60,774 nucleotides of DNA, taken from Oscillospiraceae bacterium. GTDB taxonomy: Bacteria; Bacillota; Clostridia; Oscillospirales; Oscillospiraceae. The position numbers and the translations under genes are program-made. Of this stretch, positions 1-60,774 are shown in pieces; position 1 is the first letter of the stretch, and each line of letters starts with the position of its first letter. Below the pieces are notes generated by a model. The model saw nothing but the letters and a program-made list of their open reading frames with translations. It had not been told where the DNA came from and did not search any database. The DNA lies in NCBI GenBank assembly GCA_017620525.1, contig JAGAUY010000085.1, forward strand, positions 1-60,774, read 5' to 3'.

Positions 1-1
1 C

Positions 2-463
2 GGCACTCCTCAGGAAGTGTTCAATCATCCCTACAACCTGTTCGTCGCCGGCTTCATCGGCACTCCTCAGATGAACATGTTCGACGCCAAGCTGATCAAG
101 CAGAACGGCAAGTACGCTGTCGACCTGAACGGCTATGTTGTTGAGCTGTCCGAGGACAAGCAGGCTGCTCTGGCCAAGAACAATGTTGCTGAGCAGGAGA
201 TCGTTCTGGGCGTCCGTCCCGAGCACATCGAGCTGGTCAACTCCGGCATCGATGCCAAGGTCGACGTTTCCGAAATGATGGGTTCCTCCGTCCACCTGCA
301 TGTCAATGCTATGGGCCGTGACATCGTTCTGATCGTTTCCACCATGAACATGACTGGCGCTGAAGTTGCTGCTCTGACCGGTGGCGCTTCCGTCAAGTTC
401 GGTTTCGCAGGCCATGTCTGCCACGTCTTCAACAAGGAGACCGGCATCAACCTGGAAGCCTAA
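2..463 (+). CDS. Carbohydrate ABC importer ATP-binding subunit (MalK/MsmX/UgpC type), C-terminal part
   Basis: Only the last 153 residues are present because the window opens inside the gene, so the Walker motifs are missing. The end of the ATPase domain is recognisable from GTPQEVFNHP followed by FVAGFIGTPQMN, and the C-terminal OB-fold (TOBE) regulatory domain from VLGVRPEHIEL. In this family the protein energises uptake of oligosaccharides, and one ATPase often serves several importers. The malQ-glgP pair just downstream fits a maltodextrin or similar glucan substrate, but two terminators separate them, so this is a neighbourhood link and not one operon. Codon use is strongly biased, as in glgP, which suggests high expression. 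The exact substrate cannot be told from this fragment. Confidence 0.9.
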   Translation, partial: GTPQEVFNHPYNLFVAGFIGTPQMNMFDAKLIKQNGKYAVDLNGYVVELSEDKQAALAKNNVAEQEIVLGVRPEHIELVNSGIDAKVDVSEMMGSSVHLHVNAMGRDIVLIVSTMNMTGAEVAALTGGASVKFGFAGHVCHVFNKETGINLEA

Positions 464-480
464 GTTCCAAGCCATACAGA

Positions 481-514
481 CCGGGCCTGCTTCGGCAGGC
501 CCGGTTTATTTTTC
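481..514 (+). terminator. Rho-independent terminator of the ABC ATPase gene
   Basis: A perfect 10-bp stem (ccgggcctgc/gcaggcccgg) with a TTCG tetraloop is followed by a T-rich run (tttattttt). It lies 17 bases after the stop codon. Confidence 0.93.
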
Positions 515-515
515 C

Positions 516-552
516 TGCGGCACCGACTCTCCGGCGGTGCCGCATCTTTTTT
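516..552 (+). terminator. Second, tandem terminator
   Basis: A second 10-bp stem (tgcggcaccg/cggtgccgca, 9-base loop) followed by TCTTTTTTC lies directly after the first. The pair should insulate the downstream malQ promoter well. Confidence 0.85.
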
Positions 553-747
553 CAGCGGGCGATGACATCTGCGCAAACTGAGATTTGAGTCGGTAATTGG
601 GAGAAAAGGCGTTTTTTGTCGGTCTGCGGGGGATATTGCTGCGGCTGCGGGACTGTCAGGAGTGGGGATAATTAACATCAATTTTGGAAAGAATCTAATC
701 ATAATGCCAAAAATGTGAAATATTTGCCACTTTAAGGACGGTTTCTC
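553..747. other. Non-coding stretch before malQ, nothing recognised
   Basis: This is part of the 405-base gap between the transporter gene and malQ. Apart from the tandem terminators before it and the promoter and operator after it, I see no convincing reading frame or RNA structure. The second half becomes AT-rich (about 670-740), as is usual upstream of a promoter. Confidence 0.5.
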
Positions 748-776
748 TTGACAAATCAGGAAAAAAGTATTACTCT
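748..776 (+). promoter_or_regulatory. Promoter of malQ-glgP
   Basis: A perfect -35 TTGACA (748-753) has a 17-base spacer and a weak -10 TACTCT (771-776). TATTAC at 768 is a better -10 word but gives only a 14-base spacer. The weak -10 suggests regulated use. A LacI-family operator lies directly downstream. Confidence 0.6.
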
Positions 777-793
777 GTTACCGTACCTCTATT

Positions 794-809
794 TTGGAAA
801 CGTTTCAAA
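794..809. promoter_or_regulatory. LacI-family operator (MalR or cre-like)
   Basis: The perfect palindrome GAAACGTTTC (797-806) sits in the context TTGGAAACGTTTCAAA, with the CG centre typical of LacI/GalR/CcpA operators. It lies just downstream of the predicted promoter, where a bound repressor would block initiation or elongation. It could be read by a dedicated maltose repressor or by CcpA. The match to the Bacillus cre consensus is partial, so I prefer a local MalR-type repressor. Confidence 0.7.
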
Positions 810-868
810 TCTTGATTCGACGATTTCTGACGGAGTTTGTAAAGCTGAAACTTAAAGGAGAAATTGCG

Positions 869-2347
869 ATGCGTGAGAGCGGCATTTTGATGCATATCAC
901 CTCCCTGCCCGGCGCTTACGGCGTGGGTACGATGGGTAAGCAAGCCTTTGCATTTGTTGATTTTCTGGAAGAGGCCGGACAGAGATGGTGGCAGATTCTT
1001 CCATTGAATCCCACCGGATACGGTGATTCTCCCTATCAGTCCTGCTCCACCTTCGCGGGCAATCATTATCTGATCGATCTGGATGTGCTGGTGGAAGAGG
1101 GACTGCTGCAGAAGGAAGAGATCGCTACCATCCAGTGGAGCCGTAAAGAGACCAAGGCAGATTTTGGTCTGCTGTACAACAACCGCCTGAAAGTCCTGGG
1201 CATGGCATACGGCCGTTTCAAGGCTGATAAAGCATTTGATGCTTTCTGCAAGGAAAATGAGAGCTGGCTGCCGGATTTTGCCCTGTTCATGGCGCTGAAG
1301 GATCAGTTCGGCGGAAAACCCTGGTATCAGTGGGATCGGGATCTGAAATTCCGCAGGGCAGAGGCCCTGGAAAAGGCCCGCAAGGACCTGAACTGCCAGA
1401 TCCGCTTCTATTACTTTGTCCAGTATCTGTTTGATAAGCAGTGGACCGCGCTGCGCGAATATGCCCACGGCAAGAACATCTGCATCATCGGTGACGTGCC
1501 TATTTACGTTCCGTATGATTCCGTGGAGGTTTGGTGTCGGCCTGAGCTGTTCCAGATGAACGGGGAGCTGGATCCCGTTAATGTGGCCGGCTGTCCGCCA
1601 GATGCCTTTACCGCCGACGGCCAGCTGTGGGGCAACCCCCTGTACCGCTGGGAGGCCCATGCCGCGGAAGGCTATGCCTGGTGGATCCGCCGTCTGGCCG
1701 CTGCCGGAAAACTCTACGATATGGTCCGCATGGATCATTTCCGCGGCCTGGAGGCATATTGGTCCGTTCCCTTCGGCGACAAGACCGCCAGAAACGGAAA
1801 ATGGGTCAAGGGTCCTGCCATGGATTTCATCAAGGCCGTCAAGATCCAGCTGCCGGAGCTGAAGCTGATCGCGGAGGATCTGGGCTTCCTGACGCAGGAA
1901 GTGCTGGATATGCGTGATGAATCCGGCTTCCCGGGAATGAAGGTGCTGCAGTTTGCCTTCGACTCCCGCGAACCTTCCGACTATCTGCCGCATACTTATA
2001 CCAGGAACACTGTCTGCTATACCGGCACCCATGACAACATGACCATGCGGCAGTGGTTCGACACGGCGCCTGCCGAAGCTGTCAAATACGCCAGAGAGTA
2101 TATGCATCTTTCCGAAGAGGAAGGCTATGTCTGGGGTGTCATCCGGACTGCCTTTGCCTGTGTTTCCGATCTGTCCATCATCCAGATGCAGGATATTCTG
2201 GATCTGGGCGGTGAGGCAAGAATGAATTTTCCCGGAACTTTGTCAGATTCGAACTGGACATGGCGGGCAAAAGATGGTATAATTAACAAATCCCTGGCAA
2301 AAAAGGTCATGGGACTGACAAGACTGTATGGCCGCCTCGGCGGTTAA
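869..2347 (+). CDS. malQ: 4-alpha-glucanotransferase (amylomaltase, GH77)
   Basis: This cytoplasmic enzyme transfers alpha-1,4-glucan chains between maltodextrins and releases glucose. It makes longer chains that glycogen phosphorylase can attack. The 492-residue length is normal for bacterial MalQ. The family motifs are in order: TSLPGAYGVG near the N-terminus, LPLNPTGYGDSPYQ, VRMDHFRG (about 285-292, nucleophile Asp), LIAEDLG (about 333-339, acid/base region) and GTHDN (about 385). The start is the ATG at 869 because AAAGGAG (854-860) lies 8 bases upstream. An in-frame codon 75 bases earlier has no such site and overlaps the operator. glgP follows after 49 bases with no terminator or promoter, so the two form an operon. 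Confidence 0.95.
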   Translation: MRESGILMHITSLPGAYGVGTMGKQAFAFVDFLEEAGQRWWQILPLNPTGYGDSPYQSCSTFAGNHYLIDLDVLVEEGLLQKEEIATIQWSRKETKADFGLLYNNRLKVLGMAYGRFKADKAFDAFCKENESWLPDFALFMALKDQFGGKPWYQWDRDLKFRRAEALEKARKDLNCQIRFYYFVQYLFDKQWTALREYAHGKNICIIGDVPIYVPYDSVEVWCRPELFQMNGELDPVNVAGCPPDAFTADGQLWGNPLYRWEAHAAEGYAWWIRRLAAAGKLYDMVRMDHFRGLEAYWSVPFGDKTARNGKWVKGPAMDFIKAVKIQLPELKLIAEDLGFLTQEVLDMRDESGFPGMKVLQFAFDSREPSDYLPHTYTRNTVCYTGTHDNMTMRQWFDTAPAEAVKYAREYMHLSEEEGYVWGVIRTAFACVSDLSIIQMQDILDLGGEARMNFPGTLSDSNWTWRAKDGIINKSLAKKVMGLTRLYGRLGG

Positions 2348-2396
2348 ACATAATAATCACAGCGGATCTACCGCGAAAGATTGGAGAGCATGATTC

Positions 2397-4715
2397 ATGA
2401 GTTATAATTGTCTGAACATCGTCAAAGCGACTGAAGCTCAGCTGAAGTATTTCCACGATACTACCCTCCAGGATGCAACTCCTCAGGAGCTGCATGAGGC
2501 TCTGGGTAAGGCTGTCATGATTGCCGTTTCCGACAACTGGAGCGACAGCCGCAAGGCTCGCGCCCAGCAGCGTAAGGCATTCTACATTTCTGCTGAGTAC
2601 CTGGTTGGCCGCATGGTGTATTCCAACCTGTACAACCTGGGCATCCTGGACGAAATGAAGGAAGCATTCGCCGCTCACGGTGTGGATCTGGCCGTTCTGG
2701 AGGACATCGAGGACGATGCCCTGGGCAACGGCGGTCTGGGCCGCCTGGCCGCCTGCTTCCTGGATTCTGCCGCCAGCTGCGACATTCCTCTGTCCGGCTA
2801 CGGTCTGCGCTACAAGTTCGGTCTGTTCAAGCAGAGCTTTGACGCAAACGGCAGCCAGGTCGAGTCTGCCGACGACTGGACCAAGTGGGGCGATCCCTGG
2901 TCCTACCGCCGCGACAAGCACGCTGTCGAGGTCAAGTTTGCTGACCAGGTCGTCAAGGCCATTCCCTATGACATGGCTGTTATCGGCTACGGCACCAAGA
3001 ATGTGGGCACTCTGCGCCTGTGGCAGGCTGAGGCTGTGGAAGAGCTGGACTTCAACGCCTTCAACGACCAGGACTACCTGCGCGCTCTGACCCAGAAGAA
3101 CAAGGCTGAGGACATCACCCGCGTTCTGTATCCCAACGACTCCACCGAAGAGGGCAAGGCTCTGCGCATCAAGCAGCAGTACCTGCTGTCCTCCGCTTCC
3201 CTGCAGGATATGCTGCGGACCTTCAAGCTGAACCACGGCAACGATCTGACCAAGTTTGCTGATTTCTATGCCGTCCAGCTGAACGATACCCATCCCGCCA
3301 TGTCCATCCCCGAGCTGATCCGTCTGCTGATGGCAGAGGGCATGAGCTTCGACGCTGCTTTCTCTGTGGCGCAGCGTACCTTCTCCTATACCAACCACAC
3401 CGTCCTGAGCGAGGCTCTGGAGAAGTGGCCCCTGGCTCTGCTGCGCAAGGTCGTTCCCCAGCTGGCTGAGGTCATCTGCATGATCGACCACAAGTGCCGT
3501 CAGGAATTCCACCACGAGCTGTTCATCATCAACCACGACATTGTCCACATGGCCAATCTGTCCATCTACGTGGGCACCTATGTCAACGGCGTTGCGGAGA
3601 TCCACTCTCAGATTCTGAAGGACGACTGCTTCAAGGATTGGTACAAGGTTTATCCCGAGCGCTTCCAGAACAAGACCAATGGCATCACTCCCCGCCGCTG
3701 GCTGGGCCTGTGCAACCCTGAGCTGACCGGTATGATCCGTGAGAAGATCGGCGGCGATTTCCTGAACGATCTGGATAAGATCGGCGCCCTGAAGCCCATG
3801 ATCGATGACGGTATGATCCGGGAATTCAATGCCATCAAGCATACCAAGAAGGAACAGCTGTGCAAGATCATCGCTGAGAAGGAAGGCGTCCAGCTGGATC
3901 CCAACTTCATGTTCGATGTTCAGGTCAAGCGTCTGCACGAGTACAAGCGTCAGCTGATGAACGCCCTGTCCATTGTTGACATCTACTTCCGTCTGAAGGA
4001 CGGCAGCCTGACCGACTTCCAGCCCACCGCATTCATCTTCGGCGCAAAGGCCGCTCCCGGCTACATCAGCGCCAAGGCCATCATCCGCTACATCAACCGG
4101 ATTGCCAAGATGATCAACAACGACCCCGCTGTCAACGACAAGCTGAAAGTGGTCTTTGTTCAGAATTACAACTGCTCCTACGCTGAGCATATCATCCCCG
4201 CTGCTGATATCTCCGAGCAGATCTCTCCCGCCGGCAAGGAAGCTTCCGGTACCGGCAACATGAAGCTGATGCTCAACGGCGCTGTGACTCTGGGTACTCT
4301 GGACGGCGCAAACGTCGAGATCGACCAGGAGGCAGGCCGCGAGAACGAGTATATCTTCGGCCACACCGTCGAGCAGTTCAACGCTCTGAAGAAGCACTAC
4401 TATCCCCGCGGCATCTACGAAGTCAATGATCGTCTGCGCAAGGCTATGAACACTCTGGTGGACGGCACTGTTCCCACCGATGCAGATCAGAGAGCTCTGT
4501 TCGACAATCTGATGAACAGCGACCAGTACTTCGTTCAGATGGACTACGCTTCCTATATGCTGGAGAAGCTGCGCGCCAACCGCGATTACGCTGACCGCAT
4601 GGCATTCGGCCGCAAGTGCCTGATGAACATTGCCAGCGCAGCCAAGTTCTCCTCCGACCGTACCATTCGTCAGTACGCCAAGGAGATCTGGCACATCGAA
4701 CCCACTCAGTTCTAA
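2397..4715 (+). CDS. glgP: Glycogen/maltodextrin phosphorylase
   Basis: This enzyme phosphorolyses alpha-1,4-glucans to glucose-1-phosphate with a pyridoxal phosphate cofactor in the cytoplasm. At 772 residues it is a compact GT35 enzyme. The PLP lysine is in EASGTGNMKLMLNGA (Lys about 623). Other signatures are EDDALGNGGLGRLAACF, QLNDTHPAM, KTNGITPRRWL and VKRLHEYKRQ. The ATG at 2390 runs into a stop after a few codons, so the start is 2397, preceded by TTGGAGAG. Translation is probably coupled to malQ. Codon use is very biased (CTG, GAC, AAG, CGC), which points to high expression. It is followed by a strong terminator. Confidence 0.96.
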   Translation: MSYNCLNIVKATEAQLKYFHDTTLQDATPQELHEALGKAVMIAVSDNWSDSRKARAQQRKAFYISAEYLVGRMVYSNLYNLGILDEMKEAFAAHGVDLAVLEDIEDDALGNGGLGRLAACFLDSAASCDIPLSGYGLRYKFGLFKQSFDANGSQVESADDWTKWGDPWSYRRDKHAVEVKFADQVVKAIPYDMAVIGYGTKNVGTLRLWQAEAVEELDFNAFNDQDYLRALTQKNKAEDITRVLYPNDSTEEGKALRIKQQYLLSSASLQDMLRTFKLNHGNDLTKFADFYAVQLNDTHPAMSIPELIRLLMAEGMSFDAAFSVAQRTFSYTNHTVLSEALEKWPLALLRKVVPQLAEVICMIDHKCRQEFHHELFIINHDIVHMANLSIYVGTYVNGVAEIHSQILKDDCFKDWYKVYPERFQNKTNGITPRRWLGLCNPELTGMIREKIGGDFLNDLDKIGALKPMIDDGMIREFNAIKHTKKEQLCKIIAEKEGVQLDPNFMFDVQVKRLHEYKRQLMNALSIVDIYFRLKDGSLTDFQPTAFIFGAKAAPGYISAKAIIRYINRIAKMINNDPAVNDKLKVVFVQNYNCSYAEHIIPAADISEQISPAGKEASGTGNMKLMLNGAVTLGTLDGANVEIDQEAGRENEYIFGHTVEQFNALKKHYYPRGIYEVNDRLRKAMNTLVDGTVPTDADQRALFDNLMNSDQYFVQMDYASYMLEKLRANRDYADRMAFGRKCLMNIASAAKFSSDRTIRQYAKEIWHIEPTQF

Positions 4716-4730
4716 AAAACTGATTGTTCA

Positions 4731-4769
4731 AAAATCCCGCCTCATCCGAGGCGGGATTTTGCGTTTTTT
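4731..4769 (+). terminator. Terminator of malQ-glgP
   Basis: A 13-bp perfect stem aaaatcccgcctc/gaggcgggatttt with loop ATCC is followed by GCGTTTTTTG. Confidence 0.93.
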
Positions 4770-4790
4770 GGGGGTGCAAAGGCTCTTTGC

Positions 4791-4819
4791 GTGACATTTT
4801 GCAGCGGCTGTGCTATGAT
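4791..4819 (+). promoter_or_regulatory. Promoter of the XRE-type regulator
   Basis: GTGACA (5/6 of the -35 consensus), a 17-base spacer and TATGAT (5/6), preceded by TGC (extended -10). The transcript would start about 12 bases before the gene, giving a very short leader. Confidence 0.75.
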
Positions 4820-4837
4820 TTTCCCGAGGTGAGAATC

Positions 4838-5623
4838 ATGCGTGACATCGGAAAGAACATCAGGCAGCTTCGGCTGCGGAAGAATATGACGCAGGATGAA
4901 CTGGCGGAACGGCTGTTCGTGACCCGGCAGACCGTCAGCAATTATGAGACGGGAAAATCCAGGCCGGATGTGGAGATGCTGGTGAAGATCGGCGAGGAAC
5001 TGGGAACGGATATTCAGCAGCTGATCTATGGTCCGGAGCCGAAGCGGCTGAAACAGGAAGCGTTCCGCCTGATCATCGGAACGGGCCTGACTGTACTGAC
5101 AGGGATTCTTTGGCTGGTACTCAGCCCCATTGCCCAGGAACGCAGAAGCATCAGCTATGAGCTGGGTCTGATGTTTACGGTCTACTTTGTGATCCGCCCG
5201 CTGTTCTTCCTTCTGAGCGGATGGACGCTGTGCCAACTGGAGGGTATGGCGCTGGGGAAGAAGCCGCTGCGCGGCAAATGGTCACGCCGGATCGGTGCGG
5301 TTATGCTGGTCCTGGCTGCGCTCTGGTTTGGGCTGATGATCTGGTATCATACTGCGGTGATGGTCAACGAGTGGCAGTATGATCAGCATATCCGGGGCGA
5401 GTGGGTGCAATCGCAGATCGAATATGACGGAGAAATAAGCACGGCGATGAGCTGGTCCATGCTGCCGCCCCAGGTGCCGGCATGGCTGGAGTGGGTCACA
5501 TCAAAGCCGACATTCTATATGCTGCGGTATCCGGCGGCGAATATTCTGCTGACGGTCCTGTATGGGGGGATGTTATGGGTTCTTGGCGTTCCGTCGCCGG
5601 GGAAGAAAAACCCGGAAAGTTAA
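4838..5623 (+). CDS. XRE-family regulator with C-terminal membrane domain
   Basis: The 261-residue protein has an N-terminal Cro/CI-type helix-turn-helix (residues 1-60: IGKNIRQLRLRKNMTQDELA, VTRQTVSNYETGKSRP). About three hydrophobic segments follow (near LIIGTGLTVLTGILWLVLS, LGLMFTVYFVIRPLFFLLSG and VMLVLAALWFGLMIW), with another possible one at the C-terminus. Such proteins bind DNA while anchored in the membrane and probably sense envelope or ion stress. No ligand can be named. The start ATG at 4838 is preceded by CCCGAGGTGAGAATC, and upstream in-frame codons would fall inside the previous terminator. It stands alone, convergent with the LCP gene. Confidence 0.85.
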   Translation: MRDIGKNIRQLRLRKNMTQDELAERLFVTRQTVSNYETGKSRPDVEMLVKIGEELGTDIQQLIYGPEPKRLKQEAFRLIIGTGLTVLTGILWLVLSPIAQERRSISYELGLMFTVYFVIRPLFFLLSGWTLCQLEGMALGKKPLRGKWSRRIGAVMLVLAALWFGLMIWYHTAVMVNEWQYDQHIRGEWVQSQIEYDGEISTAMSWSMLPPQVPAWLEWVTSKPTFYMLRYPAANILLTVLYGGMLWVLGVPSPGKKNPES

Positions 5624-5670
5624 TTGGAATTATTTCCGCCGGAAGATATCCCGTGTCCCGATACAATCGC

Positions 5671-5713
5671 AAAAACCGCCCTTCGTCCAGAGTTCCGGAC
5701 GGAGGGCGGTTTT
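5671..5713. terminator. Bidirectional terminator between convergent genes
   Basis: An ~18-bp stem (AAAACCGCCCTTCGTCC pairing with GGACGGAGGGCGGTTTT, one G-T pair) has A-runs and T-runs on both sides. It serves both the XRE gene (+) and the LCP gene (-). Confidence 0.9.
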
Positions 5714-5715
5714 GA

Positions 5716-6942
5716 TCAGTTGGCGATCTTCAGGTCATCGGCGGTGATGGTGACCTTGTAGGGGTTGTAGGATTCGTCAATCAGCGCTGCGGTCTGGCTG
5801 CGGTCGAGGATATAGTAGGATACATCATTTCGGTATTCCGCAATGCCGGGCAGCGTATTGCTTTCGAAGTTCTTTATGCCCTGCAGCAGGGCCTTGGCGC
5901 ACCAGAGGTAGTTACCGGTGGTCAGGGTGGAAAGAGATCCGCTTTCCAGCAGGGAAATGGCTTCCAGAGCATCGGCAATGTGGGCAGGGGAGAGCCACTG
6001 CTCCATGCAGGCTTTCAGAACGGCCCGCTGGACTTCCACGCGGCCCAGGTCAGCCGTGGCATAACCGGCACGGAACCGCAGCACAGCCAGGACTTCCTCG
6101 CCGGACAGGTGCTGGTATCCGGCTGCCAGCGAGACCGCATCCACGTTCATATCCATGGGTACTTCCACGTCCACGCCGCCCATGATATCCACAATCTGGG
6201 GAACCAGGGTGAAGTCGACCAGAATATATCCGTCGGGCCGGTAGCCGATGATGTTCCGGACATAATCCATCAGGACGTCCATGCCTTCCTCACCGCCGCC
6301 ATTGCGTCCGTAAGCGGAGTTCAGCTTGGCGGCATTGCCGGAAGCGGTGATGGTATAGCTGTCCCGGGGCAGGCTCAGCAGGCTGACGCGTCCCTCAGAA
6401 CCGCTGAGATAGAGCAGCATCATGGTGTCGGTGCGCATACCGTCTGCGTCGGTGCCGCACAGAAGAATGGTTGCGGTATCGGATTTCCGGCTTCCGATGG
6501 GATCGTCGGATTTGGGCGGCTGGATGTACAGGCACAGGGCGATGATGCCGATGGAAAGCAGTGCGGCCAGAAGATGAATCAGTCTGAATCTTCGGCGGCG
6601 TTTTTTGCGCTTTCGGACGGGTCTGCGCTCCGGTTCCTCACGAATAGGGGACGCATAGTGATATTCCTCGGGACCATCGCTGTAGTCCTCCGGATCATAC
6701 CCGTATTCCGGTTCATCGTAATCATTGGGAGCATCCGGCTCCTGATATTGCTCGGGGGCGTCCCCGTAGCCGTTTGCGTAGTTGCGGTAGAAGCCGTCAT
6801 CGGCGCTTCCGCTTTCAAAGTCGAATTCATCCTCGTCGAACAGATCCTCCTGCGGATCCTCGGGCGGTTCCTCCATGACGGCTTCCGCCCGCCAGAGCAG
6901 CTCTTCAAGTTCGCTGAATTCCTGACGTTCACGTTTGTTCAT
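5716..6942 (-). CDS. LytR-CpsA-Psr (LCP) family protein with long acidic cytoplasmic head
   Basis: LCP proteins transfer undecaprenyl-linked glycopolymers (teichoic acid, capsule) to peptidoglycan at the outer membrane face. The 408 residues comprise an acidic, Asp/Glu/Tyr-rich cytoplasmic region (about 1-110), a basic patch RKRKKRRRR, one transmembrane helix (LIHLLAALLSIGIIALCLYI) and an extracellular LCP domain (ILLCGTDADGMRTDTMMLLYL, SLPRDSY, LNSAYGRNGG, VDVEVPMDMN). The start is the ATG at 6942, placed 8 bases after AAGGAGT; the TTG two codons upstream is too close to that site. The long head is unusual and may bind partners or be phosphorylated. A second LCP protein is encoded at 19058. 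Confidence 0.9.
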   Translation of the reverse strand: MNKRERQEFSELEELLWRAEAVMEEPPEDPQEDLFDEDEFDFESGSADDGFYRNYANGYGDAPEQYQEPDAPNDYDEPEYGYDPEDYSDGPEEYHYASPIREEPERRPVRKRKKRRRRFRLIHLLAALLSIGIIALCLYIQPPKSDDPIGSRKSDTATILLCGTDADGMRTDTMMLLYLSGSEGRVSLLSLPRDSYTITASGNAAKLNSAYGRNGGGEEGMDVLMDYVRNIIGYRPDGYILVDFTLVPQIVDIMGGVDVEVPMDMNVDAVSLAAGYQHLSGEEVLAVLRFRAGYATADLGRVEVQRAVLKACMEQWLSPAHIADALEAISLLESGSLSTLTTGNYLWCAKALLQGIKNFESNTLPGIAEYRNDVSYYILDRSQTAALIDESYNPYKVTITADDLKIAN

Positions 6943-6965
6943 AATCAAACACTCCTTCAGGCCCC

Positions 6966-6994
6966 ATTCTAGCGCAAAAAATCCATTCTGTAAA
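6966..6994 (-). promoter_or_regulatory. Promoter of the LCP gene
   Basis: On the minus strand TTTACA, a 17-base spacer and TAGAAT, about 25 bases before the start codon. Confidence 0.75.
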
Positions 6995-7024
6995 GAAAAG
7001 ACTGCATAATTTACTGATTGTTAA

Positions 7025-7060
7025 TGGTAAAATACCCCGCCTTTGGGCGCAAAGGCGGGG
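7025..7060 (-). terminator. Terminator of the phoB-phoR operon
   Basis: A 10-bp stem ccccgccttt/aaaggcgggg (7035-7060) is followed on the minus strand by TATTTTACC. It lies 6 bases after the kinase stop codon. Confidence 0.85.
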
Positions 7061-7065
7061 TGGAG

Positions 7066-8730
7066 TTACGGTTTGGTTTTGGGAAAGTGGATTGAAATGG
7101 TGGTTCCTGCGCCGGGAGCGCTGGTCAGGTCGATTGCGGCATTGTGGATCAGCGCCGCGTGTTTGACGATGGACAGACCCAGTCCTGTGCCGCCGACGGC
7201 CTTGGAATGGCTTTTGTCCACCCGGTAGAACCGCTCAAAGATCCGCTCCTGATGCTCGGGCGGGATGCCGATACCGGTGTCAGCGACAGTCAGGACCGCT
7301 TCGCTACCATGATCGGACACGGTGATGTCCACACGGCCGCCGGGGGTGTTGTACTTGATGGCATTGGTGCACAGATTGGTGATGATGCCGGTGATCAGAT
7401 GGGGGAAACCATCGATCAGGCAGTTGGTTCCGGAGAGGTTCATGGTGATTCCGGCCTGCCGGGCGGCGTCTGTCAGCTCCCGGATGACATCCTCTGCCAG
7501 ACGGAACAGATCCGTCCGTTCCTTCGTCAGACCGTCCGCGCCTTCGTCCAGCCGGGACAGCTTCAGGATATCTTCAATCAGTCGGACCATCCGCTGGGAT
7601 TCGGTGTAAATCTTTTCAGAGAACGCCGCCACATCTTCAGAGCGGACAAAGCCGCTTTTGAGCAGTTCTGCGTATCCGGAGATGACGTGCAGCGGTGTTT
7701 TCAGTTCATGGGAGACATTGGCGGTAAATTCCCTGCGCTGAAGCTCCAGGCGTTTCTTCTGAGTGATGTCAAAAAGCAGCAGTACGACGCCGCAAACTTT
7801 GCCTCCGGAAAGGACGGGGCTGGCGGCGGCATGATAGTCACCCAGCGGAAGGGTAACGGTCTGCTCGGCGTGGTTGCCTTCCAGCGCGGAGTGCAGCAGC
7901 GACTCGAGTACCTGCGCGTGGTTGAGCTGCAAAAACGCGATGCCTACAAACGGACGCACCAGACCCATGATCCGTGCAGCGGCGCGGTTCATGGTAAGCA
8001 CGCTGCAGCTTTCGTTCATCAGCACCAGACCCTCGGTCATGTTGTTGGTGACAGTATCCAGTTCCCGCTGCTTGCGTTTGAGCTGGGTGGCCTGGCCCTT
8101 GAGCTGCAACTGCTGGGTCTCAATGCGGTTGAGCAGGGGCCTGAGTTCCTCGTAGTCCGCATTGGACAGCGGATCATCCAGATTCAGATTGTTCAGCGGC
8201 TGGACGATGTTTCGGGACAGGCGGTGGGCAAGCCACAGCGACAGCACGGCTGCCACGATGATCATCAGGCAGATGGACCTGCCCATGCCGATGACCAGCG
8301 TCAGGATCGAGTACTGGGCCATGGAAAGGCGCAGAACCGTGCCGTCCGGCAGCAGCTGGGCGGCATAAACCGTCTGTTCCATCAGCGTTGCGGAGTAGCG
8401 GGCGCTTTCGCCGTAACCGGTTTCCAGGGCCTGGCGGATTTCGTCGCGCTCCAGGTGGTTCTCCATTTCAATGCTGTCGGTTTTGCTGTCATAGAGCACC
8501 GTTCCGTCGCCGCTGATCCAGGTGATGCGGTAATTCTCAATGCCGAGACCGATCAGATAGTCCATGCCCTCGTGGGCGACAGACTGGGCGGCGAAGACGG
8601 TCTGGGCCTTCAGCTGGCTTCGCTGGATTCGGGAATAATAGCCGTAAAGGGCGCCCATGATGATGATCAGGCTGGCGAAGAAAACCGTCAGCGCGACAAA
8701 ACAGATGGAATGATAGATTCGTTTTGTCAT
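7066..8730 (-). CDS. phoR: Membrane sensor histidine kinase, PhoR type
   Basis: The 554-residue domain order is TM1 (about 9-31), an extracytoplasmic sensor region, TM2 (about 146-168), HAMP, PAS (near NMTEGLVLMNESCSV), HisKA with FTANVSHELKTPLHVISGYAE (phospho-acceptor His about 341) and HATPase_c (NLCTNAIKYNTPGG, ADTGIGIPPEHQERIFERFY, GGTGLGLSIVKH). This is the architecture of Gram-positive PhoR/WalK kinases. The start at 8730 overlaps the regulator's stop by four bases (ATGA), so translation is coupled. The next transcription unit is a Na/Pi symporter with Pho-box-like repeats, so phosphate limitation is the likely signal. That function is inferred from context. Confidence 0.9.
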   Translation of the reverse strand: MTKRIYHSICFVALTVFFASLIIIMGALYGYYSRIQRSQLKAQTVFAAQSVAHEGMDYLIGLGIENYRITWISGDGTVLYDSKTDSIEMENHLERDEIRQALETGYGESARYSATLMEQTVYAAQLLPDGTVLRLSMAQYSILTLVIGMGRSICLMIIVAAVLSLWLAHRLSRNIVQPLNNLNLDDPLSNADYEELRPLLNRIETQQLQLKGQATQLKRKQRELDTVTNNMTEGLVLMNESCSVLTMNRAAARIMGLVRPFVGIAFLQLNHAQVLESLLHSALEGNHAEQTVTLPLGDYHAAASPVLSGGKVCGVVLLLFDITQKKRLELQRREFTANVSHELKTPLHVISGYAELLKSGFVRSEDVAAFSEKIYTESQRMVRLIEDILKLSRLDEGADGLTKERTDLFRLAEDVIRELTDAARQAGITMNLSGTNCLIDGFPHLITGIITNLCTNAIKYNTPGGRVDITVSDHGSEAVLTVADTGIGIPPEHQERIFERFYRVDKSHSKAVGGTGLGLSIVKHAALIHNAAIDLTSAPGAGTTISIHFPKTKP

Positions 8731-9401
8731 CCCCGTTCCTCCATCCGGTAGCCGACGCCCCGGACGGTACGGATGTATTCGCCGCATGTACCGAGTTTTG
8801 TACGCAGGGTACCGATGTGGACGTCCACCGTTCGGGTTTCGCCGAGATAGTCGGCACCCCAGATCTTTTCCAGCAGCTGATCCCGGGAATAGACCCGGCC
8901 CGGATGGCGCAGGAAAAGGTGGAGCAGTTCGAATTCCTTATAGGTCAGGTTGACCGGTTCGCCCCGGACCCGAACGATATGGGCATCGGTGATCATCTCC
9001 ACATCGCCAAGCCGCAGCGGCTTGGTGTCCTGGGCAGGGGAAGTCCGGCGAAGCACGGCCTTGATGCGGGAGACCATCTCCATCATGGAAAATGGCTTGG
9101 CCAGATAATCATCCGCCCCGAGATCCAGACCCATGACTCTGTCGTATTCCGTGCCTTTGGCGGAGGCAATGATAACGGGGATCTGCTCCGTAGCGGAGGA
9201 TGTGCGCAATTTTCTCAGAATTTCAATGCCGTCCATATCGGGAAGCATGATATCCAGGGTGATTAGTTGGGGCCTGCTGTGGGACAGGGCAGTAAAGAGA
9301 GAATCGCCGTCGGCGAAACCTTCCGCCTCAAAACCCGTTGCCCGGAGGGTATAGAGCATCAGCTCCCGGATGGAGCTGTCATCTTCAACACAATAGATCA
9401 T
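8727..9401 (-). CDS. phoB: OmpR-family response regulator, PhoB/PhoP type
   Basis: The 224 residues comprise a receiver domain with acidic pocket EDD (6-8), phospho-acceptor Asp50 in LITLDIMLPDMDG and conserved Lys102 in LAKPFSMMEM. A C-terminal winged helix follows (VNLTYKEFELLHLFLRHPG, YSRDQLLEKIWG, RTVDVHIGTLRTKLG, RTVRGVGYRM). The chosen ATG (9401) has GGAGGAACCT directly upstream; in-frame codons further up lack a site. It is the first gene of a two-gene operon with the kinase. The probable target is the adjacent symporter promoter, which carries direct TTTACA repeats. Confidence 0.92.
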   Translation of the reverse strand: MIYCVEDDSSIRELMLYTLRATGFEAEGFADGDSLFTALSHSRPQLITLDIMLPDMDGIEILRKLRTSSATEQIPVIIASAKGTEYDRVMGLDLGADDYLAKPFSMMEMVSRIKAVLRRTSPAQDTKPLRLGDVEMITDAHIVRVRGEPVNLTYKEFELLHLFLRHPGRVYSRDQLLEKIWGADYLGETRTVDVHIGTLRTKLGTCGEYIRTVRGVGYRMEERG

Positions 9402-9450
9402 AGGTTCCTCCATGATTAGGGAAAGTGATATTAACAGGAATTGACCGTAC

Positions 9451-9487
9451 GCAAGTATTTCCCCAAATGGGAAGGCTCGATACTTGC
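9451..9487. promoter_or_regulatory. Inverted repeat upstream of phoB
   Basis: GCAAGTAT (9451-9458) and ATACTTGC (9480-9487) form a perfect 8-bp inverted repeat with 21 bases between, about 50-86 bases before the phoB start. It could be a dimer-of-dimers operator or a leader hairpin. On the plus strand TTAACA (9431) and TTGACC (9441) resemble Pho half-sites 10 bases apart. I found no convincing promoter. Confidence 0.4.
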
Positions 9488-9565
9488 TGCAGGAAAAACT
9501 GTGATTTGGGGTAGTCGCATATAGAACGATCATACTACAAATTCCGTTGTTTTGCTATGGCTAAT

Positions 9566-9603
9566 TTGAAAAGAACGCCGGGAAGCTTCCGCTTCCCGGC
9601 GTT
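9566..9603 (-). terminator. Terminator of the Na/Pi symporter gene
   Basis: A 13-bp stem aacgccgggaagc/gcttcccggcgtt with a 4-base loop is followed on the minus strand by CTTTTC. Confidence 0.85.
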
Positions 9604-9615
9604 TTATAAAGCGGA

Positions 9616-11361
9616 TCAGACCAGACGGTACTTATCAGCGTATGCGTGGTACTGCACGTCGAAGTCGGCATAAGCCTCTCTTGCGGAGCGCAGGGCCTCG
9701 TGGGTGTTCATGTTGTGATTCTGCAGATCGATGACGCAGCCTGCCAGATTGGAGCAATGGTCGCTGACGCGCTCCAGACTGGTCAGCAGGTCGGACCAGA
9801 CGAAGCCGGCTTCGATGGAGCACTGGCTCTGCTGCATACGCAGAATGTGGCGGGTACGCATCTGCTCTTTCAGGCCGTCAATAACATCCTCCAGAGGTTC
9901 CACCCGGTATGCAGCTTCCAGGTCGTGATTCAGGAATGCGTGGAAGGACAGCTCAATGATCTCGTTGACGGCACAGACCAGCACATTCAGTTCTGCCTTG
10001 GCGGCACCGGAGAACTCCAGCTTCTTCTCGCTCATTTCCTGACCGGCTTCCATCAGATTCTGGCCATGATCGGCAATACGCTCGAAGTCGTTGATGGCCT
10101 TGAGCAGCATGGTGGCTTCGGAGCTGTCAGCTTCGCTGGAACGCAGCGCGCTGAGCTTGACGAGATAAGAACCGAGAATATCTTCGTAATGGTCGGTCAG
10201 ATTCTCCAGTTCCCGGACCTTCTCGCCCAGTTCGGGAGTATATCCGGTCAGGCAGAGGATGCTTTCCTTCAGGGTATCAGCCGCAGCTTCGCTCATCTTG
10301 GCAGCGGTATCACGGCAGCGCTCCAGTGCAATGGAGGGAGTGGCCAGCAGACGCTCGTCCAGTTCTGCCATCTCTTCGATGGTCTTGGAATCGGGGACGA
10401 TCTTGCAGGCAATCTTTTCCAGGAGTTTGCCGGAGGGCAGCAGGACGCTGGTGCACAGAATGTTGAAGGCGGTGTGACAGACGGAGATGCCCACATAGTC
10501 CGTAGGCTGATCCAGGATGGCGGGAGCAAAGATCCAGTCCACCAGAATGAAGATGACCAGACCGATGATGGTGCCAATGACGTTGAACATCATGTGGACA
10601 ATGGCGGCACGGCGGGCATTCTTATTGGTGCCCACAGAGGACAGCAGGGCAGTGACGGTGGTGCCGATATTCTGACCCATGATGATGGGAATGGAAGCAC
10701 CGAAGCTGATAGCACCGGTGGCAGACAGCGCCTGCAGGATACCGACGGAGGCGGAGGAGGACTGGATAATACCGGTCAGGACCATACCGGCGATGACACC
10801 CAGAATGGGGTTCTTGAACAGCAGGAACAGATTGGTGAACCAGGCTTCTTCCTTCAGGCCGGTGACAGCGCCGGACATGGTATCCATGCCGAACATCAGA
10901 ACGGCAAAGCCCAGCAGGATCATGCCGATGTCCTTCTTCTTGCTGTCCTTGATAAACATATAGTAGATGATACCCACCAGAGCCAGGACGGGGGTGAAGG
11001 AAGAGGGCTTGAGCAGCTGCATAAACAGGCTGTCGCCGCTGATACCGCCCAGGGACAGGATCCAGGCGGTGACGGTGGTGCCGACATTGGCGCCCATGAT
11101 GACACCGATGGCCTGGCTTAGACTCAGCAGGCCGGAGTTAACGAAGCCGACGACCATGACAGTAGTGGCGGAGGAGGACTGGATGACCGCGGTGACAGCA
11201 AGACCGGTCAGGAAGCCGGCAATGCGGCTGCCGGTTAGTTTACTCAGCAGGCTGCGCAGGCTGTTGCCGGCGGCGCGCTCCAGGCTTTCGCCCATGACAT
11301 TCATGCCGAACAGGAACAGGCACAATCCGCCGATCATGGTAAGTATATCAAAAATGTCCAT
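9616..11361 (-). CDS. Na/Pi-cotransporter (NptA/PhoU-domain family)
   Basis: This inner-membrane sodium-coupled phosphate transporter has 581 residues. It shows the two inverted Na/Pi repeats with the QSSSA signatures (VIQSSSATTVMVVGFVNSG and IIQSSSASVGILQALS) and the matching GANVGTTVTAW and GQNIGTTVTALL segments. A cytoplasmic helical PhoU-like region (about 350-560) follows. About eight to nine membrane segments are visible. The PhoU-like tail is thought in this family to link transport to regulation. The gene lies directly upstream of phoB-phoR on the same strand but has its own promoter and terminator. The ribosome site AAAGGCAG is modest. Confidence 0.93.
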   Translation of the reverse strand: MDIFDILTMIGGLCLFLFGMNVMGESLERAAGNSLRSLLSKLTGSRIAGFLTGLAVTAVIQSSSATTVMVVGFVNSGLLSLSQAIGVIMGANVGTTVTAWILSLGGISGDSLFMQLLKPSSFTPVLALVGIIYYMFIKDSKKKDIGMILLGFAVLMFGMDTMSGAVTGLKEEAWFTNLFLLFKNPILGVIAGMVLTGIIQSSSASVGILQALSATGAISFGASIPIIMGQNIGTTVTALLSSVGTNKNARRAAIVHMMFNVIGTIIGLVIFILVDWIFAPAILDQPTDYVGISVCHTAFNILCTSVLLPSGKLLEKIACKIVPDSKTIEEMAELDERLLATPSIALERCRDTAAKMSEAAADTLKESILCLTGYTPELGEKVRELENLTDHYEDILGSYLVKLSALRSSEADSSEATMLLKAINDFERIADHGQNLMEAGQEMSEKKLEFSGAAKAELNVLVCAVNEIIELSFHAFLNHDLEAAYRVEPLEDVIDGLKEQMRTRHILRMQQSQCSIEAGFVWSDLLTSLERVSDHCSNLAGCVIDLQNHNMNTHEALRSAREAYADFDVQYHAYADKYRLV

Positions 11362-11396
11362 TTTAATTTCTGCCTTTCATTTTACAATTTGTAAGG

Positions 11397-11425
11397 ATAC
11401 TTTAAGTTTATCAGGGGATTGTCAA
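11397..11425 (-). promoter_or_regulatory. Promoter of the Na/Pi symporter gene, weak -10
   Basis: On the minus strand TTGACA, a 17-base spacer and AAGTAT (a poor -10). A good -35 with a poor -10 and upstream direct repeats is typical of an activator-dependent promoter. Confidence 0.55.
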
Positions 11426-11459
11426 ATCTGTTATCAGGCAAATGTAAAATCTATGTAAA
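11420..11459 (-). promoter_or_regulatory. Tandem Pho-box-like repeats
   Basis: Reading the minus strand, TTTACA occurs twice exactly 11 bp apart (11443-11448 and 11454-11459). ATAACA and TTGACA (overlapping the -35) continue the series closer to the gene, with less regular spacing. Bacillus PhoP binds TT(A/T/C)ACA repeats with about 11-bp periodicity, so this is the likely site for the neighbouring response regulator. Confidence 0.65.
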
Positions 11460-11467
11460 GTGAAGGC

Positions 11468-11498
11468 AAAAAAACTCCCCGGCTGGGCCGGGGAGTTT
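11468..11498 (-). terminator. Terminator of the lipoprotein gene
   Basis: Stem ctccccggc/gccggggag with a 3-base loop is followed on the minus strand by a run of seven T residues. Confidence 0.92.
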
Positions 11499-11505
11499 GG
11501 AGTTA

Positions 11506-12939
11506 TCAGTAGCTGCGCTCGTTTTCGAAGTACTTGATCATATTCACTTCGATAACCTGGTTCATCATCGGATCCACACGGACGCGCAGCAAATCGCCTT
11601 CTTCCGTTTCGTAATGCATCCAGACGAAGCAGTTGCGCTCACCGCTGGTGAAGAGCATTTCTCTGGGCTGGCCCAGCAGTTCCAGAACATCGTCGATGGT
11701 GGAGTCCTGGGTCACACCCTGGCAGTTGAAGCTGTGGAATGCGCTGTTGTCGAAACCCCAGTTGCAGTAAGCCGGGTTTTCAACGATGACACCCTTGATC
11801 ATCAGATCGTCGGATTTCATGTTGGACTGACCCTCATAGTTGATGACGAAGAATTCTTCTGGCTCAACCTTGCCCGTACGGGTGTAGTATTTATAGTTGA
11901 TGGGCATGGTCAGACCGGAGAGCGCTTCCTTGAAGGGGTCGGGGAGTTCGGAAATCTTGGTGCCGAACTTGATCTTCTTGCCGTCCAGTTCAAATTCGCT
12001 GTCGAAGCTGGACAGGATGCCGGTCTTGTCCTCTTCCTTTTCATCTTCCGCAGGCTCGGTGGCGGCGGGAGTGGCAGCAGCGGCAGATTCCTCTTCCTCG
12101 GTCTCCTTTTCGGGCAGGTAGGGGGTCATATCCAGATACTGGGACATGAAGATGATGGCATCGTTTTCCATGGCATTGCCGGTCAGCTCAAAGGCCAGAT
12201 CTTCAGCCAGAGCACCGTAGACATTGGCGCAGTAGTAGCTGCTGATCTGACGGACCACACCCTGCTTGCACAGGATGGAGATGCTGTTGAAAGGCTGATA
12301 GTAGAACAGCTCTTCATAGCGCTCCTTCATGGAATCAATGTGGGTGGGTTCGCCGTAAGCTTCCACCAGTTCTTCTTTGGTGGTGGTACCGGTGACGAAA
12401 GGCTCCTTCTCGTTGCCGCTGCCGAAGCTGATGCCGTCCTGGTAGGTGACGGTGATAGAGTAGATCAGGCATTCGGAGATCATGCGGGGCTCATCGCTGG
12501 CATTCAGGGCGGAGAAAAATACATAGGGTTCTTCCTTTTCACCCACATCCGGCAGGTCGATCAGCACCCGAATGACACCGCTCATGTGCCAGGGCTGGAT
12601 AATCTGAGTCAGGTCGCCGTAGGTATGGAAACCGACATCGATCAGATCGGACACGGGAGCTCCGGCGCAGACCGCCTTGTCATTGAGATAGAAGAACATG
12701 GTGCCGGTGGCGGCATCTTCACCGGGCAGAGCAGTTTCGGAAAGTTCCGGCTGGTAGTGCAGCTTCTGCATAAAGGCAGGCTTCTCCACAACGGGTTCGG
12801 TTTCCGCAACAATGGGTTCAGTGGGAGCCTCGGTGGGCGCTGCGGTGGGCTGCGTTTCGGCAGCGGGAGCCGCGCCGCAGGCAGACAGCAGCAGGCATAC
12901 AGCCAGCGCGGTCAGAATCATGCGATAGCGTATTTTCAT
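11506..12939 (-). CDS. Secreted lipoprotein with two SmpA/BamE-like repeats, function unknown
   Basis: The 477 residues begin with a lipoprotein signal peptide ending in LLLSACG (lipobox, Cys21). A Thr/Pro/Glu-rich linker follows, then an exported region. Two segments resemble each other and the SmpA/BamE fold motif: TTKEELVEAYGEPTHIDS (near 190) and STIDDVLELLGQPREML (near 425). They are separated by a low-complexity EEEESAAAATPAATEPAEDEKEE spacer region. The protein is therefore probably two related globular domains tethered to the outer membrane face. I do not recognise a specific family. The start has GGAGGAG upstream and the gene is monocistronic. Confidence 0.8.
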   Translation of the reverse strand: MKIRYRMILTALAVCLLLSACGAAPAAETQPTAAPTEAPTEPIVAETEPVVEKPAFMQKLHYQPELSETALPGEDAATGTMFFYLNDKAVCAGAPVSDLIDVGFHTYGDLTQIIQPWHMSGVIRVLIDLPDVGEKEEPYVFFSALNASDEPRMISECLIYSITVTYQDGISFGSGNEKEPFVTGTTTKEELVEAYGEPTHIDSMKERYEELFYYQPFNSISILCKQGVVRQISSYYCANVYGALAEDLAFELTGNAMENDAIIFMSQYLDMTPYLPEKETEEEESAAAATPAATEPAEDEKEEDKTGILSSFDSEFELDGKKIKFGTKISELPDPFKEALSGLTMPINYKYYTRTGKVEPEEFFVINYEGQSNMKSDDLMIKGVIVENPAYCNWGFDNSAFHSFNCQGVTQDSTIDDVLELLGQPREMLFTSGERNCFVWMHYETEEGDLLRVRVDPMMNQVIEVNMIKYFENERSY

Positions 12940-12973
12940 AGGAAATACTCCTCCGTTTGTATATCATTTGTAT

Positions 12974-13002
12974 ATTATAGCACGTCCACGCAACGGTGTC
13001 CA
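12974..13002 (-). promoter_or_regulatory. Strong promoter of the lipoprotein gene
   Basis: On the minus strand TGGACA, a 17-base spacer and a perfect TATAAT preceded by TGC (extended -10). Confidence 0.85.
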
Positions 13003-13060
13003 TCGCATAGGATTGACCAAATTGCGAGATGTCCATTTGTTAATAATGCACATTTTGCCA

Positions 13061-13090
13061 AAAAAGAACGCTCCCTACGAAGCGTTCTTT
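13061..13090 (-). terminator. Terminator downstream of the small membrane protein gene
   Basis: A 10-bp stem aaagaacgct/agcgttcttt with an 8-base loop is followed on the minus strand by TTTTTTGGC. Confidence 0.85.
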
Positions 13091-13100
13091 TGGACGGATA

Positions 13101-13634
13101 TTATTTGTAGCCCAGGTGGACACCGGGGTTATGGAGCTTAATGAGGGTCATGATCTGGATCAGCTCGTCGTTGGACTTTTCGCGTGACTGAAGATCGCAC
13201 AGAGTCTGGGTCTTGCCCTGTCTGTCGATGTACTGAAGGGTGCGGTGGCTTTCGATACCGTTGCGCTTGTGGACGGTCTGCCAGATCTGGCGGATATCCT
13301 CAAAGCGAACCACCTGGCCCTTCTTTTTGCCGAAGAGATAATAACTGCCCACACGGAGCTTACCCTTTATATAGGACTGAGCGCTTTCAAAATCCGACAG
13401 CACCCGTCCCAGTTCACCTTTTTCCTCGAAGGATTTCAGCAGCTTCTTCACATCGTTGGTGCTGGAAATGCCGATCCACAGGAGCACAGCGCCGAAAACC
13501 AGATAAATCAGGGCAGGAAAACCCATTCCGGGAAGCGTCAGTGCGCTGATAACCAGCAGAAAAGTGCCGATGATGAGCCAGCCGGGGCCGGGAGCCAGGT
13601 ATTTTTTCAGTTCTTTAACCTTTGCGGGATCCAT
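13101..13634 (-). CDS. Small membrane protein, function unknown
   Basis: The 177-residue protein has two adjacent transmembrane helices (GWLIIGTFLLVISALTLPGM and ALIYLVFGAVLLWIGIS). A soluble C-terminal domain of about 100 residues is rich in charged residues and ends NPGVHLGYK. I do not recognise the family; the soluble part could be a PH-like or bYhF-like fold, but that is a guess. The start is the ATG at 13634 preceded by GAGAGGAGGATC. It lies 74 bases after alaX, so it may be read from its own weak promoter or by read-through. Confidence 0.75.
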   Translation of the reverse strand: MDPAKVKELKKYLAPGPGWLIIGTFLLVISALTLPGMGFPALIYLVFGAVLLWIGISSTNDVKKLLKSFEEKGELGRVLSDFESAQSYIKGKLRVGSYYLFGKKKGQVVRFEDIRQIWQTVHKRNGIESHRTLQYIDRQGKTQTLCDLQSREKSNDELIQIMTLIKLHNPGVHLGYK

Positions 13635-13665
13635 AAATGATCCTCCTCTCAACAGATATAGTAAC

Positions 13666-13694
13666 AGATTAACGGCATAAAGTGACTTTGTCAA
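13666..13694 (-). promoter_or_regulatory. Possible promoter of the small membrane protein gene
   Basis: On the minus strand TTGACA, a 17-base spacer and TAATCT. The -35 is perfect and the -10 poor. Confidence 0.45.
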
Positions 13695-13708
13695 GCATGG
13701 AAAACAGG

Positions 13709-14857
13709 TCACAGCTTCCGGAAAAATGCCCGGATCTCTGCTTCACCTGCCCTGACCTGGCCCTGCTGGAAATTTGCCTTGCCGCCGCCCCGGCCGCCCA
13801 GCGCCTGGGTCATGGCTTTGCCCAGCGGCCGCAGATCACCGGAGCGGGCCATCAGACAAAAGCTGTAGCCGTTTGCATCGCTGCCGGAGAATACTGCCGC
13901 AGTGCCTCCGCAGCGGTCCGCAATTCTGTCCGCAAGCTCCCGCACCAGCGCGGGTTCCAGATCGGCGGCAAAATGCACCACATCGCCGCAGTTTGCGCAG
14001 CTTTCCGCGACTCCGTCAAACAGCTGCCGCTGCAGACCGGTGACGGTATATTTCATTCTGGCCAGAACCTCGTTCATCTGGCGTGCGGCGGCGCCGGTTT
14101 CCAGGATCCTGGCGGAGAAGGCCTGAGATACCTGCCGGTTTTGATCGTACACAGCGCTCAGATGTTCCAGCGCCCGCTTGCCGCAGGCCATCTCGATGCG
14201 GACGCCCTGATGGAATTTCATCAGGGTGAACAGTTTTACAAGACCGATCTCGCCGGTATGGGATACATGTACACCGCAGCAGGCGCATTTGTCATATCCT
14301 GGAACCTCCACGATCCGCACCGGCCAGGGCAGCTCCCGCTTGGTGCGGTAGCCGACGCAGGGGAGTTCCCCGGGACTGGGATACCAGATGTGCAGCGGGA
14401 GATTCTTCCATACAGCTTCGTTGGCTTTTGCTTCGATCAGCGGCAGGGATTCGGCGGGGATCATGCCGTCAAAATCGATGGTGATCACATCCGATCCCAT
14501 GTGAAAGCCGACATTGTGGTAGCCAAACATTTCGTGGACGATACCGGAGACGATGTGCTCGCCGGAGTGCTGCTGCATCAGATTGAAGCGGCGCTCATAG
14601 TCAATGCAGCCTTCCACCAGGCTGCCGGTTTCCAGAGGCCTGTCGCACAGATGGATCACATCCTCGCCCTGTTCCCGGACATCCAGCACCGCGGCATCGC
14701 CCAGTGTACCCAGGTCGCAGGCCTGACCGCCGCCCTCCGGGTAGAAAGCGGTCTCATCGAGATTTACATAATATCCGTTTTCTGCCTTCACACAATCCAG
14801 GACTCTGGCGGTGAAGCGGGCGAGATGGCAGTCTTCATAATACAGTTTCCGTGTCAT
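13709..14857 (-). CDS. alaX: Alanyl-tRNA editing protein, long AlaX with DHHA1 domain
   Basis: This trans-editing hydrolase removes serine (or glycine) mischarged on tRNA-Ala. The 382 residues comprise an N-terminal tRNA-binding region (ETAFYPEGGGQACDLG) and the editing core with zinc ligands in QQHSGEHIVSG (HxxxH) and CACCGVHVSHTGEIG (CxxxH). A DHHA1 domain ends with GGRGGGKANFQQGQ. This is the AlaX-L layout, like the C-terminal half of AlaRS without the synthetase core. The start ATG has AAGGAG nearby. It has its own promoter. Confidence 0.9.
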   Translation of the reverse strand: MTRKLYYEDCHLARFTARVLDCVKAENGYYVNLDETAFYPEGGGQACDLGTLGDAAVLDVREQGEDVIHLCDRPLETGSLVEGCIDYERRFNLMQQHSGEHIVSGIVHEMFGYHNVGFHMGSDVITIDFDGMIPAESLPLIEAKANEAVWKNLPLHIWYPSPGELPCVGYRTKRELPWPVRIVEVPGYDKCACCGVHVSHTGEIGLVKLFTLMKFHQGVRIEMACGKRALEHLSAVYDQNRQVSQAFSARILETGAAARQMNEVLARMKYTVTGLQRQLFDGVAESCANCGDVVHFAADLEPALVRELADRIADRCGGTAAVFSGSDANGYSFCLMARSGDLRPLGKAMTQALGGRGGGKANFQQGQVRAGEAEIRAFFRKL

Positions 14858-14884
14858 AATGGTTCTCCTTTGGATGTTTTCTGT

Positions 14885-14913
14885 ATTTTATCATGGTGCT
14901 CCCGTGCCGTCAA
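14885..14913 (-). promoter_or_regulatory. Promoter of the AlaX gene
   Basis: On the minus strand TTGACG, a 17-base spacer and TAAAAT. Confidence 0.75.
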
Positions 14914-14925
14914 TGCTGCCGGGTC

Positions 14926-14959
14926 AAACAAAAGGGGCGCACCCGACAGGTGCGCCCCT
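14926..14959 (-). terminator. Terminator of ftsH
   Basis: An 11-bp stem aggggcgcacc/ggtgcgcccct with a 5-base loop is followed on the minus strand by TTTGTTTGA. Confidence 0.85.
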
Positions 14960-14968
14960 AATGGTGTA

Positions 14969-16870
14969 TTATGCTTCTTCGGTCTGTTCCGGTTCGGAAG
15001 GTTGACTCTGGTCTGCGTTGACGTAAGCCATCAGTTCGTCGCCGGTGATGGTCTCCTTGGCCAGCAGGTACAGAGAAATCTCGTCCAGCAGTGCCCGTTT
15101 CTCGGTCAGGGTCTGCTTGGCGGCATTATAGGCCTTGTTCAGCAGACGCTGCACCGCTTCATCCACTTTGGCGGAAGTTTCCTGGGAGCAGTCCAGATAG
15201 GTCTGTCCGTCCAGATATGCATTGGAGACGCTGGCAGGGGCCATCAGGCCCAGTTCTTCGCTCATGCCGTACAGAGCGACCATATTCCGGGCCAGGGAAG
15301 TGGCGCGCTGGATGTCGTTGGAAGCGCCGGTGGTTTTGACACCAAATACCACCTGCTCCGCAGCGCGGCCGCCCAGCAGGGTCTTCAGTTCGGTCATCAG
15401 CTCCTCAGCGGTATTCAGGAACTTCTCCTCCTCGGGCATCTGCATGGTATAGCCCAGTGCACCGGAGGTGTGGGGGACGATGGTGATCTTGGAAACGGGC
15501 TGGGCGTGCTTTTCCAGGGCAGCGACCAGGGCGTGGCCGACCTCGTGATAGGCGACCAGGCGCTTCTCGGTATCAGTCAGGACGGTGTTCTTTTTCTCGG
15601 TACCGGCGATGACGGTCTCGAAAGACACCAACAGGTCTTCCTGATTGACGGCCTTGCGGCCCTTGCGGACAGCCCGGAGAGCGGCTTCGTTGACCAGGTT
15701 TGCCAGATCTGCGCCGACAGCACCGGCGGTGGCCTGCGCGATTTTCTTCAGATCCACATCCTCGCTGAGCTTGATCTTGCGGGTGTGGACCTTCAGGGTA
15801 TCCAGACGGCCCTGGAGGTTGGGACGGTCCACGATGATCCGGCGGTCAAAGCGGCCGGGACGCAGCAGAGCCTTGTCCAGAATCTCGGGACGGTTGGTGG
15901 CAGCGAGGCACACGATGCCCTTGGTGGGCTCAAAGCCGTCGATCTCGTTGAGCAGCTGATTCAGAGTTTGCTCCTGTTCGGTGTTGCTGCCCATGCGGTT
16001 GTCGCGGGTGCGGCCCACAGCGTCGATTTCGTCGATAAAGATGATGCACGGAGCCACCTTGGCTGCCTGCTGGAACAGGTCCCGGACACGGCTTGCGCCC
16101 ATGCCCACGAACATTTCCACAAAGTCGGAGCCAGAGATGGAGAAGAAGGGGACGTCTGCTTCGCCGGCAACGGCCTTGGCAAGCAGAGTCTTGCCGGTGC
16201 CGGGAGATCCGACCAGCAGTGCACCCTTGGGAAGCTTCGCACCGATGTCGGTGTACTTCTGGGGGTTGTGGAGGAAGTCGATAATCTCCTGCAGAGATTC
16301 CTTGGCTTCATCCTGACCGGCAACATCCTTAAATGTGACGCCGGTCTGCTTTTCCATATACATCTTGGCCTTGGACTTGCCGAAGCCGCCCATCATGCCT
16401 TCGCCGCCCATACGCTTGGTGAGCATACTCATGAAGCCGAAGATCAGCAGGCCCATGAACAGATAATACAGGATCATCATCAGGGTGGAATTATCTTCAG
16501 TGATGACTCTGTTGACGGTGGCGCCGATGGCGATCAGCTCATCGGCCAGCTCCATTTGCTGGTAGCTGCTGGGCAGGCCGGTGTAGCAGGCTTTCTGCTG
16601 GGCTGCGGGTTTCTCCGCTTCTTCCCGGGTCAGGTAGATTACCCGGTCGTATTGGATTTCCGCTTCCACGATCTCCCGCGCCTGCATCGAGGCCCGGAAA
16701 TCAGTCCAGGTAGTCTGGGTATACTGGCTTTTGCTGATCATATTATAGATACTGCCGATGGCAAGAACTGCCACCACGGTGATGATCAGAATCAGCCATA
16801 TATTTTTCTTCTGCTTATCGTCGGGATTTCTGGGGCCGTTATGGGGAGAATCATTGCGATTCAGATCCAT
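14969..16870 (-). CDS. ftsH: ATP-dependent zinc metalloprotease FtsH
   Basis: This membrane-bound AAA+ protease degrades unassembled membrane proteins and selected regulators. The 633 residues comprise TM1 (about 24-40), an extracytoplasmic domain, TM2 (about 131-148), Walker A GSPGTGKT (221-228), Walker B IIFIDEID (276-283), the SRH with [19 protein letters not shown], and the zinc site HEVGH (442-446) with a later Asp ligand in [14 protein letters not shown]. Length and motif order are normal. The start ATG is preceded by AAGGAGGCG at 10 bases. It is monocistronic with its own promoter and terminator and divergent from the exopolysaccharide locus. Confidence 0.97.
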
Positions 16871-16911
16871 GGTTTGGAATCGCCTCCTTGGTATTTTCTG
16901 TGATTTTGCCC

Positions 16912-16940
16912 ATCATATCACATTTTTGCGCCTTCGGCAA
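16912..16940 (-). promoter_or_regulatory. Promoter of ftsH
   Basis: On the minus strand TTGCCG, a 17-base spacer and TATGAT, with a TG two bases before the -10. Confidence 0.7.
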
Positions 16941-17027
16941 CGAAGGAATCGTATCTTTGCGGTAAATTTTCTGTGAATACCGGCGAAAACGATTTCAATA
17001 TATCTCCGGGACAGAGACAGCCGACAC

Positions 17028-17055
17028 TTGACAATTTGTTGAGATAATATATAAT
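17028..17055 (+). promoter_or_regulatory. Strong promoter at the head of the exopolysaccharide locus
   Basis: A perfect TTGACA (17028-17033) and perfect TATAAT (17050-17055) are separated by 16 bases. The leader before the first gene is about 75 bases. Confidence 0.88.
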
Positions 17056-17138
17056 TGATACTTAGAATAAGATAATAATGTGTATCGGAAGAGGAAAAAC
17101 GGCAGAAATTGGTTTTGCTGTTCTGGGGGAAATTGCTG

Positions 17139-19046
17139 ATGAGATTGATCAGACACATACGTGGTAACTATAGAAAGTATATATTGGCTTTGATCGACGT
17201 GATGTTCTTCTGCGTGATCAACAGTGTGTTTTTTGCGCTATTGTCCGTCAGCGGTTTCAGTGCCATTGCGGGCGATGTGGCGGTTTGCGTGCGCGATTCC
17301 GCCATTTTGCTGGCTTGCATGATTGCTTCCAGAGTCGCGTTCAGCGTATACAGAACGGTCTGGAGATATACCAGCTCCCGGGCCTATTTTAATCTGGTGG
17401 TCTCGGATCTGATCGGCGCTCTTGCTGCAATCGCGTTGACGCTGATCCTGGGTTCCCGTCATGCGCCCTGGCAGATGGTTGTGGTCTCCACGCTGACTGC
17501 ACAGGCATCTTCCGTTGCGAGACTGACCTATCGGCAGTGGTATAAAAAGAAGAATGATCCCCATATCGAGCGTGCCCGGAAGAACACCGCCATTGTCGGC
17601 GCGGGCCAGCTGGGCATTTATCTGGCAAATGACCTGAGAACCAACGCAAACTCCCGGTTCAATCCCATGTTTTTCATCGACCTGGATCAGGAGAAGATCG
17701 GCAAGACCGTGGCCGGCCTGAACGTATACAGTGGCGATGAGGCAAGATTCTATGTGGAAAAGTATTCCATTACAGATGTGGTCATCGCTATTTCCGATCC
17801 CAACAGCGAACGTATCTCTTATTTGTACCATTTCTACCGTGATCTGGGCTGCAGCGTGAAAATCTTTGATTCTCTGGTCCATGAACATGGCAACGAGGGA
17901 AAAGTCTCGGGCGGTATCCGCGATTTCAGTATCGAAGACCTGTTGTTCCGCAAACCGCTGAAGATCAATGATCAGAGCGTTCTGGATTATTATTCCGGCA
18001 AGACCGTCATGGTCACTGGCGGCGGCGGATCCATCGGCAGCGAGCTGTGCCGGCAGATCGCCAGGTGCTGCCCCCGGAAGCTGATCGTCCTGGATAACTA
18101 TGAAAACAATGCCTATGAGATCCAGCAGGAACTGCTGAGGACCTATGGCGACGATCTGAATCTGGAGGTTCAGATTGCGTCCGTTCAGGATGTGGAGCAT
18201 CTGGAGTGCATCTTCAGAACGCATCAGCCGGAGATCGTGTTCCATGCTGCGGCTCACAAGCATGTTCCTCTGATGGAGAACAGCGGCTATGAGGCGGTGA
18301 AGAACAACGTCCTCGGTACCTATTATACCGCCAACATGGCGGAGAAATACGGCGCCCAGAAGTTTATCCTGATTTCCACGGACAAGGCGGTTAATCCCAC
18401 CAATGTCATGGGTGCCACCAAGCGTGTGTGTGAAATGATCATCCAGAGCCGCCGTGACAGTGATACCAGCTTTGCTGCGGTGCGCTTCGGCAATGTTCTG
18501 GGTTCCAACGGTTCCGTGATTCCGCTGTTCAAAAAGCAGATCGCAGCCGGCGGTCCGGTGACGATTACTGACAAGCGCATCATCCGCTACTTTATGACCA
18601 TTCAGGAAGCCAGCCAGCTGGTGATCCAGGCAGGCGCCATGGCCAAGCGGGGAGAGCTCTTCGCGCTGGATATGGGCAAACCCGTGAAGATTTACGATTT
18701 GGCAGTGAATATGATCAAGCTGTCCGGTCTGGAGCCTGAGGTGGATATTCCCATCGTGGAGATCGGCCTGCGGCCCGGCGAAAAGCTCTACGAGGAGCTT
18801 CTGATCCGGACGGAAGAGCTGGACAAGACCGAAAACGATATGATCTTCATCGAGCGCGACGCAGCACTGTCCCGGGAAGAAGTGGAGGATAAGATCAGCT
18901 ATCTGAAAAAGGCTTCCGAAGACTGGGATGACGGAAACGCGCCCGATGCCAGAAAGATCCTTCGCGCTGTGGTTCCCACATTCTGTGATCCCTGCGAGCT
19001 GAATGAAAATGCGGAGGAAGCGGAAGAAATGCAGGTTGCGATGTAA
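17139..19046 (+). CDS. Nucleotide-sugar 4,6-dehydratase, membrane type (CapD/PglF/FlaA1 family)
   Basis: This enzyme converts UDP-GlcNAc to a UDP-4-keto-6-deoxy sugar, the first step to bacillosamine, QuiNAc or FucNAc-type residues. The 635 residues have four N-terminal membrane helices (to about 130), a first Rossmann domain (IVGAGQLGIYL), and a second SDR domain with MVTGGGGSIGSELCRQI (about 290) and the catalytic ISTDKAVNPTNVMGATKR. In the latter Met replaces the usual Tyr of YxxxK, as is normal in this family. The start is the ATG at 17139 with GGGGGA upstream; an in-frame codon 30 bases earlier lacks a site. It is the first gene of the locus, with the LCP gene 11 bases downstream. Confidence 0.93.
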   Translation: MRLIRHIRGNYRKYILALIDVMFFCVINSVFFALLSVSGFSAIAGDVAVCVRDSAILLACMIASRVAFSVYRTVWRYTSSRAYFNLVVSDLIGALAAIALTLILGSRHAPWQMVVVSTLTAQASSVARLTYRQWYKKKNDPHIERARKNTAIVGAGQLGIYLANDLRTNANSRFNPMFFIDLDQEKIGKTVAGLNVYSGDEARFYVEKYSITDVVIAISDPNSERISYLYHFYRDLGCSVKIFDSLVHEHGNEGKVSGGIRDFSIEDLLFRKPLKINDQSVLDYYSGKTVMVTGGGGSIGSELCRQIARCCPRKLIVLDNYENNAYEIQQELLRTYGDDLNLEVQIASVQDVEHLECIFRTHQPEIVFHAAAHKHVPLMENSGYEAVKNNVLGTYYTANMAEKYGAQKFILISTDKAVNPTNVMGATKRVCEMIIQSRRDSDTSFAAVRFGNVLGSNGSVIPLFKKQIAAGGPVTITDKRIIRYFMTIQEASQLVIQAGAMAKRGELFALDMGKPVKIYDLAVNMIKLSGLEPEVDIPIVEIGLRPGEKLYEELLIRTEELDKTENDMIFIERDAALSREEVEDKISYLKKASEDWDDGNAPDARKILRAVVPTFCDPCELNENAEEAEEMQVAM

Positions 19047-19057
19047 GAGGTTAAACA

Positions 19058-20107
19058 ATGAAGGCAAAAACTGTATTTAAGGTAATTCTTCTGATCGTCC
19101 TTCTGATCCTGCTGGCGATCATGTCGGTGGCGGCATACATCACCTCCAAGCTGGATTTGATCCAGTATGCGGATGAGATCGACAACAGTGTATATCAGTC
19201 CACCATCCCGATTTCGGAAGATGACGAAGAGGCTGTCAGCGATATCGACATTGCGGGTCTGGAACAGGTTGAAACGCTTCCTGTGATCCCGGAAGGCGAG
19301 ATCGAGGAAGAGGACGATGTGTTCAATATCCTGATTTTGGGTACGGATGAACGGACGAAGGAATTTAATGTCAATGCCCGCAGCGATGCGATGATCCTGA
19401 TGTCTATCGACAAGAAGGACAATTCCGTGAAGCTGGTCAGCCTGGAGCGCGGCATGGGTGTGCCGATCCTGGACGGTCAGTATAAGGGGTATTACGACAT
19501 TCTGACCCATATTTTCCGCTACGGCGGCGCGGACCTGGTGGTCCGGACGGTCCGGGAAGTTCTGAAGGTGGATGTTGACCACTATGTCCGGTTCAATTTC
19601 ACGGCGGTGAAGGAGATCGTGGATCTGGTCGGCGGTATCGATGTGGAACTGACGGCCAACGAGGCCTGGGCTCTGAATGAGGTCATTTCCATGACGCATA
19701 CCACTGATGACCAGAAAAAACTGACGGAGGGAATGAACCATCTGGACGGCGGTGTGACGCTCTCCTTCGCCCGGCTCAGGTCCATCGACAGCGACTGGCG
19801 CCGGATTGAGCGTCAGCGTAAGGTGATCATCGCCATGGTGGATGCGCTGAAGGGTTCCAACATCACCGAGCTGAACAATCTGGCCAATGAAGCGCTTCCG
19901 ATGGTCCAGACCAATCTGACCAAGCTGGAGATCGCGGAGCTGATGCTGTATGCGCCAAATCTGCTGAGTGCCAGCTTTGACCAGATGACGATTCCCCAGC
20001 AGGGCACCTACGGCGGCGCCACCGGTCTGAACGGCCAGGGTATGTTCGCTCCGGATTATGAGCTTAACAGCCAGATCCTCCATGAATTCCTGTACGGAGA
20101 AGAATAA
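19058..20107 (+). CDS. LytR-CpsA-Psr (LCP) glycopolymer ligase
   Basis: The 349 residues have a short cytoplasmic N-terminus, one transmembrane helix (VILLIVLLILLAIMSVAAYI) and an acidic linker. The LCP domain shows FNILILGTDER, ARSDAMILMSIDK, VSLERGMGVPI, YVRFNFTAVKEIVDLVGGIDV, SFARLRSIDSDWRRIERQRKVI. Its position second in the locus suggests it attaches the finished polysaccharide to peptidoglycan. The conserved catalytic region normally reads S.PRD; here it is SLERGMG. That may be a lineage variant but deserves checking. A strong terminator follows. Confidence 0.9.
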   Translation: MKAKTVFKVILLIVLLILLAIMSVAAYITSKLDLIQYADEIDNSVYQSTIPISEDDEEAVSDIDIAGLEQVETLPVIPEGEIEEEDDVFNILILGTDERTKEFNVNARSDAMILMSIDKKDNSVKLVSLERGMGVPILDGQYKGYYDILTHIFRYGGADLVVRTVREVLKVDVDHYVRFNFTAVKEIVDLVGGIDVELTANEAWALNEVISMTHTTDDQKKLTEGMNHLDGGVTLSFARLRSIDSDWRRIERQRKVIIAMVDALKGSNITELNNLANEALPMVQTNLTKLEIAELMLYAPNLLSASFDQMTIPQQGTYGGATGLNGQGMFAPDYELNSQILHEFLYGEE

Positions 20108-20119
20108 ATAAACCATCCG

Positions 20120-20157
20120 ATCCCCCCTGCACGAAATGTGCAGGGGGGATTTTTGTT
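20120..20157 (+). terminator. Terminator after the LCP gene
   Basis: A 13-bp perfect stem atcccccctgcac/gtgcaggggggat with a 5-base loop is followed by TTTTTGTT. It separates the first two genes from the priming transferase. Confidence 0.93.
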
Positions 20158-20168
20158 GCGGCACGCTA

Positions 20169-20197
20169 TTGAATCCAACCGGCCACCATGGTATAAT
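20169..20197 (+). promoter_or_regulatory. Promoter of the sugar transferase/GT4 pair (shared promoter pattern)
   Basis: TTGAAT, a 17-base spacer and a perfect TATAAT. The wider context CTATTGAATCC-N10-CATGGTATAAT (20166-20197) is identical in all fixed positions to the promoter at 41097-41128. Confidence 0.85.
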
Positions 20198-20261
20198 CAG
20201 GCTGAATATAATGCGTTGTTATGTCCTTCGGAAGAGGAAGAACAGTATGAGGTGGACGACT

Positions 20262-20885
20262 ATGTATAAGAATTTCATCAAGCGGCTGATCGATATCGTG
20301 CTGTCTTTTCTTGGCCTGGTGGTGCTGGCTGTGCCGATGCTGGTATTCGCGCTTGCGGTCAAGCTGGATTCGAAAGGCCCCGTGCTGTTCTGGCAGAAGC
20401 GGGTGGGCATTCACAAGAAAACGTTCATGATGCCGAAATTCCGCACCATGTACACAGAAACGCCCGCCGAGATGCCGACCCACCTGCTGTCGGATCCCCA
20501 GCGGTGGATCACGCCTGTGGGAAGGCTCTACCGGAAGATGTCCATCGATGAGCTTCCGCAGCTGTGGTGCATCTTTACGGGGAAAATGAGCATCATCGGT
20601 CCCCGGCCGGCTCTGTGGAATCAGTTCGATCTGATCACAGAACGTGACAGATACGGTGCCAACGACGTCCGTCCGGGACTTACCGGCTGGGCACAGATCA
20701 ACGGCCGTGATGAGCTGGAGATCGCGGCGAAGGCGAAACTGGACGGCGAATATGTGGAAAGGATGAGCTTCCTGTTTGACTGCAGGTGCTTTTTCGGAAC
20801 AATCCGGGCTGTGCTGCGCCACGATGGCGTGGTGGAAGGCGGCACCGGCACGATCAACGGAAGCGGGGAGGACGAAGCGAAATGA
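20262..20885 (+). CDS. Priming undecaprenyl-phosphate sugar-1-phosphate transferase
   Basis: This is a polyprenyl-phosphate hexose-1-phosphate transferase (PF02397), which loads the first sugar onto undecaprenyl phosphate at the inner membrane face. The 207 residues have one N-terminal re-entrant hydrophobic helix (IVLSFLGLVVLAVPMLVFALAV) and the catalytic signatures KFRTM, SIDELPQLW, MSIIGPRPAL and RPGLTGWAQINGRD. This is the minimal monotopic form. The start is the ATG at 20262 with AGGTGG upstream; the ATG 15 bases earlier is possible. The partner GT4 gene overlaps by four bases (ATGA). Confidence 0.93.
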   Translation: MYKNFIKRLIDIVLSFLGLVVLAVPMLVFALAVKLDSKGPVLFWQKRVGIHKKTFMMPKFRTMYTETPAEMPTHLLSDPQRWITPVGRLYRKMSIDELPQLWCIFTGKMSIIGPRPALWNQFDLITERDRYGANDVRPGLTGWAQINGRDELEIAAKAKLDGEYVERMSFLFDCRCFFGTIRAVLRHDGVVEGGTGTINGSGEDEAK

Positions 20886-22009
20886 AGAAAGTTCTGTTTG
20901 TTGCGACGGTTGTCCGGCTCCATATTAATATGTTCCACAAACCCTTCCTGCGCTGGTTTCACGAGCAGGGCTGGCAGGTGGATGTGGCAGCGAGCAATGA
21001 TTACGAGGACAAGAGCGAGTGCGTGATTCCGTGCTGTGATCATTTCTATTGTATGCCCTTCGAACGCAGTCCCATCCGCAAAGGCAATCTGCTTGCCTAC
21101 AGACAGCTGAAGAAACTGCTGGATACGGAGCATTACGATCTGATCCATTGCCATACCCCTATGGGCAGTGTGATTGCCCGCCTGGCTGCGGGTTCTGCCC
21201 GCAACCGGGGAACGAAGGTGATCTATACGGCCCATGGCTTCCATTTCTTCGACGGAGCGCCTCTGGTCAACTGGCTGGTATACTATCCCATTGAGCGGAT
21301 CCTGGCCCGGCGGACGGATCTGCTTCTGACCATGAATGGGGAGGACTATGCCCGCGCGAAGACATTTCCGGCGAAGGAAGTTCGGAAGGTGGATGGTGTG
21401 GGCCTGGACCTGAGCCGGTTTGTTCCGGCAACACCGGAGCAGAAGCGGGAAGTCCGGCAGATGCTGGGCCTGGGGGAGAATGATTTCTTCGCCATTTCCG
21501 TGGCACAGCTGATCAAAAGGAAGAATCATATTGTATTGCTCAACGCGGTATCCCGGCTGCGGGATCCTGCGTTCCACCTGTTCATCTGCGGCGACGGCGT
21601 CCAGGAGCAGGAGTTGCGGCAGGCTGCAGCAGCCCTGGGTGTTGAGAAACAGGTGCATTTTCTGGGCTTCCGGAAGGATGTACACCGGCTTTGCAGCGCG
21701 GCGGATCTGTTCCTGTTCGCATCCGTTCAGGAGGGACTGCCCGTGGCGGTGATGGAGGCGATGGCCTGCGGACTGCCCATTGTGGCGTCCGATATCAGAG
21801 GAAATTCGGACCTGATCGAACCCGGAAAAGGCGGCTGGCTGGTGCAGCCCGACGATGTGGATGGCTTTGCGGCGGCGATCCGGGGGATCATGGCAGACCG
21901 TGCCGGTCTCGAACGGATGCGCGCACATAATCTGGAAAAGGTTCAGCGGTATGGTATAGAAGCGGTAACGGCCCAAATGGCGCGAATTTACCAAAAAATG
22001 GCCGAGTGA
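20882..22009 (+). CDS. Glycosyltransferase family 4
   Basis: This cytoplasmic GT-B enzyme probably adds the second sugar of the repeat unit, as its coupling to the priming transferase suggests. The 375 residues show an N-terminal Glyco_transf_4 domain (LIHCHTPMGSVIARLA, YTAHGFHFFDGAP) and a GT4 domain with VAQLIKRKNH, LFICGDGVQEQEL and the retaining-type EGLPVAVMEAMACGLPIVAS. The overlapping ATGA start gives translational coupling. It resembles EpsD/CapM-like transferases. Donor and acceptor are unknown. Confidence 0.92.
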   Translation: MKKVLFVATVVRLHINMFHKPFLRWFHEQGWQVDVAASNDYEDKSECVIPCCDHFYCMPFERSPIRKGNLLAYRQLKKLLDTEHYDLIHCHTPMGSVIARLAAGSARNRGTKVIYTAHGFHFFDGAPLVNWLVYYPIERILARRTDLLLTMNGEDYARAKTFPAKEVRKVDGVGLDLSRFVPATPEQKREVRQMLGLGENDFFAISVAQLIKRKNHIVLLNAVSRLRDPAFHLFICGDGVQEQELRQAAAALGVEKQVHFLGFRKDVHRLCSAADLFLFASVQEGLPVAVMEAMACGLPIVASDIRGNSDLIEPGKGGWLVQPDDVDGFAAAIRGIMADRAGLERMRAHNLEKVQRYGIEAVTAQMARIYQKMAE

Positions 22010-22046
22010 AAGTAGAAAAACACAAGGATTCTCGGCGAAACTGATA

Positions 22047-22075
22047 TTGACATTCCTGCGTGTTGGGAGTAAAAT
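22047..22075 (+). promoter_or_regulatory. Strong promoter of the surface-protein operon
   Basis: A perfect TTGACA, a 17-base spacer and TAAAAT (11 of 12 consensus positions). It probably drives the diacylglyceryl-transferase-like gene, the vWA protein and the peptide gene. Confidence 0.82.
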
Positions 22076-22189
22076 GTAGAGTACAAGATTATGATTATGC
22101 CTGCCAGAAGCTTTTTGCGGTAAGCGGGATGACTTCCGGCGTGGCAGATCAGGCGGATATCGCAGCAGAAAGAAGGTGAGCGCAGGCAG

Positions 22190-22891
22190 ATGCTTGAGTT
22201 CCTGAACAAATATGCAATGTATCTTTTTGTCCTGGCGGGACTTCTGCTGGGTATTCCTGCGGTCTGGAAGCAGCGGGACAGTGCCGGTGTTCCTTCCCGG
22301 AGCGTTGTGCTGCTGTGTGTCTTGTATTCCGTGTGCAGTGTGATCTCGGCGATGCTCTTTGCGCAGATCGAGTCGTTCCTTTCCAGCGGAACGGCGGGGG
22401 GCCGCGGCGCGATCTCGACATATGGCATCTACTTCATAGGTTCGGCGATGATGCTGATCTTCAGCAAAATCCTGCGGCTGCCTGTGACCGGTGTGATGGA
22501 TCTGTATGCGCTTTACGCGATGCCGTCATTCTTCATGCTGCGCCTGAACTGCCTGCGGGCAGGCTGCTGCTATGGTTTGCCGATGTTCAACACGGGACTG
22601 TGCTGGCCGACCCGTGAGACGGAACTGATCTTCTATGTGGTCATGTTCGTTATTCTCTGGCGGCTTCTGCGTAAAAATGAGATTCCGGGACAGTTGTTCC
22701 CTCTGCTGATGGCAAGCTATGGTATTTTCCGCTTTGTCAACCAGTGGTTCCGCGACACGGGAACGCCGGGATTCCATATGTCCCATGGCTGGTCGCTGCT
22801 GTGTGCGCTGATCGGTCTGAGCCTGTATTTTGAGCTGCGGGCTCATAAAGTCAAACAGTCTTCTTCCGGCCAAACCAGGAAGAAACGCTGA
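22190..22891 (+). CDS. Prolipoprotein diacylglyceryl transferase-like membrane protein (Lgt homologue)
   Basis: The 233-residue polytopic protein has about seven hydrophobic segments. The order of motifs resembles Lgt: STYGIYFIGSAMML, DLYALYAMPSFFMLRLNCLRAGCCYG (Arg and Gly-rich core), LMASYGIFRFVNQWFRD. Lgt attaches diacylglycerol to the lipobox cysteine of preprolipoproteins. This copy has the cysteine-rich NCLRAGCCYG core seen in divergent Lgt-like proteins, so it may be a dedicated or altered enzyme. It precedes the giant secreted protein gene by 50 bases with no terminator, so they are likely co-transcribed. The neighbouring secreted products lack a lipobox, so its substrate is unclear. 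The start has AAGGTGAGC about 10 bases upstream. Confidence 0.75.
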   Translation: MLEFLNKYAMYLFVLAGLLLGIPAVWKQRDSAGVPSRSVVLLCVLYSVCSVISAMLFAQIESFLSSGTAGGRGAISTYGIYFIGSAMMLIFSKILRLPVTGVMDLYALYAMPSFFMLRLNCLRAGCCYGLPMFNTGLCWPTRETELIFYVVMFVILWRLLRKNEIPGQLFPLLMASYGIFRFVNQWFRDTGTPGFHMSHGWSLLCALIGLSLYFELRAHKVKQSSSGQTRKKR

Positions 22892-22941
22892 TATATTGTT
22901 TTTCCTATGTAAATTCTAACGTTTGTTATGGAGGTATAAAA

Positions 22942-25900
22942 ATGAATTGGAAAAGCTACGCAAAACGTCTTGTGTCGCTGGTTCTGTGCCTCATGATGGT
23001 CGTGGGTATGGTGCCCATGAACGTCTTTGCTGCAGAGGCCACCGAAGAGACGGCTGCGCCTGCACCCGTTGAGGCAGCGGCTGCATCTTCTGATATTTCC
23101 CAGGCTTTCCAGGCTTCCGGAGATATCACATCGACACTGAACCAGGGTGACGCTGCCATTGACGGCGGCGAAGCGGGCGTACCGGATGTGTACTCCGTCC
23201 CTGATGCTCAGGCAAATGAGGAGGACGGCACTGTCACCATCCCTGCCTATGATGTTGTCTACAACTCCAATGTCTATCAGCTGGCAAATACCGTTACTTC
23301 CGGTGATTACCTGGTCGTCAGCACCAACGCTGCCGGCAACGGCATCGCCCTGATGAAGAGCGGCACCAGCCTGACTGCATATGCTGTTGTTGTTGAGAAC
23401 GACAAGAACGGCGTCCCCACCATTAAGGTGGAAGACTCCACCAATGTCAAGTGGACTGTCACCGCTTCCGACAGCACTATGACTCTGGTCAACGGCGGCA
23501 ACTATCTGGGCTGCACTGTTAGTACTAACAACGCAAGTCTGGCCATGATCAGTGATTCCAACAACCAATACATCAACTGGAGTTATGGAAACGACCAGCT
23601 GACCATGCCTTATGAAACCAGTGGCGGCTGTGGTGGTACCAATAACACAGGTTACCTGACTGCCAGCAGCACTTCCTGGTCCATCGGCACCTCTGCAAGT
23701 AAGGTCTACTTCTATTCCAAGGTCGATTCCGCAACGGTCACCAGACCCGCTGTGACCTACGGTATTACTGTGTCCGCATCTGACGACACGATGGAAAGCA
23801 TTGACGCAGGCTTTGTCACCCAGAATCAGACCGAGCAGCTGACCAAGGCTTTCTGGACCACTCCCACCGGTAATGAGGGTACTTTGACCGGCGGTACTTA
23901 TGCATGGACTTCTTCCGATGAGTCTGTTGCCACCGTCGAAGCCAATGGCCTGGTTACCTATACCGGCGTCGCAGGTTCTGCCACCATCCGTGTGACCTAT
24001 ACGCAGGATGGCTATGCAATCTGGGACGAGATCACCATTACCACCTCCGCTCCCCACTACGATCTGAACATTGTCGATCCCGAGGACAGCGAGAAGGTGC
24101 TCAGCGATACCACTATCCCCGTCAAGGGGCAGACTGCCATCGATGCAGGTCTGCAGCTGGCTGCGCTGGTTTCCTATGAAACCGAAAATCGCTCCGAGAC
24201 CGTGGAGGATCCTGCCATTACCTGGTCTGTTTCCAATGGCGAGATTGCTTCCATCAGCGAGACCGGTAAACTGACCTTCACCGGTGTTGAGGGTGTCATC
24301 ACCGTCACCGCCACCTATACCGATCCCAACCACGGCGAGCATACCAGCACCGTTAACATCTCTGTTTCCCAGAGTACCTATTATACCCCCAACGACGGCA
24401 CCACCGACTTCCCCGAGTACCCCAACCAGGGCGCTGTCCGTATCGACAAGAACGCTCAGGCAGTCGGCAACTTCAGCGACACCGGTATCGCACAGGTGGA
24501 GCTGTCCATGACCGGTGTTCCCTACACCGCCGGCAGTGAGGTTGACGTTGTCATTATGGTTGATATGTCCGGTTCTATGGATGAGAACAAGGGCGGTACC
24601 CATGATGATCGCGTTCAGCCTGCTAAGGATGCTGTTATCAGCGCCCTGACAGAACTTGTGATTAACGAAGATGGCACATTCAATGATAACCGTGTTGCAG
24701 TCTATACCTTTGCCGGATCTCTGAACCCTAATGGTAATGGTTCCCATGGCTTGGAGGCATTTACTCAGGCTACCTATGACGCCATGACCAATAGAATTGA
24801 CGATGGTGACAGTAGTAATGGTACAATTCAGAAATGGCAAGCAAACGGCGGCACGAACTATACTGCCGCTCTGAAGCAGTGCCATGACGTTCTCGCAAGT
24901 GCTGCTGCTGAAGAAGGTTATGACCGTGAGCAGTTTGTGATTTTCGTTACTGACGGTGAGCCTACTTCCGGCTTTACCTATATCAATGGCAACGGAACCA
25001 CGAATTATTCTAACTATGGTTCTGCACTGTCCGACAATAAGCTGAAGGAACTTGCCGGGTATACCGAGTACTATTCCAATGAGATGAAAAAGTCCGGTGT
25101 TGAGGTCTACTCCATTGGTATTCAGATGGATGAAACTGCCAACGAAGGTACTATTTTGAAGAAGATCGGCGGTCTGGAACAGCTGGATGAGAATGGCAAT
25201 GAAGTCAATGTAAATGCCACCAACTCCGCTTACAGCAAATACGCACAGTTCGTTAAGGATGATGTTTCCGAACTGTCTACTATCTTTGCAAGTATTGTCA
25301 AGGAAATCAAGCAGGCCGCTACCAACGTCACCGTCACCGACCTGGTTGACGAGCACTACAGCCTGATTCTGGAACTGCCCCATGGTGTCAGTGTGGATCA
25401 GGAGTTCTATATCGAAGTAGTTGAATACGAACTGGATGCGAACAAGAACCGTATCGAGCCTGCTACCAGCCTGGAAAAGGTTGTCCTGGCCGATACTGAC
25501 AAGGTGAGCGTCGATGCTGAAGGAAATGTTACTGCAATTGCTGCAGATACCTTTACCTATGATGCAGCCACCAGAACTCTGATGTGGAAGGCAGACAAGC
25601 TCTCCAACACCGAGCTGGCCATTCGCTACTTCGTCTATCTGGACAAGTCCGCCGGCTATGAAGGCGACGACCAGATCGCTGCAGGCACCTATCCCACCAA
25701 CAAGGAAGCAAAGATCGAGTACACCAACCATCTGGACCACCAGTGCCAGAAGTACTTCCCCGTACCTCAGCTGACCTGGAATGGTGCTCAGGTTTCCTAC
25801 ACCTTCTATCTGGTTAACGCCGCCGGTCAGCCTGTTAACCGCGCCGGCCGTGTGGTTCCCTTCGCTGAGGCTGTTTACGTCACTGACGTTTACACCGACT

Positions 25901-27930
25901 CCATCACCTGGGATACCTTCGAGGGCGACCTGTTCAGCGCGAAGAAGATCGCAAGTGAACTGCTGCCCGATATCTACTCCCTGTATGACGAGAACACCAC
26001 CTACACCATCAATGTTTACGAGGATGCCGACGGTGTTGATAAGGGCAACAGCTTTACCATCGTTGCCGGCAACAACACCACCATGGTCTTCAACACCAAG
26101 GCCGGCACCAAGTATTCTTCTCCTGGCACCTACACCGCAGCTGGTGTCTACACCGGCTTCGACTTCGCAAACACCACCGTTGCCTTCGCAGTTATCTGGA
26201 ATGCAACATTGAACCCTGACACCGTCATCATCGACTACGGCCTGCCCGTTGATATCGATGTGACCACCAACGATACCCTGCAGGGTACCGTCCTGGGTAT
26301 CACCGCAGAGAAGCCCGGCATCATCGCTGATACCGGTACCTCCAACACCCGTATGACCTCCGGCACCACCGCTGAGGGTAAGTACGGCAATGCAGAGCTG
26401 AACGGCACCATCGTTCGCTACACTCCCGGTACTACCGGTATGGGCGAGCCCGACGCCGTCTACTACGAGTCTCAGGTGGACTACTACAACAACAACGGTG
26501 TCAAGCAGACCGTTTACATGTACTCCACCGTTACCGTCATCCCCGCTACCACTGTCTACTATGAGGACACCTTCCTGACTCTGGAAGGCAACTGGACTCA
26601 GATGGGCGAGGTCGTGGATGATGCAACTCAGGCCCAGGACCGTCCCGGCGAGAACAAGATCGCTGCGGATCTGGATGCTGACAACAACTACGGCTTTGAC
26701 GCATCCTACGAAAGCATGTCCCTGTACTCTCTGGGCAGCGCCAAGAAGGCCAGCGTCAATAAGGACACCTTTGCAACCGCAGCCTTTACCTTCTACGGCA
26801 CCGGCTTTGATGTCATCGGCCTGACCAGCAATCAGACCGGTATGCTCGTTATCAAGGTTACTGCAGCTGAAGATATCAAGGCAGCCGACGGTTCCGTCCT
26901 CTACACAAAGGGCGCGGTCGTTGCAACCAAGCTGGTTGATACCTACTATGGCTACACCCAGAATGCTTCCGGCGAATGGGATAAGCAAGCAAACAATCCC
27001 AATGCCCTGTATCAGGTACCTGTTATGAAGATTGATGATCTGGACTACGGTAAGTACGATGTCCTGATCACCGCCAGCTACAACGCTACCTTCGACCACA
27101 CCACCGGCACCACCGTCGATAATGGCGATGGCACCACCAGCACGGTTAAGGACGGCTATGATCTGTATCTGGATGCCATCCGCGTCTACAACCCCACCGG
27201 CAACCAGAATGAGACCGCAAACAATGCTTATGTGAAGGACAACGAAGGTTGGCCCGTCATCACCGAGCTGCGCGACAATGTCATTGCTGCTGCAAAGGTG
27301 AACAAAGAAAGACTGAACGGCACCGTCTTCATCGACTGCAACGACGGCACCTATGAAATGGCTGATTACGTCAGCTACGGCCCCAACAACGAGTTGTATC
27401 TGGCTGCCGGACAGGCGATCACCTTCAATGTTACTGCCAGCGATCTGATCGCAGATGTCCAGCTGGGCGTCAAGGTCGGCAACGGCGGCAGTGTGACCTA
27501 CAAGATTAACAACGATGAGTACACTGTCGATACCACTACCGATATGTACTACAGCATCAAGGACTATATCTCCGGCACCATCACCATTCGGAATGTCAGC
27601 GGCGGCATCCTGTCTCTGACCACCATCAAGGTCACCTACAAGCAGGATCCCGGCAGCACCGCAAGCGCAGCAAACCTGCTGTGGATCGACGAGGAAACCG
27701 CTTCCGAATCCGTCCGCAGCCTGGCAAGAGGCAACTTCGTGCCCAGCGTTCCTGAGGTTACCGTTCCCGAGGAGACTATCCCCGAGACCAGCGTGCCCGA
27801 GGTAGAGGAGACTGTTCCCGAGACCACTGTCCCTGAAAACGACAAGACCCAGCCCAGCAGCCACTACGAGAAGATCGTGTCCAAGATCACCAACGCGCTG
27901 AACAATCTGTTTGGCAAGTTATTTCGCTGA
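22942..27930 (+). CDS. Giant secreted vWA/Ig-like surface protein
   Basis: The 1,662 residues begin with a Sec signal peptide (hydrophobic LVSLVLCLMMVVGMV, cleavage near NVFA-AEA). Two bacterial Ig-like (BIG2) domains follow (about 276-368 and 372-476: WTSSDESVATVEANGLVTYTG, WSVSNGEIASISETGKLTFTG). A vWA domain (about 533-790) has a complete MIDAS: DMSGSMD (about 540), the GGTNYTAAL Thr and FVTDGEP Asp. Long beta-rich repeats of pilin or adhesin type follow to about 1,590, then a V-P-E-T repeat stalk. The C-terminus is an amphipathic KIVSKITNALNNLFGKLFR. I see no LPXTG, SLH or dockerin, so anchoring is unusual. The site GGAGGT precedes the ATG. Highly biased codons suggest abundant expression, and codon use relaxes inside the vWA domain. 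It probably binds host or polysaccharide ligands. Confidence 0.9.
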   Translation: MNWKSYAKRLVSLVLCLMMVVGMVPMNVFAAEATEETAAPAPVEAAAASSDISQAFQASGDITSTLNQGDAAIDGGEAGVPDVYSVPDAQANEEDGTVTIPAYDVVYNSNVYQLANTVTSGDYLVVSTNAAGNGIALMKSGTSLTAYAVVVENDKNGVPTIKVEDSTNVKWTVTASDSTMTLVNGGNYLGCTVSTNNASLAMISDSNNQYINWSYGNDQLTMPYETSGGCGGTNNTGYLTASSTSWSIGTSASKVYFYSKVDSATVTRPAVTYGITVSASDDTMESIDAGFVTQNQTEQLTKAFWTTPTGNEGTLTGGTYAWTSSDESVATVEANGLVTYTGVAGSATIRVTYTQDGYAIWDEITITTSAPHYDLNIVDPEDSEKVLSDTTIPVKGQTAIDAGLQLAALVSYETENRSETVEDPAITWSVSNGEIASISETGKLTFTGVEGVITVTATYTDPNHGEHTSTVNISVSQSTYYTPNDGTTDFPEYPNQGAVRIDKNAQAVGNFSDTGIAQVELSMTGVPYTAGSEVDVVIMVDMSGSMDENKGGTHDDRVQPAKDAVISALTELVINEDGTFNDNRVAVYTFAGSLNPNGNGSHGLEAFTQATYDAMTNRIDDGDSSNGTIQKWQANGGTNYTAALKQCHDVLASAAAEEGYDREQFVIFVTDGEPTSGFTYINGNGTTNYSNYGSALSDNKLKELAGYTEYYSNEMKKSGVEVYSIGIQMDETANEGTILKKIGGLEQLDENGNEVNVNATNSAYSKYAQFVKDDVSELSTIFASIVKEIKQAATNVTVTDLVDEHYSLILELPHGVSVDQEFYIEVVEYELDANKNRIEPATSLEKVVLADTDKVSVDAEGNVTAIAADTFTYDAATRTLMWKADKLSNTELAIRYFVYLDKSAGYEGDDQIAAGTYPTNKEAKIEYTNHLDHQCQKYFPVPQLTWNGAQVSYTFYLVNAAGQPVNRAGRVVPFAEAVYVTDVYTDSITWDTFEGDLFSAKKIASELLPDIYSLYDENTTYTINVYEDADGVDKGNSFTIVAGNNTTMVFNTKAGTKYSSPGTYTAAGVYTGFDFANTTVAFAVIWNATLNPDTVIIDYGLPVDIDVTTNDTLQGTVLGITAEKPGIIADTGTSNTRMTSGTTAEGKYGNAELNGTIVRYTPGTTGMGEPDAVYYESQVDYYNNNGVKQTVYMYSTVTVIPATTVYYEDTFLTLEGNWTQMGEVVDDATQAQDRPGENKIAADLDADNNYGFDASYESMSLYSLGSAKKASVNKDTFATAAFTFYGTGFDVIGLTSNQTGMLVIKVTAAEDIKAADGSVLYTKGAVVATKLVDTYYGYTQNASGEWDKQANNPNALYQVPVMKIDDLDYGKYDVLITASYNATFDHTTGTTVDNGDGTTSTVKDGYDLYLDAIRVYNPTGNQNETANNAYVKDNEGWPVITELRDNVIAAAKVNKERLNGTVFIDCNDGTYEMADYVSYGPNNELYLAAGQAITFNVTASDLIADVQLGVKVGNGGSVTYKINNDEYTVDTTTDMYYSIKDYISGTITIRNVSGGILSLTTIKVTYKQDPGSTASAANLLWIDEETASESVRSLARGNFVPSVPEVTVPEETIPETSVPEVEETVPETTVPENDKTQPSSHYEKIVSKITNALNNLFGKLFR
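27744..27840 (+). repeat. V-P-E-T/E coding repeat near the end of the vWA gene
   Basis: Degenerate nine-base units encode repeated VPE and VPET motifs, forming a Pro/Glu-rich stalk between the last beta domain and the C-terminal amphipathic helix. Confidence 0.8.
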
Positions 27931-27945
27931 GAGGAGGAACGAAAC

Positions 27946-28215
27946 ATGAAAAAGACATATACAAAGCCCGAAATCATGTTCGAGAGCTTCACTCTGAGCA
28001 CCAACATCGCTGCTGACTGTGAAGTGAAAACCTGGCAGCCCACCAATAACGACTGCGGTCTCAGCTTCACCGGTATCGGCAATGTTTTCCTGACCGGTAT
28101 GAACGGCTGCAGCGATATGCAGGTCAGCGACGGTGCAGGCGACGGCTATATCGGCAAAGGCAATGATGCAATCTGCTATCATGTCCCCTTCGGTGAAAAC
28201 CTCTTCAACTCCTGA
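27946..28215 (+). CDS. Putative RiPP-like precursor peptide, four cysteines
   Basis: The 89-residue peptide starts MKKTYTKPEIMFESFTLSTN, a leader-like pattern I recall from many small proteins of gut Clostridia. A Gly/Asn/Asp-rich C-terminal part follows, with Cys at 25, 37, 55 and 77. There is no classical signal peptide. The site GAGGAGG lies 8-10 bases upstream and only 15 bases separate it from the vWA gene, so both are on one transcript. Downstream genes encode an HPr-kinase-like protein, a radical SAM/SPASM enzyme and a PqqD-like protein, the usual partners of modified peptides. Leader and core assignment, and modification itself, are inferred. It could instead be a small structural partner of the vWA protein. 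Confidence 0.7.
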   Translation: MKKTYTKPEIMFESFTLSTNIAADCEVKTWQPTNNDCGLSFTGIGNVFLTGMNGCSDMQVSDGAGDGYIGKGNDAICYHVPFGENLFNS

Positions 28216-28233
28216 TCCATAAGTCCAACTACA

Positions 28234-28266
28234 GAAGGCCGCATCATTCGTGGTGCGGCCTTCATT
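28234..28266 (+). terminator. Attenuator-like hairpin after the precursor gene
   Basis: A 13-bp stem gaaggccgcatca/tggtgcggccttc with a TTCG tetraloop is followed only by ATTCAAAT, not a full T-run. Termination would be partial, which would keep the peptide in excess over the downstream enzymes. Confidence 0.75.
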
Positions 28267-28285
28267 CAAATCCGAGGTTATTCCT

Positions 28286-29095
28286 ATGAGCGGAAAGTAT
28301 TTATCCAAAGAAAAAAGCAAGAAACGCCCCAAAGGCGGAATGGGAAAGGTCATTGCGCTGATCTTGGCGCTGGCGGTACTGTGTGCGGCTGTGATCTTTC
28401 TGATCGTATATGATCCCCAGCAGCCTGCCGGACAGCCTGACGGAGAACAGATCAATCCAGAGCAGTCCGAACAGCAGGAAAATGAAAACGTGGCTGAGAC
28501 CCAGGCGGTCGTTCAGCAGACTCCCGCACAGGAGCAGAATTTCGAACTGGACCGGGGCCTTCAGATCACAAAGGTCGGCAGCTACACCGGCGCCTATATG
28601 GAAGATGGTTCTGATGAAGTGGTCAGTGATATTCTGATGATCATGGTGACCAACAGTGGTGAAGAATACATCCAGTATGCCGAGATCGAACTGAGCGGTG
28701 AAAACGGTACCGCTATTTTCAGCTTCTCGACGCTGTATCCCGGAGAGACCATGGTCGTTCTGGAAAAGAACCGACTCGCCTGCGCTGATGAAGTCCGTTA
28801 TACCACCGCAACACTGACTCAGATGGCAGCCTTCAGTGAAACCCCCTCGCTCTGCGAAGAACAGCTGAAGATCCAGCTGCTGGACGGTGCGATCAACGTG
28901 ACCAATATCTCCGGTAATGACATTACCAATGAAATCATCATCTATTATAAAAACTGCACTGACGGCCTGTACTACGGCGGAATTACCTATCGCATCCGCA
29001 TTGCGGAGGGCCTGAAGGCGGATGAAACCAGGCAGATGCTGGCAGAGCATTTCTCCGGGGACGGCAGTAAGATCATGTTCGTCACCTGCGGCTGA
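28286..29095 (+). CDS. Membrane-anchored extracytoplasmic protein of the peptide cluster, function unknown
   Basis: The 269 residues have a basic N-terminus (KYLSKEKSKKRPKGG), one transmembrane helix (VIALILALAVLCAAVIFLIVY) and a Gln/Glu/Pro-rich linker. An exported beta-rich domain follows (ILMIMVTNSGEEYIQYAEIELSG, FSTLYPGETMVVLEKN, two to three Cys). The domain looks like the FxLYD/DUF-type beta sandwiches of secreted Clostridia proteins, but I cannot name a family. ATG at 28286 is preceded by CCGAGG. It ends 4 bases before the kinase-like gene and is clearly in the operon, so it may be an exported partner, receptor or immunity-like factor for the peptide. Confidence 0.75.
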   Translation: MSGKYLSKEKSKKRPKGGMGKVIALILALAVLCAAVIFLIVYDPQQPAGQPDGEQINPEQSEQQENENVAETQAVVQQTPAQEQNFELDRGLQITKVGSYTGAYMEDGSDEVVSDILMIMVTNSGEEYIQYAEIELSGENGTAIFSFSTLYPGETMVVLEKNRLACADEVRYTTATLTQMAAFSETPSLCEEQLKIQLLDGAINVTNISGNDITNEIIIYYKNCTDGLYYGGITYRIRIAEGLKADETRQMLAEHFSGDGSKIMFVTCG

Positions 29096-29099
29096 CCAA

Positions 29100-29954
29100 A
29101 TGGAAAAATTCTATCGTTTTGCCGGCATTGAGCTGTCGGTCGAGATCCCGGACGATCAGATGTTTACGGATGCCAGGGATCTTACCCCCTTTGAAGTGAA
29201 TTCCGTATCTGATCCCCATCGCTTTCGGTTCGAACTGGTGGAGCAATTGCAGGCACCGAAAGGCAGCTGCGTTGCAGCGCCCCCGGGCGTTCGGATCTAT
29301 GAAGAAGAGACGTGGACTGTCCGCTACAGCGGCAGTGTTCAGGATTCCTGGGAACCAGCCTACATGCGTTCTGCCCACAGGGGGAAGGATCACATCGTTC
29401 AGGTGAAGGCATCCCAGTATTCCGGCCGCATAGGAGCACATGTGGTGCTGGGCAGTCTTGCCGCTGAGCATATGATTGCCGGGGCCGGAGGCTTTGTATT
29501 TCATTCTTCGTATATTGAATGGAATGAAAGGGGCATCCTGTTTACAGCACCCTCCGGTACGGGAAAGTCTACCCAGGCTGAGCTTTGGCGCAGGCTCCGC
29601 GGCGCCCGCATCATCAACGGCGACCGCTCTGCGGTCCGCTTTGAGAACGGTGCTGCGGTTGCGGATGGGATTCCATTCTCCGGAAGCTCCCAGGACTGTA
29701 TTAACCGCACATTGCCGCTGGCGGCTGTGGTCTATCTCAGCCAGGCACCGGAGACGACGATTCGAAAGCTGCGCGGTTACGAGGCATTCTTCCGAATCTG
29801 GGAGGGATGCAGTGTGAATACCTGGGACGCAGAGGATATGCGTCTGGTATCAGAGACGGTCAAAAAGGTGTCGGAGACGGTGCCTGTGTATCATCTGGCC
29901 TGCACACCGGATGAAACTGCGGTGCAAGCGTTGGAGCATGTTCTCAGAGAGTAG
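29100..29954 (+). CDS. HPr-kinase-like P-loop protein
   Basis: The 284 residues include a C-terminal HprK-type ATPase fold with P-loop FTAPSGTGKSTQAELW (about 149-163), a GGFVFHSSYIEW strand before it and the acidic IINGDRSAVRF segment after it. The N-terminal ~120 residues are not the HprK/P sensor domain. True HPr kinases are about 310 residues with a GDSGVGKSE loop and a capture motif, and are housekeeping genes. Truncated relatives occur in modified-peptide clusters such as paeninodin, where the homologue phosphorylates the precursor. Here it lies 9 bases before the radical SAM gene. A peptide kinase or another ATP-dependent role is inferred. Confidence 0.8.
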   Translation: MEKFYRFAGIELSVEIPDDQMFTDARDLTPFEVNSVSDPHRFRFELVEQLQAPKGSCVAAPPGVRIYEEETWTVRYSGSVQDSWEPAYMRSAHRGKDHIVQVKASQYSGRIGAHVVLGSLAAEHMIAGAGGFVFHSSYIEWNERGILFTAPSGTGKSTQAELWRRLRGARIINGDRSAVRFENGAAVADGIPFSGSSQDCINRTLPLAAVVYLSQAPETTIRKLRGYEAFFRIWEGCSVNTWDAEDMRLVSETVKKVSETVPVYHLACTPDETAVQALEHVLRE

Positions 29955-29963
29955 GTTGATATC

Positions 29964-31085
29964 ATGAATAAGACAAGCACAGAACCTTATATTTCCACTT
30001 ATCTGCATCAAAAAGGTAGACGGTTGGGTATTCCCGTTGCAGGCAATTTCGAACTGACGGCACGGTGCAACTTCAACTGTCCCATGTGCTATGTCCATAT
30101 GAGCGAGGAGCAGGTCCGCGCTTCCGGAAAGGAACTGAGTGCCCGGCAGTGGCTGACCCTTGCCCGGGAGGCAAGGGATAAGGGGATGATCTTTGTCCTG
30201 CTGACGGGCGGCGAACCGCTGGTGCGGAAGGACTTCTTTGAGATCTACCGGGGAATGAAGGAAATGGGACTGCTGATTTCCATCAATACCAACGGCTCCA
30301 TGCTGCGCGGTCAGGTTCTGGAGGAGTTTTTGAAGGATCCTCCGTTCCGGTTCAACATTTCCCTCTACGGCGGCTGCAATGAAACCTATCAGAAGATGTG
30401 CGGCATTCCTGCCTATGACCGGGTGAAGGAAAACATCCGGACGCTGCGCAGCGCGGGTGTGGAAGTGAGTCTGAATCTGTCCATCACGCCCTATAATTTT
30501 CAGGATTTGGAGCGTATTTACGCAGATGCTTTGGAACTGGGCGTGAATGTGAAGGCATCTTCCTATATGTACCCTTCTGTACGGGTCAATGGGGAGCAGT
30601 TCGGCTGCGGCAATCGCCTGTCTGCCCGGGAGGCAGCCCGCTACAGCGTGGCATGGGATGAACTGCGCTTTACGGATGAGGAGTTCACGCTGCGTGCAGA
30701 GAATATGCTCAAAAAGGTAGCCGATGTGCGGGAAGGCTGCCCGGTGGAACCGGGCGAGGGTGTGACCTGCCGCGCCGGCAGCACCAGCTTCTGGGTCACC
30801 TGGGACGGCAAGATGATGCCTTGCGGCATGATGACCAAGCCTGTGGTCTATCCGGCGGAAGTGGGTTTCTCAGCTGCCTGGGAGGAACTGAAGACCGAAA
30901 CCCGGAAGATCCGGATGCCCACCGGATGTGCCAACTGTGAAAACAAGGAGATCTGCGCGGTCTGCGCAGCTGTGTGCTTCACGGAAACCGGACGATTTGA
31001 CGGTGTTCCCGCCTATGTCTGCGAAAAGACCCGGGAGCAGCTGCGGATCACCCAGGAAGTCTGCGCGGAAAGGAACAAGAAATGA
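29964..31085 (+). CDS. Radical SAM/SPASM peptide-modifying enzyme
   Basis: The 373 residues have the radical SAM cluster motif CNFNCPMC (Cys35, 39, 42) after an N-terminal segment and GGEP (about 87-90). The C-terminal SPASM domain has many cysteines (CRAGSTSFWVTWDGKMMPC, CANCENKEICAVCAAVC), which bind auxiliary 4Fe-4S clusters. Family members form thioether, C-C or other crosslinks in peptides, or mature cofactors such as PQQ and mycofactocin. The four-base overlap with the PqqD-like gene (ATGA) couples enzyme and peptide-recognition partner. The most likely substrate is the 89-residue peptide upstream. The chemistry cannot be told from sequence alone. Confidence 0.9.
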   Translation: MNKTSTEPYISTYLHQKGRRLGIPVAGNFELTARCNFNCPMCYVHMSEEQVRASGKELSARQWLTLAREARDKGMIFVLLTGGEPLVRKDFFEIYRGMKEMGLLISINTNGSMLRGQVLEEFLKDPPFRFNISLYGGCNETYQKMCGIPAYDRVKENIRTLRSAGVEVSLNLSITPYNFQDLERIYADALELGVNVKASSYMYPSVRVNGEQFGCGNRLSAREAARYSVAWDELRFTDEEFTLRAENMLKKVADVREGCPVEPGEGVTCRAGSTSFWVTWDGKMMPCGMMTKPVVYPAEVGFSAAWEELKTETRKIRMPTGCANCENKEICAVCAAVCFTETGRFDGVPAYVCEKTREQLRITQEVCAERNKK

Positions 31086-31342
31086 CTATCAAGAAAGAAC
31101 TGATCAAGCGGGAGATCGCGGGGGACACCATTCTGGTGCCCGTGGGAAAGACCGTATACGATTCCAACGGCCTGTTTGTAATGAACGAACTTGCGGCCTT
31201 CATCTGGGATATGCTGCCCCGGGTGGAAAATGAGCAGCAGATCTGCGAAGCGGTTGTGAAGGAATACGACGTGTCGGAGGAGGAAGCCAGCCGGGACATC
31301 GCTGAGTTCCTTGGCAAGCTGCGGAAATTGGATATCATTTGA
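31082..31342 (+). CDS. PqqD-like RiPP recognition protein
   Basis: The 86 residues match the PqqD family (PF05402): VGKTVYDSNGLFVMNELAAFIWDML and YDVSEEEASRDIAEFLGKLRKL. PqqD-type winged-helix domains bind leader peptides and hand them to the modifying enzyme. It is coupled to the radical SAM gene by a four-base overlap and is the last gene before a terminator. Confidence 0.9.
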   Translation: MTIKKELIKREIAGDTILVPVGKTVYDSNGLFVMNELAAFIWDMLPRVENEQQICEAVVKEYDVSEEEASRDIAEFLGKLRKLDII

Positions 31343-31380
31343 TAAAAATACCCCCGTGATGTTTCATCACGGGGGTTAAA
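31343..31380. terminator. Bidirectional terminator between PqqD-like and nucleotidyltransferase genes
   Basis: A 12-bp perfect stem acccccgtgatg/catcacgggggt (31350-31376) has a 3-base loop. The minus-strand side is followed by ATTTTTATC (good), the plus side by TAAATCATT (weaker). Confidence 0.85.
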
Positions 31381-32622
31381 TCATTCTATGATTCCGTATT
31401 CTTTCAGAAGAGCAATGCGCTGATTGCCGATTCTGAGCGCGTCTGAGGCGCTGCCGGACTGATCCCGGGCGGATTCGAAGCAGTATTTGCCGATCCGGTC
31501 CAGCCAGGCGGCCGGGAGCAGATAGGGTCTGCTTTTCAAATACGGATATTTGTGCTCGAGATTTTTTGCGGGAGGGAACAGGGAAAGCAGAAGAGAATTT
31601 CCGGCTTTTCGTCCCTGCTTTTGGGAGACCACCGCTTCCAGGGTAATGTTGCTGCTGTGTCTGCGGCTCAGGTTGGCATTGCCGTAAACGCCGCCGGAAA
31701 GCAGATCTTCCAGCATGGGGTTCTCATCGACTGGGATATCCCGCCAACTGGGAGGGTAACAGGCTTTCTGCGGATCGAAAACAAGATGATTACTGCCGAT
31801 TTTGAATATGGCAGCGGCAAAGCGGTCGGCACGGATGGCTCTGCACCGCAGGAGAATCGCATCCCAATCGATATTCTGACCGCATGTGTTGGCAAACATG
31901 ATGATATCGCAGACCTGCCGGATACCGAAACCGCTGTGAAGGAAATGCTTAAACGCATGACAGATCAGATAGAACAGGTGATCGGTGCAGCCCATGGTCC
32001 AGACAGGAACACCCTGGATGGTTACAGATGCGGACTGCCTGAAAACATCCGGGAAGAATCGGTTCAGATCGCCGTAGGCTTCCGATTCCGGAGGGAACAG
32101 ATGGCGGTGCAGTTCGATATAGAGCTGGCTGTTATCCATCCGGTAAGGAATCTCGTAGACCTGACAGAACTGCTCCGGTAGCACCGCCGTCTCCATGCCG
32201 AAAGCACAAAGCTGCTGGTGGCAGGAAAAAGTCAGTTCCGGCGGGATCAGCAGGTCCTCGTCGCTGGAGACCCGGTGATCGGGGTGAGGATAGAGGCTGC
32301 GGCAGATGATTCCCTTGACCACCAGCGGACGGATGCCGGTATCAAGGAATTTACGGTAGAGATCCAGAAATTCACAGGTCTTCTGGGTCTGTACAAAGAC
32401 CTGCTGGCGCACCTGCCGGCGGATAACAGGAAGCCAGGGTGCACTTTGAAGCTCAGGCAGACCATGAACAGCTTCGAAAATCAACGGCAGGATGTGATGG
32501 CTCTGGGACAGTTTCATCAGCTGGGCCCAATCTTCGGAGCTCAGGTCTGCGGCAGTCTGCAGCTGTTCGCCTTTCAGGGCGCAGCGCAGGATATGAAGAA
32601 AGTGCCTGTTCAATCGGTCCAA
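31381..32622 (-). CDS. NTP_transf_5-type nucleotidyltransferase family protein
   Basis: The 413 residues fit the uncharacterised nucleotidyltransferase family PF14907: LVVKGIICRSLYPHPDHR followed by SSDEDLLI (acidic pair), VPVWTMGCTDHLFYLICHAFKHF and GFGIRQVCDIIMF. As I recall, members occur in lasso-peptide clusters that also carry HprK-like and PqqD-like genes, and in surface-polysaccharide loci. The start is a TTG at 32622, chosen because GGAGGTG lies 8 bases upstream and no ATG fits. It is the only minus-strand gene between 17 and 58 kb, with its own promoter divergent from the exporter. It may nucleotidylate the peptide or a sugar. Confidence 0.8.
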   Translation of the reverse strand: MDRLNRHFLHILRCALKGEQLQTAADLSSEDWAQLMKLSQSHHILPLIFEAVHGLPELQSAPWLPVIRRQVRQQVFVQTQKTCEFLDLYRKFLDTGIRPLVVKGIICRSLYPHPDHRVSSDEDLLIPPELTFSCHQQLCAFGMETAVLPEQFCQVYEIPYRMDNSQLYIELHRHLFPPESEAYGDLNRFFPDVFRQSASVTIQGVPVWTMGCTDHLFYLICHAFKHFLHSGFGIRQVCDIIMFANTCGQNIDWDAILLRCRAIRADRFAAAIFKIGSNHLVFDPQKACYPPSWRDIPVDENPMLEDLLSGGVYGNANLSRRHSSNITLEAVVSQKQGRKAGNSLLLSLFPPAKNLEHKYPYLKSRPYLLPAAWLDRIGKYCFESARDQSGSASDALRIGNQRIALLKEYGIIE

Positions 32623-32671
32623 AATGTGACACCTCCGGTGCGGCTGTTCGCCGGGATGGTTTCATGTTTTT

Positions 32672-32700
32672 ACTATAACACAAATTGAAAAACCTTTCAA
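32672..32700 (-). promoter_or_regulatory. Promoter of the nucleotidyltransferase gene
   Basis: On the minus strand TTGAAA, a 17-base spacer and TATAGT. Confidence 0.78.
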
Positions 32701-32756
32701 TACGGCAGCAGGCGCAGCCGAATGATTTCCATCATCAAGTATGTCCCGGCAGCGCA

Positions 32757-32785
32757 TTGACAAGCACCGGGGAATGTGTTATCCT
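32757..32785 (+). promoter_or_regulatory. Promoter of the exporter/CpsB/BY-kinase operon
   Basis: A perfect TTGACA, a 17-base spacer and TATCCT. It gives a ~95-base leader with a possible weak hairpin (gccgg...ccggc at about 32818-32844). It lies back to back with the minus-strand promoter at 32672-32700. Confidence 0.7.
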
Positions 32786-32884
32786 TATAAAGGACTTTTA
32801 TTGGTTCATGCGTTTTTTGCCGGAAAGCATTGCATAACCGGCAGGAAAACGGTTTCGATTTTTTAGAATTGTGAGAGTTCTGTT

Positions 32885-34603
32885 ATGGGATCATTCCGGA
32901 CAACGGTCAGACAATTCCATAAAGAAAACGCGGATCAGGTGAAGCGGGAACTGAACTGGATTTGGCACCGGATCCTGGAATACCGCCGGATGATCGTGAT
33001 CGTGGGCCTGTTGGGGCTTTGCGGCACGGTGATGTCGCTGGTGTCCAGCGTGGCATCCAAGTATCTGATCGACGCGGTGACGGGTCACGGCGCGGACATC
33101 ATCGGCCGGGCAGCGGCCATCATGGCCGGCATGATGCTCGGAAGCCTGGTGCTTCAGGCGGTTTCTTCCCGGGTCAGCGCATCCATCCATGTCCGGGTGC
33201 GAAACCGGATGCAGCGCACCACCTACGGTAAGATCCTCCGGGCAGCATGGGAAGCGCTGGAGCCGTACCGCAGCGGTGATCTGCTGAACCGGCTCAATTC
33301 CGATATCAATACGGCCGCAGATGGTGTGATCAGTTTCCTGCCCAGTCTGCTGACTTCCAGTGTGAAATTCCTGGGTGCCTTCTGCATCATGCTGTACTAT
33401 GATCCTGTGATGGCGCTGATCGCGCTGGTTGGTGCTCCGGTAACGCTGCTGCTGTCGAGAGTACTGATGCGCAAGCTGCGCCAGCATAACCTGACTATGA
33501 AGGAACTGACCGGTGAGGTCATGTCCTTTCAGGAGGATTCTTTCCGGAATCTGACCAGCATCAAAGCGTTCTCTGTAACAGACCGCTATGAAGACGAAAT
33601 GCGCAAGCTCCAGGGAGAATATGCCGACGCATATCTTTCCTTCAATTCCTTCCAGATCGGAATGTCCTCGCTGCTGTCTCTGGTGAGTATGCTGGTGACG
33701 GCTGCCTGCTTCGGCTGGGGCGTTTACCGCCTGTGGACCGGAGCAATCACCTATGGCTCCATGACCATGTTCCTGCAGCTGGCGACGACCCTGCGGGGGG
33801 CCTTTTCCGCGCTGGTATCGCTGGTGCAGCAGGCCATCTCCATCACCACCTCTGCCGGCCGCATTATGGGCGTTGAGGAACTGCCCGAGGAAAAGGGCGC
33901 GATTCCCGAGGGATTCGACGGGGAGGATGTGCTTCAGATCGCTTTGGAGCAGGTATCCTTCCAGTATCAAAATGGCGACATGGTGCTTCATACATTTGAT
34001 TTCACGGCCCGTCCGGGAGATCAGATCGCCATCATCGGGCCTTCCGGTGAGGGTAAGACCACCCTGCTGCGGCTGCTGCTGGGATTGGTGGAGCCCTGCG
34101 AGGGCAGTGCGGAACTGATCGGCGGAACCGGAAAGCGCTACCAGCTTTGTGCCGGAACCCGGGGAGTATTTGCATATGTTCCCCAGGGAAACAGTGTGTT
34201 TTCCGGTACCATTGCCCAGAATCTGCGGATCGTTGCTCCGGAAGCAACGGAGCAGGAAATGGAGCAGGCGCTGAAAACAGCCTGCGCCTGGGAGTTTGTC
34301 AGGCAGTTTCCGGACGGACTGGACCATCCTCTGGGTGCCGGCGGACGGGGGATTTCCGAAGGACAGGCGCAGCGTCTGGCCATTGCCCGGGCACTGCTGC
34401 GCAGAGCGCCGATTTTGCTGCTGGATGAAGCGACCTCCGGCCTGGATGCCGCAACAGAGCGGCGTCTGATGGAGAATCTGCGCGAAAGCGGCATGGTGCG
34501 TACCTGTATTCTGGTGACCCATCGCCCCGGCAGTGCGGAATTCTGCAATCGTACTTATGAGATCCATCATGGTCGTGTAACTGAGGTGGATTATGGAGCA
34601 TAG
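32885..34603 (+). CDS. ABC exporter, fused membrane and ATPase domains
   Basis: The 572-residue half-transporter has six N-terminal membrane helices (to about 320) and an ATPase domain: Walker A GPSGEGKTT, Q-loop YVPQG, signature ISEGQAQRLAIARAL (ISEGQ where LSGGQ is usual), Walker B ILLLDEATSGLD and switch His in LVTHRP. There is no N-terminal C39 peptidase domain, so it does not cleave a double-Gly leader itself. Such exporters carry peptides, lipids or lipid-linked sugars. It directly precedes an S26-like protein gene (11-base overlap) and lies between the peptide genes and polysaccharide genes, so either cargo is possible. Confidence 0.9.
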   Translation: MGSFRTTVRQFHKENADQVKRELNWIWHRILEYRRMIVIVGLLGLCGTVMSLVSSVASKYLIDAVTGHGADIIGRAAAIMAGMMLGSLVLQAVSSRVSASIHVRVRNRMQRTTYGKILRAAWEALEPYRSGDLLNRLNSDINTAADGVISFLPSLLTSSVKFLGAFCIMLYYDPVMALIALVGAPVTLLLSRVLMRKLRQHNLTMKELTGEVMSFQEDSFRNLTSIKAFSVTDRYEDEMRKLQGEYADAYLSFNSFQIGMSSLLSLVSMLVTAACFGWGVYRLWTGAITYGSMTMFLQLATTLRGAFSALVSLVQQAISITTSAGRIMGVEELPEEKGAIPEGFDGEDVLQIALEQVSFQYQNGDMVLHTFDFTARPGDQIAIIGPSGEGKTTLLRLLLGLVEPCEGSAELIGGTGKRYQLCAGTRGVFAYVPQGNSVFSGTIAQNLRIVAPEATEQEMEQALKTACAWEFVRQFPDGLDHPLGAGGRGISEGQAQRLAIARALLRRAPILLLDEATSGLDAATERRLMENLRESGMVRTCILVTHRPGSAEFCNRTYEIHHGRVTEVDYGA

Positions 34604-35072
34604 AGTGCGGGTTCTGGAGCCGGAAGAACTGATGGCGCAGCTGCCCCGGCTCCTGGAAGAAACTGAAAGTGTTCCGCTGGTCATCAGCGGAAACAGCATG
34701 TCCCCGTTCCTGGTTCACGGACGGGACACAGTGTTTCTTTCGAAGGTGACGCAGCCGCTGAAGCGTGGGGATATGATTCTCTATCGCAGAACGGGCGGGG
34801 CATATGTCCTGCACCGGATCTGCGGTGTCCGTGGGCAGATACTCCGTCTCGTAGGGGATGCTCAGAACATGATCGAAAGCGGCATCCGCCGGGAGCAGGT
34901 GCTGGCAATTGTGACGGCTGTCCGGAGGAAGGGGAAACTCCTGAAAAAGGGAGATTTCTGCTGGGACTTTTTTGAAAAAATCTGGCTGCGGCTGATCCCG
35001 TTCAGACCGCTGCTGATTCGTATGTATACCGTATTGCGGGCATCGCCCAATGGGGAGAATGAAGATGATTGA
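34593..35072 (+). CDS. S24/S26-type signal peptidase-like protein (SipW class)
   Basis: The 159 residues carry the serine box SGNSMSPFL (Ser35) and, instead of the usual catalytic Lys, a VLHRI motif (His74), as in SipW and eukaryotic-type signal peptidases. GDMILYRR and GDAQN complete the fold. SipW processes biofilm matrix proteins in Bacillus. An N-terminal membrane helix is not evident; a moderately hydrophobic C-terminal segment (LRLIPFRPLLIRMY) might associate with membrane. It overlaps both neighbours, so it is an operon member. It could release the leader of the exported peptide or act on another secreted product. Confidence 0.8.
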   Translation: MEHRVRVLEPEELMAQLPRLLEETESVPLVISGNSMSPFLVHGRDTVFLSKVTQPLKRGDMILYRRTGGAYVLHRICGVRGQILRLVGDAQNMIESGIRREQVLAIVTAVRRKGKLLKKGDFCWDFFEKIWLRLIPFRPLLIRMYTVLRASPNGENEDD

Positions 35073-35793
35073 TCTGCACAGCCATATTCTGCCGGAACTG
35101 GATGACGGTTCACGGAGTCTCGGTGAATCGCTGGAGATGGCACAGGTGGCCGTGCAGAGCGGTGTTGCGGCGATGGTCGCTACGCCCCACTGTATGGATG
35201 ACCGGACAAGAGATGTCCGCTGGGCAGTACTGCTTCTGCGGGACGCACTGGAAGAAGCAGGGATCCCGCTGCGGCTATATATGGGGATGGAGATTTTCGG
35301 CACGTCTGAAACGGCCCATCTCCTGCAGGACAGAAAATTGTTTACGCTCAACAACTCCAGATATCCTCTGATCGAATTCTCCTTCCGCTCCAGCGGACGG
35401 GAGGAAACACGCATCCTGGAAAGTGTGATCCGTGCCGGATACCGGCCGCTGGTGGCACATCCGGAACGCTATGGCTATCTGCAGGAGGATCTGGGACTGA
35501 TCAATGAATGGAAGCGGATGGGCTGTTTATTTCAGATCAACAAGGGCAGTTTGACAGGCCGCTTCGGAGCGGCGCCCCGGAGGTTGGGAATGGATCTGGT
35601 GGAACGGGGATTTGCCACTGTGGTCGCCAGCGACAGCCATTCTCCGACGGTGCGTACGCCATGGATGAAGGATGTGCAGAATTTGCTGTACCGTCAGGTT
35701 TCTCCCGCAGCGGCGGAATATTTGCTGCTGCATAATCCCAGAAGTATCATCAAAAACGAGAATATACCGCCGGCAGAGCCGGAGTGGTTTTGA
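35065..35793 (+). CDS. cpsB: CpsB/YwqE-type tyrosine-protein phosphatase (PHP domain)
   Basis: This metal-dependent phosphotyrosine phosphatase reverses BY-kinase autophosphorylation and controls polymer length or amount. The 242 residues show metal-binding motifs DLHSHILPELDDG, VATPHC, GMEIFG, VAHPERY and ASDSHS. Three in-frame ATGs exist (35050, 35059, 35065). GGGGAG lies 7 bases before 35065, and the protein then begins MIDLHSHILP like its relatives, so 35065 is chosen. It overlaps the S26-like gene by 8 bases. The two kinases it should act on are at 36687 and 38151. Confidence 0.93.
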   Translation: MIDLHSHILPELDDGSRSLGESLEMAQVAVQSGVAAMVATPHCMDDRTRDVRWAVLLLRDALEEAGIPLRLYMGMEIFGTSETAHLLQDRKLFTLNNSRYPLIEFSFRSSGREETRILESVIRAGYRPLVAHPERYGYLQEDLGLINEWKRMGCLFQINKGSLTGRFGAAPRRLGMDLVERGFATVVASDSHSPTVRTPWMKDVQNLLYRQVSPAAAEYLLLHNPRSIIKNENIPPAEPEWF

Positions 35794-35809
35794 TAAAGAG
35801 GCGAATGCT

Positions 35810-36682
35810 ATGAAAAAAAGGAAATGGCTCCATCTGGCGCTGATCGTGGTGTGCCTGATGCTGTTTGCCGGTTACCGGGCAATGGGTACTCTGGCGGCGG
35901 ATAAGACCGCTCCGGAGATCAGTATGGATGGACAACTGCTGCAGGTATCTGTGCAGGATCCGAGAACTGCCCTTCTGCAGGGCGTAACGGCAAAGGATAA
36001 GAATGACGGCGATGTGACATCCTCCCTGGTGGTGGAGCGCGTCGCGCTGAAAAACAGTGACGGTACCGCCAACGTGACCTACGCCGCATTTGACAAGGCG
36101 GGAAATGTGACCAAAGCCCAGCGGGAAGTGAAATACACGGACTATGAAAGTCCCAGATTCACGCTGACGGCGCCGCTGGCATTTCCCCAGAACACGGGAT
36201 TTGATGTTCTGAGCATTGTTCATGCGCAGGATGTCGTGGACGGCGATGTTACCCACCGGGTACGGGCCAGTTCCCTGGATGATACTGTGATTACCGCGCT
36301 GGGTGTCCACAGCATTGAATTCCGGGTAACCAATTCCCTGGGAGAGACGGTGGAACTGGTGCTGCCGCTGGAGGTCTATCTGGCCGGCTCTTTCCAGGCG
36401 GGTCTGGCGCTGTCGGACTATCTGGTCTATCTGCCCGTGGGATCCTCCTTCAATGCCCAGAGCTATCTGAAGACATTCACGCTGGGCACGGAAAGTGTGG
36501 CGCTGAATAATGGACTTCCTGCAAATTACGCGCTTCGTACAAGCGGTGAAGTGAATACAAGCACTCCGGGTGTGTACAGCGTGGACTACAGAGTCACCTA
36601 TACCAGAGTGAATCAGACTAATCCCGATCTGAATCAGACCTATACCGGTTATTCCAAACTGATCGTTGTGGTGGAAGGGTAA
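35810..36682 (+). CDS. Secreted or membrane-anchored Ig-like (DUF5011-type) protein
   Basis: The 290 residues start with a signal peptide or anchor (LHLALIVVCLMLFAGYRAM). Two to three beta-sandwich repeats follow with the DUF5011/Big_3 pattern of 'D..AP.I' then 'V.AKDKNDGDVTSSL' and 'YAAFDKAGNV'; a second unit has VHAQDVVDGDVTHRV and 'GVHSIEFRVTNSLGE'. It sits between the phosphatase and the first BY-kinase, where capsule loci usually encode a Wzz-type protein. It may help chain export or cell attachment at the outer face. ATG at 35810 has AAGAGGCG upstream. Confidence 0.8.
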   Translation: MKKRKWLHLALIVVCLMLFAGYRAMGTLAADKTAPEISMDGQLLQVSVQDPRTALLQGVTAKDKNDGDVTSSLVVERVALKNSDGTANVTYAAFDKAGNVTKAQREVKYTDYESPRFTLTAPLAFPQNTGFDVLSIVHAQDVVDGDVTHRVRASSLDDTVITALGVHSIEFRVTNSLGETVELVLPLEVYLAGSFQAGLALSDYLVYLPVGSSFNAQSYLKTFTLGTESVALNNGLPANYALRTSGEVNTSTPGVYSVDYRVTYTRVNQTNPDLNQTYTGYSKLIVVVEG

Positions 36683-36686
36683 ACCT

Positions 36687-38135
36687 ATGGAAAACAAGAA
36701 TGAATTACATGCGGACGAATCGGGCTTCATGCCCTTTGATCCCATCGTCCTGATTCAGGATGTGGCCAAACGGTGGCTGCTGATCCTGCTGGCGGCGCTG
36801 ATTGTCGGCATTGGTGCGTATATCAAGACGGATATGGAATATGCGCCTGTCTATCAGACCAATACCACATATGTGGTTACGACCCGCAGCAGCTCCTCCA
36901 CGGTCTACAGCAATCTCTCGTCCACCAGCACACTGGCATCGGTGTTCACAGAACTGCTCAACAGCTCGATCCTGCGCAATGCGATCCTGCAGGAGATCGG
37001 CGCCAAGTCATTTAACGGAACGATCAATGCTGCGGTGATTCCGGAGACGAATCTGGTGACGGTGCAGGTAACCGCGTCGGACCCCAGAACGGCGTTCCTG
37101 GTGGCTCAGGCGATCATCGACCATCATGAAACAGTGACTTATCAGGTGGTGGACGGCATTTCTCTGGAAGTGCTGCAGAATCCTGTTGTCCCCACGGCTC
37201 CTGCGAATTATGCCAATGCTTCTGCTCAGATGAAGCGTATGATGGTGCTGACGGCGCTGGTGGTGTTCGGAGTTCTGGCCATCGCCTCCTATCTGCGCGA
37301 CACCGTCCGCAGCGGCAAAGAAGCCAGACAGAAACTGGAATGCGATTATCTGGGTGAGATTCCTCATGAGCAGAAGTATAAGACCTTGTTCTCCCGGATC
37401 CGTCATAAGAAAACGAGTATCCTGATCACCAATCCCATTACCAGTTTCCGCTTTGTGGAGACCATCCGCAAGCTGCGCCGTCGGGTGGAGCAGCATATGC
37501 ACGGTGACAAGGTTCTGATGGTCACGAGCCTTCTGGAAAATGAGGGCAAGTCCACGGTAGCGGTGAATCTGGCACTGGCGATGTCCCAGAAGCATGCCAA
37601 GGTGCTGCTGATTGACTGCGACCTGCGCAAGCCTGCCTGCCACGCGCTGCTGGAGCAGAAGAATGTGCCCTACGGCCTGCGGGATGTGCTGATGGGAAAG
37701 GCAAATCTGGCCGATGCCATGGTCCGGGATAAGCGGAGCAATCTGTTCCTGCTCCTGGAAAAGCGGGGCACCAAGAACTCCGGCGATCTGCTGGCTTCCG
37801 AGCGGATGCAGGCGCTGCTCAGGTGGGCACGGAAGGAGTTTGACTTTGTGGTGCTGGATCTTCCCCCCATGGCAGAGGTTTCCGATGCGGAAAGCATTAT
37901 GGAACTGGCTGATGCCAGCCTGCTGGTTGTTCGTCAGAACACGGCAGTGGCGCCTGCTGTCAATAAGGCGATCGCATCTTTGGACAGCGGCAAGGCAAAG
38001 CTGCTCGGCTGCGTTCTGAACAATGTCAGCTCCACATCACTGTCCTCCGGCCAGGGTTACGGCTACGGCGGTTACGGTAAGTATGGTCATTACGGCCATT
38101 ATGGCCACTACGGAGCCAAGGGTTCCGGGAAATAA
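36687..38135 (+). CDS. Wzz/BY-kinase fusion 1 (polysaccharide co-polymerase and tyrosine kinase)
   Basis: The 482 residues have a Wzz-type chain-length domain between two membrane helices (WLLILLAALIVGIGAYI and MMVLTALVVFGVLAIASY). A cytoplasmic BY-kinase follows: Walker A in TSLLENEGKSTVAVNLA, Walker A' VLLIDCDLRKPA, Walker B FVVLDLPPMAE. The C-terminus is a Tyr/Gly/His tail (GYGYGGYGKYGHYGHYGHYG), the autophosphorylation cluster. Gram-positive systems usually split these functions over two proteins, so the fusion resembles the proteobacterial Wzc layout. The Walker A (ENEGKST) deviates slightly from the usual PGEGKST. It is followed 15 bases later by a paralogue. Confidence 0.92.
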   Translation: MENKNELHADESGFMPFDPIVLIQDVAKRWLLILLAALIVGIGAYIKTDMEYAPVYQTNTTYVVTTRSSSSTVYSNLSSTSTLASVFTELLNSSILRNAILQEIGAKSFNGTINAAVIPETNLVTVQVTASDPRTAFLVAQAIIDHHETVTYQVVDGISLEVLQNPVVPTAPANYANASAQMKRMMVLTALVVFGVLAIASYLRDTVRSGKEARQKLECDYLGEIPHEQKYKTLFSRIRHKKTSILITNPITSFRFVETIRKLRRRVEQHMHGDKVLMVTSLLENEGKSTVAVNLALAMSQKHAKVLLIDCDLRKPACHALLEQKNVPYGLRDVLMGKANLADAMVRDKRSNLFLLLEKRGTKNSGDLLASERMQALLRWARKEFDFVVLDLPPMAEVSDAESIMELADASLLVVRQNTAVAPAVNKAIASLDSGKAKLLGCVLNNVSSTSLSSGQGYGYGGYGKYGHYGHYGHYGAKGSGK

Positions 38136-38150
38136 GGGAAGGTTGCTGTT

Positions 38151-39551
38151 ATGGAATTTGAAGAAAAAGAAGAACAGAAACTGGACCTGTTCGTATTTGT
38201 AGATGATTTTCTGAAGGAAGCGAAAAGACGGCTTGTGCTGGCTCTGGTACTGATTCTGGTGTGCGGAATCGGCATGGCCGGTTACCGCTATATGACCTAT
38301 TCTCCTGTCTACAAGGCGACCGCTTCCTTTACCGTGAAGGTTACCAATCCGCTTTACTCCAGCGTCAGCAGCTACAACACCAAGACCGCGGAGCAGATGG
38401 CGGCGACGTTTCCCCATATTCTGACCAGCGGTGTGCTGCAGGAGCGGGTGAAGGAACATCTGGGCATCTCCTATGTTCCCAGCGTTTCCGTATCTGCCAA
38501 TTCCAGTTCCAGCATTATTACGATGGAAGTGACGGATTCAGATCCTCAGAGGGCATATGATGTACTGAACGCAGTCATCACTTACTACCCGGAGATTGCG
38601 GAATTCGTCGTCGGCTCCACTATGCTGGTCCTGCTGGACGAAAGCGGTGTTCCTGCCGATCCTGTTAATTCTCTGAATGTAAAAGGCCCGGCGGTTCGGG
38701 GCGCGATGTTCGGAGCGGCGCTGTGGGTGGCGCTGAACGCTGTGGTTGCGCTTTCCAAGAACACCATTCACAATGAAGAGGAACTGAAGCGGATGCTGAG
38801 CACCCCCTGTATCGGTCAGGTCCCGTCTGTTAAGACGAGCCGGAAGAATATCTGTCCGCTGGTCCACAAGAGCAAGAAGCAGCCCGGCTTTGCAGAAGCC
38901 GTTCGGCTTCTGCGGCTTCATGTTGAGAAACTTCTGGATGAGCAGCAGAAAAAGATCCTGCTGGTTTCCAGCGCGATTCCCGGCGAGGGTAAGACCACGA
39001 TTTCTGCCAATCTGGGTATCTCCCTGGCACGGAAGGGCAAGCAGGTGCTGATCATCGACTGCGATATGCGCAATCCCTCTGTGGCAAAGGCGCTGCAGAC
39101 ACCCTGCCATAATTCTCTGGTGGACTACCTCCATGGCAAGGCCACGGTCCGTGATGTGATCATGCCGACGGACGTGGAAAATCTGTTCATCATTTCCGGC
39201 GGCAATGGCGGCAAGAGCTATGCGGAGCAGTTGTCTCAGGAACGGACGGCTTTCCTGATCCAGGCTGCCCGGAATCTGTTTGACTATGTGATTCTGGATA
39301 CACCGCCCTGTTCTCTGCTGGCGGATGCGGCGGAAATTTCGGAACTGGCGGAATGCGGCCTGATGGTTATCCGGCAGGATTTCGCGTCCCGGGACCAGAT
39401 CATGGACGGCATTCAGCGTCTGGGAGATGGTAATCTGCCCATCATCGGCTGTGTCTTCAATGGTGTCAGCAGAAGCCTCTCCAACGGCTACGGCTATGGC
39501 TACGGTTATGGTTACGGCTATGGCTACGGTTACGGAAACAAGTCCCAATAA
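38151..39551 (+). CDS. Wzz/BY-kinase fusion 2 (paralogue of the previous gene)
   Basis: The 466 residues have the same layout: N-terminal helix (LVLALVLILVCGIGMAGYRYM), an extracytoplasmic Wzz region, a second helix (AVRGAMFGAALWVALNAVVAL) and a kinase with Walker A SSAIPGEGKTTIS, A' VLIIDCDMRNPS and B YVILDTPP. The tail is a run of about nine Gly-Tyr pairs ending NKSQ. It has the canonical PGEGKT loop that its neighbour lacks, so the pair may be specialised (one active kinase, one modulator). AAGGAAGGTTG-type sites precede the ATG. The promoter at 32757 probably drives it, and a terminator hairpin follows at 39650. Confidence 0.92.
   Translation: MEFEEKEEQKLDLFVFVDDFLKEAKRRLVLALVLILVCGIGMAGYRYMTYSPVYKATASFTVKVTNPLYSSVSSYNTKTAEQMAATFPHILTSGVLQERVKEHLGISYVPSVSVSANSSSSIITMEVTDSDPQRAYDVLNAVITYYPEIAEFVVGSTMLVLLDESGVPADPVNSLNVKGPAVRGAMFGAALWVALNAVVALSKNTIHNEEELKRMLSTPCIGQVPSVKTSRKNICPLVHKSKKQPGFAEAVRLLRLHVEKLLDEQQKKILLVSSAIPGEGKTTISANLGISLARKGKQVLIIDCDMRNPSVAKALQTPCHNSLVDYLHGKATVRDVIMPTDVENLFIISGGNGGKSYAEQLSQERTAFLIQAARNLFDYVILDTPPCSLLADAAEISELAECGLMVIRQDFASRDQIMDGIQRLGDGNLPIIGCVFNGVSRSLSNGYGYGYGYGYGYGYGYGNKSQ
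39490..39540 (+). repeat. Gly-Tyr coding microsatellite-like repeat
   Basis: Hexanucleotide-type units (ggctac/ggttat and variants) encode alternating Gly-Tyr. A related but less regular array is at 38055-38115. Slippage here would change the number of phospho-acceptor tyrosines without shifting frame. Confidence 0.75.
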
Positions 39552-39555
39552 GAAA

Positions 39556-39690
39556 AGAGCACCCTCGGGACGGCGGGTGTCGTAAAGCAGTTAAGAACAG
39601 CGTAACTGTTTACGGTATCTTCCGGATGGGGTTGACAACAACATCATGGGCGATGCCTGGTGTAACAACCGGGCATCGCTTGTTTTTGCT
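39556..39690 (+). other. Structured non-coding region with two hairpins and a terminator
   Basis: Hairpin 1 is gcaccc/gggtgt (39559-39580). Hairpin 2 is a 12-bp stem cgtaaagcagtta/taactgtttacg with one bulged G and a 9-base loop (39581-39614). After a short linker comes the terminator stem gcgatgcctgg/ccgggcatcgc followed by TTGTTTTT (39650-39690). The spacing is more elaborate than a plain terminator. It could be a structured 3' end, a small RNA or a regulatory leader. I could not match it to a known riboswitch. Confidence 0.55.
39650..39690 (+). terminator. Terminator after the second BY-kinase
   Basis: An 11-bp stem gcgatgcctgg/ccgggcatcgc (one G-T pair) with a 8-base loop is followed by TTGTTTTTGCTT. 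Confidence 0.88.
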
Positions 39691-39692
39691 TA

Positions 39693-39721
39693 TCGACAGA
39701 ATCCACATTTTAATGTATAAT
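39693..39721 (+). promoter_or_regulatory. Promoter of the AT-rich glycosyltransferase gene
   Basis: TCGACA (5/6), a 17-base spacer and a perfect TATAAT, starting directly after the terminator. Confidence 0.82.
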
Positions 39722-39785
39722 TCTAATAATATAGAAAAGTATGTCTGTTTGCAGAAAAGTATACTGTTTTGGAGGGAGATCAATT

Positions 39786-40895
39786 ATGAATGGCGGAAAT
39801 ATGAACATGGTCAATGGCGAATTTCACCAACCATGGCTATCAATCATTATGCCGATATACAACGCCGAGAAATATTTACGCAAGTGCCTGAACTCTATTC
39901 TTGAACAAACATATACGAATTATGAGGTGCTTTTGATCGATGATGGATCTACTGACACTTCCTCTGAGATCTGTCAGAATTATTCTTCCAACGACAGCAG
40001 ATTCCGCTATATTAGAAAAGAGAATGGCGGATCGTATCAGTCCAGAATATATGGTGCAGAAAGAGCATCTGGAACATACATAGCATTTTGCGATGCTGAT
40101 GATTATTATGTAAGCAGATATGCGTTTGCACGATTACACGGGGAAATTGCAAAATCCAACTGCTGTGCGATGCAGTTTGGACATATAAAAAAATACAATC
40201 ACCTAAGCTGTAAAAGTGCAGAAGTCAGCGCACCCATCGATGTCGACAGGAATTGCTTTTTAGCTCAGGAGTATCCCAAACTGTTGTGCAGCTTTTGGAA
40301 AGGCTCTCACATATCAACAAATTTGTGGAGCAAAGTTTACCATCGAAGCCTGATCTCAAATCTTCCTTCCTCTGAGTCGGCGGAAAGATTGTTTTGGGGC
40401 GAGGATCAGATCATGAATTTACATCTTTTGTCAACTTGTGAATCCTTTCGATTTATTCCCGACCCAATATATTGCTATCGGCAGCTGAGCGGTGGTACCA
40501 ATGGTTTCTCCAGGAACGCAATGAAAGATTTGGATATCATCAAAAAGTATCAGCTGCGATTTTGGGAACGTTATCAAGGCGGCTCAAGGGATCTTATCAG
40601 AAATATTCTGTTTTCCGAAGTTGCGGGATGGTTTTTTGCCTATGTTCAGCAAGCGCTCGATAATCTCAATGAGGCAGAGTTAATTACACTGATAAATGAA
40701 ACGCTTCAGTATCCGCACTTTATCCTTGCCAGAAATTATTATTTGACTGAGACGGAAGAAAGCTGGGATGCAGTTGATTTGCTTCGAAAAGGTGATGCCC
40801 GTGAGTATATCCAAAAAGCAAAAGAGTATCACGATCATCGAAGCGTAAAAGATACCATTATTCAATTTCTAAAAAAAATATACGCTTCCATATAA
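39786..40895 (+). CDS. Glycosyltransferase family 2, AT-rich, probably acquired separately
   Basis: The 369-residue cytoplasmic GT-A enzyme opens WLSIIMPIYNAEKYLRKCLN, with LLIDDGSTD for the nucleotide and FCDADDY as the DxD metal site. It would transfer an unknown sugar to the repeat unit. The start ATG at 39786 follows GGAGGGAGATC. Base composition is clearly more AT-rich than the genes on both sides, and third positions often end in A or T. It has its own promoter and lies between hairpin-rich non-coding stretches. These features suggest a late insertion into the locus that may change the sugar structure. Confidence 0.9.
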   Translation: MNGGNMNMVNGEFHQPWLSIIMPIYNAEKYLRKCLNSILEQTYTNYEVLLIDDGSTDTSSEICQNYSSNDSRFRYIRKENGGSYQSRIYGAERASGTYIAFCDADDYYVSRYAFARLHGEIAKSNCCAMQFGHIKKYNHLSCKSAEVSAPIDVDRNCFLAQEYPKLLCSFWKGSHISTNLWSKVYHRSLISNLPSSESAERLFWGEDQIMNLHLLSTCESFRFIPDPIYCYRQLSGGTNGFSRNAMKDLDIIKKYQLRFWERYQGGSRDLIRNILFSEVAGWFFAYVQQALDNLNEAELITLINETLQYPHFILARNYYLTETEESWDAVDLLRKGDAREYIQKAKEYHDHRSVKDTIIQFLKKIYASI

Positions 40896-40941
40896 GGGGC
40901 TGCATCCGCTGCACCGCTTCGAAGCGACCCTTCAAACCTGG

Positions 40942-40975
40942 CAGCGGTGAACGGTTTATCAACTGTTCACCGCTG
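40942..40975 (+). terminator. Terminator hairpin of the AT-rich glycosyltransferase gene
   Basis: An 11-bp perfect stem cagcggtgaac/gttcaccgctg is extended by ggtt/aact around loop TATC. The following TTAAGC is a poor T-run, so termination may be incomplete. Confidence 0.65.
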
Positions 40976-41042
40976 TTAAGCTAGATTGTTATACAGACTG
41001 TCTGAGAAAGAAGCAGGTAGCATTGCAGGTCTGCGGCCACGT

Positions 41043-41090
41043 AATGCGTCCTGAGGATTTTGCCCTGCCTAAAGAGGGCGCATTTTGTGT
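41043..41090 (+). terminator. Second hairpin/terminator before the polymerase promoter
   Basis: Outer stem aatgcg/cgcatt and inner stem ccct/aggg are followed by TTTTGTGTT. It ends 9 bases before the next promoter. Confidence 0.6.
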
Positions 41091-41099
41091 TGGTTCCTA

Positions 41100-41128
41100 T
41101 TGAATCCGGGGATTATACATGGTATAAT
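41100..41128 (+). promoter_or_regulatory. Promoter of the polymerase/glycosyltransferase operon (shared promoter pattern)
   Basis: TTGAAT, a 17-base spacer and a perfect TATAAT, within CTATTGAATCC-N10-CATGGTATAAT (41097-41128). The same pattern with identical spacing is at 20166-20197. It probably drives the long run of genes to 57083. Confidence 0.87.
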
Positions 41129-41217
41129 AAACTGATTTATTATGAGATAGTATGCGTATTATCTGGCAGCCGGCCGGATGGTGCAGCTGATTCATATTTG
41201 AAAATGAGGCACAACAA

Positions 41218-42321
41218 ATGTTTTTTCAGTGGTATTTATTTGTGTTATTGATGGTGGTAGCGGCCTTTGCGCCGGCTGCGGGACAGACCTATACGGTGAT
41301 TTCCTGCGGTCAGCGGGAAAAGCGCTACAAATGGGGTGCGGCGCTGGTCATTGCGATTCCGTTGATCTGTCTGGCAGCTGCGCGATCCGAGAATATAGGC
41401 GATACCTATGCGTATGCGGCCGGCTTCAGAAATACACCGACGGTTTGGGCGGAATTCATGGATGTGTATGAAAAGACCGAGAAGGACAGAGGCTTCGTGG
41501 TGTTTACTTACTTCATGAAATACCTGTTCGGGGATGATGAGCGGCTTTACTTTGGCGTTATTGCGTCAGTCTGCCTGATGTGCGTTGTATCTGTTTATCG
41601 GAAGCATTCGTGCAATTTCGCGATGTCGATCTTTTTGTTCATTGCGTCTTCTGACTATGTTCAGTGGAACTACAACGGTATGCGCCAGTTTATTGCGGTG
41701 GCGCTGATCTTTGCGGCGACGGACTGGCTGCTGCAGAAGAAGTATGTGCGCTACTATGTTCTGATTCTGCTGGCATCTACCATCCATGCTTCGGCGCTGA
41801 TCATGATTCCCATGAGCCTGGTCGTTCAGGGCAAACCCTGGAACATCCAGACGGTTTTGATTACGCTGCTGGCTCTGATCGCCATCAATTTCTCCGGCTG
41901 GATGAATAATATGATCGCGGCGCTGATGTCTGACACACAGTACAGCGGTGAGGTCGGCCAATACCTTGAAACAGAGGGAACCAATGTGATCCGGGTCCTG
42001 GTGTTCTGCATCCCTCCGCTGATGGCACTGGCTTTCCGGAAATGGCTGGTCCGCGCGGATTCGAAGATCATGAATCTGTCGACCAATATGTCCATCGTCA
42101 GTATGGGTGTGTACATCGTTTCTGCCGTGACCAGCGGCATCTTTGTCGGCAGACTGCCCATCTATTTCTCACTGTATAATTACATTCTTCTGCCCTGGTT
42201 GGTGGAGCATGTGTTCAGCGAAAGATCCCGCAGACTGGTATATGGCTGCCTGATCGTGTGTTATCTGGCATTTTACTATTACCAGATGCATATTGCGTGG
42301 GATTTCTCTGCCTATACGTAA
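41218..42321 (+). CDS. EpsG-family polysaccharide polymerase (Wzy-like)
   Basis: The 367-residue polytopic membrane protein has about nine to ten hydrophobic segments. It shows typical EpsG features: SENIGDTYAYAAGF near the first loop, EKDRGFVVFTYFMKYLF, and YNGMRQFIAVALIFAATDWL in the middle. It would join lipid-linked repeat units on the outer membrane face. The ATG at 41218 has GAGG upstream. It is the first gene after a strong promoter, followed by glycosyltransferases with short gaps. Confidence 0.87.
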   Translation: MFFQWYLFVLLMVVAAFAPAAGQTYTVISCGQREKRYKWGAALVIAIPLICLAAARSENIGDTYAYAAGFRNTPTVWAEFMDVYEKTEKDRGFVVFTYFMKYLFGDDERLYFGVIASVCLMCVVSVYRKHSCNFAMSIFLFIASSDYVQWNYNGMRQFIAVALIFAATDWLLQKKYVRYYVLILLASTIHASALIMIPMSLVVQGKPWNIQTVLITLLALIAINFSGWMNNMIAALMSDTQYSGEVGQYLETEGTNVIRVLVFCIPPLMALAFRKWLVRADSKIMNLSTNMSIVSMGVYIVSAVTSGIFVGRLPIYFSLYNYILLPWLVEHVFSERSRRLVYGCLIVCYLAFYYYQMHIAWDFSAYT

Positions 42322-42350
42322 TATAGACCGAAGGAGGAATGAAACAGCTG

Positions 42351-43394
42351 ATGATTTCTGTTGTAATTCCTGTTTATAATTCAGAAAAATATCTGCGAAA
42401 ATGTCTGGACAGTGTCCTCAGCCAGACATACCGGCAGCTGCAGATCATATGTGTGGACGATGATTCTTCCGACCGCTCCTGGGAGATATTGGAGCAATAT
42501 GCCGCCGCAGACAGCAGAATCCAGATCTTCCGCAAGGAAAACGAGGGTGTTTCGCTGTCGCGGAATTTTGCGCTGGAGCGGGCGCGGGGCGAGTATGTGC
42601 TGTTCATTGACAGTGATGACTGGATGGATCGTGAAACCTGCGCGTGTGCGCTGGAGGCAATGGAGGAAAGCCGTGCCGATGTTGTGATGTGGTCCTATAT
42701 CCGGGAAATGGGAAAAGAATCCCGCGCAAAAATGATCTTCGATTCGGACCGTGTTTTCGAAGGGCAGGCAGTTCGGGAACGGCTTTACCGGCGCATGGCA
42801 GGCGCCTTCGGCGAGGAACTGGCCCATCCGGAAAATGCTGATGCGTTGTGTACGGTATGGGGCAAGCTTTACCGCAGGGAGCTGATCGAAAAGCATGGAA
42901 TCCGGTTTTATGACATCCGGGAGATCGGAACATATGAAGACGGACTGTTTAATCTGGATGTGTTTTCCCATGTCCGGAAGGCGGTTTTCCTGAACCGGCA
43001 TTTCTATCATTACCGCAGAAATAACGACGCGTCCCTGACCACAGCCTATCGTCCGGATCTGGCACAGCGGTGGGACCGGCTGTTCGAACTGATCCGCGGA
43101 CATATTGAAGCGCGGGAATTGGACCCGACATTTGAAAAGGCACTGGAGAATCGAATCGTGCTGAGCCTGATTCCCCTGGGAATCAACGAAACTGAAAAAA
43201 GGGCGGGAATGATCGAAACGGTCAGAAGCATTAAGACAATCATTTCCACAAAACAGTACCGAAGCGCGATTTTGGATTTTGAAAAGGAACGGCTTCCCCT
43301 TCACTGGAAGATATTCTTTACGTTCGCACAGTGGAACTGGGCGGCAGGCGTAAGCGGGTTGCTGTTCATCATTCAGAAAATCAGAGGCAGGTAA
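42351..43394 (+). CDS. Glycosyltransferase family 2
   Basis: The 347-residue GT-A enzyme has ISVVIPVYNSEKYLRKCLDS, VDDDSSDRSWE and the metal site IDSDDW, plus the later W-G-K-L-Y-R and EDGLFNLD motifs of EpsJ/CpsI-type transferases. AAGGAGG (42331-42337) touches the ATG at 42339 too closely and is 13 bases from the ATG at 42351, where the family-typical MISVVIP begins. I prefer 42351, with 42339 as the alternative. A hydrophobic C-terminus (WAAGVSGLLFII) may touch the membrane. Confidence 0.9.
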   Translation: MISVVIPVYNSEKYLRKCLDSVLSQTYRQLQIICVDDDSSDRSWEILEQYAAADSRIQIFRKENEGVSLSRNFALERARGEYVLFIDSDDWMDRETCACALEAMEESRADVVMWSYIREMGKESRAKMIFDSDRVFEGQAVRERLYRRMAGAFGEELAHPENADALCTVWGKLYRRELIEKHGIRFYDIREIGTYEDGLFNLDVFSHVRKAVFLNRHFYHYRRNNDASLTTAYRPDLAQRWDRLFELIRGHIEARELDPTFEKALENRIVLSLIPLGINETEKRAGMIETVRSIKTIISTKQYRSAILDFEKERLPLHWKIFFTFAQWNWAAGVSGLLFIIQKIRGR

Positions 43395-43398
43395 GAAA

Positions 43399-44391
43399 AT
43401 GGGAGATATCTTTTTCAGCATCATCATTCCGGTATACCGCGTTGAGCGCTATCTGCATGAATGTGTGGACAGCGTTCTGGCGCAGTCTTTCAGGGATTTT
43501 GAGGTCATTCTCGTGGATGACGGCTCGCCGGACCGATGCCCCGGGATCTGTGACGCATATGCGGAAAACGATTCCCGGGTCAGGGTGATCCATAAGGAAA
43601 ACGGAGGTCTGTCCGATGCCAGAAATGCCGGTGTCCGGCAGGCACGGGGCGAATACCTGATGTTTCTGGACAGCGATGACTACTGGGATGACCCTGATGC
43701 TCTGAAAAAGATACACCTGGAGATTACCGGCAGCGGCGCAGGGGCAGATATCGTAATCTTCCAGGCAAAACTGCTGTATCCGGATGGTTCCATGATTCCG
43801 GACAGCGGCAGGTTTCCTGCGGAATTCAATGCCATGGACCCGGAGGAAGCGCTGCGCTTCATGTCCGGGAAAGGACTGCTGATCGGAAGCGCCTGCTCCA
43901 AGGTGATCAAACGGTCTTTTTTCCTCGCCAATGATCTGTTTTTTAAGGTTGGCCTGAAGAGTGAGGATATTGACTGGATCATCCGGGCTGCGGATTGCCT
44001 GCCCAGGTATCTGTATGCGGATCAGTATTTCTATATTTATCGAAAAGGCAGAAGCGAGTCGATCACGGCCAATGTGGATGCGCAGTATCTGAGCCAGTTT
44101 GCGGATATGCTGGAGGGATTTGCGGGCGAATACCATTTCGCAAACGAAACCACGAGGGAGTGTCTGCTGAGCCTGGTCGCATATGAATATATCATCCTGG
44201 CGGCCAAAACGGCCAATCTGGCAGATGGCCGCAAGAGAAAACAGCTGCTGGGAAGAATCAAAAAGCTGCGGCACATTCTGGATTACGATATGCATCCCAA
44301 AGTGCGCAGGATCAGAAAGATGCAGAGAATTATTGGATTTGCTCCGGTCGTGTTTCTTCTGGGCTTTTACTTAAAACACAGAAAGCGTTGA
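43399..44391 (+). CDS. Glycosyltransferase family 2
   Basis: The 330-residue GT-A enzyme has FSIIIPVYRVERYLHECVDS, LVDDGSPDRC, ENGGLSDARN and LDSDDYW. Its first 80 residues closely resemble those of the gene at 48659 (shared DDGSPD.C, RVIHKENGGLSDARN), so the two are paralogues. The C-terminus (FAPVVFLLGFYL) is hydrophobic. It lies 4 bases after the previous gene and overlaps the spacing of the next one, deep in the operon. The sugar specificity is unknown. Confidence 0.9.
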   Translation: MGDIFFSIIIPVYRVERYLHECVDSVLAQSFRDFEVILVDDGSPDRCPGICDAYAENDSRVRVIHKENGGLSDARNAGVRQARGEYLMFLDSDDYWDDPDALKKIHLEITGSGAGADIVIFQAKLLYPDGSMIPDSGRFPAEFNAMDPEEALRFMSGKGLLIGSACSKVIKRSFFLANDLFFKVGLKSEDIDWIIRAADCLPRYLYADQYFYIYRKGRSESITANVDAQYLSQFADMLEGFAGEYHFANETTRECLLSLVAYEYIILAAKTANLADGRKRKQLLGRIKKLRHILDYDMHPKVRRIRKMQRIIGFAPVVFLLGFYLKHRKR

Positions 44392-44396
44392 AAGAT

Positions 44397-45290
44397 ATGG
44401 TAACACTTACAGTATTCACCCCTACCTATAACCGGGCATACTGCCTCCACAAAGGCTACGAGGCCCTTTGCCGCCAGAGCTGCAAGGATTTTGAGTGGAT
44501 CATCATTGACGACGGTTCTACGGACAATACCCGTCAGATGGTGGAAGGCTGGATGCGCAGAGATAACGGGTTCCGTATCCGCTATGTATACAAAGAGAAC
44601 GGCGGTATGTACACCGGCTATAATGCGGCCATCGCCATTGCCGAAACGGAACTGACGGTCTGCATCGACAGCGATGACCATATGCCGGATGACGCGGTGG
44701 AGAAGATCATAACTTTCTGGAATGAGCATCGGGATGAAGGCTATGCAGGTATCGTCGGTCTGGACTGCTTCGAATCCGGTGAGATCCTGGGAGATCCATT
44801 CCCGGATCAGAAGAGCATCAATCTGATCGATCTGGCCATCGGAAAGTACAAGCTCAACAACCGGGACCGTAAGATCGTAGTGAGGACGGACCTGTATAAA
44901 TCCGTGGCGCCGATGAAGGAATTTCCCGGCGAGAAGGACTTCAATCCCCATATCATGCATCTGCAGATCAGCCGGAATTATGACTTCCTTGTGCTGAATG
45001 AGAATCTCTGCTTTGTGGAGTATCAGCCTGACGGCATGACGAATACCGTATTCAAGCAGTATTTGAGAAGTCCCCGCAGTTTCCGGGAGACCAGGCTGTT
45101 CGATATGTCGATCAAAGAGGCGCCTGTGTCGTATACGGTCAAAAAGACGATCCATTATGTTTCGTCCTGCATCCTTTCCGGTGAGCCGTGCATTTGCGCG
45201 TCCCCCCGAAAACTGCTGACGGTATTGCTGTACCCCTTCGGCTGGCTGCTGGCGCTTTACATTCGTTATTACAACCACAAGCATCCATAA
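44397..45290 (+). CDS. Glycosyltransferase family 2, short form
   Basis: The 297-residue GT-A enzyme has LTVFTPTYNRAYCLHKGYEA, IIDDGSTDNT, ENGGMYTGYN and CIDSDDH. It is paralogous to the gene at 49673 (TVFTPTYNRAY, DFEW..DDGS). The ATG at 44397 is preferred to the TTG at 44388 because it yields the same N-terminus as that paralogue. Neither has a strong ribosome site, so coupling to the upstream stop is likely. The C-terminus is hydrophobic (LLTVLLYPFGWLLALYI). Confidence 0.88.
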   Translation: MVTLTVFTPTYNRAYCLHKGYEALCRQSCKDFEWIIIDDGSTDNTRQMVEGWMRRDNGFRIRYVYKENGGMYTGYNAAIAIAETELTVCIDSDDHMPDDAVEKIITFWNEHRDEGYAGIVGLDCFESGEILGDPFPDQKSINLIDLAIGKYKLNNRDRKIVVRTDLYKSVAPMKEFPGEKDFNPHIMHLQISRNYDFLVLNENLCFVEYQPDGMTNTVFKQYLRSPRSFRETRLFDMSIKEAPVSYTVKKTIHYVSSCILSGEPCICASPRKLLTVLLYPFGWLLALYIRYYNHKHP

Positions 45291-45302
45291 AGGGGTGTTG
45301 AT

Positions 45303-46418
45303 ATGCAGAAAAGAATCCTGTTCCTGATCCATGACCTGGGGCACGGCGGCGCGGAGAAGGTGCTGGTGAATCTGGTCAATAATATGGACAGAGATAAATT
45401 CGATATTACGCTCATCGCACTCTTCGGAGGAGGTATCAATGAGCAGTTTCTTGCGCCGCACATCAAATACCGGGCAGTGTTTCCCAGATCCTTCCCGGGC
45501 AACAGCCGCGTGATGAAACTGCTGACACCGAAACAGCTCCACAGGCTGTGCGTCAGGGAGCGTTACGACATTGAAGTGTCCTACCTGGAGGGCCCCTCGG
45601 CCCGTGTGATCAGCGGCTGCGATGATCCGGATACCAGGCTGGTTTCCTGGATCCATGTGGAGCAGCATACCATGAAGACCCTTGCCGGTTCCTTCCGAAG
45701 TGAGCAGGAGGCCCGGCGCTGCTATGACCGCTTTGATCAGACTGTCTGCGTTTCTCAGTTTGTCAAAGAGGATTTTTGCAGGATCCTGGATTTCGGGAAA
45801 CCCTGTACGGTGTTGTACAATACAGTGGAATCCGCGAAGATTCTGGAAAAATCCCGGGAGAAAGCGCCGGGATTGCTGGACGATGGAAAGATTCGGCTGG
45901 TCGCTGTGGGAACGCTGAAGGAAAACAAGGGATACAGCCGGATGCTGCGGATTATCAGACGGCTGCGGGATGAAGCCTGCCCGATCCATCTGTACATTCT
46001 GGGGGAGGGGCCTCAGAAGCAGGAACTGGAAGCATTCGTTCAGGAGAATGCGATGGAGGACACGGTTGCATTCCTGGGATATGATACCAATCCCTATCGC
46101 TATGTCGCCGGGTGTGATCTGTTCATCTGCGCCAGCTTTGCGGAAGGATTTTCCACTGCCGCGACAGAGGCGCTGATCGTGGGCACGCCGGTCTGTACTG
46201 TGGATGTGTCCGGCATGAAGGAAATGCTGGGCGCTCATAATGAGTACGGTGTGGTTACAAAAAATGATGAAGAAGCGCTTTACCGGGGCATAAAAAAACT
46301 GCTGGAGGACCGGGAGCTGCTGCATCATTATCAGGAGCGGGCGAAGATCCGCGGCAGAGATTTTGAGACACACAGCACAGTTGACGCGGTTGAAAGAATG
46401 CTGGAATCGCTCCTGTAA
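45303..46418 (+). CDS. Glycosyltransferase family 4
   Basis: The 371-residue GT-B enzyme has an N-terminal acceptor domain (ILFLIHDLGHGGAEKVLVNLV). The C-terminal GT4 domain has VGTLKENKGY, LYILGEGPQKQELE, FLGYDTNPY and a retaining-type EGFSTAATEALIVGTPVCTVD. A GGGGTGTTG site precedes the ATG. It is the only GT4 enzyme in this half of the locus. Confidence 0.92.
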   Translation: MQKRILFLIHDLGHGGAEKVLVNLVNNMDRDKFDITLIALFGGGINEQFLAPHIKYRAVFPRSFPGNSRVMKLLTPKQLHRLCVRERYDIEVSYLEGPSARVISGCDDPDTRLVSWIHVEQHTMKTLAGSFRSEQEARRCYDRFDQTVCVSQFVKEDFCRILDFGKPCTVLYNTVESAKILEKSREKAPGLLDDGKIRLVAVGTLKENKGYSRMLRIIRRLRDEACPIHLYILGEGPQKQELEAFVQENAMEDTVAFLGYDTNPYRYVAGCDLFICASFAEGFSTAATEALIVGTPVCTVDVSGMKEMLGAHNEYGVVTKNDEEALYRGIKKLLEDRELLHHYQERAKIRGRDFETHSTVDAVERMLESLL

Positions 46419-46429
46419 ACGGAGGAAGT

Positions 46430-47620
46430 ATGAAACAAGATATTTATTTGATCCTGTACAACAAGATAAAAAACGAAGCGGCAGCTGTTTTCCTGGCAAA
46501 TGTGTGTTATTTTTTGCTGTGTGTCTGCTATTTTATCCGGAGCGCTTTTCTGAAAAAGGATATTGTTCGTCCGAACATCGGGGAATCCAGACGGATGGTG
46601 GAGGCTGTATCCCCAAAGCCTGTTTCGGCACACCAGATTGTCAATCAGCCGGTGGACCCCGAAGTGGATCTTTCCGTGATCATTCCGGTGTATAATTACG
46701 AGCATGTGCTGGAGAATATGCTCCGCTCCGTGCTGAATCAGCGGACCCGATTCAGCTATGAAGTGGTTGTGGTCGATGACGGATCCCGAGAAGAGGCAAA
46801 ATGCATTCTGCGCAGGTATCAGGACGTTGAAAACGTCCGGGTGATCTTTCAGGAAAACCAGGGCATTTCCGGCGCCCGAAATACCGGACTGAACGCGATC
46901 CGGGGAAAATATGTCATGTTCGTGGACTGTGACGATACCGTACACGAGGATATCGTTGAAAAACTGATGGGAGAAGCCTGCAGAACGGGTGCGGATATCG
47001 TGATGGGTGCCCATGCCCTGGTCAGGGAGAAAAACGGCGCGGAGATATCCAGAAGAAAGGATATCTATCCCGCGGCCAATCTGGAGCGCTACCGCGATGG
47101 AGATGTGATCATGAATTACCCGGGACTTCCATGGGGCAAGGTCTACAGAAGATCCCTGTTTGAGCAGGTTCGCTTCCCGGTGAATTACTGGTATGAGGAT
47201 ACGGTGATTCAGTTTCTGATCTTCAGACTGGCCAAAAGCTTCTCCTATGTTCCGGAAGTCCTGTATGATTACCGCTGGTATGAGGGTAATTATTCCAAAG
47301 TTCAGTCCAAATCCAGTTCCAGAGTGGTCGAGCATTACTGGATCGTAGAGTATATGCTGGAGCAGAGCCGCAAGATCGGTCTGAAGGCGGATCCGGTGGA
47401 ATATAAGGTGCTGCTGCGCCATCTGGGCGGATATCTCTACCATGCCGTTGCCGGTCTGGATGAAGATGTAAAGAAAGCATTGTTTGATCTGGCATGCCAT
47501 ATCGTGGAGAAACACAAAGTTGCCATGCCCAACGGAATGAATCTGAAACTGCGGGAGCTGGAAAAGAGCTTTTTGCACCGAGACTATGCAAAGTGGGTTC
47601 TGGTTTCCCGCAGTCTGTAA
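46430..47620 (+). CDS. Glycosyltransferase family 2 with N-terminal membrane segment
   Basis: The 396 residues have about 75 extra N-terminal residues including a hydrophobic helix (AAVFLANVCYFLLCVCYFI). The GT-A domain follows with LSVIIPVYNYEHVLENMLRS, VVVDDGSREE, ENQGISGARN and VDCDDTV. The membrane segment should tether it near lipid-linked substrate. GGAGG lies 5 bases before the ATG. The sugar is unknown. Confidence 0.9.
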   Translation: MKQDIYLILYNKIKNEAAAVFLANVCYFLLCVCYFIRSAFLKKDIVRPNIGESRRMVEAVSPKPVSAHQIVNQPVDPEVDLSVIIPVYNYEHVLENMLRSVLNQRTRFSYEVVVVDDGSREEAKCILRRYQDVENVRVIFQENQGISGARNTGLNAIRGKYVMFVDCDDTVHEDIVEKLMGEACRTGADIVMGAHALVREKNGAEISRRKDIYPAANLERYRDGDVIMNYPGLPWGKVYRRSLFEQVRFPVNYWYEDTVIQFLIFRLAKSFSYVPEVLYDYRWYEGNYSKVQSKSSSRVVEHYWIVEYMLEQSRKIGLKADPVEYKVLLRHLGGYLYHAVAGLDEDVKKALFDLACHIVEKHKVAMPNGMNLKLRELEKSFLHRDYAKWVLVSRSL

Positions 47621-47641
47621 GCCAAGCGAGGAAGTGCAGTG

Positions 47642-48631
47642 ATGTCGGAATTAGTAAGCATCATCGTGCCTGTGTACAACAGCGCACCATATCTGAATCA
47701 GAATATAGAGTCGATTCTGAACCAGAGTCACCGGGAACTGGAGATTCTGTACATTGATGACGGTTCGCAGGATGACAGCGGAACAATCCTGCGGAAGTAT
47801 GCTGCATCCGATGGGCGGATCCGTGTCATCCGGCAGGAGAACCACGGCGTATCCCACGCCCGCAATACCGGATTGAATGCGGCAACAGGCCGGTATATTA
47901 CGTTTGTGGATGCGGACGACCATATAGAAAGCGGCTATGTCGAGCAGCTTCTTGAGGGCATCCGGCGGGAGGGGGCGGACATTTCCTGCTGCGGCTTTAT
48001 GCTGCACAGGCCCGACCGGTCAATTCCTGTCCACGGAACGGGTGAAAAATATATCTGGGGCAGGGAAGAAGCGCTGGAGCAGCTGATCACCGGCTCGGTA
48101 CTGGAGCCGGGAGTATGGGGAAAACTGTTTCGGGCAGAGCTGCTGCGGGAAGTGCGCTTTGAAACGGGGATCAGGTATAATGAAGATTACCTGTTCAACC
48201 TTATGGTGTTCCCGAAGGCGGAAAAGACAGTGTTTCAGGATCTGCCGCTTTACAACTATGTGCTTCACGCAAATTCCGCGACCACCAATCCTCCGGTGCT
48301 CAAGCGTGCGGAGGACCTGGTGCGTGTGGCGGAAATGTCTGCGGATACGCTCCAGGAGGGCAGACTCAGGGATATTCTGGTCAGAAAGCAGTACATGGGT
48401 TATCTTGGAAACTATAATTCCCTGCTGTATGACCGCGGTGCGGAAATCAGTGCATATCGGAAGCAACTGCGGAAAAAAATCTGCGGAAGCAAACAGTATT
48501 ATCGATCCGCTTCGATGAACAAGAAGGAATTGTTCTATTATGCGGGTATCTGTTACTGTCCGTTCCTGTACAAATATATTTATAAGATCCTGAAGCGGCT
48601 CATGCCCGACCGCCGCACATTTAAGATTTGA
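47642..48631 (+). CDS. Glycosyltransferase family 2
   Basis: The 329-residue GT-A enzyme has VSIIVPVYNSAPYLNQNIES, YIDDGSQDDS, ENHGVSHARN and VDADDHI, then WGKLFR and EDYLFNLM. A GTG one codon upstream is possible, but AGGAAG fits the ATG at 47642 better (7-base spacing). The C-terminal region is basic and aromatic (YKYIYKILKRL). Confidence 0.9.
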   Translation: MSELVSIIVPVYNSAPYLNQNIESILNQSHRELEILYIDDGSQDDSGTILRKYAASDGRIRVIRQENHGVSHARNTGLNAATGRYITFVDADDHIESGYVEQLLEGIRREGADISCCGFMLHRPDRSIPVHGTGEKYIWGREEALEQLITGSVLEPGVWGKLFRAELLREVRFETGIRYNEDYLFNLMVFPKAEKTVFQDLPLYNYVLHANSATTNPPVLKRAEDLVRVAEMSADTLQEGRLRDILVRKQYMGYLGNYNSLLYDRGAEISAYRKQLRKKICGSKQYYRSASMNKKELFYYAGICYCPFLYKYIYKILKRLMPDRRTFKI

Positions 48632-48658
48632 TATCATTCGAACTGGCAGGTGATTGAG

Positions 48659-49633
48659 ATGAAAGCAGCGCATATTAGTGTGATTGTACCGATCTATAAG
48701 GTGGAAGCATACCTGGACGGCTGTATAAACTCCATTGTGAATCAAACCTACACAGACGTTGAGATCATTCTGGTGGATGATGGTTCTCCCGATAAATGCG
48801 GGGCAATATGTGATACCTGGGCGAAAAGGGATCACCGGATCAGAGTCATTCATAAAGAAAACGGAGGTTTGAGCGATGCCAGAAATGTTGGAATGGCAGC
48901 GGCATCAGGGGAATACATTGCCTTCGTTGACAGCGATGATACCTTGGAACCGACATTTCTGGAAGAATTGCATACCGCCATTGTCCGCTCCCATGCGGAT
49001 ATTGCGGAATGTGCAATGGATTATGTGGACGAGCAGGACCGCCTGCTGCGCCACCGGGGAGCGGCAGACATTCCGGTGATGGAGAAGACAGAAGCGATAC
49101 GTCGTCTGGTTCTGGAAGATGGTATTTATCAGACGGTGGTCAATAAATTGTACCGCCGTTCTGTGATCGAAGGAGTCCCTTTTGAAAAGGGAAAGTGTCA
49201 TGAGGATGATTTCTGGACCTACCAGATATTTGACCGGATCGAGCGGCTTGTGGTGGTTCAGAATCCGTTGTACCATTATCTGCAGCGCGGCACGGGCATT
49301 ATGGGCTCGGCCTATTCACTCAGACGTCTGGATGCTCTGGAGGCCAGGTTCCGCCGGATGGAGTATCTGCAGAAAGACCCGCGCCTGGCGCTGCTGACAA
49401 GACAGCAGCTGCAGTATGACTGCCTGTTCCATTATCAGTGTTCCCTGCGGTATCTGACCGGAGCAGAGCAGGAACAGGCTCTGCAGCAGATTCGGGAGAT
49501 CATGAAGCAAAATCCCCGGGTCCCCCTCAAGGAGATGACGTCTGCGTGGAAACAGCGTATCTGGCTGGAGCTGTTTCGGATCGCACCGGGGCTGACAGCA
49601 CGTCTGAGAAACGCTGCCGGAATCGGACAATAA
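48659..49633 (+). CDS. Glycosyltransferase family 2
   Basis: The 324-residue GT-A enzyme has ISVIVPIYKVEAYLDGCINS, LVDDGSPDKC, ENGGLSDARN and VDSDDTL, and is a paralogue of the gene at 43399. The ATG at 48659 is chosen because AGGTGA lies 5 bases upstream; a GTG at 48650 is the alternative. A small GC-rich hairpin (gccggaatgccggc) lies between it and the next gene without a T-run. Confidence 0.9.
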   Translation: MKAAHISVIVPIYKVEAYLDGCINSIVNQTYTDVEIILVDDGSPDKCGAICDTWAKRDHRIRVIHKENGGLSDARNVGMAAASGEYIAFVDSDDTLEPTFLEELHTAIVRSHADIAECAMDYVDEQDRLLRHRGAADIPVMEKTEAIRRLVLEDGIYQTVVNKLYRRSVIEGVPFEKGKCHEDDFWTYQIFDRIERLVVVQNPLYHYLQRGTGIMGSAYSLRRLDALEARFRRMEYLQKDPRLALLTRQQLQYDCLFHYQCSLRYLTGAEQEQALQQIREIMKQNPRVPLKEMTSAWKQRIWLELFRIAPGLTARLRNAAGIGQ

Positions 49634-49672
49634 AGCTCCGGCCGGAATGCCGGCGGAAAGAGGATCGTACAT

Positions 49673-50542
49673 ATGAAGATAACCGTATTTACGCCCACCT
49701 ACAACCGGGCATACATTCTTGAAAAATTGTATCGTTCCCTCCAGAAGCAGACCTGCCGGGACTTTGAATGGCTGGTGGTGGATGATGGCTCTGCGGATGA
49801 AACGCAGGAACTGTTCCGGAAGTGGGAAATGGAAGAAAACTCTTTTTCCATCCGCTATTTCAAAACGGAAAACGGCGGAAAATGCCGGGCCATCAACCAC
49901 GGGCTGAAGCTGGCCCGGGGAGAACTGTTTTTTACGGTGGATTCGGATGATACGCTGACTGAGGATGCATTGGAAAAAGTCATCTCCTGGGAGGCGGCGC
50001 TTCCTTCTGACGGCAGGTATTGCGGCATTGCAGGAAATCCTGGTACATCCGATGCATACACACCGAACCGGCTGTTCGACGGAGGCTATTTTGACGGTAC
50101 GCTCCTGGACCGCTATGGGAGCGTGGATGGAGAGCGCGCGATCGTGTTTTACACGCAGATTTACCGGAATTATCTCTATCCTGAGTTTGAGGGAGAGAAA
50201 TTCCTGACAGAAGCGGTGGTGTATAACCGGATGGCCCATGACGGCTATCGGATGCGCTTTTATAATGACATCATATATATCTATGAATACCGGAACGACG
50301 GCCTTACCAAAGCGGGCAGAAGGCTGTTTCTGGATAATCCCCGGGGATATGGCCTGTGGCTGCGGGAAAAGGCGGAATTTGAAAATGCTTCCCGGATCGA
50401 TAAGCTGAAAATGTACTACACATTCACCTGTGACCTGTCCGCGCAGTATGACGACAGTTCCATGATCGCAGAGTGCATCGGTGCCCCTGAAATGCTGGTG
50501 CGGTTTATCATCATGGCAAGGAAGCTTTTGAAAAAGGGTTGA
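49673..50542 (+). CDS. Glycosyltransferase family 2, short form
   Basis: The 289-residue GT-A enzyme has ITVFTPTYNRAYILEKLYRS, VVDDGSADET, ENGGKCRAINH and VDSDDTL. It is paralogous to the gene at 44397. AAAGAGGATC precedes the ATG. The C-terminus is predicted helical and basic. It is followed 6 bases later by a pyruvyl transferase gene. Confidence 0.9.
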   Translation: MKITVFTPTYNRAYILEKLYRSLQKQTCRDFEWLVVDDGSADETQELFRKWEMEENSFSIRYFKTENGGKCRAINHGLKLARGELFFTVDSDDTLTEDALEKVISWEAALPSDGRYCGIAGNPGTSDAYTPNRLFDGGYFDGTLLDRYGSVDGERAIVFYTQIYRNYLYPEFEGEKFLTEAVVYNRMAHDGYRMRFYNDIIYIYEYRNDGLTKAGRRLFLDNPRGYGLWLREKAEFENASRIDKLKMYYTFTCDLSAQYDDSSMIAECIGAPEMLVRFIIMARKLLKKG

Positions 50543-50548
50543 GAGACG

Positions 50549-51715
50549 ATGATTAATTTGTATATCCATGGAGGCAGCGGAAACCATGGCTGCGAAGCAA
50601 TTGTCCGTACGACAGTAAAAATGATTGGACAGCCGATCCGGCTGTTTTCAAGCTGCACGAAGCAGGATATTCAGTATGGTATTGACCATATCTGCGAGGT
50701 CAGGGAGGATCTGGATGTCCCGGTAAAGCGGGGCAGCGCCGCCTGGTTTACAGCTGCTGTACAGACAAAGCTGACGGGAAAGATCCATCGGCTGATGCGC
50801 TGCCGCCGGAAAATGCTGATCGATCAGGTTTCCGCGGGGGATATCTGTATCTCCATCGGAGGAGACAACTACTGCTATGCGGGAACGGAACTCCTGGCTG
50901 CCGTGAATCATAATCTGCGCCGCAAAGGGGCAAAGACTGTGCTCTGGGGCTGCAGTGTGGAACCGGAGTCGTTGGAGGAGAGTGTCATTGCCGAGGATCT
51001 GGCCGCGTTCGATCTGATCACTGCCCGGGAATCCATTTCCTATGAAGCACTGAAGAAGATCAACCCGAATACCCTTTTGGTTGCGGATCCGGCATTTACA
51101 CTGGAGCGGAAGGATCTCCCGCTGCCGGAAGGATGGAGCGAAGGCAATACGGTGGGCCTGAATGTGAGTCCGCTGATCCTCAGCAGCAGTGCCGACGGCG
51201 AGTTGGTCATGGATGCTTACCGTCTGCTGATCCGGGATATTCTGGAACATACAGACTGTTCGGTAGCGCTGATTCCCCATGTGGTCTGGGATCACAATGA
51301 TGACCGGGTCCCTCTGGGGAAACTGTATGATGAGTTCCGGGATACCGGAAGGGTCCTGCAGATCGGCGATCACAACTGCATGGAGTTAAAGGGGTATATT
51401 GCCCGATGCAGGTTGTTTATCGGAGCCCGGACTCATGCGACCATTGCGGCTTATTCCAGCGGCGTTCCGACGCTGGTGCTCGGGTATTCGGTCAAGTCCA
51501 AAGGTATTGCCCGGGATCTGTTTGGTACGGAGGAGCATTATGTTTTGCCGGTACAGCATCTGAAAAATGCCGGTGAACTGACCGCCGGCTTCAGATGGCT
51601 CATGGACCACGAGCAGCAGATCCGCGGCCATCTGGCAAAGATGATGCCCGGCTATATCCGGGAGGCACAGAAGGCTGCAGAGGTATTTGACAAACTCCTG
51701 CAGGGAGAGTCTTAA
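50549..51715 (+). CDS. Polysaccharide pyruvyl transferase family protein
   Basis: The 388 residues match the CsaB/WcaK-like family (PF04230): INLYIHGGSGNHGCEAIVRT, ISIGGDNYCY, VLWGCSVEP, ITARESISYEAL, VADPAFTL and, late, ARCRLFIGARTHATIAAYSSGVPTLVLGYSVKSKGIA. Members transfer pyruvate from phosphoenolpyruvate to sugars as a ketal, which adds a negative charge. One of two such genes in the operon. Confidence 0.88.
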   Translation: MINLYIHGGSGNHGCEAIVRTTVKMIGQPIRLFSSCTKQDIQYGIDHICEVREDLDVPVKRGSAAWFTAAVQTKLTGKIHRLMRCRRKMLIDQVSAGDICISIGGDNYCYAGTELLAAVNHNLRRKGAKTVLWGCSVEPESLEESVIAEDLAAFDLITARESISYEALKKINPNTLLVADPAFTLERKDLPLPEGWSEGNTVGLNVSPLILSSSADGELVMDAYRLLIRDILEHTDCSVALIPHVVWDHNDDRVPLGKLYDEFRDTGRVLQIGDHNCMELKGYIARCRLFIGARTHATIAAYSSGVPTLVLGYSVKSKGIARDLFGTEEHYVLPVQHLKNAGELTAGFRWLMDHEQQIRGHLAKMMPGYIREAQKAAEVFDKLLQGES

Positions 51716-51733
51716 GGTTGAGGTTAATATATT

Positions 51734-53296
51734 ATGTCCCGTTTGGAAAATTCTGCAAAAAATATCATTTCAACATTTTGCAATAATTCGCTTACTTCCC
51801 TGCTGGGAATCGTATCGCGTACAATATTCATTTCCGTACTGAACGAAGAGTATCTGGGTCTGGCGGGATTGCTGGGAAATGTGCTGGGATTTTTGACGAT
51901 TTCGGAGATCGGTATTTCCACGGCAATTGGTTTTAATCTGTATAAACCGCTGGCGGAGAAGGATTACAAAACGGTCAGCGCGCTGATGAGCTTTTACCGT
52001 AAGGCTTACCAAGTAATCGCCGCGATCGTCCTGATCGGCGGCGTCGGATTGTATTTCTTTCTGGATTTCTTCATTCCCTCTGCGCAGCAGCCGCCGGAAA
52101 CGGGGATCGCTTATTTTGTGTTTCTGATCAACACGGTTTTGGGATATCTCTTTACCTATAAAGCCACATTGATCACATCGGATAATCAGGCGTATCGCCT
52201 GGTGCCCTTTAATTTGTGCACCGCCATCGTTCAGTCGGTGCTGCAGATCGCTGCGCTGCTGCTGACGAGGAGCTATACAGCCTATCTGGTTATGAACATC
52301 GGATGTTCTGTTGTGAATATGGCCATCCAGAATCGTTACATTACCAGGAAATATGCGCAGGTTGATTTCAACAGTACCGAGAGCCTTTCGGAACCTGTCA
52401 GGAAGCAGCTCAAGCGGAATATTGGCGGTCTTGTCATTACCAAAATCGGCGATTATCTGGTCAACAGCACGGATAACCTGATCATCACCAAGCTGATCAG
52501 CCTTGCGGCTACCGGTATTTACTCCAATTATCTGATGATACGACGCATCATCAACGGCTACATCGCTACGGTCTTTTCCGGCATCACAGCCAGCATGGGC
52601 AATATGATTGCGGTGGAATCGGATGAAAGAAAACGGGAGATTTTTGATACGCTGATGTTCTGCGCGTTCTTTGTGTACAGTTTTGAGGCGGTATGCTTCC
52701 TGTGTCTGATGAATCCCTTCATTGGAGATATCTGGCTGGGAGAGAAATACCTCTTTGATATGTTCACGGTGGTGATTATTGTCATCAACAATTATCTGAC
52801 AGGACTGAGAATTCCGCTGATCACCATCAAGAGTGCCGCAGGAAAATATATGGAAGATGCCTGGATTCCCTTCGCGTTTGCGGGAATCAATCTGGTCTCA
52901 TCGATCATCCTGGCAAAGTCCCTGGGTGTGGCCGGTGTCTTTTTGGGCACCATTGTGGGCAGCCTGCTGACTGCGGACTGGTATCGCCCGATTATTATCT
53001 ATCGATATGTATTTCACGCGCCGGTTTCCCAGTATTATAAAAAGTATCTTATGTATGTGTTCCTGGGATTTGCCTATCTGGCAGCTGCCTATGGATTGTG
53101 CAGCCTGGTGCAGACATCGGTCTTGCTGGTAGACTTCATTATCAAGTGTGTGATTGCGGCGGCGTTCCCGGTGCTGATGAATGTGCTGCTGTTTTACAGG
53201 ACGAAAGAATTCGCAGCGACCAAGGAATTGTGTCATCGGTTACTCGATGGGGTCAGGAGTAAGTTTATGAAAACTGCGGAGAAGAAGCATGAGTAA
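51734..53296 (+). CDS. wzx: Polysaccharide flippase (Wzx/MATE-like)
   Basis: The 520 residues form a polytopic MOP-superfamily protein with about 12-14 membrane segments (for example VIAAIVLIGGVGLYFFLDFF, AYLVMNIGCSVVNMAI and, later, YVFLGFAYLAAAYGLCSLV). It flips the lipid-linked repeat unit to the outer face. The start has GAGGT at a suitable distance. It overlaps the next glycosyltransferase gene by 8 bases. Confidence 0.92.
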   Translation: MSRLENSAKNIISTFCNNSLTSLLGIVSRTIFISVLNEEYLGLAGLLGNVLGFLTISEIGISTAIGFNLYKPLAEKDYKTVSALMSFYRKAYQVIAAIVLIGGVGLYFFLDFFIPSAQQPPETGIAYFVFLINTVLGYLFTYKATLITSDNQAYRLVPFNLCTAIVQSVLQIAALLLTRSYTAYLVMNIGCSVVNMAIQNRYITRKYAQVDFNSTESLSEPVRKQLKRNIGGLVITKIGDYLVNSTDNLIITKLISLAATGIYSNYLMIRRIINGYIATVFSGITASMGNMIAVESDERKREIFDTLMFCAFFVYSFEAVCFLCLMNPFIGDIWLGEKYLFDMFTVVIIVINNYLTGLRIPLITIKSAAGKYMEDAWIPFAFAGINLVSSIILAKSLGVAGVFLGTIVGSLLTADWYRPIIIYRYVFHAPVSQYYKKYLMYVFLGFAYLAAAYGLCSLVQTSVLLVDFIIKCVIAAAFPVLMNVLLFYRTKEFAATKELCHRLLDGVRSKFMKTAEKKHE

Positions 53297-54278
53297 ACGA
53301 GTAAGTGTAATCATTCCGTGCTATAATGCCGGACATACCATTGGCCGTACGTTGGAATCTGTTTTTGCGCAGGATTACCCCGATGTGGAATTGGTCGTAG
53401 TGGATGATGGCTCCACTGATGACAGCAAGAGCATCATCTATCAGTGGATGGAACGATTTGAAGAGCGCAGCTGGTGCCTGAAATATGTTCATCAGGAAAA
53501 TCAGGGACCGGGGGCGGCAATCAGTCTGGGACTGAAGCATATCACCGGTGCCTATCTGACACTGCTGGATGCCGATGATGTATTCCTTCCCGGATCCATC
53601 CGCAAGCGCGCAGAGTTTCTGGATACGCATCCGGATCATGCCGGTGTCCGCAGCAACGGTTGGGCGGAACGCAATGGGGAGCGTCAGCTTTTCATCAATA
53701 CAGAGGAAGAAAAGGCGATTACGGATCTGTTTACGACGATCAGTTTTGGCAGAACAAATAATTGGTCCGGTACATATATGGTCCGAACGGATATTCTCTT
53801 CGGCTTCTATCCGGATCGAAACATCTATCCCTCCCGGTTTGGTCAGAATTTTCAGATTCTGCTGCCGGTGGCCTACAAGCGGAAATTCGGCTACATTGAT
53901 GAACCGCTGATGGTATATTATCTGCAGGTGAAATCCCACTCTCAGGCAGGTTCTCCGGAAAAACAGTATGAGCTCAGTTCGAGAAATGCTGAGGGATATC
54001 GCGACATTTATATGCATATTCTCGATGATCTTGTGTCAGATCCGCAGGAGCATCAGTATTATGTGAACATTTTCAATTCCCGTTTTTACAGGGGACTCAT
54101 GGAGCGTGCTGCATTGTATAACAAACCGGATGATCTGACTGCCGGTTATCGTCAGCTATGCGCAACAGGCTGGGCAACCCTGGACGACCGCATTACCTAT
54201 TACAGGAAAAAGAATCGGGCAGTTGTTTTTTGCCTTCGTCTGGTGCGGAAAACAAAGAGTCTTTTGGGACGGAGGTAA
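53289..54278 (+). CDS. Glycosyltransferase family 2
   Basis: The 329-residue GT-A enzyme has VSVIIPCYNAGHTIGRTLES, VVDDGSTDDS, ENQGPGAAI and LDADDVF. The 8-base overlap with wzx indicates translational coupling. The middle (TISFGRTNNWSGTYMVRTDI) differs from the other family 2 members in this locus. Confidence 0.9.
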   Translation: MSKRVSVIIPCYNAGHTIGRTLESVFAQDYPDVELVVVDDGSTDDSKSIIYQWMERFEERSWCLKYVHQENQGPGAAISLGLKHITGAYLTLLDADDVFLPGSIRKRAEFLDTHPDHAGVRSNGWAERNGERQLFINTEEEKAITDLFTTISFGRTNNWSGTYMVRTDILFGFYPDRNIYPSRFGQNFQILLPVAYKRKFGYIDEPLMVYYLQVKSHSQAGSPEKQYELSSRNAEGYRDIYMHILDDLVSDPQEHQYYVNIFNSRFYRGLMERAALYNKPDDLTAGYRQLCATGWATLDDRITYYRKKNRAVVFCLRLVRKTKSLLGRR

Positions 54279-54281
54279 TGC

Positions 54282-55373
54282 ATGAAAGCGGGAATTGTAA
54301 CGCTGGTTGGTTTTGAAAACTATGGAAACAGGCTGCAGAACTATGCGCTAAGCCATATTCTGAAAAGCAGATTCTCCTGCGATGCAGTTACGCTCCGTCC
54401 AATGAAGGAACAGCCTTTCTACAACGGAAACTATGCTGCCTGGCTGAAAGAAAAGATCCTTCAAAGGCTGTGTGTGTTCCCTGCGGCGGTCGAAAAGAAA
54501 TATGGAGCAAAGTTTACACGATGGGCCAGTTTTCACAAATGGAACCGACACATTCCGACAAGGGTGCTGTATGGCTGTGACCATATTCCTGCGGCTGTAA
54601 ACGACCGGTATGACTGCTTTTTTGTTGGCAGCGATCAGGTGTGGAATTACCGTGCCTGTCCGGAATGTTTCCCGGATTTCTTTTTGAAATTTGCCGAGGG
54701 AAGTAAGAAAGCGGCAATCAGTGCAAGCTTTGGAGTTGATGCAGTGCCGGAAGCGTGGAAGGAAATCTATGTCGAAGGCCTGAAGGATTTCGCACATCTT
54801 TCTGTGCGGGAAAATGCGGGACGGGCCATTGTTAAAGAGTTGACGGGAAAAGATGTTCCGGTTCTGGTCGATCCTGTTATGGTTCTGAACCGGGAAGAGT
54901 GGATGAAGGTGTCTGAAAAACCCAGAGTGGATTGCTCGAAATGCTATGTTCTGAAGTATTATCTGGGTGACGACAGCGAAAGTGCCTTAATCGATGCCTG
55001 GGCAGAAGAAAACGGTTATGAGGTTTATGAGCTGCTGAACGAGAGTGTTCCGGAGTTGTATTCCGCTGGGCCAGGAGAGTTCATCTCGCTGATCAGCAAT
55101 GCGGATCTTGTCTGTTCCGATTCTTTCCACTGCATTGCATTTTCCATCATCTTCTCCAGGCCATTTGTGGTCTATGCCCGTCAGGGAGCGGGAGATTATA
55201 TGTCTTCCCGCCTGACAACACTGCTGGATAAATTTGGTTTCCAGAATCGCTGGAAACATCTGGTGCACCCGGAAGATTATTTGAAATGCGATTTTTCCCA
55301 TGTGGGAAAGATTCTGGAAAAGGAACGGAATGAATTTCTGAAATATGTGGGCGATGTGCTGCGGTCGAGGTGA
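54282..55373 (+). CDS. Polysaccharide pyruvyl transferase family protein (second)
   Basis: The 363 residues show ITLVGFENYGNRLQNYAL-like opening (VTLVGFENYGNRLQNYALSH), FFVGSDQVWN, ISASFGVD, LSVRENAGRAIV, VLVDPVMVL and SNADLVCSDSFHCIAFSIIFSRPFVVY. This is the branch of PF04230 that is usually followed by an F420-hydrogenase-beta-like gene, exactly as here. GGAGGT precedes the ATG. Confidence 0.88.
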   Translation: MKAGIVTLVGFENYGNRLQNYALSHILKSRFSCDAVTLRPMKEQPFYNGNYAAWLKEKILQRLCVFPAAVEKKYGAKFTRWASFHKWNRHIPTRVLYGCDHIPAAVNDRYDCFFVGSDQVWNYRACPECFPDFFLKFAEGSKKAAISASFGVDAVPEAWKEIYVEGLKDFAHLSVRENAGRAIVKELTGKDVPVLVDPVMVLNREEWMKVSEKPRVDCSKCYVLKYYLGDDSESALIDAWAEENGYEVYELLNESVPELYSAGPGEFISLISNADLVCSDSFHCIAFSIIFSRPFVVYARQGAGDYMSSRLTTLLDKFGFQNRWKHLVHPEDYLKCDFSHVGKILEKERNEFLKYVGDVLRSR

Positions 55374-55377
55374 GATT

Positions 55378-56553
55378 ATGCCCCAGTTAGCGCAAATGAA
55401 ATACTGTACCGGCTGCGGTGCCTGCGCCAATGCTTGTCCGAAGGACTGCATTTCCATGACGGCGGATGCGGAGGGGTTCCACTATCCGATCGTCGATGCG
55501 GCACGGTGTGTCCGGTGCGGTCTGTGTGAGAAGGCCTGTCCGGTTATCGGAGGGGATTTCTGCAGAGATAACCCGGCGGCTTACGCTGTCCATAATCGGG
55601 ATGCGGAGGTGGTGGGCAGCAGTTCTTCCGGAGGCGTGTTTGCGGCGATCGCGGAATGGGTGATCGGACAGGGCGGTGTGGTATATGGCGCTGCGTTCCG
55701 GGAGGATCTTTCGGTCAGCCATCTGCGGGTGGATGCAAAGGAATGCCTGGGCATTTTCCGAGGGTCCAAATATCTGCAAAGTGATGTGGGGAGCGCATTC
55801 AGATGCGTGGCTCAGGATCTGAAAGCAGGCCGGAAAGTGCTGTTCTCTGGAACACCCTGCCAGGCGGCGGCGCTGCACCGGTATTTGGGAAGAACGTATG
55901 AGGAACTTCTCACTGTGGATGTAATTTGCCACAGCGTTCCATCTCCCAAAGCATGGCGGCGATATCTGGATGCACTTCAGGCCCGTGAAAGGAGTAAAAT
56001 CGTTTTTGCAAACTTCCGGGATAAACGGGACAGCTGGCAGGGATATTATCTTTGCACGCAGCTGGAGAACGGCAGGGAGATTGTGCGGACCGGCGAAGAG
56101 AATCAGTATATGCGGGCATTTCTTCAGGGCCTTTCCACAAGACCTTCCTGTTACCACTGCCGGTTTAAGGGATCCAACCGCGGCAGTGACATCACGCTGG
56201 GAGATTTCTGGGGTGTTGAAACAGCCGCTCCGGAAGCTTACCATGCGGCGGGAACCTCCCTTGTGCTGATCAACAGTCCGAAAGGACAGAGTGCACTGGC
56301 AGGTATTGCGGAAAAGCTGGAGCTTCGGCCGGTGAATGAAGCGGCTGCGCTGGAAGGCAATCCTGCGTATTCCGCTCCTTCTGCACCCCATCCGCGAAGA
56401 GCGGAGTTTTTCGCATCGCTGGAACAGGAGGAATTCGACGATCTGGTAAATCACCTTCTGGCACCTACGAAATGGGAAAAGCTGAAGCAAAGGTGGAGCA
56501 GAAGTATCGTTTGCCGCGGTTTCCGAAAACTGCGCCGGTTGATTTCACTATGA
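55378..56553 (+). CDS. Coenzyme F420 hydrogenase/dehydrogenase beta-subunit family protein
   Basis: The 391 residues have two N-terminal 4Fe-4S motifs (CTGCGACANACPKDC and CVRCGLCEKACPV). FrhB-type N- and C-terminal domains follow (SSGGVFAAIAEWVI, FSGTPCQAAALHRYLG, DVICHSVPSPKAW, CRFKGSNRGSDITLGDFWG). In exopolysaccharide loci this family regularly accompanies pyruvyl transferases and may perform a redox step on a sugar or nucleotide sugar; the reaction is unknown. F420 itself is not expected in this host. ATG at 55378 follows GAGGTGAG. It overlaps the VanZ gene by four bases. Confidence 0.88.
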   Translation: MPQLAQMKYCTGCGACANACPKDCISMTADAEGFHYPIVDAARCVRCGLCEKACPVIGGDFCRDNPAAYAVHNRDAEVVGSSSSGGVFAAIAEWVIGQGGVVYGAAFREDLSVSHLRVDAKECLGIFRGSKYLQSDVGSAFRCVAQDLKAGRKVLFSGTPCQAAALHRYLGRTYEELLTVDVICHSVPSPKAWRRYLDALQARERSKIVFANFRDKRDSWQGYYLCTQLENGREIVRTGEENQYMRAFLQGLSTRPSCYHCRFKGSNRGSDITLGDFWGVETAAPEAYHAAGTSLVLINSPKGQSALAGIAEKLELRPVNEAAALEGNPAYSAPSAPHPRRAEFFASLEQEEFDDLVNHLLAPTKWEKLKQRWSRSIVCRGFRKLRRLISL

Positions 56554-57083
56554 ACTTTTTTACATGGTTTTATTGTCTTGATATTCCTGCAGCGATTGGC
56601 TTGGTTGCGGTGACGACAGTTGCATTTTTGCATCTGAAAGCACGGTTTGAGAACAGACGCTTCTGGAAAACGGCTGTTTGGAGCCTGGCCGCAGTATGGC
56701 TGGTCATGGTGATATACCTCACCGTCATGAGGAGGGAACCTTCGGATACACAGGAAAGTGCGTGGATTCCCTTTTATTCTTACTATCTTGCGTTCACCGG
56801 CGTGAATCGGGAACTTCTGCGCAGCGGCCTGATGAATGTGCTGCTCTTTTACCCTGCGGGGGTACTGGCGGTTTCCCTGATGGGAAAAGAGTCGGGCATC
56901 CGGAAGCGGGCGATTCTCGCGGCGGCCGGCTGCTGCGTGCTGAGTATGCTGATTGAAATATCCCAGTATGTCTGGGGTCTGGGTCTGGCGGAGACGGACG
57001 ATGTGATCCACAATACCGTTGGTTCTTTCCTCGGTATGCTATCTGGCGGCCTCCCGCTGTGCAGCGGAATCAAGAAACACTGA
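56550..57083 (+). CDS. VanZ-family membrane protein
   Basis: The 177 residues have about four membrane helices and the VanZ signature ETDDVIHNTVGSFLGMLSGG. VanZ-like proteins alter the cell envelope and are common at the ends of polysaccharide loci; the mechanism is unclear. The ATG at 56550 overlaps the previous stop (ATGA). An upstream in-frame ATG at 56472 would overlap the previous gene by 82 bases and add an unlikely charged extension. It is the last gene of the locus. Confidence 0.88.
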   Translation: MNFFTWFYCLDIPAAIGLVAVTTVAFLHLKARFENRRFWKTAVWSLAAVWLVMVIYLTVMRREPSDTQESAWIPFYSYYLAFTGVNRELLRSGLMNVLLFYPAGVLAVSLMGKESGIRKRAILAAAGCCVLSMLIEISQYVWGLGLAETDDVIHNTVGSFLGMLSGGLPLCSGIKKH

Positions 57084-57086
57084 ATC

Positions 57087-57128
57087 ATAAAACACCCTTC
57101 GGAATAATATCCGGAGGGTGTTTTATTT
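57087..57128 (+). terminator. Terminator of the exopolysaccharide operon
   Basis: A 14-bp stem aaaacacccttcgg/ccggagggtgtttt (one G-T pair) with an 8-base loop is followed by ATTTG. The surrounding A/T arms extend the pairing. Confidence 0.9.
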
Positions 57129-57196
57129 GCCCCGCGGCGAATCATTCGGAAAAAGGACGGGCAATGGGGAATATGCTTCCCTCGGAGGTGATGAAT

Positions 57197-57598
57197 ATGC
57201 TGGCTGCCGCATGGATGATGCTCAGTACGCTGCTGTATTCCCTTCAGCTGAGTACCGGATCGTTCCCCAGACCCCTGACGCCGGAGGAGGAAAAGCATTA
57301 CCTGGAATTATCCGCCGGAGGAGATCTGGAAGCGCGAAACATTCTGATCGAGCGAAACTTAAGACTGGTTGCGCACATCATGAAGAAATACTATGCCCAG
57401 ACATCGGATCAGGAGGATCTGATCTCAATCGGCACCATCGGGCTGATCAAAGGGATTACGACGTTTGACCCGTCCAAAGGAGCGAGACTTGCCACCTATG
57501 CAGCCCGATGTGTAGAAAATGCTATCCTCACACCAACGACTTTAAGAGCGGAGCGATTGCACCCCAAGGCTTCAAACGGCCTGCATGGCGTATTTTAG
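57197..57598 (+). pseudogene. sigK: Pro-SigK-like sporulation sigma factor, interrupted after residue ~111
   Basis: SigK directs late mother-cell transcription in spore formers. The first ~111 residues match the family. They comprise a hydrophobic pro-sequence (MLAAAWMMLSTLLYSLQLST), PLTPEEEKHYLEL, ARNILIERNLRLVAHIMKK, EDLISIGTIGLIKGI and LATYAARCVENAIL. After that the protein should continue like MHLR..KK; instead it reads TPTTLRAERLHPKASNGLHGVF and stops. The missing part (rest of region 2, regions 3 and 4) is not in the window. The break lies at bases ~57520-57532, within a few codons of the skin insertion site in B. subtilis sigK. The ATG at 57197 has GGAGG 8 bases upstream. Confidence 0.82.
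57520..57532. other. Probable integration junction in sigK (left end of a skin-like element)
   Basis: Homology to SigK stops in this interval (around GAAAATGCTATCCTC) and mobile-element-type genes follow. In skin elements a short identical core lies at both ends. The right end and the recombinase gene are outside the window, so the core cannot be defined here. Confidence 0.6.
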
Positions 57599-57648
57599 AC
57601 CGGTTATCGGGCGATTTGTATGTCCTTTCCCAGACGCAGAATTCCATT

Positions 57649-58134
57649 GTGAGGTATGTACCTCTATTCATACATAGTTTCGTACTGTGCGCCCCTCGGA
57701 AGATTTTGGAGGCGACCCAGTTCAATCAGCGGTATCGCAGATATGAGGAGATTGACAATGTACCGGACAGGCTCCGCTGGTGCAGACACAGCAAGGGGCT
57801 GATGCAGGTGGAAGTTGCAGACAAGGTTGGAATGACCCACAGTGTCTACAAGGCCATCGAGGAAGGTTTTACGCAGCATATTGAACCGGAGAAGGTGGAC
57901 CGGTTGGCGCAGTTCTACGGTGTTCCGGTGACAGATTTTCTGGATGAGTTCAATCATTTCCTGTACGATGGACAGGCTGTCCGCATCCGGGCATATCGGG
58001 AATCCTTTGGTATGGGCAAGAAACCTTTTGCGAGAAAAATGGGAATCCCGGTCCGCTGCTTGCAGGAATGGGAGAGCGGCAGAAAGGTTATCAGCATAAA
58101 ATGCTGGGAACGGCACTTCAAAGGTAGGGCATAG
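57649..58134 (+). CDS. Helix-turn-helix protein of a mobile element
   Basis: The 161-residue protein has an XRE-like HTH (about 38-72: DNVPDRLRWCRHSKGLMQVEVADKVGMTHSVYKAIEEG). A second HTH-like unit follows (about 113-158: RAYRESFGMGKKPFARKMG, LQEWESGRKVISIKCWERHF). Such double-HTH proteins are common in integrated elements of gut Clostridia. The start is uncertain: I choose GTG at 57649 because the product then begins VRYVPLFIHSF. No clear ribosome site is visible and the frame is open further upstream. It faces the small minus-strand gene. Confidence 0.65.
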   Translation: MRYVPLFIHSFVLCAPRKILEATQFNQRYRRYEEIDNVPDRLRWCRHSKGLMQVEVADKVGMTHSVYKAIEEGFTQHIEPEKVDRLAQFYGVPVTDFLDEFNHFLYDGQAVRIRAYRESFGMGKKPFARKMGIPVRCLQEWESGRKVISIKCWERHFKGRA

Positions 58135-58135
58135 A

Positions 58136-58182
58136 AAAAGCAGGGAATAGACTTTCCATCAAGTCTGTTCCCTGCTTCTTTC
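58136..58182. terminator. Bidirectional terminator between convergent mobile-element genes
   Basis: A 17-bp stem aagcagggaatagactt/aagtctgttccctgctt (one G-T pair) with a 6-base loop is flanked by A-rich and CTTTCTTTC sequence. It overlaps the end of the minus-strand gene. Confidence 0.85.
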
Positions 58183-58356
58183 TTTCACGGTTTCGATGAC
58201 CGCATCCAAAAGCGCCAGCTTTTGGCTTGTGGGGCAGTTCAGCGATTTGATTCGCTGGGTTACTGCCGCTGCGTGGACATCGGATACCCGCTTTGCCAGT
58301 TCCATCTGGCCTTCTTCGGTTTTGGGGTAATACACGATCAGATTGATCGGCGCCAT
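58159..58356 (-). CDS. Small conserved protein of mobile elements, function unknown
   Basis: The 65 residues begin MAPINLIVYYPKTEEGQMEL and continue with LAKRVSDVHAAAVTQRIKSLNCP and KLALLDAVIETVKER. I recall similar small proteins in conjugative elements of Clostridia but know no function. The ribosome site AAGGAGGTG is 15 bases from this ATG, too far for efficient use. Either a non-ATG codon in between is used (for example around 58365) or the native start has mutated. Its C-terminus lies inside the terminator hairpin. Confidence 0.6.
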   Translation of the reverse strand: MAPINLIVYYPKTEEGQMELAKRVSDVHAAAVTQRIKSLNCPTSQKLALLDAVIETVKERSREQT

Positions 58357-58435
58357 GCTTCGGATAACGGGCACCTCCTTGGGCGCTTGCCCGGAATGCT
58401 GGAAAACCAAGATGTCGAACCCTGTCACTTCTTAT

Positions 58436-58449
58436 CGAATGTATGTTCG
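58436..58449. promoter_or_regulatory. LexA (Cheo-box)-like site
   Basis: CGAATGTATGTTCG; its complement CGAACATACATTCG matches the Gram-positive LexA consensus CGAACRNRYGTTYC at 12 of 14 positions. It lies 7 bases before the -35 of the ATPase gene and upstream of the divergent small gene. Confidence 0.5.
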
Positions 58450-58456
58450 TAATTTG

Positions 58457-58487
58457 TTTACACATTTTCTGGAGAAGCTTGTATAAT
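58457..58487 (+). promoter_or_regulatory. Promoter of the STAND ATPase gene
   Basis: A perfect TATAAT (58482-58487) has TTTACA 19 bases upstream, or TTACAC with an 18-base spacer. The leader is about 90 bases. Confidence 0.65.
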
Positions 58488-58585
58488 AGAGTCATCTTAG
58501 GTTCTGTACCCTCATTATAGAGGAAACGCAGTCAGGTTGCATTGAACGCCAATTGAGCGGAAATTGAGCAAAAGGGAGTGAAAAG

Positions 58586-60774
58586 ATGGAACGGTTAGAT
58601 TTTGCATCGGTGATGGCGGTGCTACGGCGGAACATACCGGTTGAAGACTTTGGCAATCAGACGGATTTTTTGTATTCACTGTTTATTGATGTAAATTTGA
58701 ACCCTTTTTTTGCAGTAGAGTTTGATCAGGGACAGGTCTGCCGTTGGATCAATGGATTGGCAAGGTTAAGTCCTAATATTATCAACTTCTACAAGGAAAA
58801 GGAAAACCAACGGAAGCTGGTTCGTAGAATAGAGGAAAAGGTGCTGCCGCTTATGCCGGACAGCGCCATGGCGGCTCAGGAACTGTATGACCTTTTGCTG
58901 CAGGCACCCAATGTATCTCCCCAAAAGAAAATGGAACTGACGGACGGATACACCTTTGAAGATGACAACGATGAAGCGATTTTCATAATGGAAATCCTCT
59001 GTCTTGCGATGCAGCTTCGGTTTGAAAAGCGGGATGTGCGGAAGAAGCAGCTTCTGACACCGGGCAATCTGTCCCCGGCTGTTGTGGACTATATCTTCGA
59101 CACCGATATTCCCAGACCCTGCCGGTGGTTCCTTGGGCGGGAAACGGAGTTGGAGCAACTCCATGCCCTGCTGGTGGATCATAGCAAGGTATTTCTGCAA
59201 GGCATTCCCGGTATCGGTAAAAGCGAGCTTGCCAAGGCTTACGCAAAGCAGTACGGCAAGGAATACACCAATGTCATCTATGTAAATTACCTCGGCGATC
59301 TGAGGCGGACTGTGATCGACCTGGACTTTGCAGACGATATGCCCGACGAGAGTGACGATACCCGGTTCAAGCGGCATAACCGGTTTCTCCGCAGTCTGCG
59401 AGAAGATACCCTGCTGATCGTGGACAATTTCAATGTCACCGCATTCCAGGATCAATTCCTGGATGTGATGCTGAAGTACCGTTGCAGAATTCTATTCACC
59501 ACCCGCAGCCGATATGAAAACCACATTTCGCTGGAGGTGGGCGAACTGAACCCGGACACCCTGTTGGAGTTGGTGGGTAAGTTCTTCCCGGAAGCAGAGA
59601 GAAAGCAGGATGAGATCAAAGCGATTATTGACTTGCTTCATGGACATACCTTTGCCGTGGAACTGGCAGCAAGGCTGCTGGCAAACGGCTTGCTGAAACC
59701 TAAGGCACTGCTGACCAAGCTCCAAAAGGAAAAAGCCGCCCTGGATGCGGACGATAAGATCGGCACTACCAAGGACGGCAGAAACAAGAAAGCTACCTAC
59801 TATGACCATATCCACAGCCTGTTTTCCTTGTATAAGCTCACAGGCAGCGAACAGGAGATTATGCGGTGCATGACCCTCATTCCTGCCAATGGCATTTCTT
59901 CCAGACGGTTTGCGGCATGGATGGATCAGCAGAATATGAACATTATCAATGACTTGATGGAGATGGGATTCATTCACCCCAAGAACAACCGGGAGATTCT
60001 GCTGCATCCCATGATCCGGGAGGTAGCGGCGGAGGAACTGAAGCCCTCTGTCCGTAGCTGCTCAGTGCTATTGGACAGCTTGCAGGAGATCAGCTTGATG
60101 CACGGTTTGGAATTTATGAATAATAAGCAGGTCTTCCATACCGTTGAAAGCATCATCACAACGATCCGCAAGGACGATATTACAAAGTATCTGCTGTTCC
60201 TGGAAAATGTGTTCCAGTATATGGACAAGTACCGCTATGAAACCGGTATGCAGGCGATCATCGATGAAATGACAGCCATCCTGGCCGATGATTCCGTTGG
60301 CACATCTGCTGACCGTGCCTGCCTGCTGGATGCCCGTGCGGTATTGGAAAAGAACACCAAAAAACAAATCGAATTGGTGGAGGAAGCAATCCGGGTGCTG
60401 GGGGACGTGCATCCCGGCAATGCCCATCTTGCGGCAAACCTACACGCAAATCTGGGTGCGCTGTATTACAAAGCCGGTCGAATGGATCTTGCCAAGCTGT
60501 ACATGGAACAGGGTGTGCAGCTACTGGAAGAATACAACTTGACCGGCTACCATGACAGTGTGACGCAGATCTGTAATTACGCAGCATTGATTACCGACTT
60601 GGGCGAACCCCAGCGGGCCTACTCTGCGCTGCTGAAGCTGGCAAGGACAGTGAAAGAACTCAATTCCGATCAGTGTCTGGATTATGGCTTGATTCTCTCA
60701 ATAAATGTTAAATCTCCACTCTCATGTTCTGTTGATAAAACTACGATTGGCTTAGGAGAATCATTTAAATTTAC
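58586..60774 (+). CDS. STAND/NB-ARC ATPase with TPR-like C-terminus, open at the window end
   Basis: At least 729 codons are open from the ATG at 58586 (GGGAGTG upstream) to the window end. The N-terminal ~195 residues are helical and unclassified. The NB-ARC core has GREXELEXL-like GRETELEQLHALL, Walker A GIPGIGKS (206-213), Walker B LLIVDNF (276-282) and FTTRSR (about 302-307). A winged-helix region and TPR-like helices follow (HLAANLHANLGALYYKAGRMDLAKLYM, TDLGEPQRAYSALLKLARTV). STAND proteins oligomerise after ligand sensing and include antiphage and regulatory switches. From about base 60690 (after LDYGLI) the product changes to LSINVKSPLSCSVDKTTIGL, which resembles the start of a secreted Ig-like domain. 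Confidence 0.8.
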   Translation, partial: MERLDFASVMAVLRRNIPVEDFGNQTDFLYSLFIDVNLNPFFAVEFDQGQVCRWINGLARLSPNIINFYKEKENQRKLVRRIEEKVLPLMPDSAMAAQELYDLLLQAPNVSPQKKMELTDGYTFEDDNDEAIFIMEILCLAMQLRFEKRDVRKKQLLTPGNLSPAVVDYIFDTDIPRPCRWFLGRETELEQLHALLVDHSKVFLQGIPGIGKSELAKAYAKQYGKEYTNVIYVNYLGDLRRTVIDLDFADDMPDESDDTRFKRHNRFLRSLREDTLLIVDNFNVTAFQDQFLDVMLKYRCRILFTTRSRYENHISLEVGELNPDTLLELVGKFFPEAERKQDEIKAIIDLLHGHTFAVELAARLLANGLLKPKALLTKLQKEKAALDADDKIGTTKDGRNKKATYYDHIHSLFSLYKLTGSEQEIMRCMTLIPANGISSRRFAAWMDQQNMNIINDLMEMGFIHPKNNREILLHPMIREVAAEELKPSVRSCSVLLDSLQEISLMHGLEFMNNKQVFHTVESIITTIRKDDITKYLLFLENVFQYMDKYRYETGMQAIIDEMTAILADDSVGTSADRACLLDARAVLEKNTKKQIELVEEAIRVLGDVHPGNAHLAANLHANLGALYYKAGRMDLAKLYMEQGVQLLEEYNLTGYHDSVTQICNYAALITDLGEPQRAYSALLKLARTVKELNSDQCLDYGLILSINVKSPLSCSVDKTTIGLGESFKF
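60690..60774 (+). other. Abrupt change in coding character at the window end
   Basis: The last ~85 bases are more AT-rich, lose the TPR pattern and encode a beta-rich, Ser/Thr-rich stretch (CSVDKTTIGLGESFKFT) typical of extracellular Ig-like repeats, in the same frame. It may be a recombination junction, a rearranged gene end or an assembly artefact. Confidence 0.5.

Follow-up and report, generated by a model that had tools for sequence, protein, structure and literature searches.

What would be made by an operon that sets a radical SAM enzyme beside an HprK-like protein and a PqqD-type leader binder, downstream of a gene for a small four-cysteine peptide? This arrangement lies in the window analysed here, a 60,774-nucleotide stretch of DNA from an Oscillospiraceae bacterium; the host of the operon is described as a gut bacterium. 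The four-Cys peptide, the hairpin, the membrane-anchored protein, the HprK-like protein, the radical SAM/SPASM enzyme and the PqqD-type RRE were all found where the original prediction had placed them (Table 1). The tight packing claimed downstream of the hairpin was likewise observed, with 4 nt between the membrane protein and HprK-like genes, 9 nt between the HprK-like and radical SAM genes, and a 4-nt overlap between the radical SAM and PqqD genes. We propose, with a probability of about 60%, that this is a RiPP operon representing a radical SAM branch of the LPP/paeninodin-type phosphopeptides, which would mature its product by the steps set out below.

Table 1. Features of the cassette and its surroundings, in window positions.
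Feature	Position	Strand	Characteristics
Giant secreted protein, 1662 aa	22942-27930	+	signal-peptide-like N-terminus, Big_2, VWA with DxSxS motif
Precursor peptide, 89 aa, 4 Cys	27946-28215	+	YxKPEI leader motif, C-terminal Ser
RNA hairpin, terminator/attenuator-like	28234-28263	+	conserved, between precursor and enzyme genes
Membrane-anchored protein	28286-29095	+	one N-terminal hydrophobic segment (by eye)
HprK-like protein	29100-29954	+	H135, K156 (P-loop), N173-G174-D175
Radical SAM/SPASM enzyme	29964-31085	+	CxxxCxxC at 35/39/42, SPASM cysteines
PqqD-type discrete RRE	31082-31342	+	N35, D72 = equivalents of LppB N33, D70
NTP_transf_5 nucleotidyltransferase	31381-32622	-	convergent, Pfam match 4.1e-44
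MsbA-like ABC exporter	32885-34603	+	profile matches
Signal-peptidase-I-like (SpI-like; S24/S26) protein	34593-35072	+	matches under curated cut-offs; candidate leader peptidase
Exopolysaccharide genes beside cassette	35050-38135	+	CpsB/CapC, surface Ig-like protein, Wzz/ParA-like

Close relatives of the radical SAM gene were compared at 24 loci including the window, some of which are cut short by a contig edge. The radical SAM gene was present at all 24, HprK at 23, the membrane protein at 22 and PqqD at 20. A peptide of this type, whose consistent absence would have counted against the original prediction, was present at 19 of the 24 loci, and the giant gene was also found at 19. The linkage of the operon parts in the close loci is more than chance. 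Co-occurrence was assessed in 99 genomes, 16 with and 83 without the radical SAM gene, by Fisher tests that ignore relatedness and rest on genome lists compiled by hand. The giant's C-terminal domain occurred in 12/16 genomes with the radical SAM gene versus 2/83 without (p 1.6e-10) and, within the genus, in 12/16 versus 2/45 (p 8e-8). NTP_transf_5 (10/16 versus 3/83) and the SpI-like protein (14/16 versus 22/83) were distributed similarly, and co-occurrence was weak for the membrane protein (10/16 versus 13/83; within genus p 0.03). Absences carry little weight, since the genomes are mostly incomplete MAGs. The expectation of a RiPP-type operon is upheld: genes for an RRE that would bind the leader, for an HprK-like protein and for an NTP-transferase stand together with the radical SAM gene. 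In split genomes, giant-peptide pairs sit away from the enzyme genes, and enzyme sets near ilvC/ilvD-like genes (L064, L066, L079) are read as putatively acting in trans.

Across the precursor family the leader, the Cys pattern and the C-terminus are constant. A precursor was recognised from its N-terminal motif or from resemblance to the peptide of the window, and loci with no recognised precursor fall outside the resulting set of 41, which holds one row per locus and excludes the duplicates L034, L035, L037, L038 and L098. All 41 distinct precursors end in Ser, as do all 27 selected by the N-terminal motif only (the window peptide, added by hand, among them). In the window precursor, the cysteines are residues 25, 37 and 55 plus one within CYH, and the leader possibly ends at IAA (residues 21-23). 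With that inferred cleavage site, the likely core begins DCEV... and has no Ser at its start; the invariant Ser is the C-terminal one.

The proteins that would act on this peptide have recognisable features. Pfam assigned the radical SAM protein to Radical_SAM (PF04055; 2.2e-26, above cut-off), and the SPASM match (0.0018) was just under cut-off; the SPASM cysteines are nevertheless conserved. C35, C39, C42, C269, C287, C331 and C334 were present in 49/49 aligned proteins, C322, C325 and C353 in 47/49 (2 gaps) and C259 in 42/49, and the protein carries the cysteine set of a peptide maturase, CxxxCxxC plus SPASM cysteines. The RRE matched Pfam PqqD (PF05402; 2e-16, above cut-off). Among linked RREs, D72 was kept in 45/45 and N35 in 34/45, with Thr (8) or Ser (3) otherwise. 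The equivalents of N35 and D72 fix the Tyr and Pro of YxxP. The window is included in these sets, as it is in the 43 kinases discussed below, and cut or too-short ORFs were left out of all three. The membrane-anchored protein gave no convincing match to solved structures. A defence system was considered and rejected: PADLOC returned viperin models only, aligned with residues 28-182 of the radical SAM protein, its general radical SAM core (best 4e-17), and gave no match for the other six proteins.

The giant gene upstream extends the unit. In the window it ends 15 nt before the peptide gene, and 36 of the 41 precursors have, upstream, a gene for a relative of one giant VWA/Ig-like secreted protein, with a gap of 9-19 nt in 27 cases. 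The giant also has a PE/T-rich linker, an amphipathic C-terminus and a conserved C-terminal domain at about residues 1187-1575, for which a search of solved structures gave no match. We regard a long minus-strand ORF at 22843-27864, opposite the gene, as a probable shadow ORF. This proximity, together with orphan giant-peptide pairs that exist without enzymes, would fit a scheme in which the giant itself (or both proteins) is the modified substrate, the small peptide serving as its assembly or targeting factor instead of being an independent product. We consider this improbable: the giants look Sec-secreted, their Cys number varies (5-19 in near full-length ones), and the YxxP leader motif and the constant cysteines belong to the precursor.

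Between the precursor and the enzyme genes, the region 28215-28300 has a folding energy of -29.5 kcal/mol (z -4.4; 0/200 shuffles as good). The hairpin is conserved across relatives with covariation, in a test that took the pairing from the window row and used shuffles ignoring relatedness, and this covariation rules out a chance structure.

Judged from its sequence, the HprK-like protein is remotely similar to HprK: a single-sequence search gave weak matches (ScmC 1.3e-5), Pfam gave no HprK match and solved chains gave none, but among solved structures a 33-member profile matched HprK best (E 0.0045). The catalytic His, Lys and Asp179 equivalent are kept in 43/43 aligned linked proteins, and N-G-D replaces N-D-D in the same 43/43, so that the first Asp of the essential pair is Gly. 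PadeK, the paeninodin kinase, phosphorylates a C-terminal Ser (PMC9266682), and a review states that mutation showed all four residues of the His-Lys-Asp-Asp set to be essential in paeninodin kinases. Since one Asp of this set is Gly here, kinase activity is inferred, and it may be that the protein lacks such activity, or lacks it towards Ser. In an alternative reading, it would be an ATP-dependent presenter or an otherwise acting phosphotransferase, the peptide would carry the radical SAM change only, and the C-terminal Ser would serve recognition or export. The radical-SAM-linked HprKs do form a clade of their own (support 100/99) in a tree with 28 rows lacking radical SAM; L116, L140 and L142, of 29 newly searched kinase loci, were missed by the search pattern and are not in this tree, and L113 was omitted because it is the same place as L097. 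Nevertheless, H135, K156, S/T157 and the equivalent of Asp179, the proton acceptor/donor in HPrK/P, are kept, and the precursors uniformly end in Ser. A search with an LPP-like query gave 30 kinases, of which 2 also have N-G-D and 28 keep N-D-D; this sample favours N-D-D because it consists of the best matches to a query that has N-D-D itself. At the loci of these 30, no radical SAM match lies closer than about 1.5 kb, a range that was wider for L095 and L097. We therefore regard the non-kinase alternative as unlikely, though it deserves more weight than the giant-as-substrate scheme, and retain phosphorylation of the C-terminal Ser as the preferred reading.

Among known systems, the best comparison is with LPP, the linear polyphosphorylated peptides of the lpp cluster of Paenibacillus alginolyticus, reported in 2026 (PMC13381572), and not with lasso peptides. 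The window holds all the LPP core genes (RRE, HprK, NTP-transferase, MsbA-like exporter and SpI-like peptidase), a YxxPx[V/I/L] leader and an EPS/capsule locus, with no lasso cyclase. Equivalents of the LPP RRE residues Asn33/Asp70 are also present, but this pair does not single out LPP because both residues are widespread in RREs (D in 15/20 and N in 18/20 LPP-like RREs examined). Of the LPP leader YxxPxVLxHQxIxFETxxS, the window family has YxxPx[I/L/V/F], while the remainder differs (YTKPEIMFESFTLS); six LPP-like precursors were hand-picked from 14 candidate rows of the LPP-like kinase search. The window adds a radical SAM/SPASM enzyme, whereas LPP is a linear product with no further primary modifying enzyme, and the text of the LPP paper mentions no radical SAM enzyme (PMC13381572). 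Its precursor is Cys-rich with a C-terminal Ser, whereas in LppA the phosphorylated residue is Ser3 of the core (PMC13381572). The N-G-D kinase subfamily, the giant VWA partner, the membrane-anchored protein and the convergent NTP gene are further differences. The window operon is not classed as an LPP member because its core has no Ser at the start; it would work like one, and it appears to form a new branch within the LPP peptide family.

Paeninodin-type lasso peptides, with which we group pseudomycoidin, share the HprK-like kinase, the NTP-transferase and a precursor ending in Ser. They differ in having a WxxP leader, where the window has YxxP, in RREs carrying Gly where the linked RREs have Asn, Thr or Ser, and in a full His-Lys-Asp-Asp set, of which the window kinase keeps His, Lys and one Asp. 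Neither a B2 protease nor an asparagine-synthetase-like macrolactam cyclase was found when 20 proteins of the window were compared with Pfam. The original prediction had radical SAM chemistry replacing lasso cyclisation; this is not the simplest history, because the closest relatives, the LPPs, already lack a lasso cyclase. The original interpretation is partly supported, in that the linkage of radical SAM and HprK-like genes stands. With sactipeptides and ranthipeptides the window shares a SPASM radical SAM enzyme and a Cys-rich precursor, its thioethers being putative, and it differs in its separate RRE, HprK-like protein, NTP-transferase and giant partner.

The trio of HprK-like, PqqD-like and radical SAM proteins has a precedent in the NCBIfam SynChlorMet models (TIGR04248-TIGR04251), where the HprK-like ScmC, the PqqD-like ScmD and the radical SAM/SPASM proteins ScmE/ScmF form one cassette; the window cassette has one radical SAM gene, and we know of no giant VWA partner for SynChlorMet. 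ScmC was matched by 32 of the 33 HprK-like members (best 6.3e-11), and models for ScmE, PqqE and mycofactocin match the radical SAM protein, as would be expected of a divergent cassette of the SynChlorMet or PQQ/mycofactocin type yielding a redox cofactor or small pheromone instead of a phosphopeptide. Yet every window score lies far under its curated cut-off (ScmC 24.7/125, ScmD 19.6/100, ScmE 75.3/400 bits), none of 4 genomes searched held a match above the ScmC cut-off, and the C-terminal part, long and constant, does not resemble a cofactor core of 2-3 residues, which makes this the least probable of the alternatives. Exact lasso, SynChlorMet, PQQ or mycofactocin identity is ruled out by missing parts or low scores.

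Under the phosphopeptide reading, the motif and the conserved RRE residues suggest that the PqqD-type RRE would grip the 89-aa precursor by its YxKP leader and present it. The radical SAM/SPASM enzyme would then modify the Cys-rich core, most likely by forming thioether links from the conserved cysteines, the HprK-like protein would phosphorylate the invariant C-terminal Ser, and NTP_transf_5 may decorate it further. By analogy with LppS/LppD, the SpI-like protein may cut the leader near I-A-(A/G/S) and the MsbA-like ABC protein may export the core. The exported product would work with the giant VWA/Ig-like protein encoded upstream, its partner by linkage, and also with the membrane-anchored protein, at a surface coated by the locus's exopolysaccharide. 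By letting fewer transcripts continue past the giant and precursor genes into those of the enzymes, the hairpin would keep precursor in excess over enzymes.

New here are the Ser that ends every precursor found, the giant VWA partner, the N-G-D HprK clade and the covarying hairpin. More tentatively, and at somewhat worse than even odds, they may define a RiPP class with radical-SAM cross-links in a four-Cys core and (poly)phosphorylation, perhaps glycosylation, of the C-terminal Ser, in which N-G-D kinases evolved with their substrate, the product is obligately paired, at the surface, with giant adhesin-like proteins of the VWA/Ig-like kind, and one enzyme set matures several dispersed giant-peptide pairs per cell. 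Compared with the LPPs, for which no role is known (PMC13381572, Discussion), this branch has in addition a radical SAM step, an invariant C-terminal Ser and, most importantly, a giant secreted protein that recurs as its partner. This makes the role of EPS-linked phosphopeptides testable, since one can ask whether they bind or lock an adhesin-like surface protein or are displayed on it. How HprK-like RiPP enzymes choose their target can likewise be studied by natural comparison, of N-D-D with N-G-D kinases and of Ser near the cleavage site with C-terminal Ser.

The giant VWA gene (22942-27930) and the ABC/SpI-like genes (32885-35072) did not figure in the original prediction. No peptidase domain was found in the domain scan of the window's MsbA-like exporter, and the SpI-like protein is a remote match (28.8 versus a cut-off of 47 bits). 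In the DNA available at the 24 close loci, an ABC gene of the window's kind occurs at 5, an SpI-like gene at 3 and NTP_transf_5 at 7. The ABC and SpI-like proteins may serve the polysaccharide locus, because they are rare at these loci and because in the relative L087 the same ABC-SpI-CpsB-CpsD block as in the window stands without the cassette. The EPS/capsule genes of the window comprise EpsG, Wzz, CpsB and sugar transferases.

Sequence and domain searches recovered every element of the peptide-modification operon that the original prediction had drawn at 27946..31342, combining radical SAM, PqqD and HPr-kinase-like proteins, at the predicted positions and in the predicted order. The incomplete source genome (68%) comprises 2.09 Mb in 103 contigs, one of which is the window; another contig carries a second cassette copy, the radical SAM proteins of the two copies being 68% identical. 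The surrounding exopolysaccharide locus encodes Polysacc_synt_2, LytR_cpsA_psr, Bac_transf, glycosyltransferases, CpsB/CapC, Wzz/ParA, EpsG and a Polysacc_synt protein. Between a glycosyltransferase gene and the gene for a giant protein upstream of the precursor peptide lies a gene (PF01790) resembling prolipoprotein diacylglyceryl transferase.

Features of the cassette and its neighbourhood in the window
Feature	Position	Strand
Prolipoprotein diacylglyceryl transferase-like	22190-22891	
Giant protein	22942-27930	
Precursor peptide	27946-28215	
Hairpin	28234-28263	
Membrane-anchored protein	28286-29095	
HprK-like protein	29100-29954	
Radical SAM/SPASM protein	29964-31085	
PqqD-type RRE	31082-31342	
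Second hairpin	31351-31376	
NTP_transf_5	31381-32622	-
MsbA-like ABC	32885-34603	
SpI-like	34593-35072	

The cassette is real and conserved. Among 99 genomes (61 of one genus, source genome included, and 38 others of the same order), radical SAM relatives counted at E 1e-60 or better occurred in 16, every one within the genus; eight matches, in seven of the 99 genomes, were at least 59% identical. When a single genome per species was scanned, 33 loci emerged, nearly all titled as Oscillospiraceae, Lachnospiraceae, Clostridia or kin, with a ruminant named in 19 of 33. At 24 close loci the order giant, peptide, membrane protein, HprK, radical SAM, PqqD is kept, the elements being present in 19, 19, 22, 23, 24 and 20 loci, respectively. 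Five close loci lack giant and peptide (L064, L066, L067, L079 and L080, the last cut by a contig end). Two full cassettes stand in tandem about 14 kb apart on one contig (L055/L068), each with its own giant protein, and two radical SAM genes lie side by side at L069.

The description that suits the set best is a branch of the phosphopeptide RiPPs of LPP/paeninodin type that has a radical SAM enzyme and, as a surface partner, a giant protein that recurs. Sequence shows the cassette, the precursor family, its C-terminal Ser, the linkage to the giant, the kinase split and the hairpin; the chemistry we infer at every step. Full-text literature searches that paired HprK, HPr kinase or simply kinase with terms for radical SAM and RiPPs or their precursors returned no paper describing such a set, as judged from titles, abstract openings or excerpts; subscription papers were mostly outside these searches, so an earlier description is possible. 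The term 'SynChlorMet' was absent from the full texts searched, and that cassette is known to us from NCBIfam model names. Excerpts of PMC4289311 mention an HPr kinase in lasso clusters only, and 'radical SAM' is absent from the main text of PMC13381572, which describes linear polyphosphorylated peptides (LPP).

The precursors share a Y-x-x-P-x-[I/L/V/F] motif near the N-terminus, and most carry IA(A/G/S) a little upstream of the first Cys; the main group has four Cys (the last within CYH) and one group three. A C-terminal Ser ends all 27 rows picked by the N-terminal motif (the window row was added by hand) and all 41 distinct precursors pooled from all searches, with a variable penultimate residue. 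Six LPP-like candidates from loci without a radical SAM match, hand-picked from 14 rows by their MK..YxxP start, have D, L, I, W, D and W as last residues (L115, L121, L122, L124, L127 and L129, respectively). Three of them (L115, L122, L129) place a Ser at most three residues after I-x-T, as in LPP. The HprK-like kinase PadeK is reported to modify the Ser that ends the precursor of paeninodin (PMC9266682); LppK modifies Ser3 of the LPP core (PMC13381572). Because all 41 precursors end in Ser, the residue targeted by PadeK, the C-terminal Ser is likely, by analogy, to be the phosphorylation target in this family.

With a profile of 33 HprK-like proteins, the best matches among solved chains were HprK structures (E 0.0045). 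In the profile alignment, with positions counted by hand, H135, K156 and D175 match His140, Lys161 and Asp179, described in PMC9399212 as HPrK/P active-site residues, Asp179 being the proton acceptor/donor. All three are conserved in 43 of 43 aligned radical-SAM-linked proteins. What speaks most strongly against taking the protein for a plain kinase is the Gly directly preceding the D175-equivalent Asp in all 43 (N-G-D), since a review holds all four residues of the His-Lys-Asp-Asp set, one of which is here replaced, to be essential in lasso kinases. Loci matched by an LPP-like kinase query showed N-D-D in 28 of 30 and N-G-D in 2, a set biased to N-D-D by the query's own N-D-D; none of these 30 short loci had a radical SAM match. 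In a tree of 74 kinase domains, a single branch (support 100/99) parts 46 radical-SAM-linked domains from 28 others.

The PqqD-type RRE aligns with LppB, the LPP RRE (9x8z; E 0.0061), N35 and D72 falling on N33 and D70 once LppB numbering was fitted by hand to its published residues; these LppB residues hold Pro and Tyr of the leader. D72 is kept in 45 of 45 linked RREs, and position 35 is N in 34, T in 8 and S in 3. Since the leader carries YxKP, N35 and D72 fit it, but most LPP-like RREs share them (D in 15 and N in 18 of the 20 compared), and residues of this kind are common among RREs.

A relative of the VWA-containing giant lies upstream of 36 of the 41 precursors, at 9-19 nt in 27 cases and from a 4-nt overlap to a 192-nt gap in eight; at L060 the giant is fragmented, its long fragment lying 2.5 kb from the precursor. 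No relative was recognised upstream of the other five, where a dissimilar ORF (L045, L047, L049, L069) or no ORF (L048) was found. Of the 99 genomes, 14 encode the giant C-terminal domain, and 12 of these belong to the 16 radical-SAM genomes; one of the remaining two is G022, whose locus L098 holds the peptide, the membrane protein, HprK and a radical SAM start running off the contig. Many giants span 1300-3150 aa, and contig ends cut some. VWA, Big_2 and Big_3 domains, with a GBS104-like tip-pilin Ig domain in one distant giant, make an adhesin-like role plausible; the L039 giant had zero Pfam family matches. At their C-terminus, many giants carry a PE/T-rich linker followed by a short stretch of amphipathic, aromatic character, such as LFGKLFR or LFGWLFN. 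This end is possibly an unusual surface anchor; no LPXTG-like signal was seen among the giant C-termini inspected by eye.

Giant-peptide pairs without adjoining enzymes occur in genomes G040 and G057 (L100, which retains the membrane protein, L101, L102 and L107). Because each genome also carries one close enzyme set (L066 and L064, respectively), this arrangement suggests maturation in trans, for which the more distant radical SAM relatives present in both genomes may be alternative acting sets. In L064, L066 and L079, from different genomes but alike in both flanks, the enzyme set without giant or peptide adjoins genes that we take, from their sequences, to be ilvC/ilvD-like.

NTP_transf_5 was found in 10/16 radical-SAM genomes versus 3/83 others, the SpI-like gene in 14/16 versus 22/83 (within the genus, 14/16 versus 15/45) and the membrane protein in 10/16 versus 13/83. 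Distant locus L096 holds SpI-like, HprK, radical SAM, PqqD and ABC genes in a single run, and L081 (Hungatella) PqqD, radical SAM, HprK, ABC and NTP_transf_5, both adjoining Cps genes. Low counts within the DNA examined at the 24 close loci (such ABC 5, SpI-like 3, NTP_transf_5 7), together with an ABC-SpI-CpsB-CpsD block lacking the cassette at L087, argue against counting these genes as part of the cassette. NTP_transf_5 adjoins a SpI-like gene at L090, L091 and L092, in three genomes that all contain the radical SAM family; no RRE or kinase match lay beside these pairs within the DNA examined.

Downstream of the precursor, the 18 close loci that were aligned, out of 19 bearing the peptide (L060 was left out for its long gap), have a GC-rich hairpin. 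Across its 12 pairs, 96.7% of the alignment cells are paired, nine pairs have changes on both sides, and 0 of 500 shuffles scored as high. A T-run follows in some loci only, and we read the hairpin as a partial terminator. A second hairpin, seen by eye where the PqqD and NTP_transf_5 genes of the window converge, is probably a two-way terminator.
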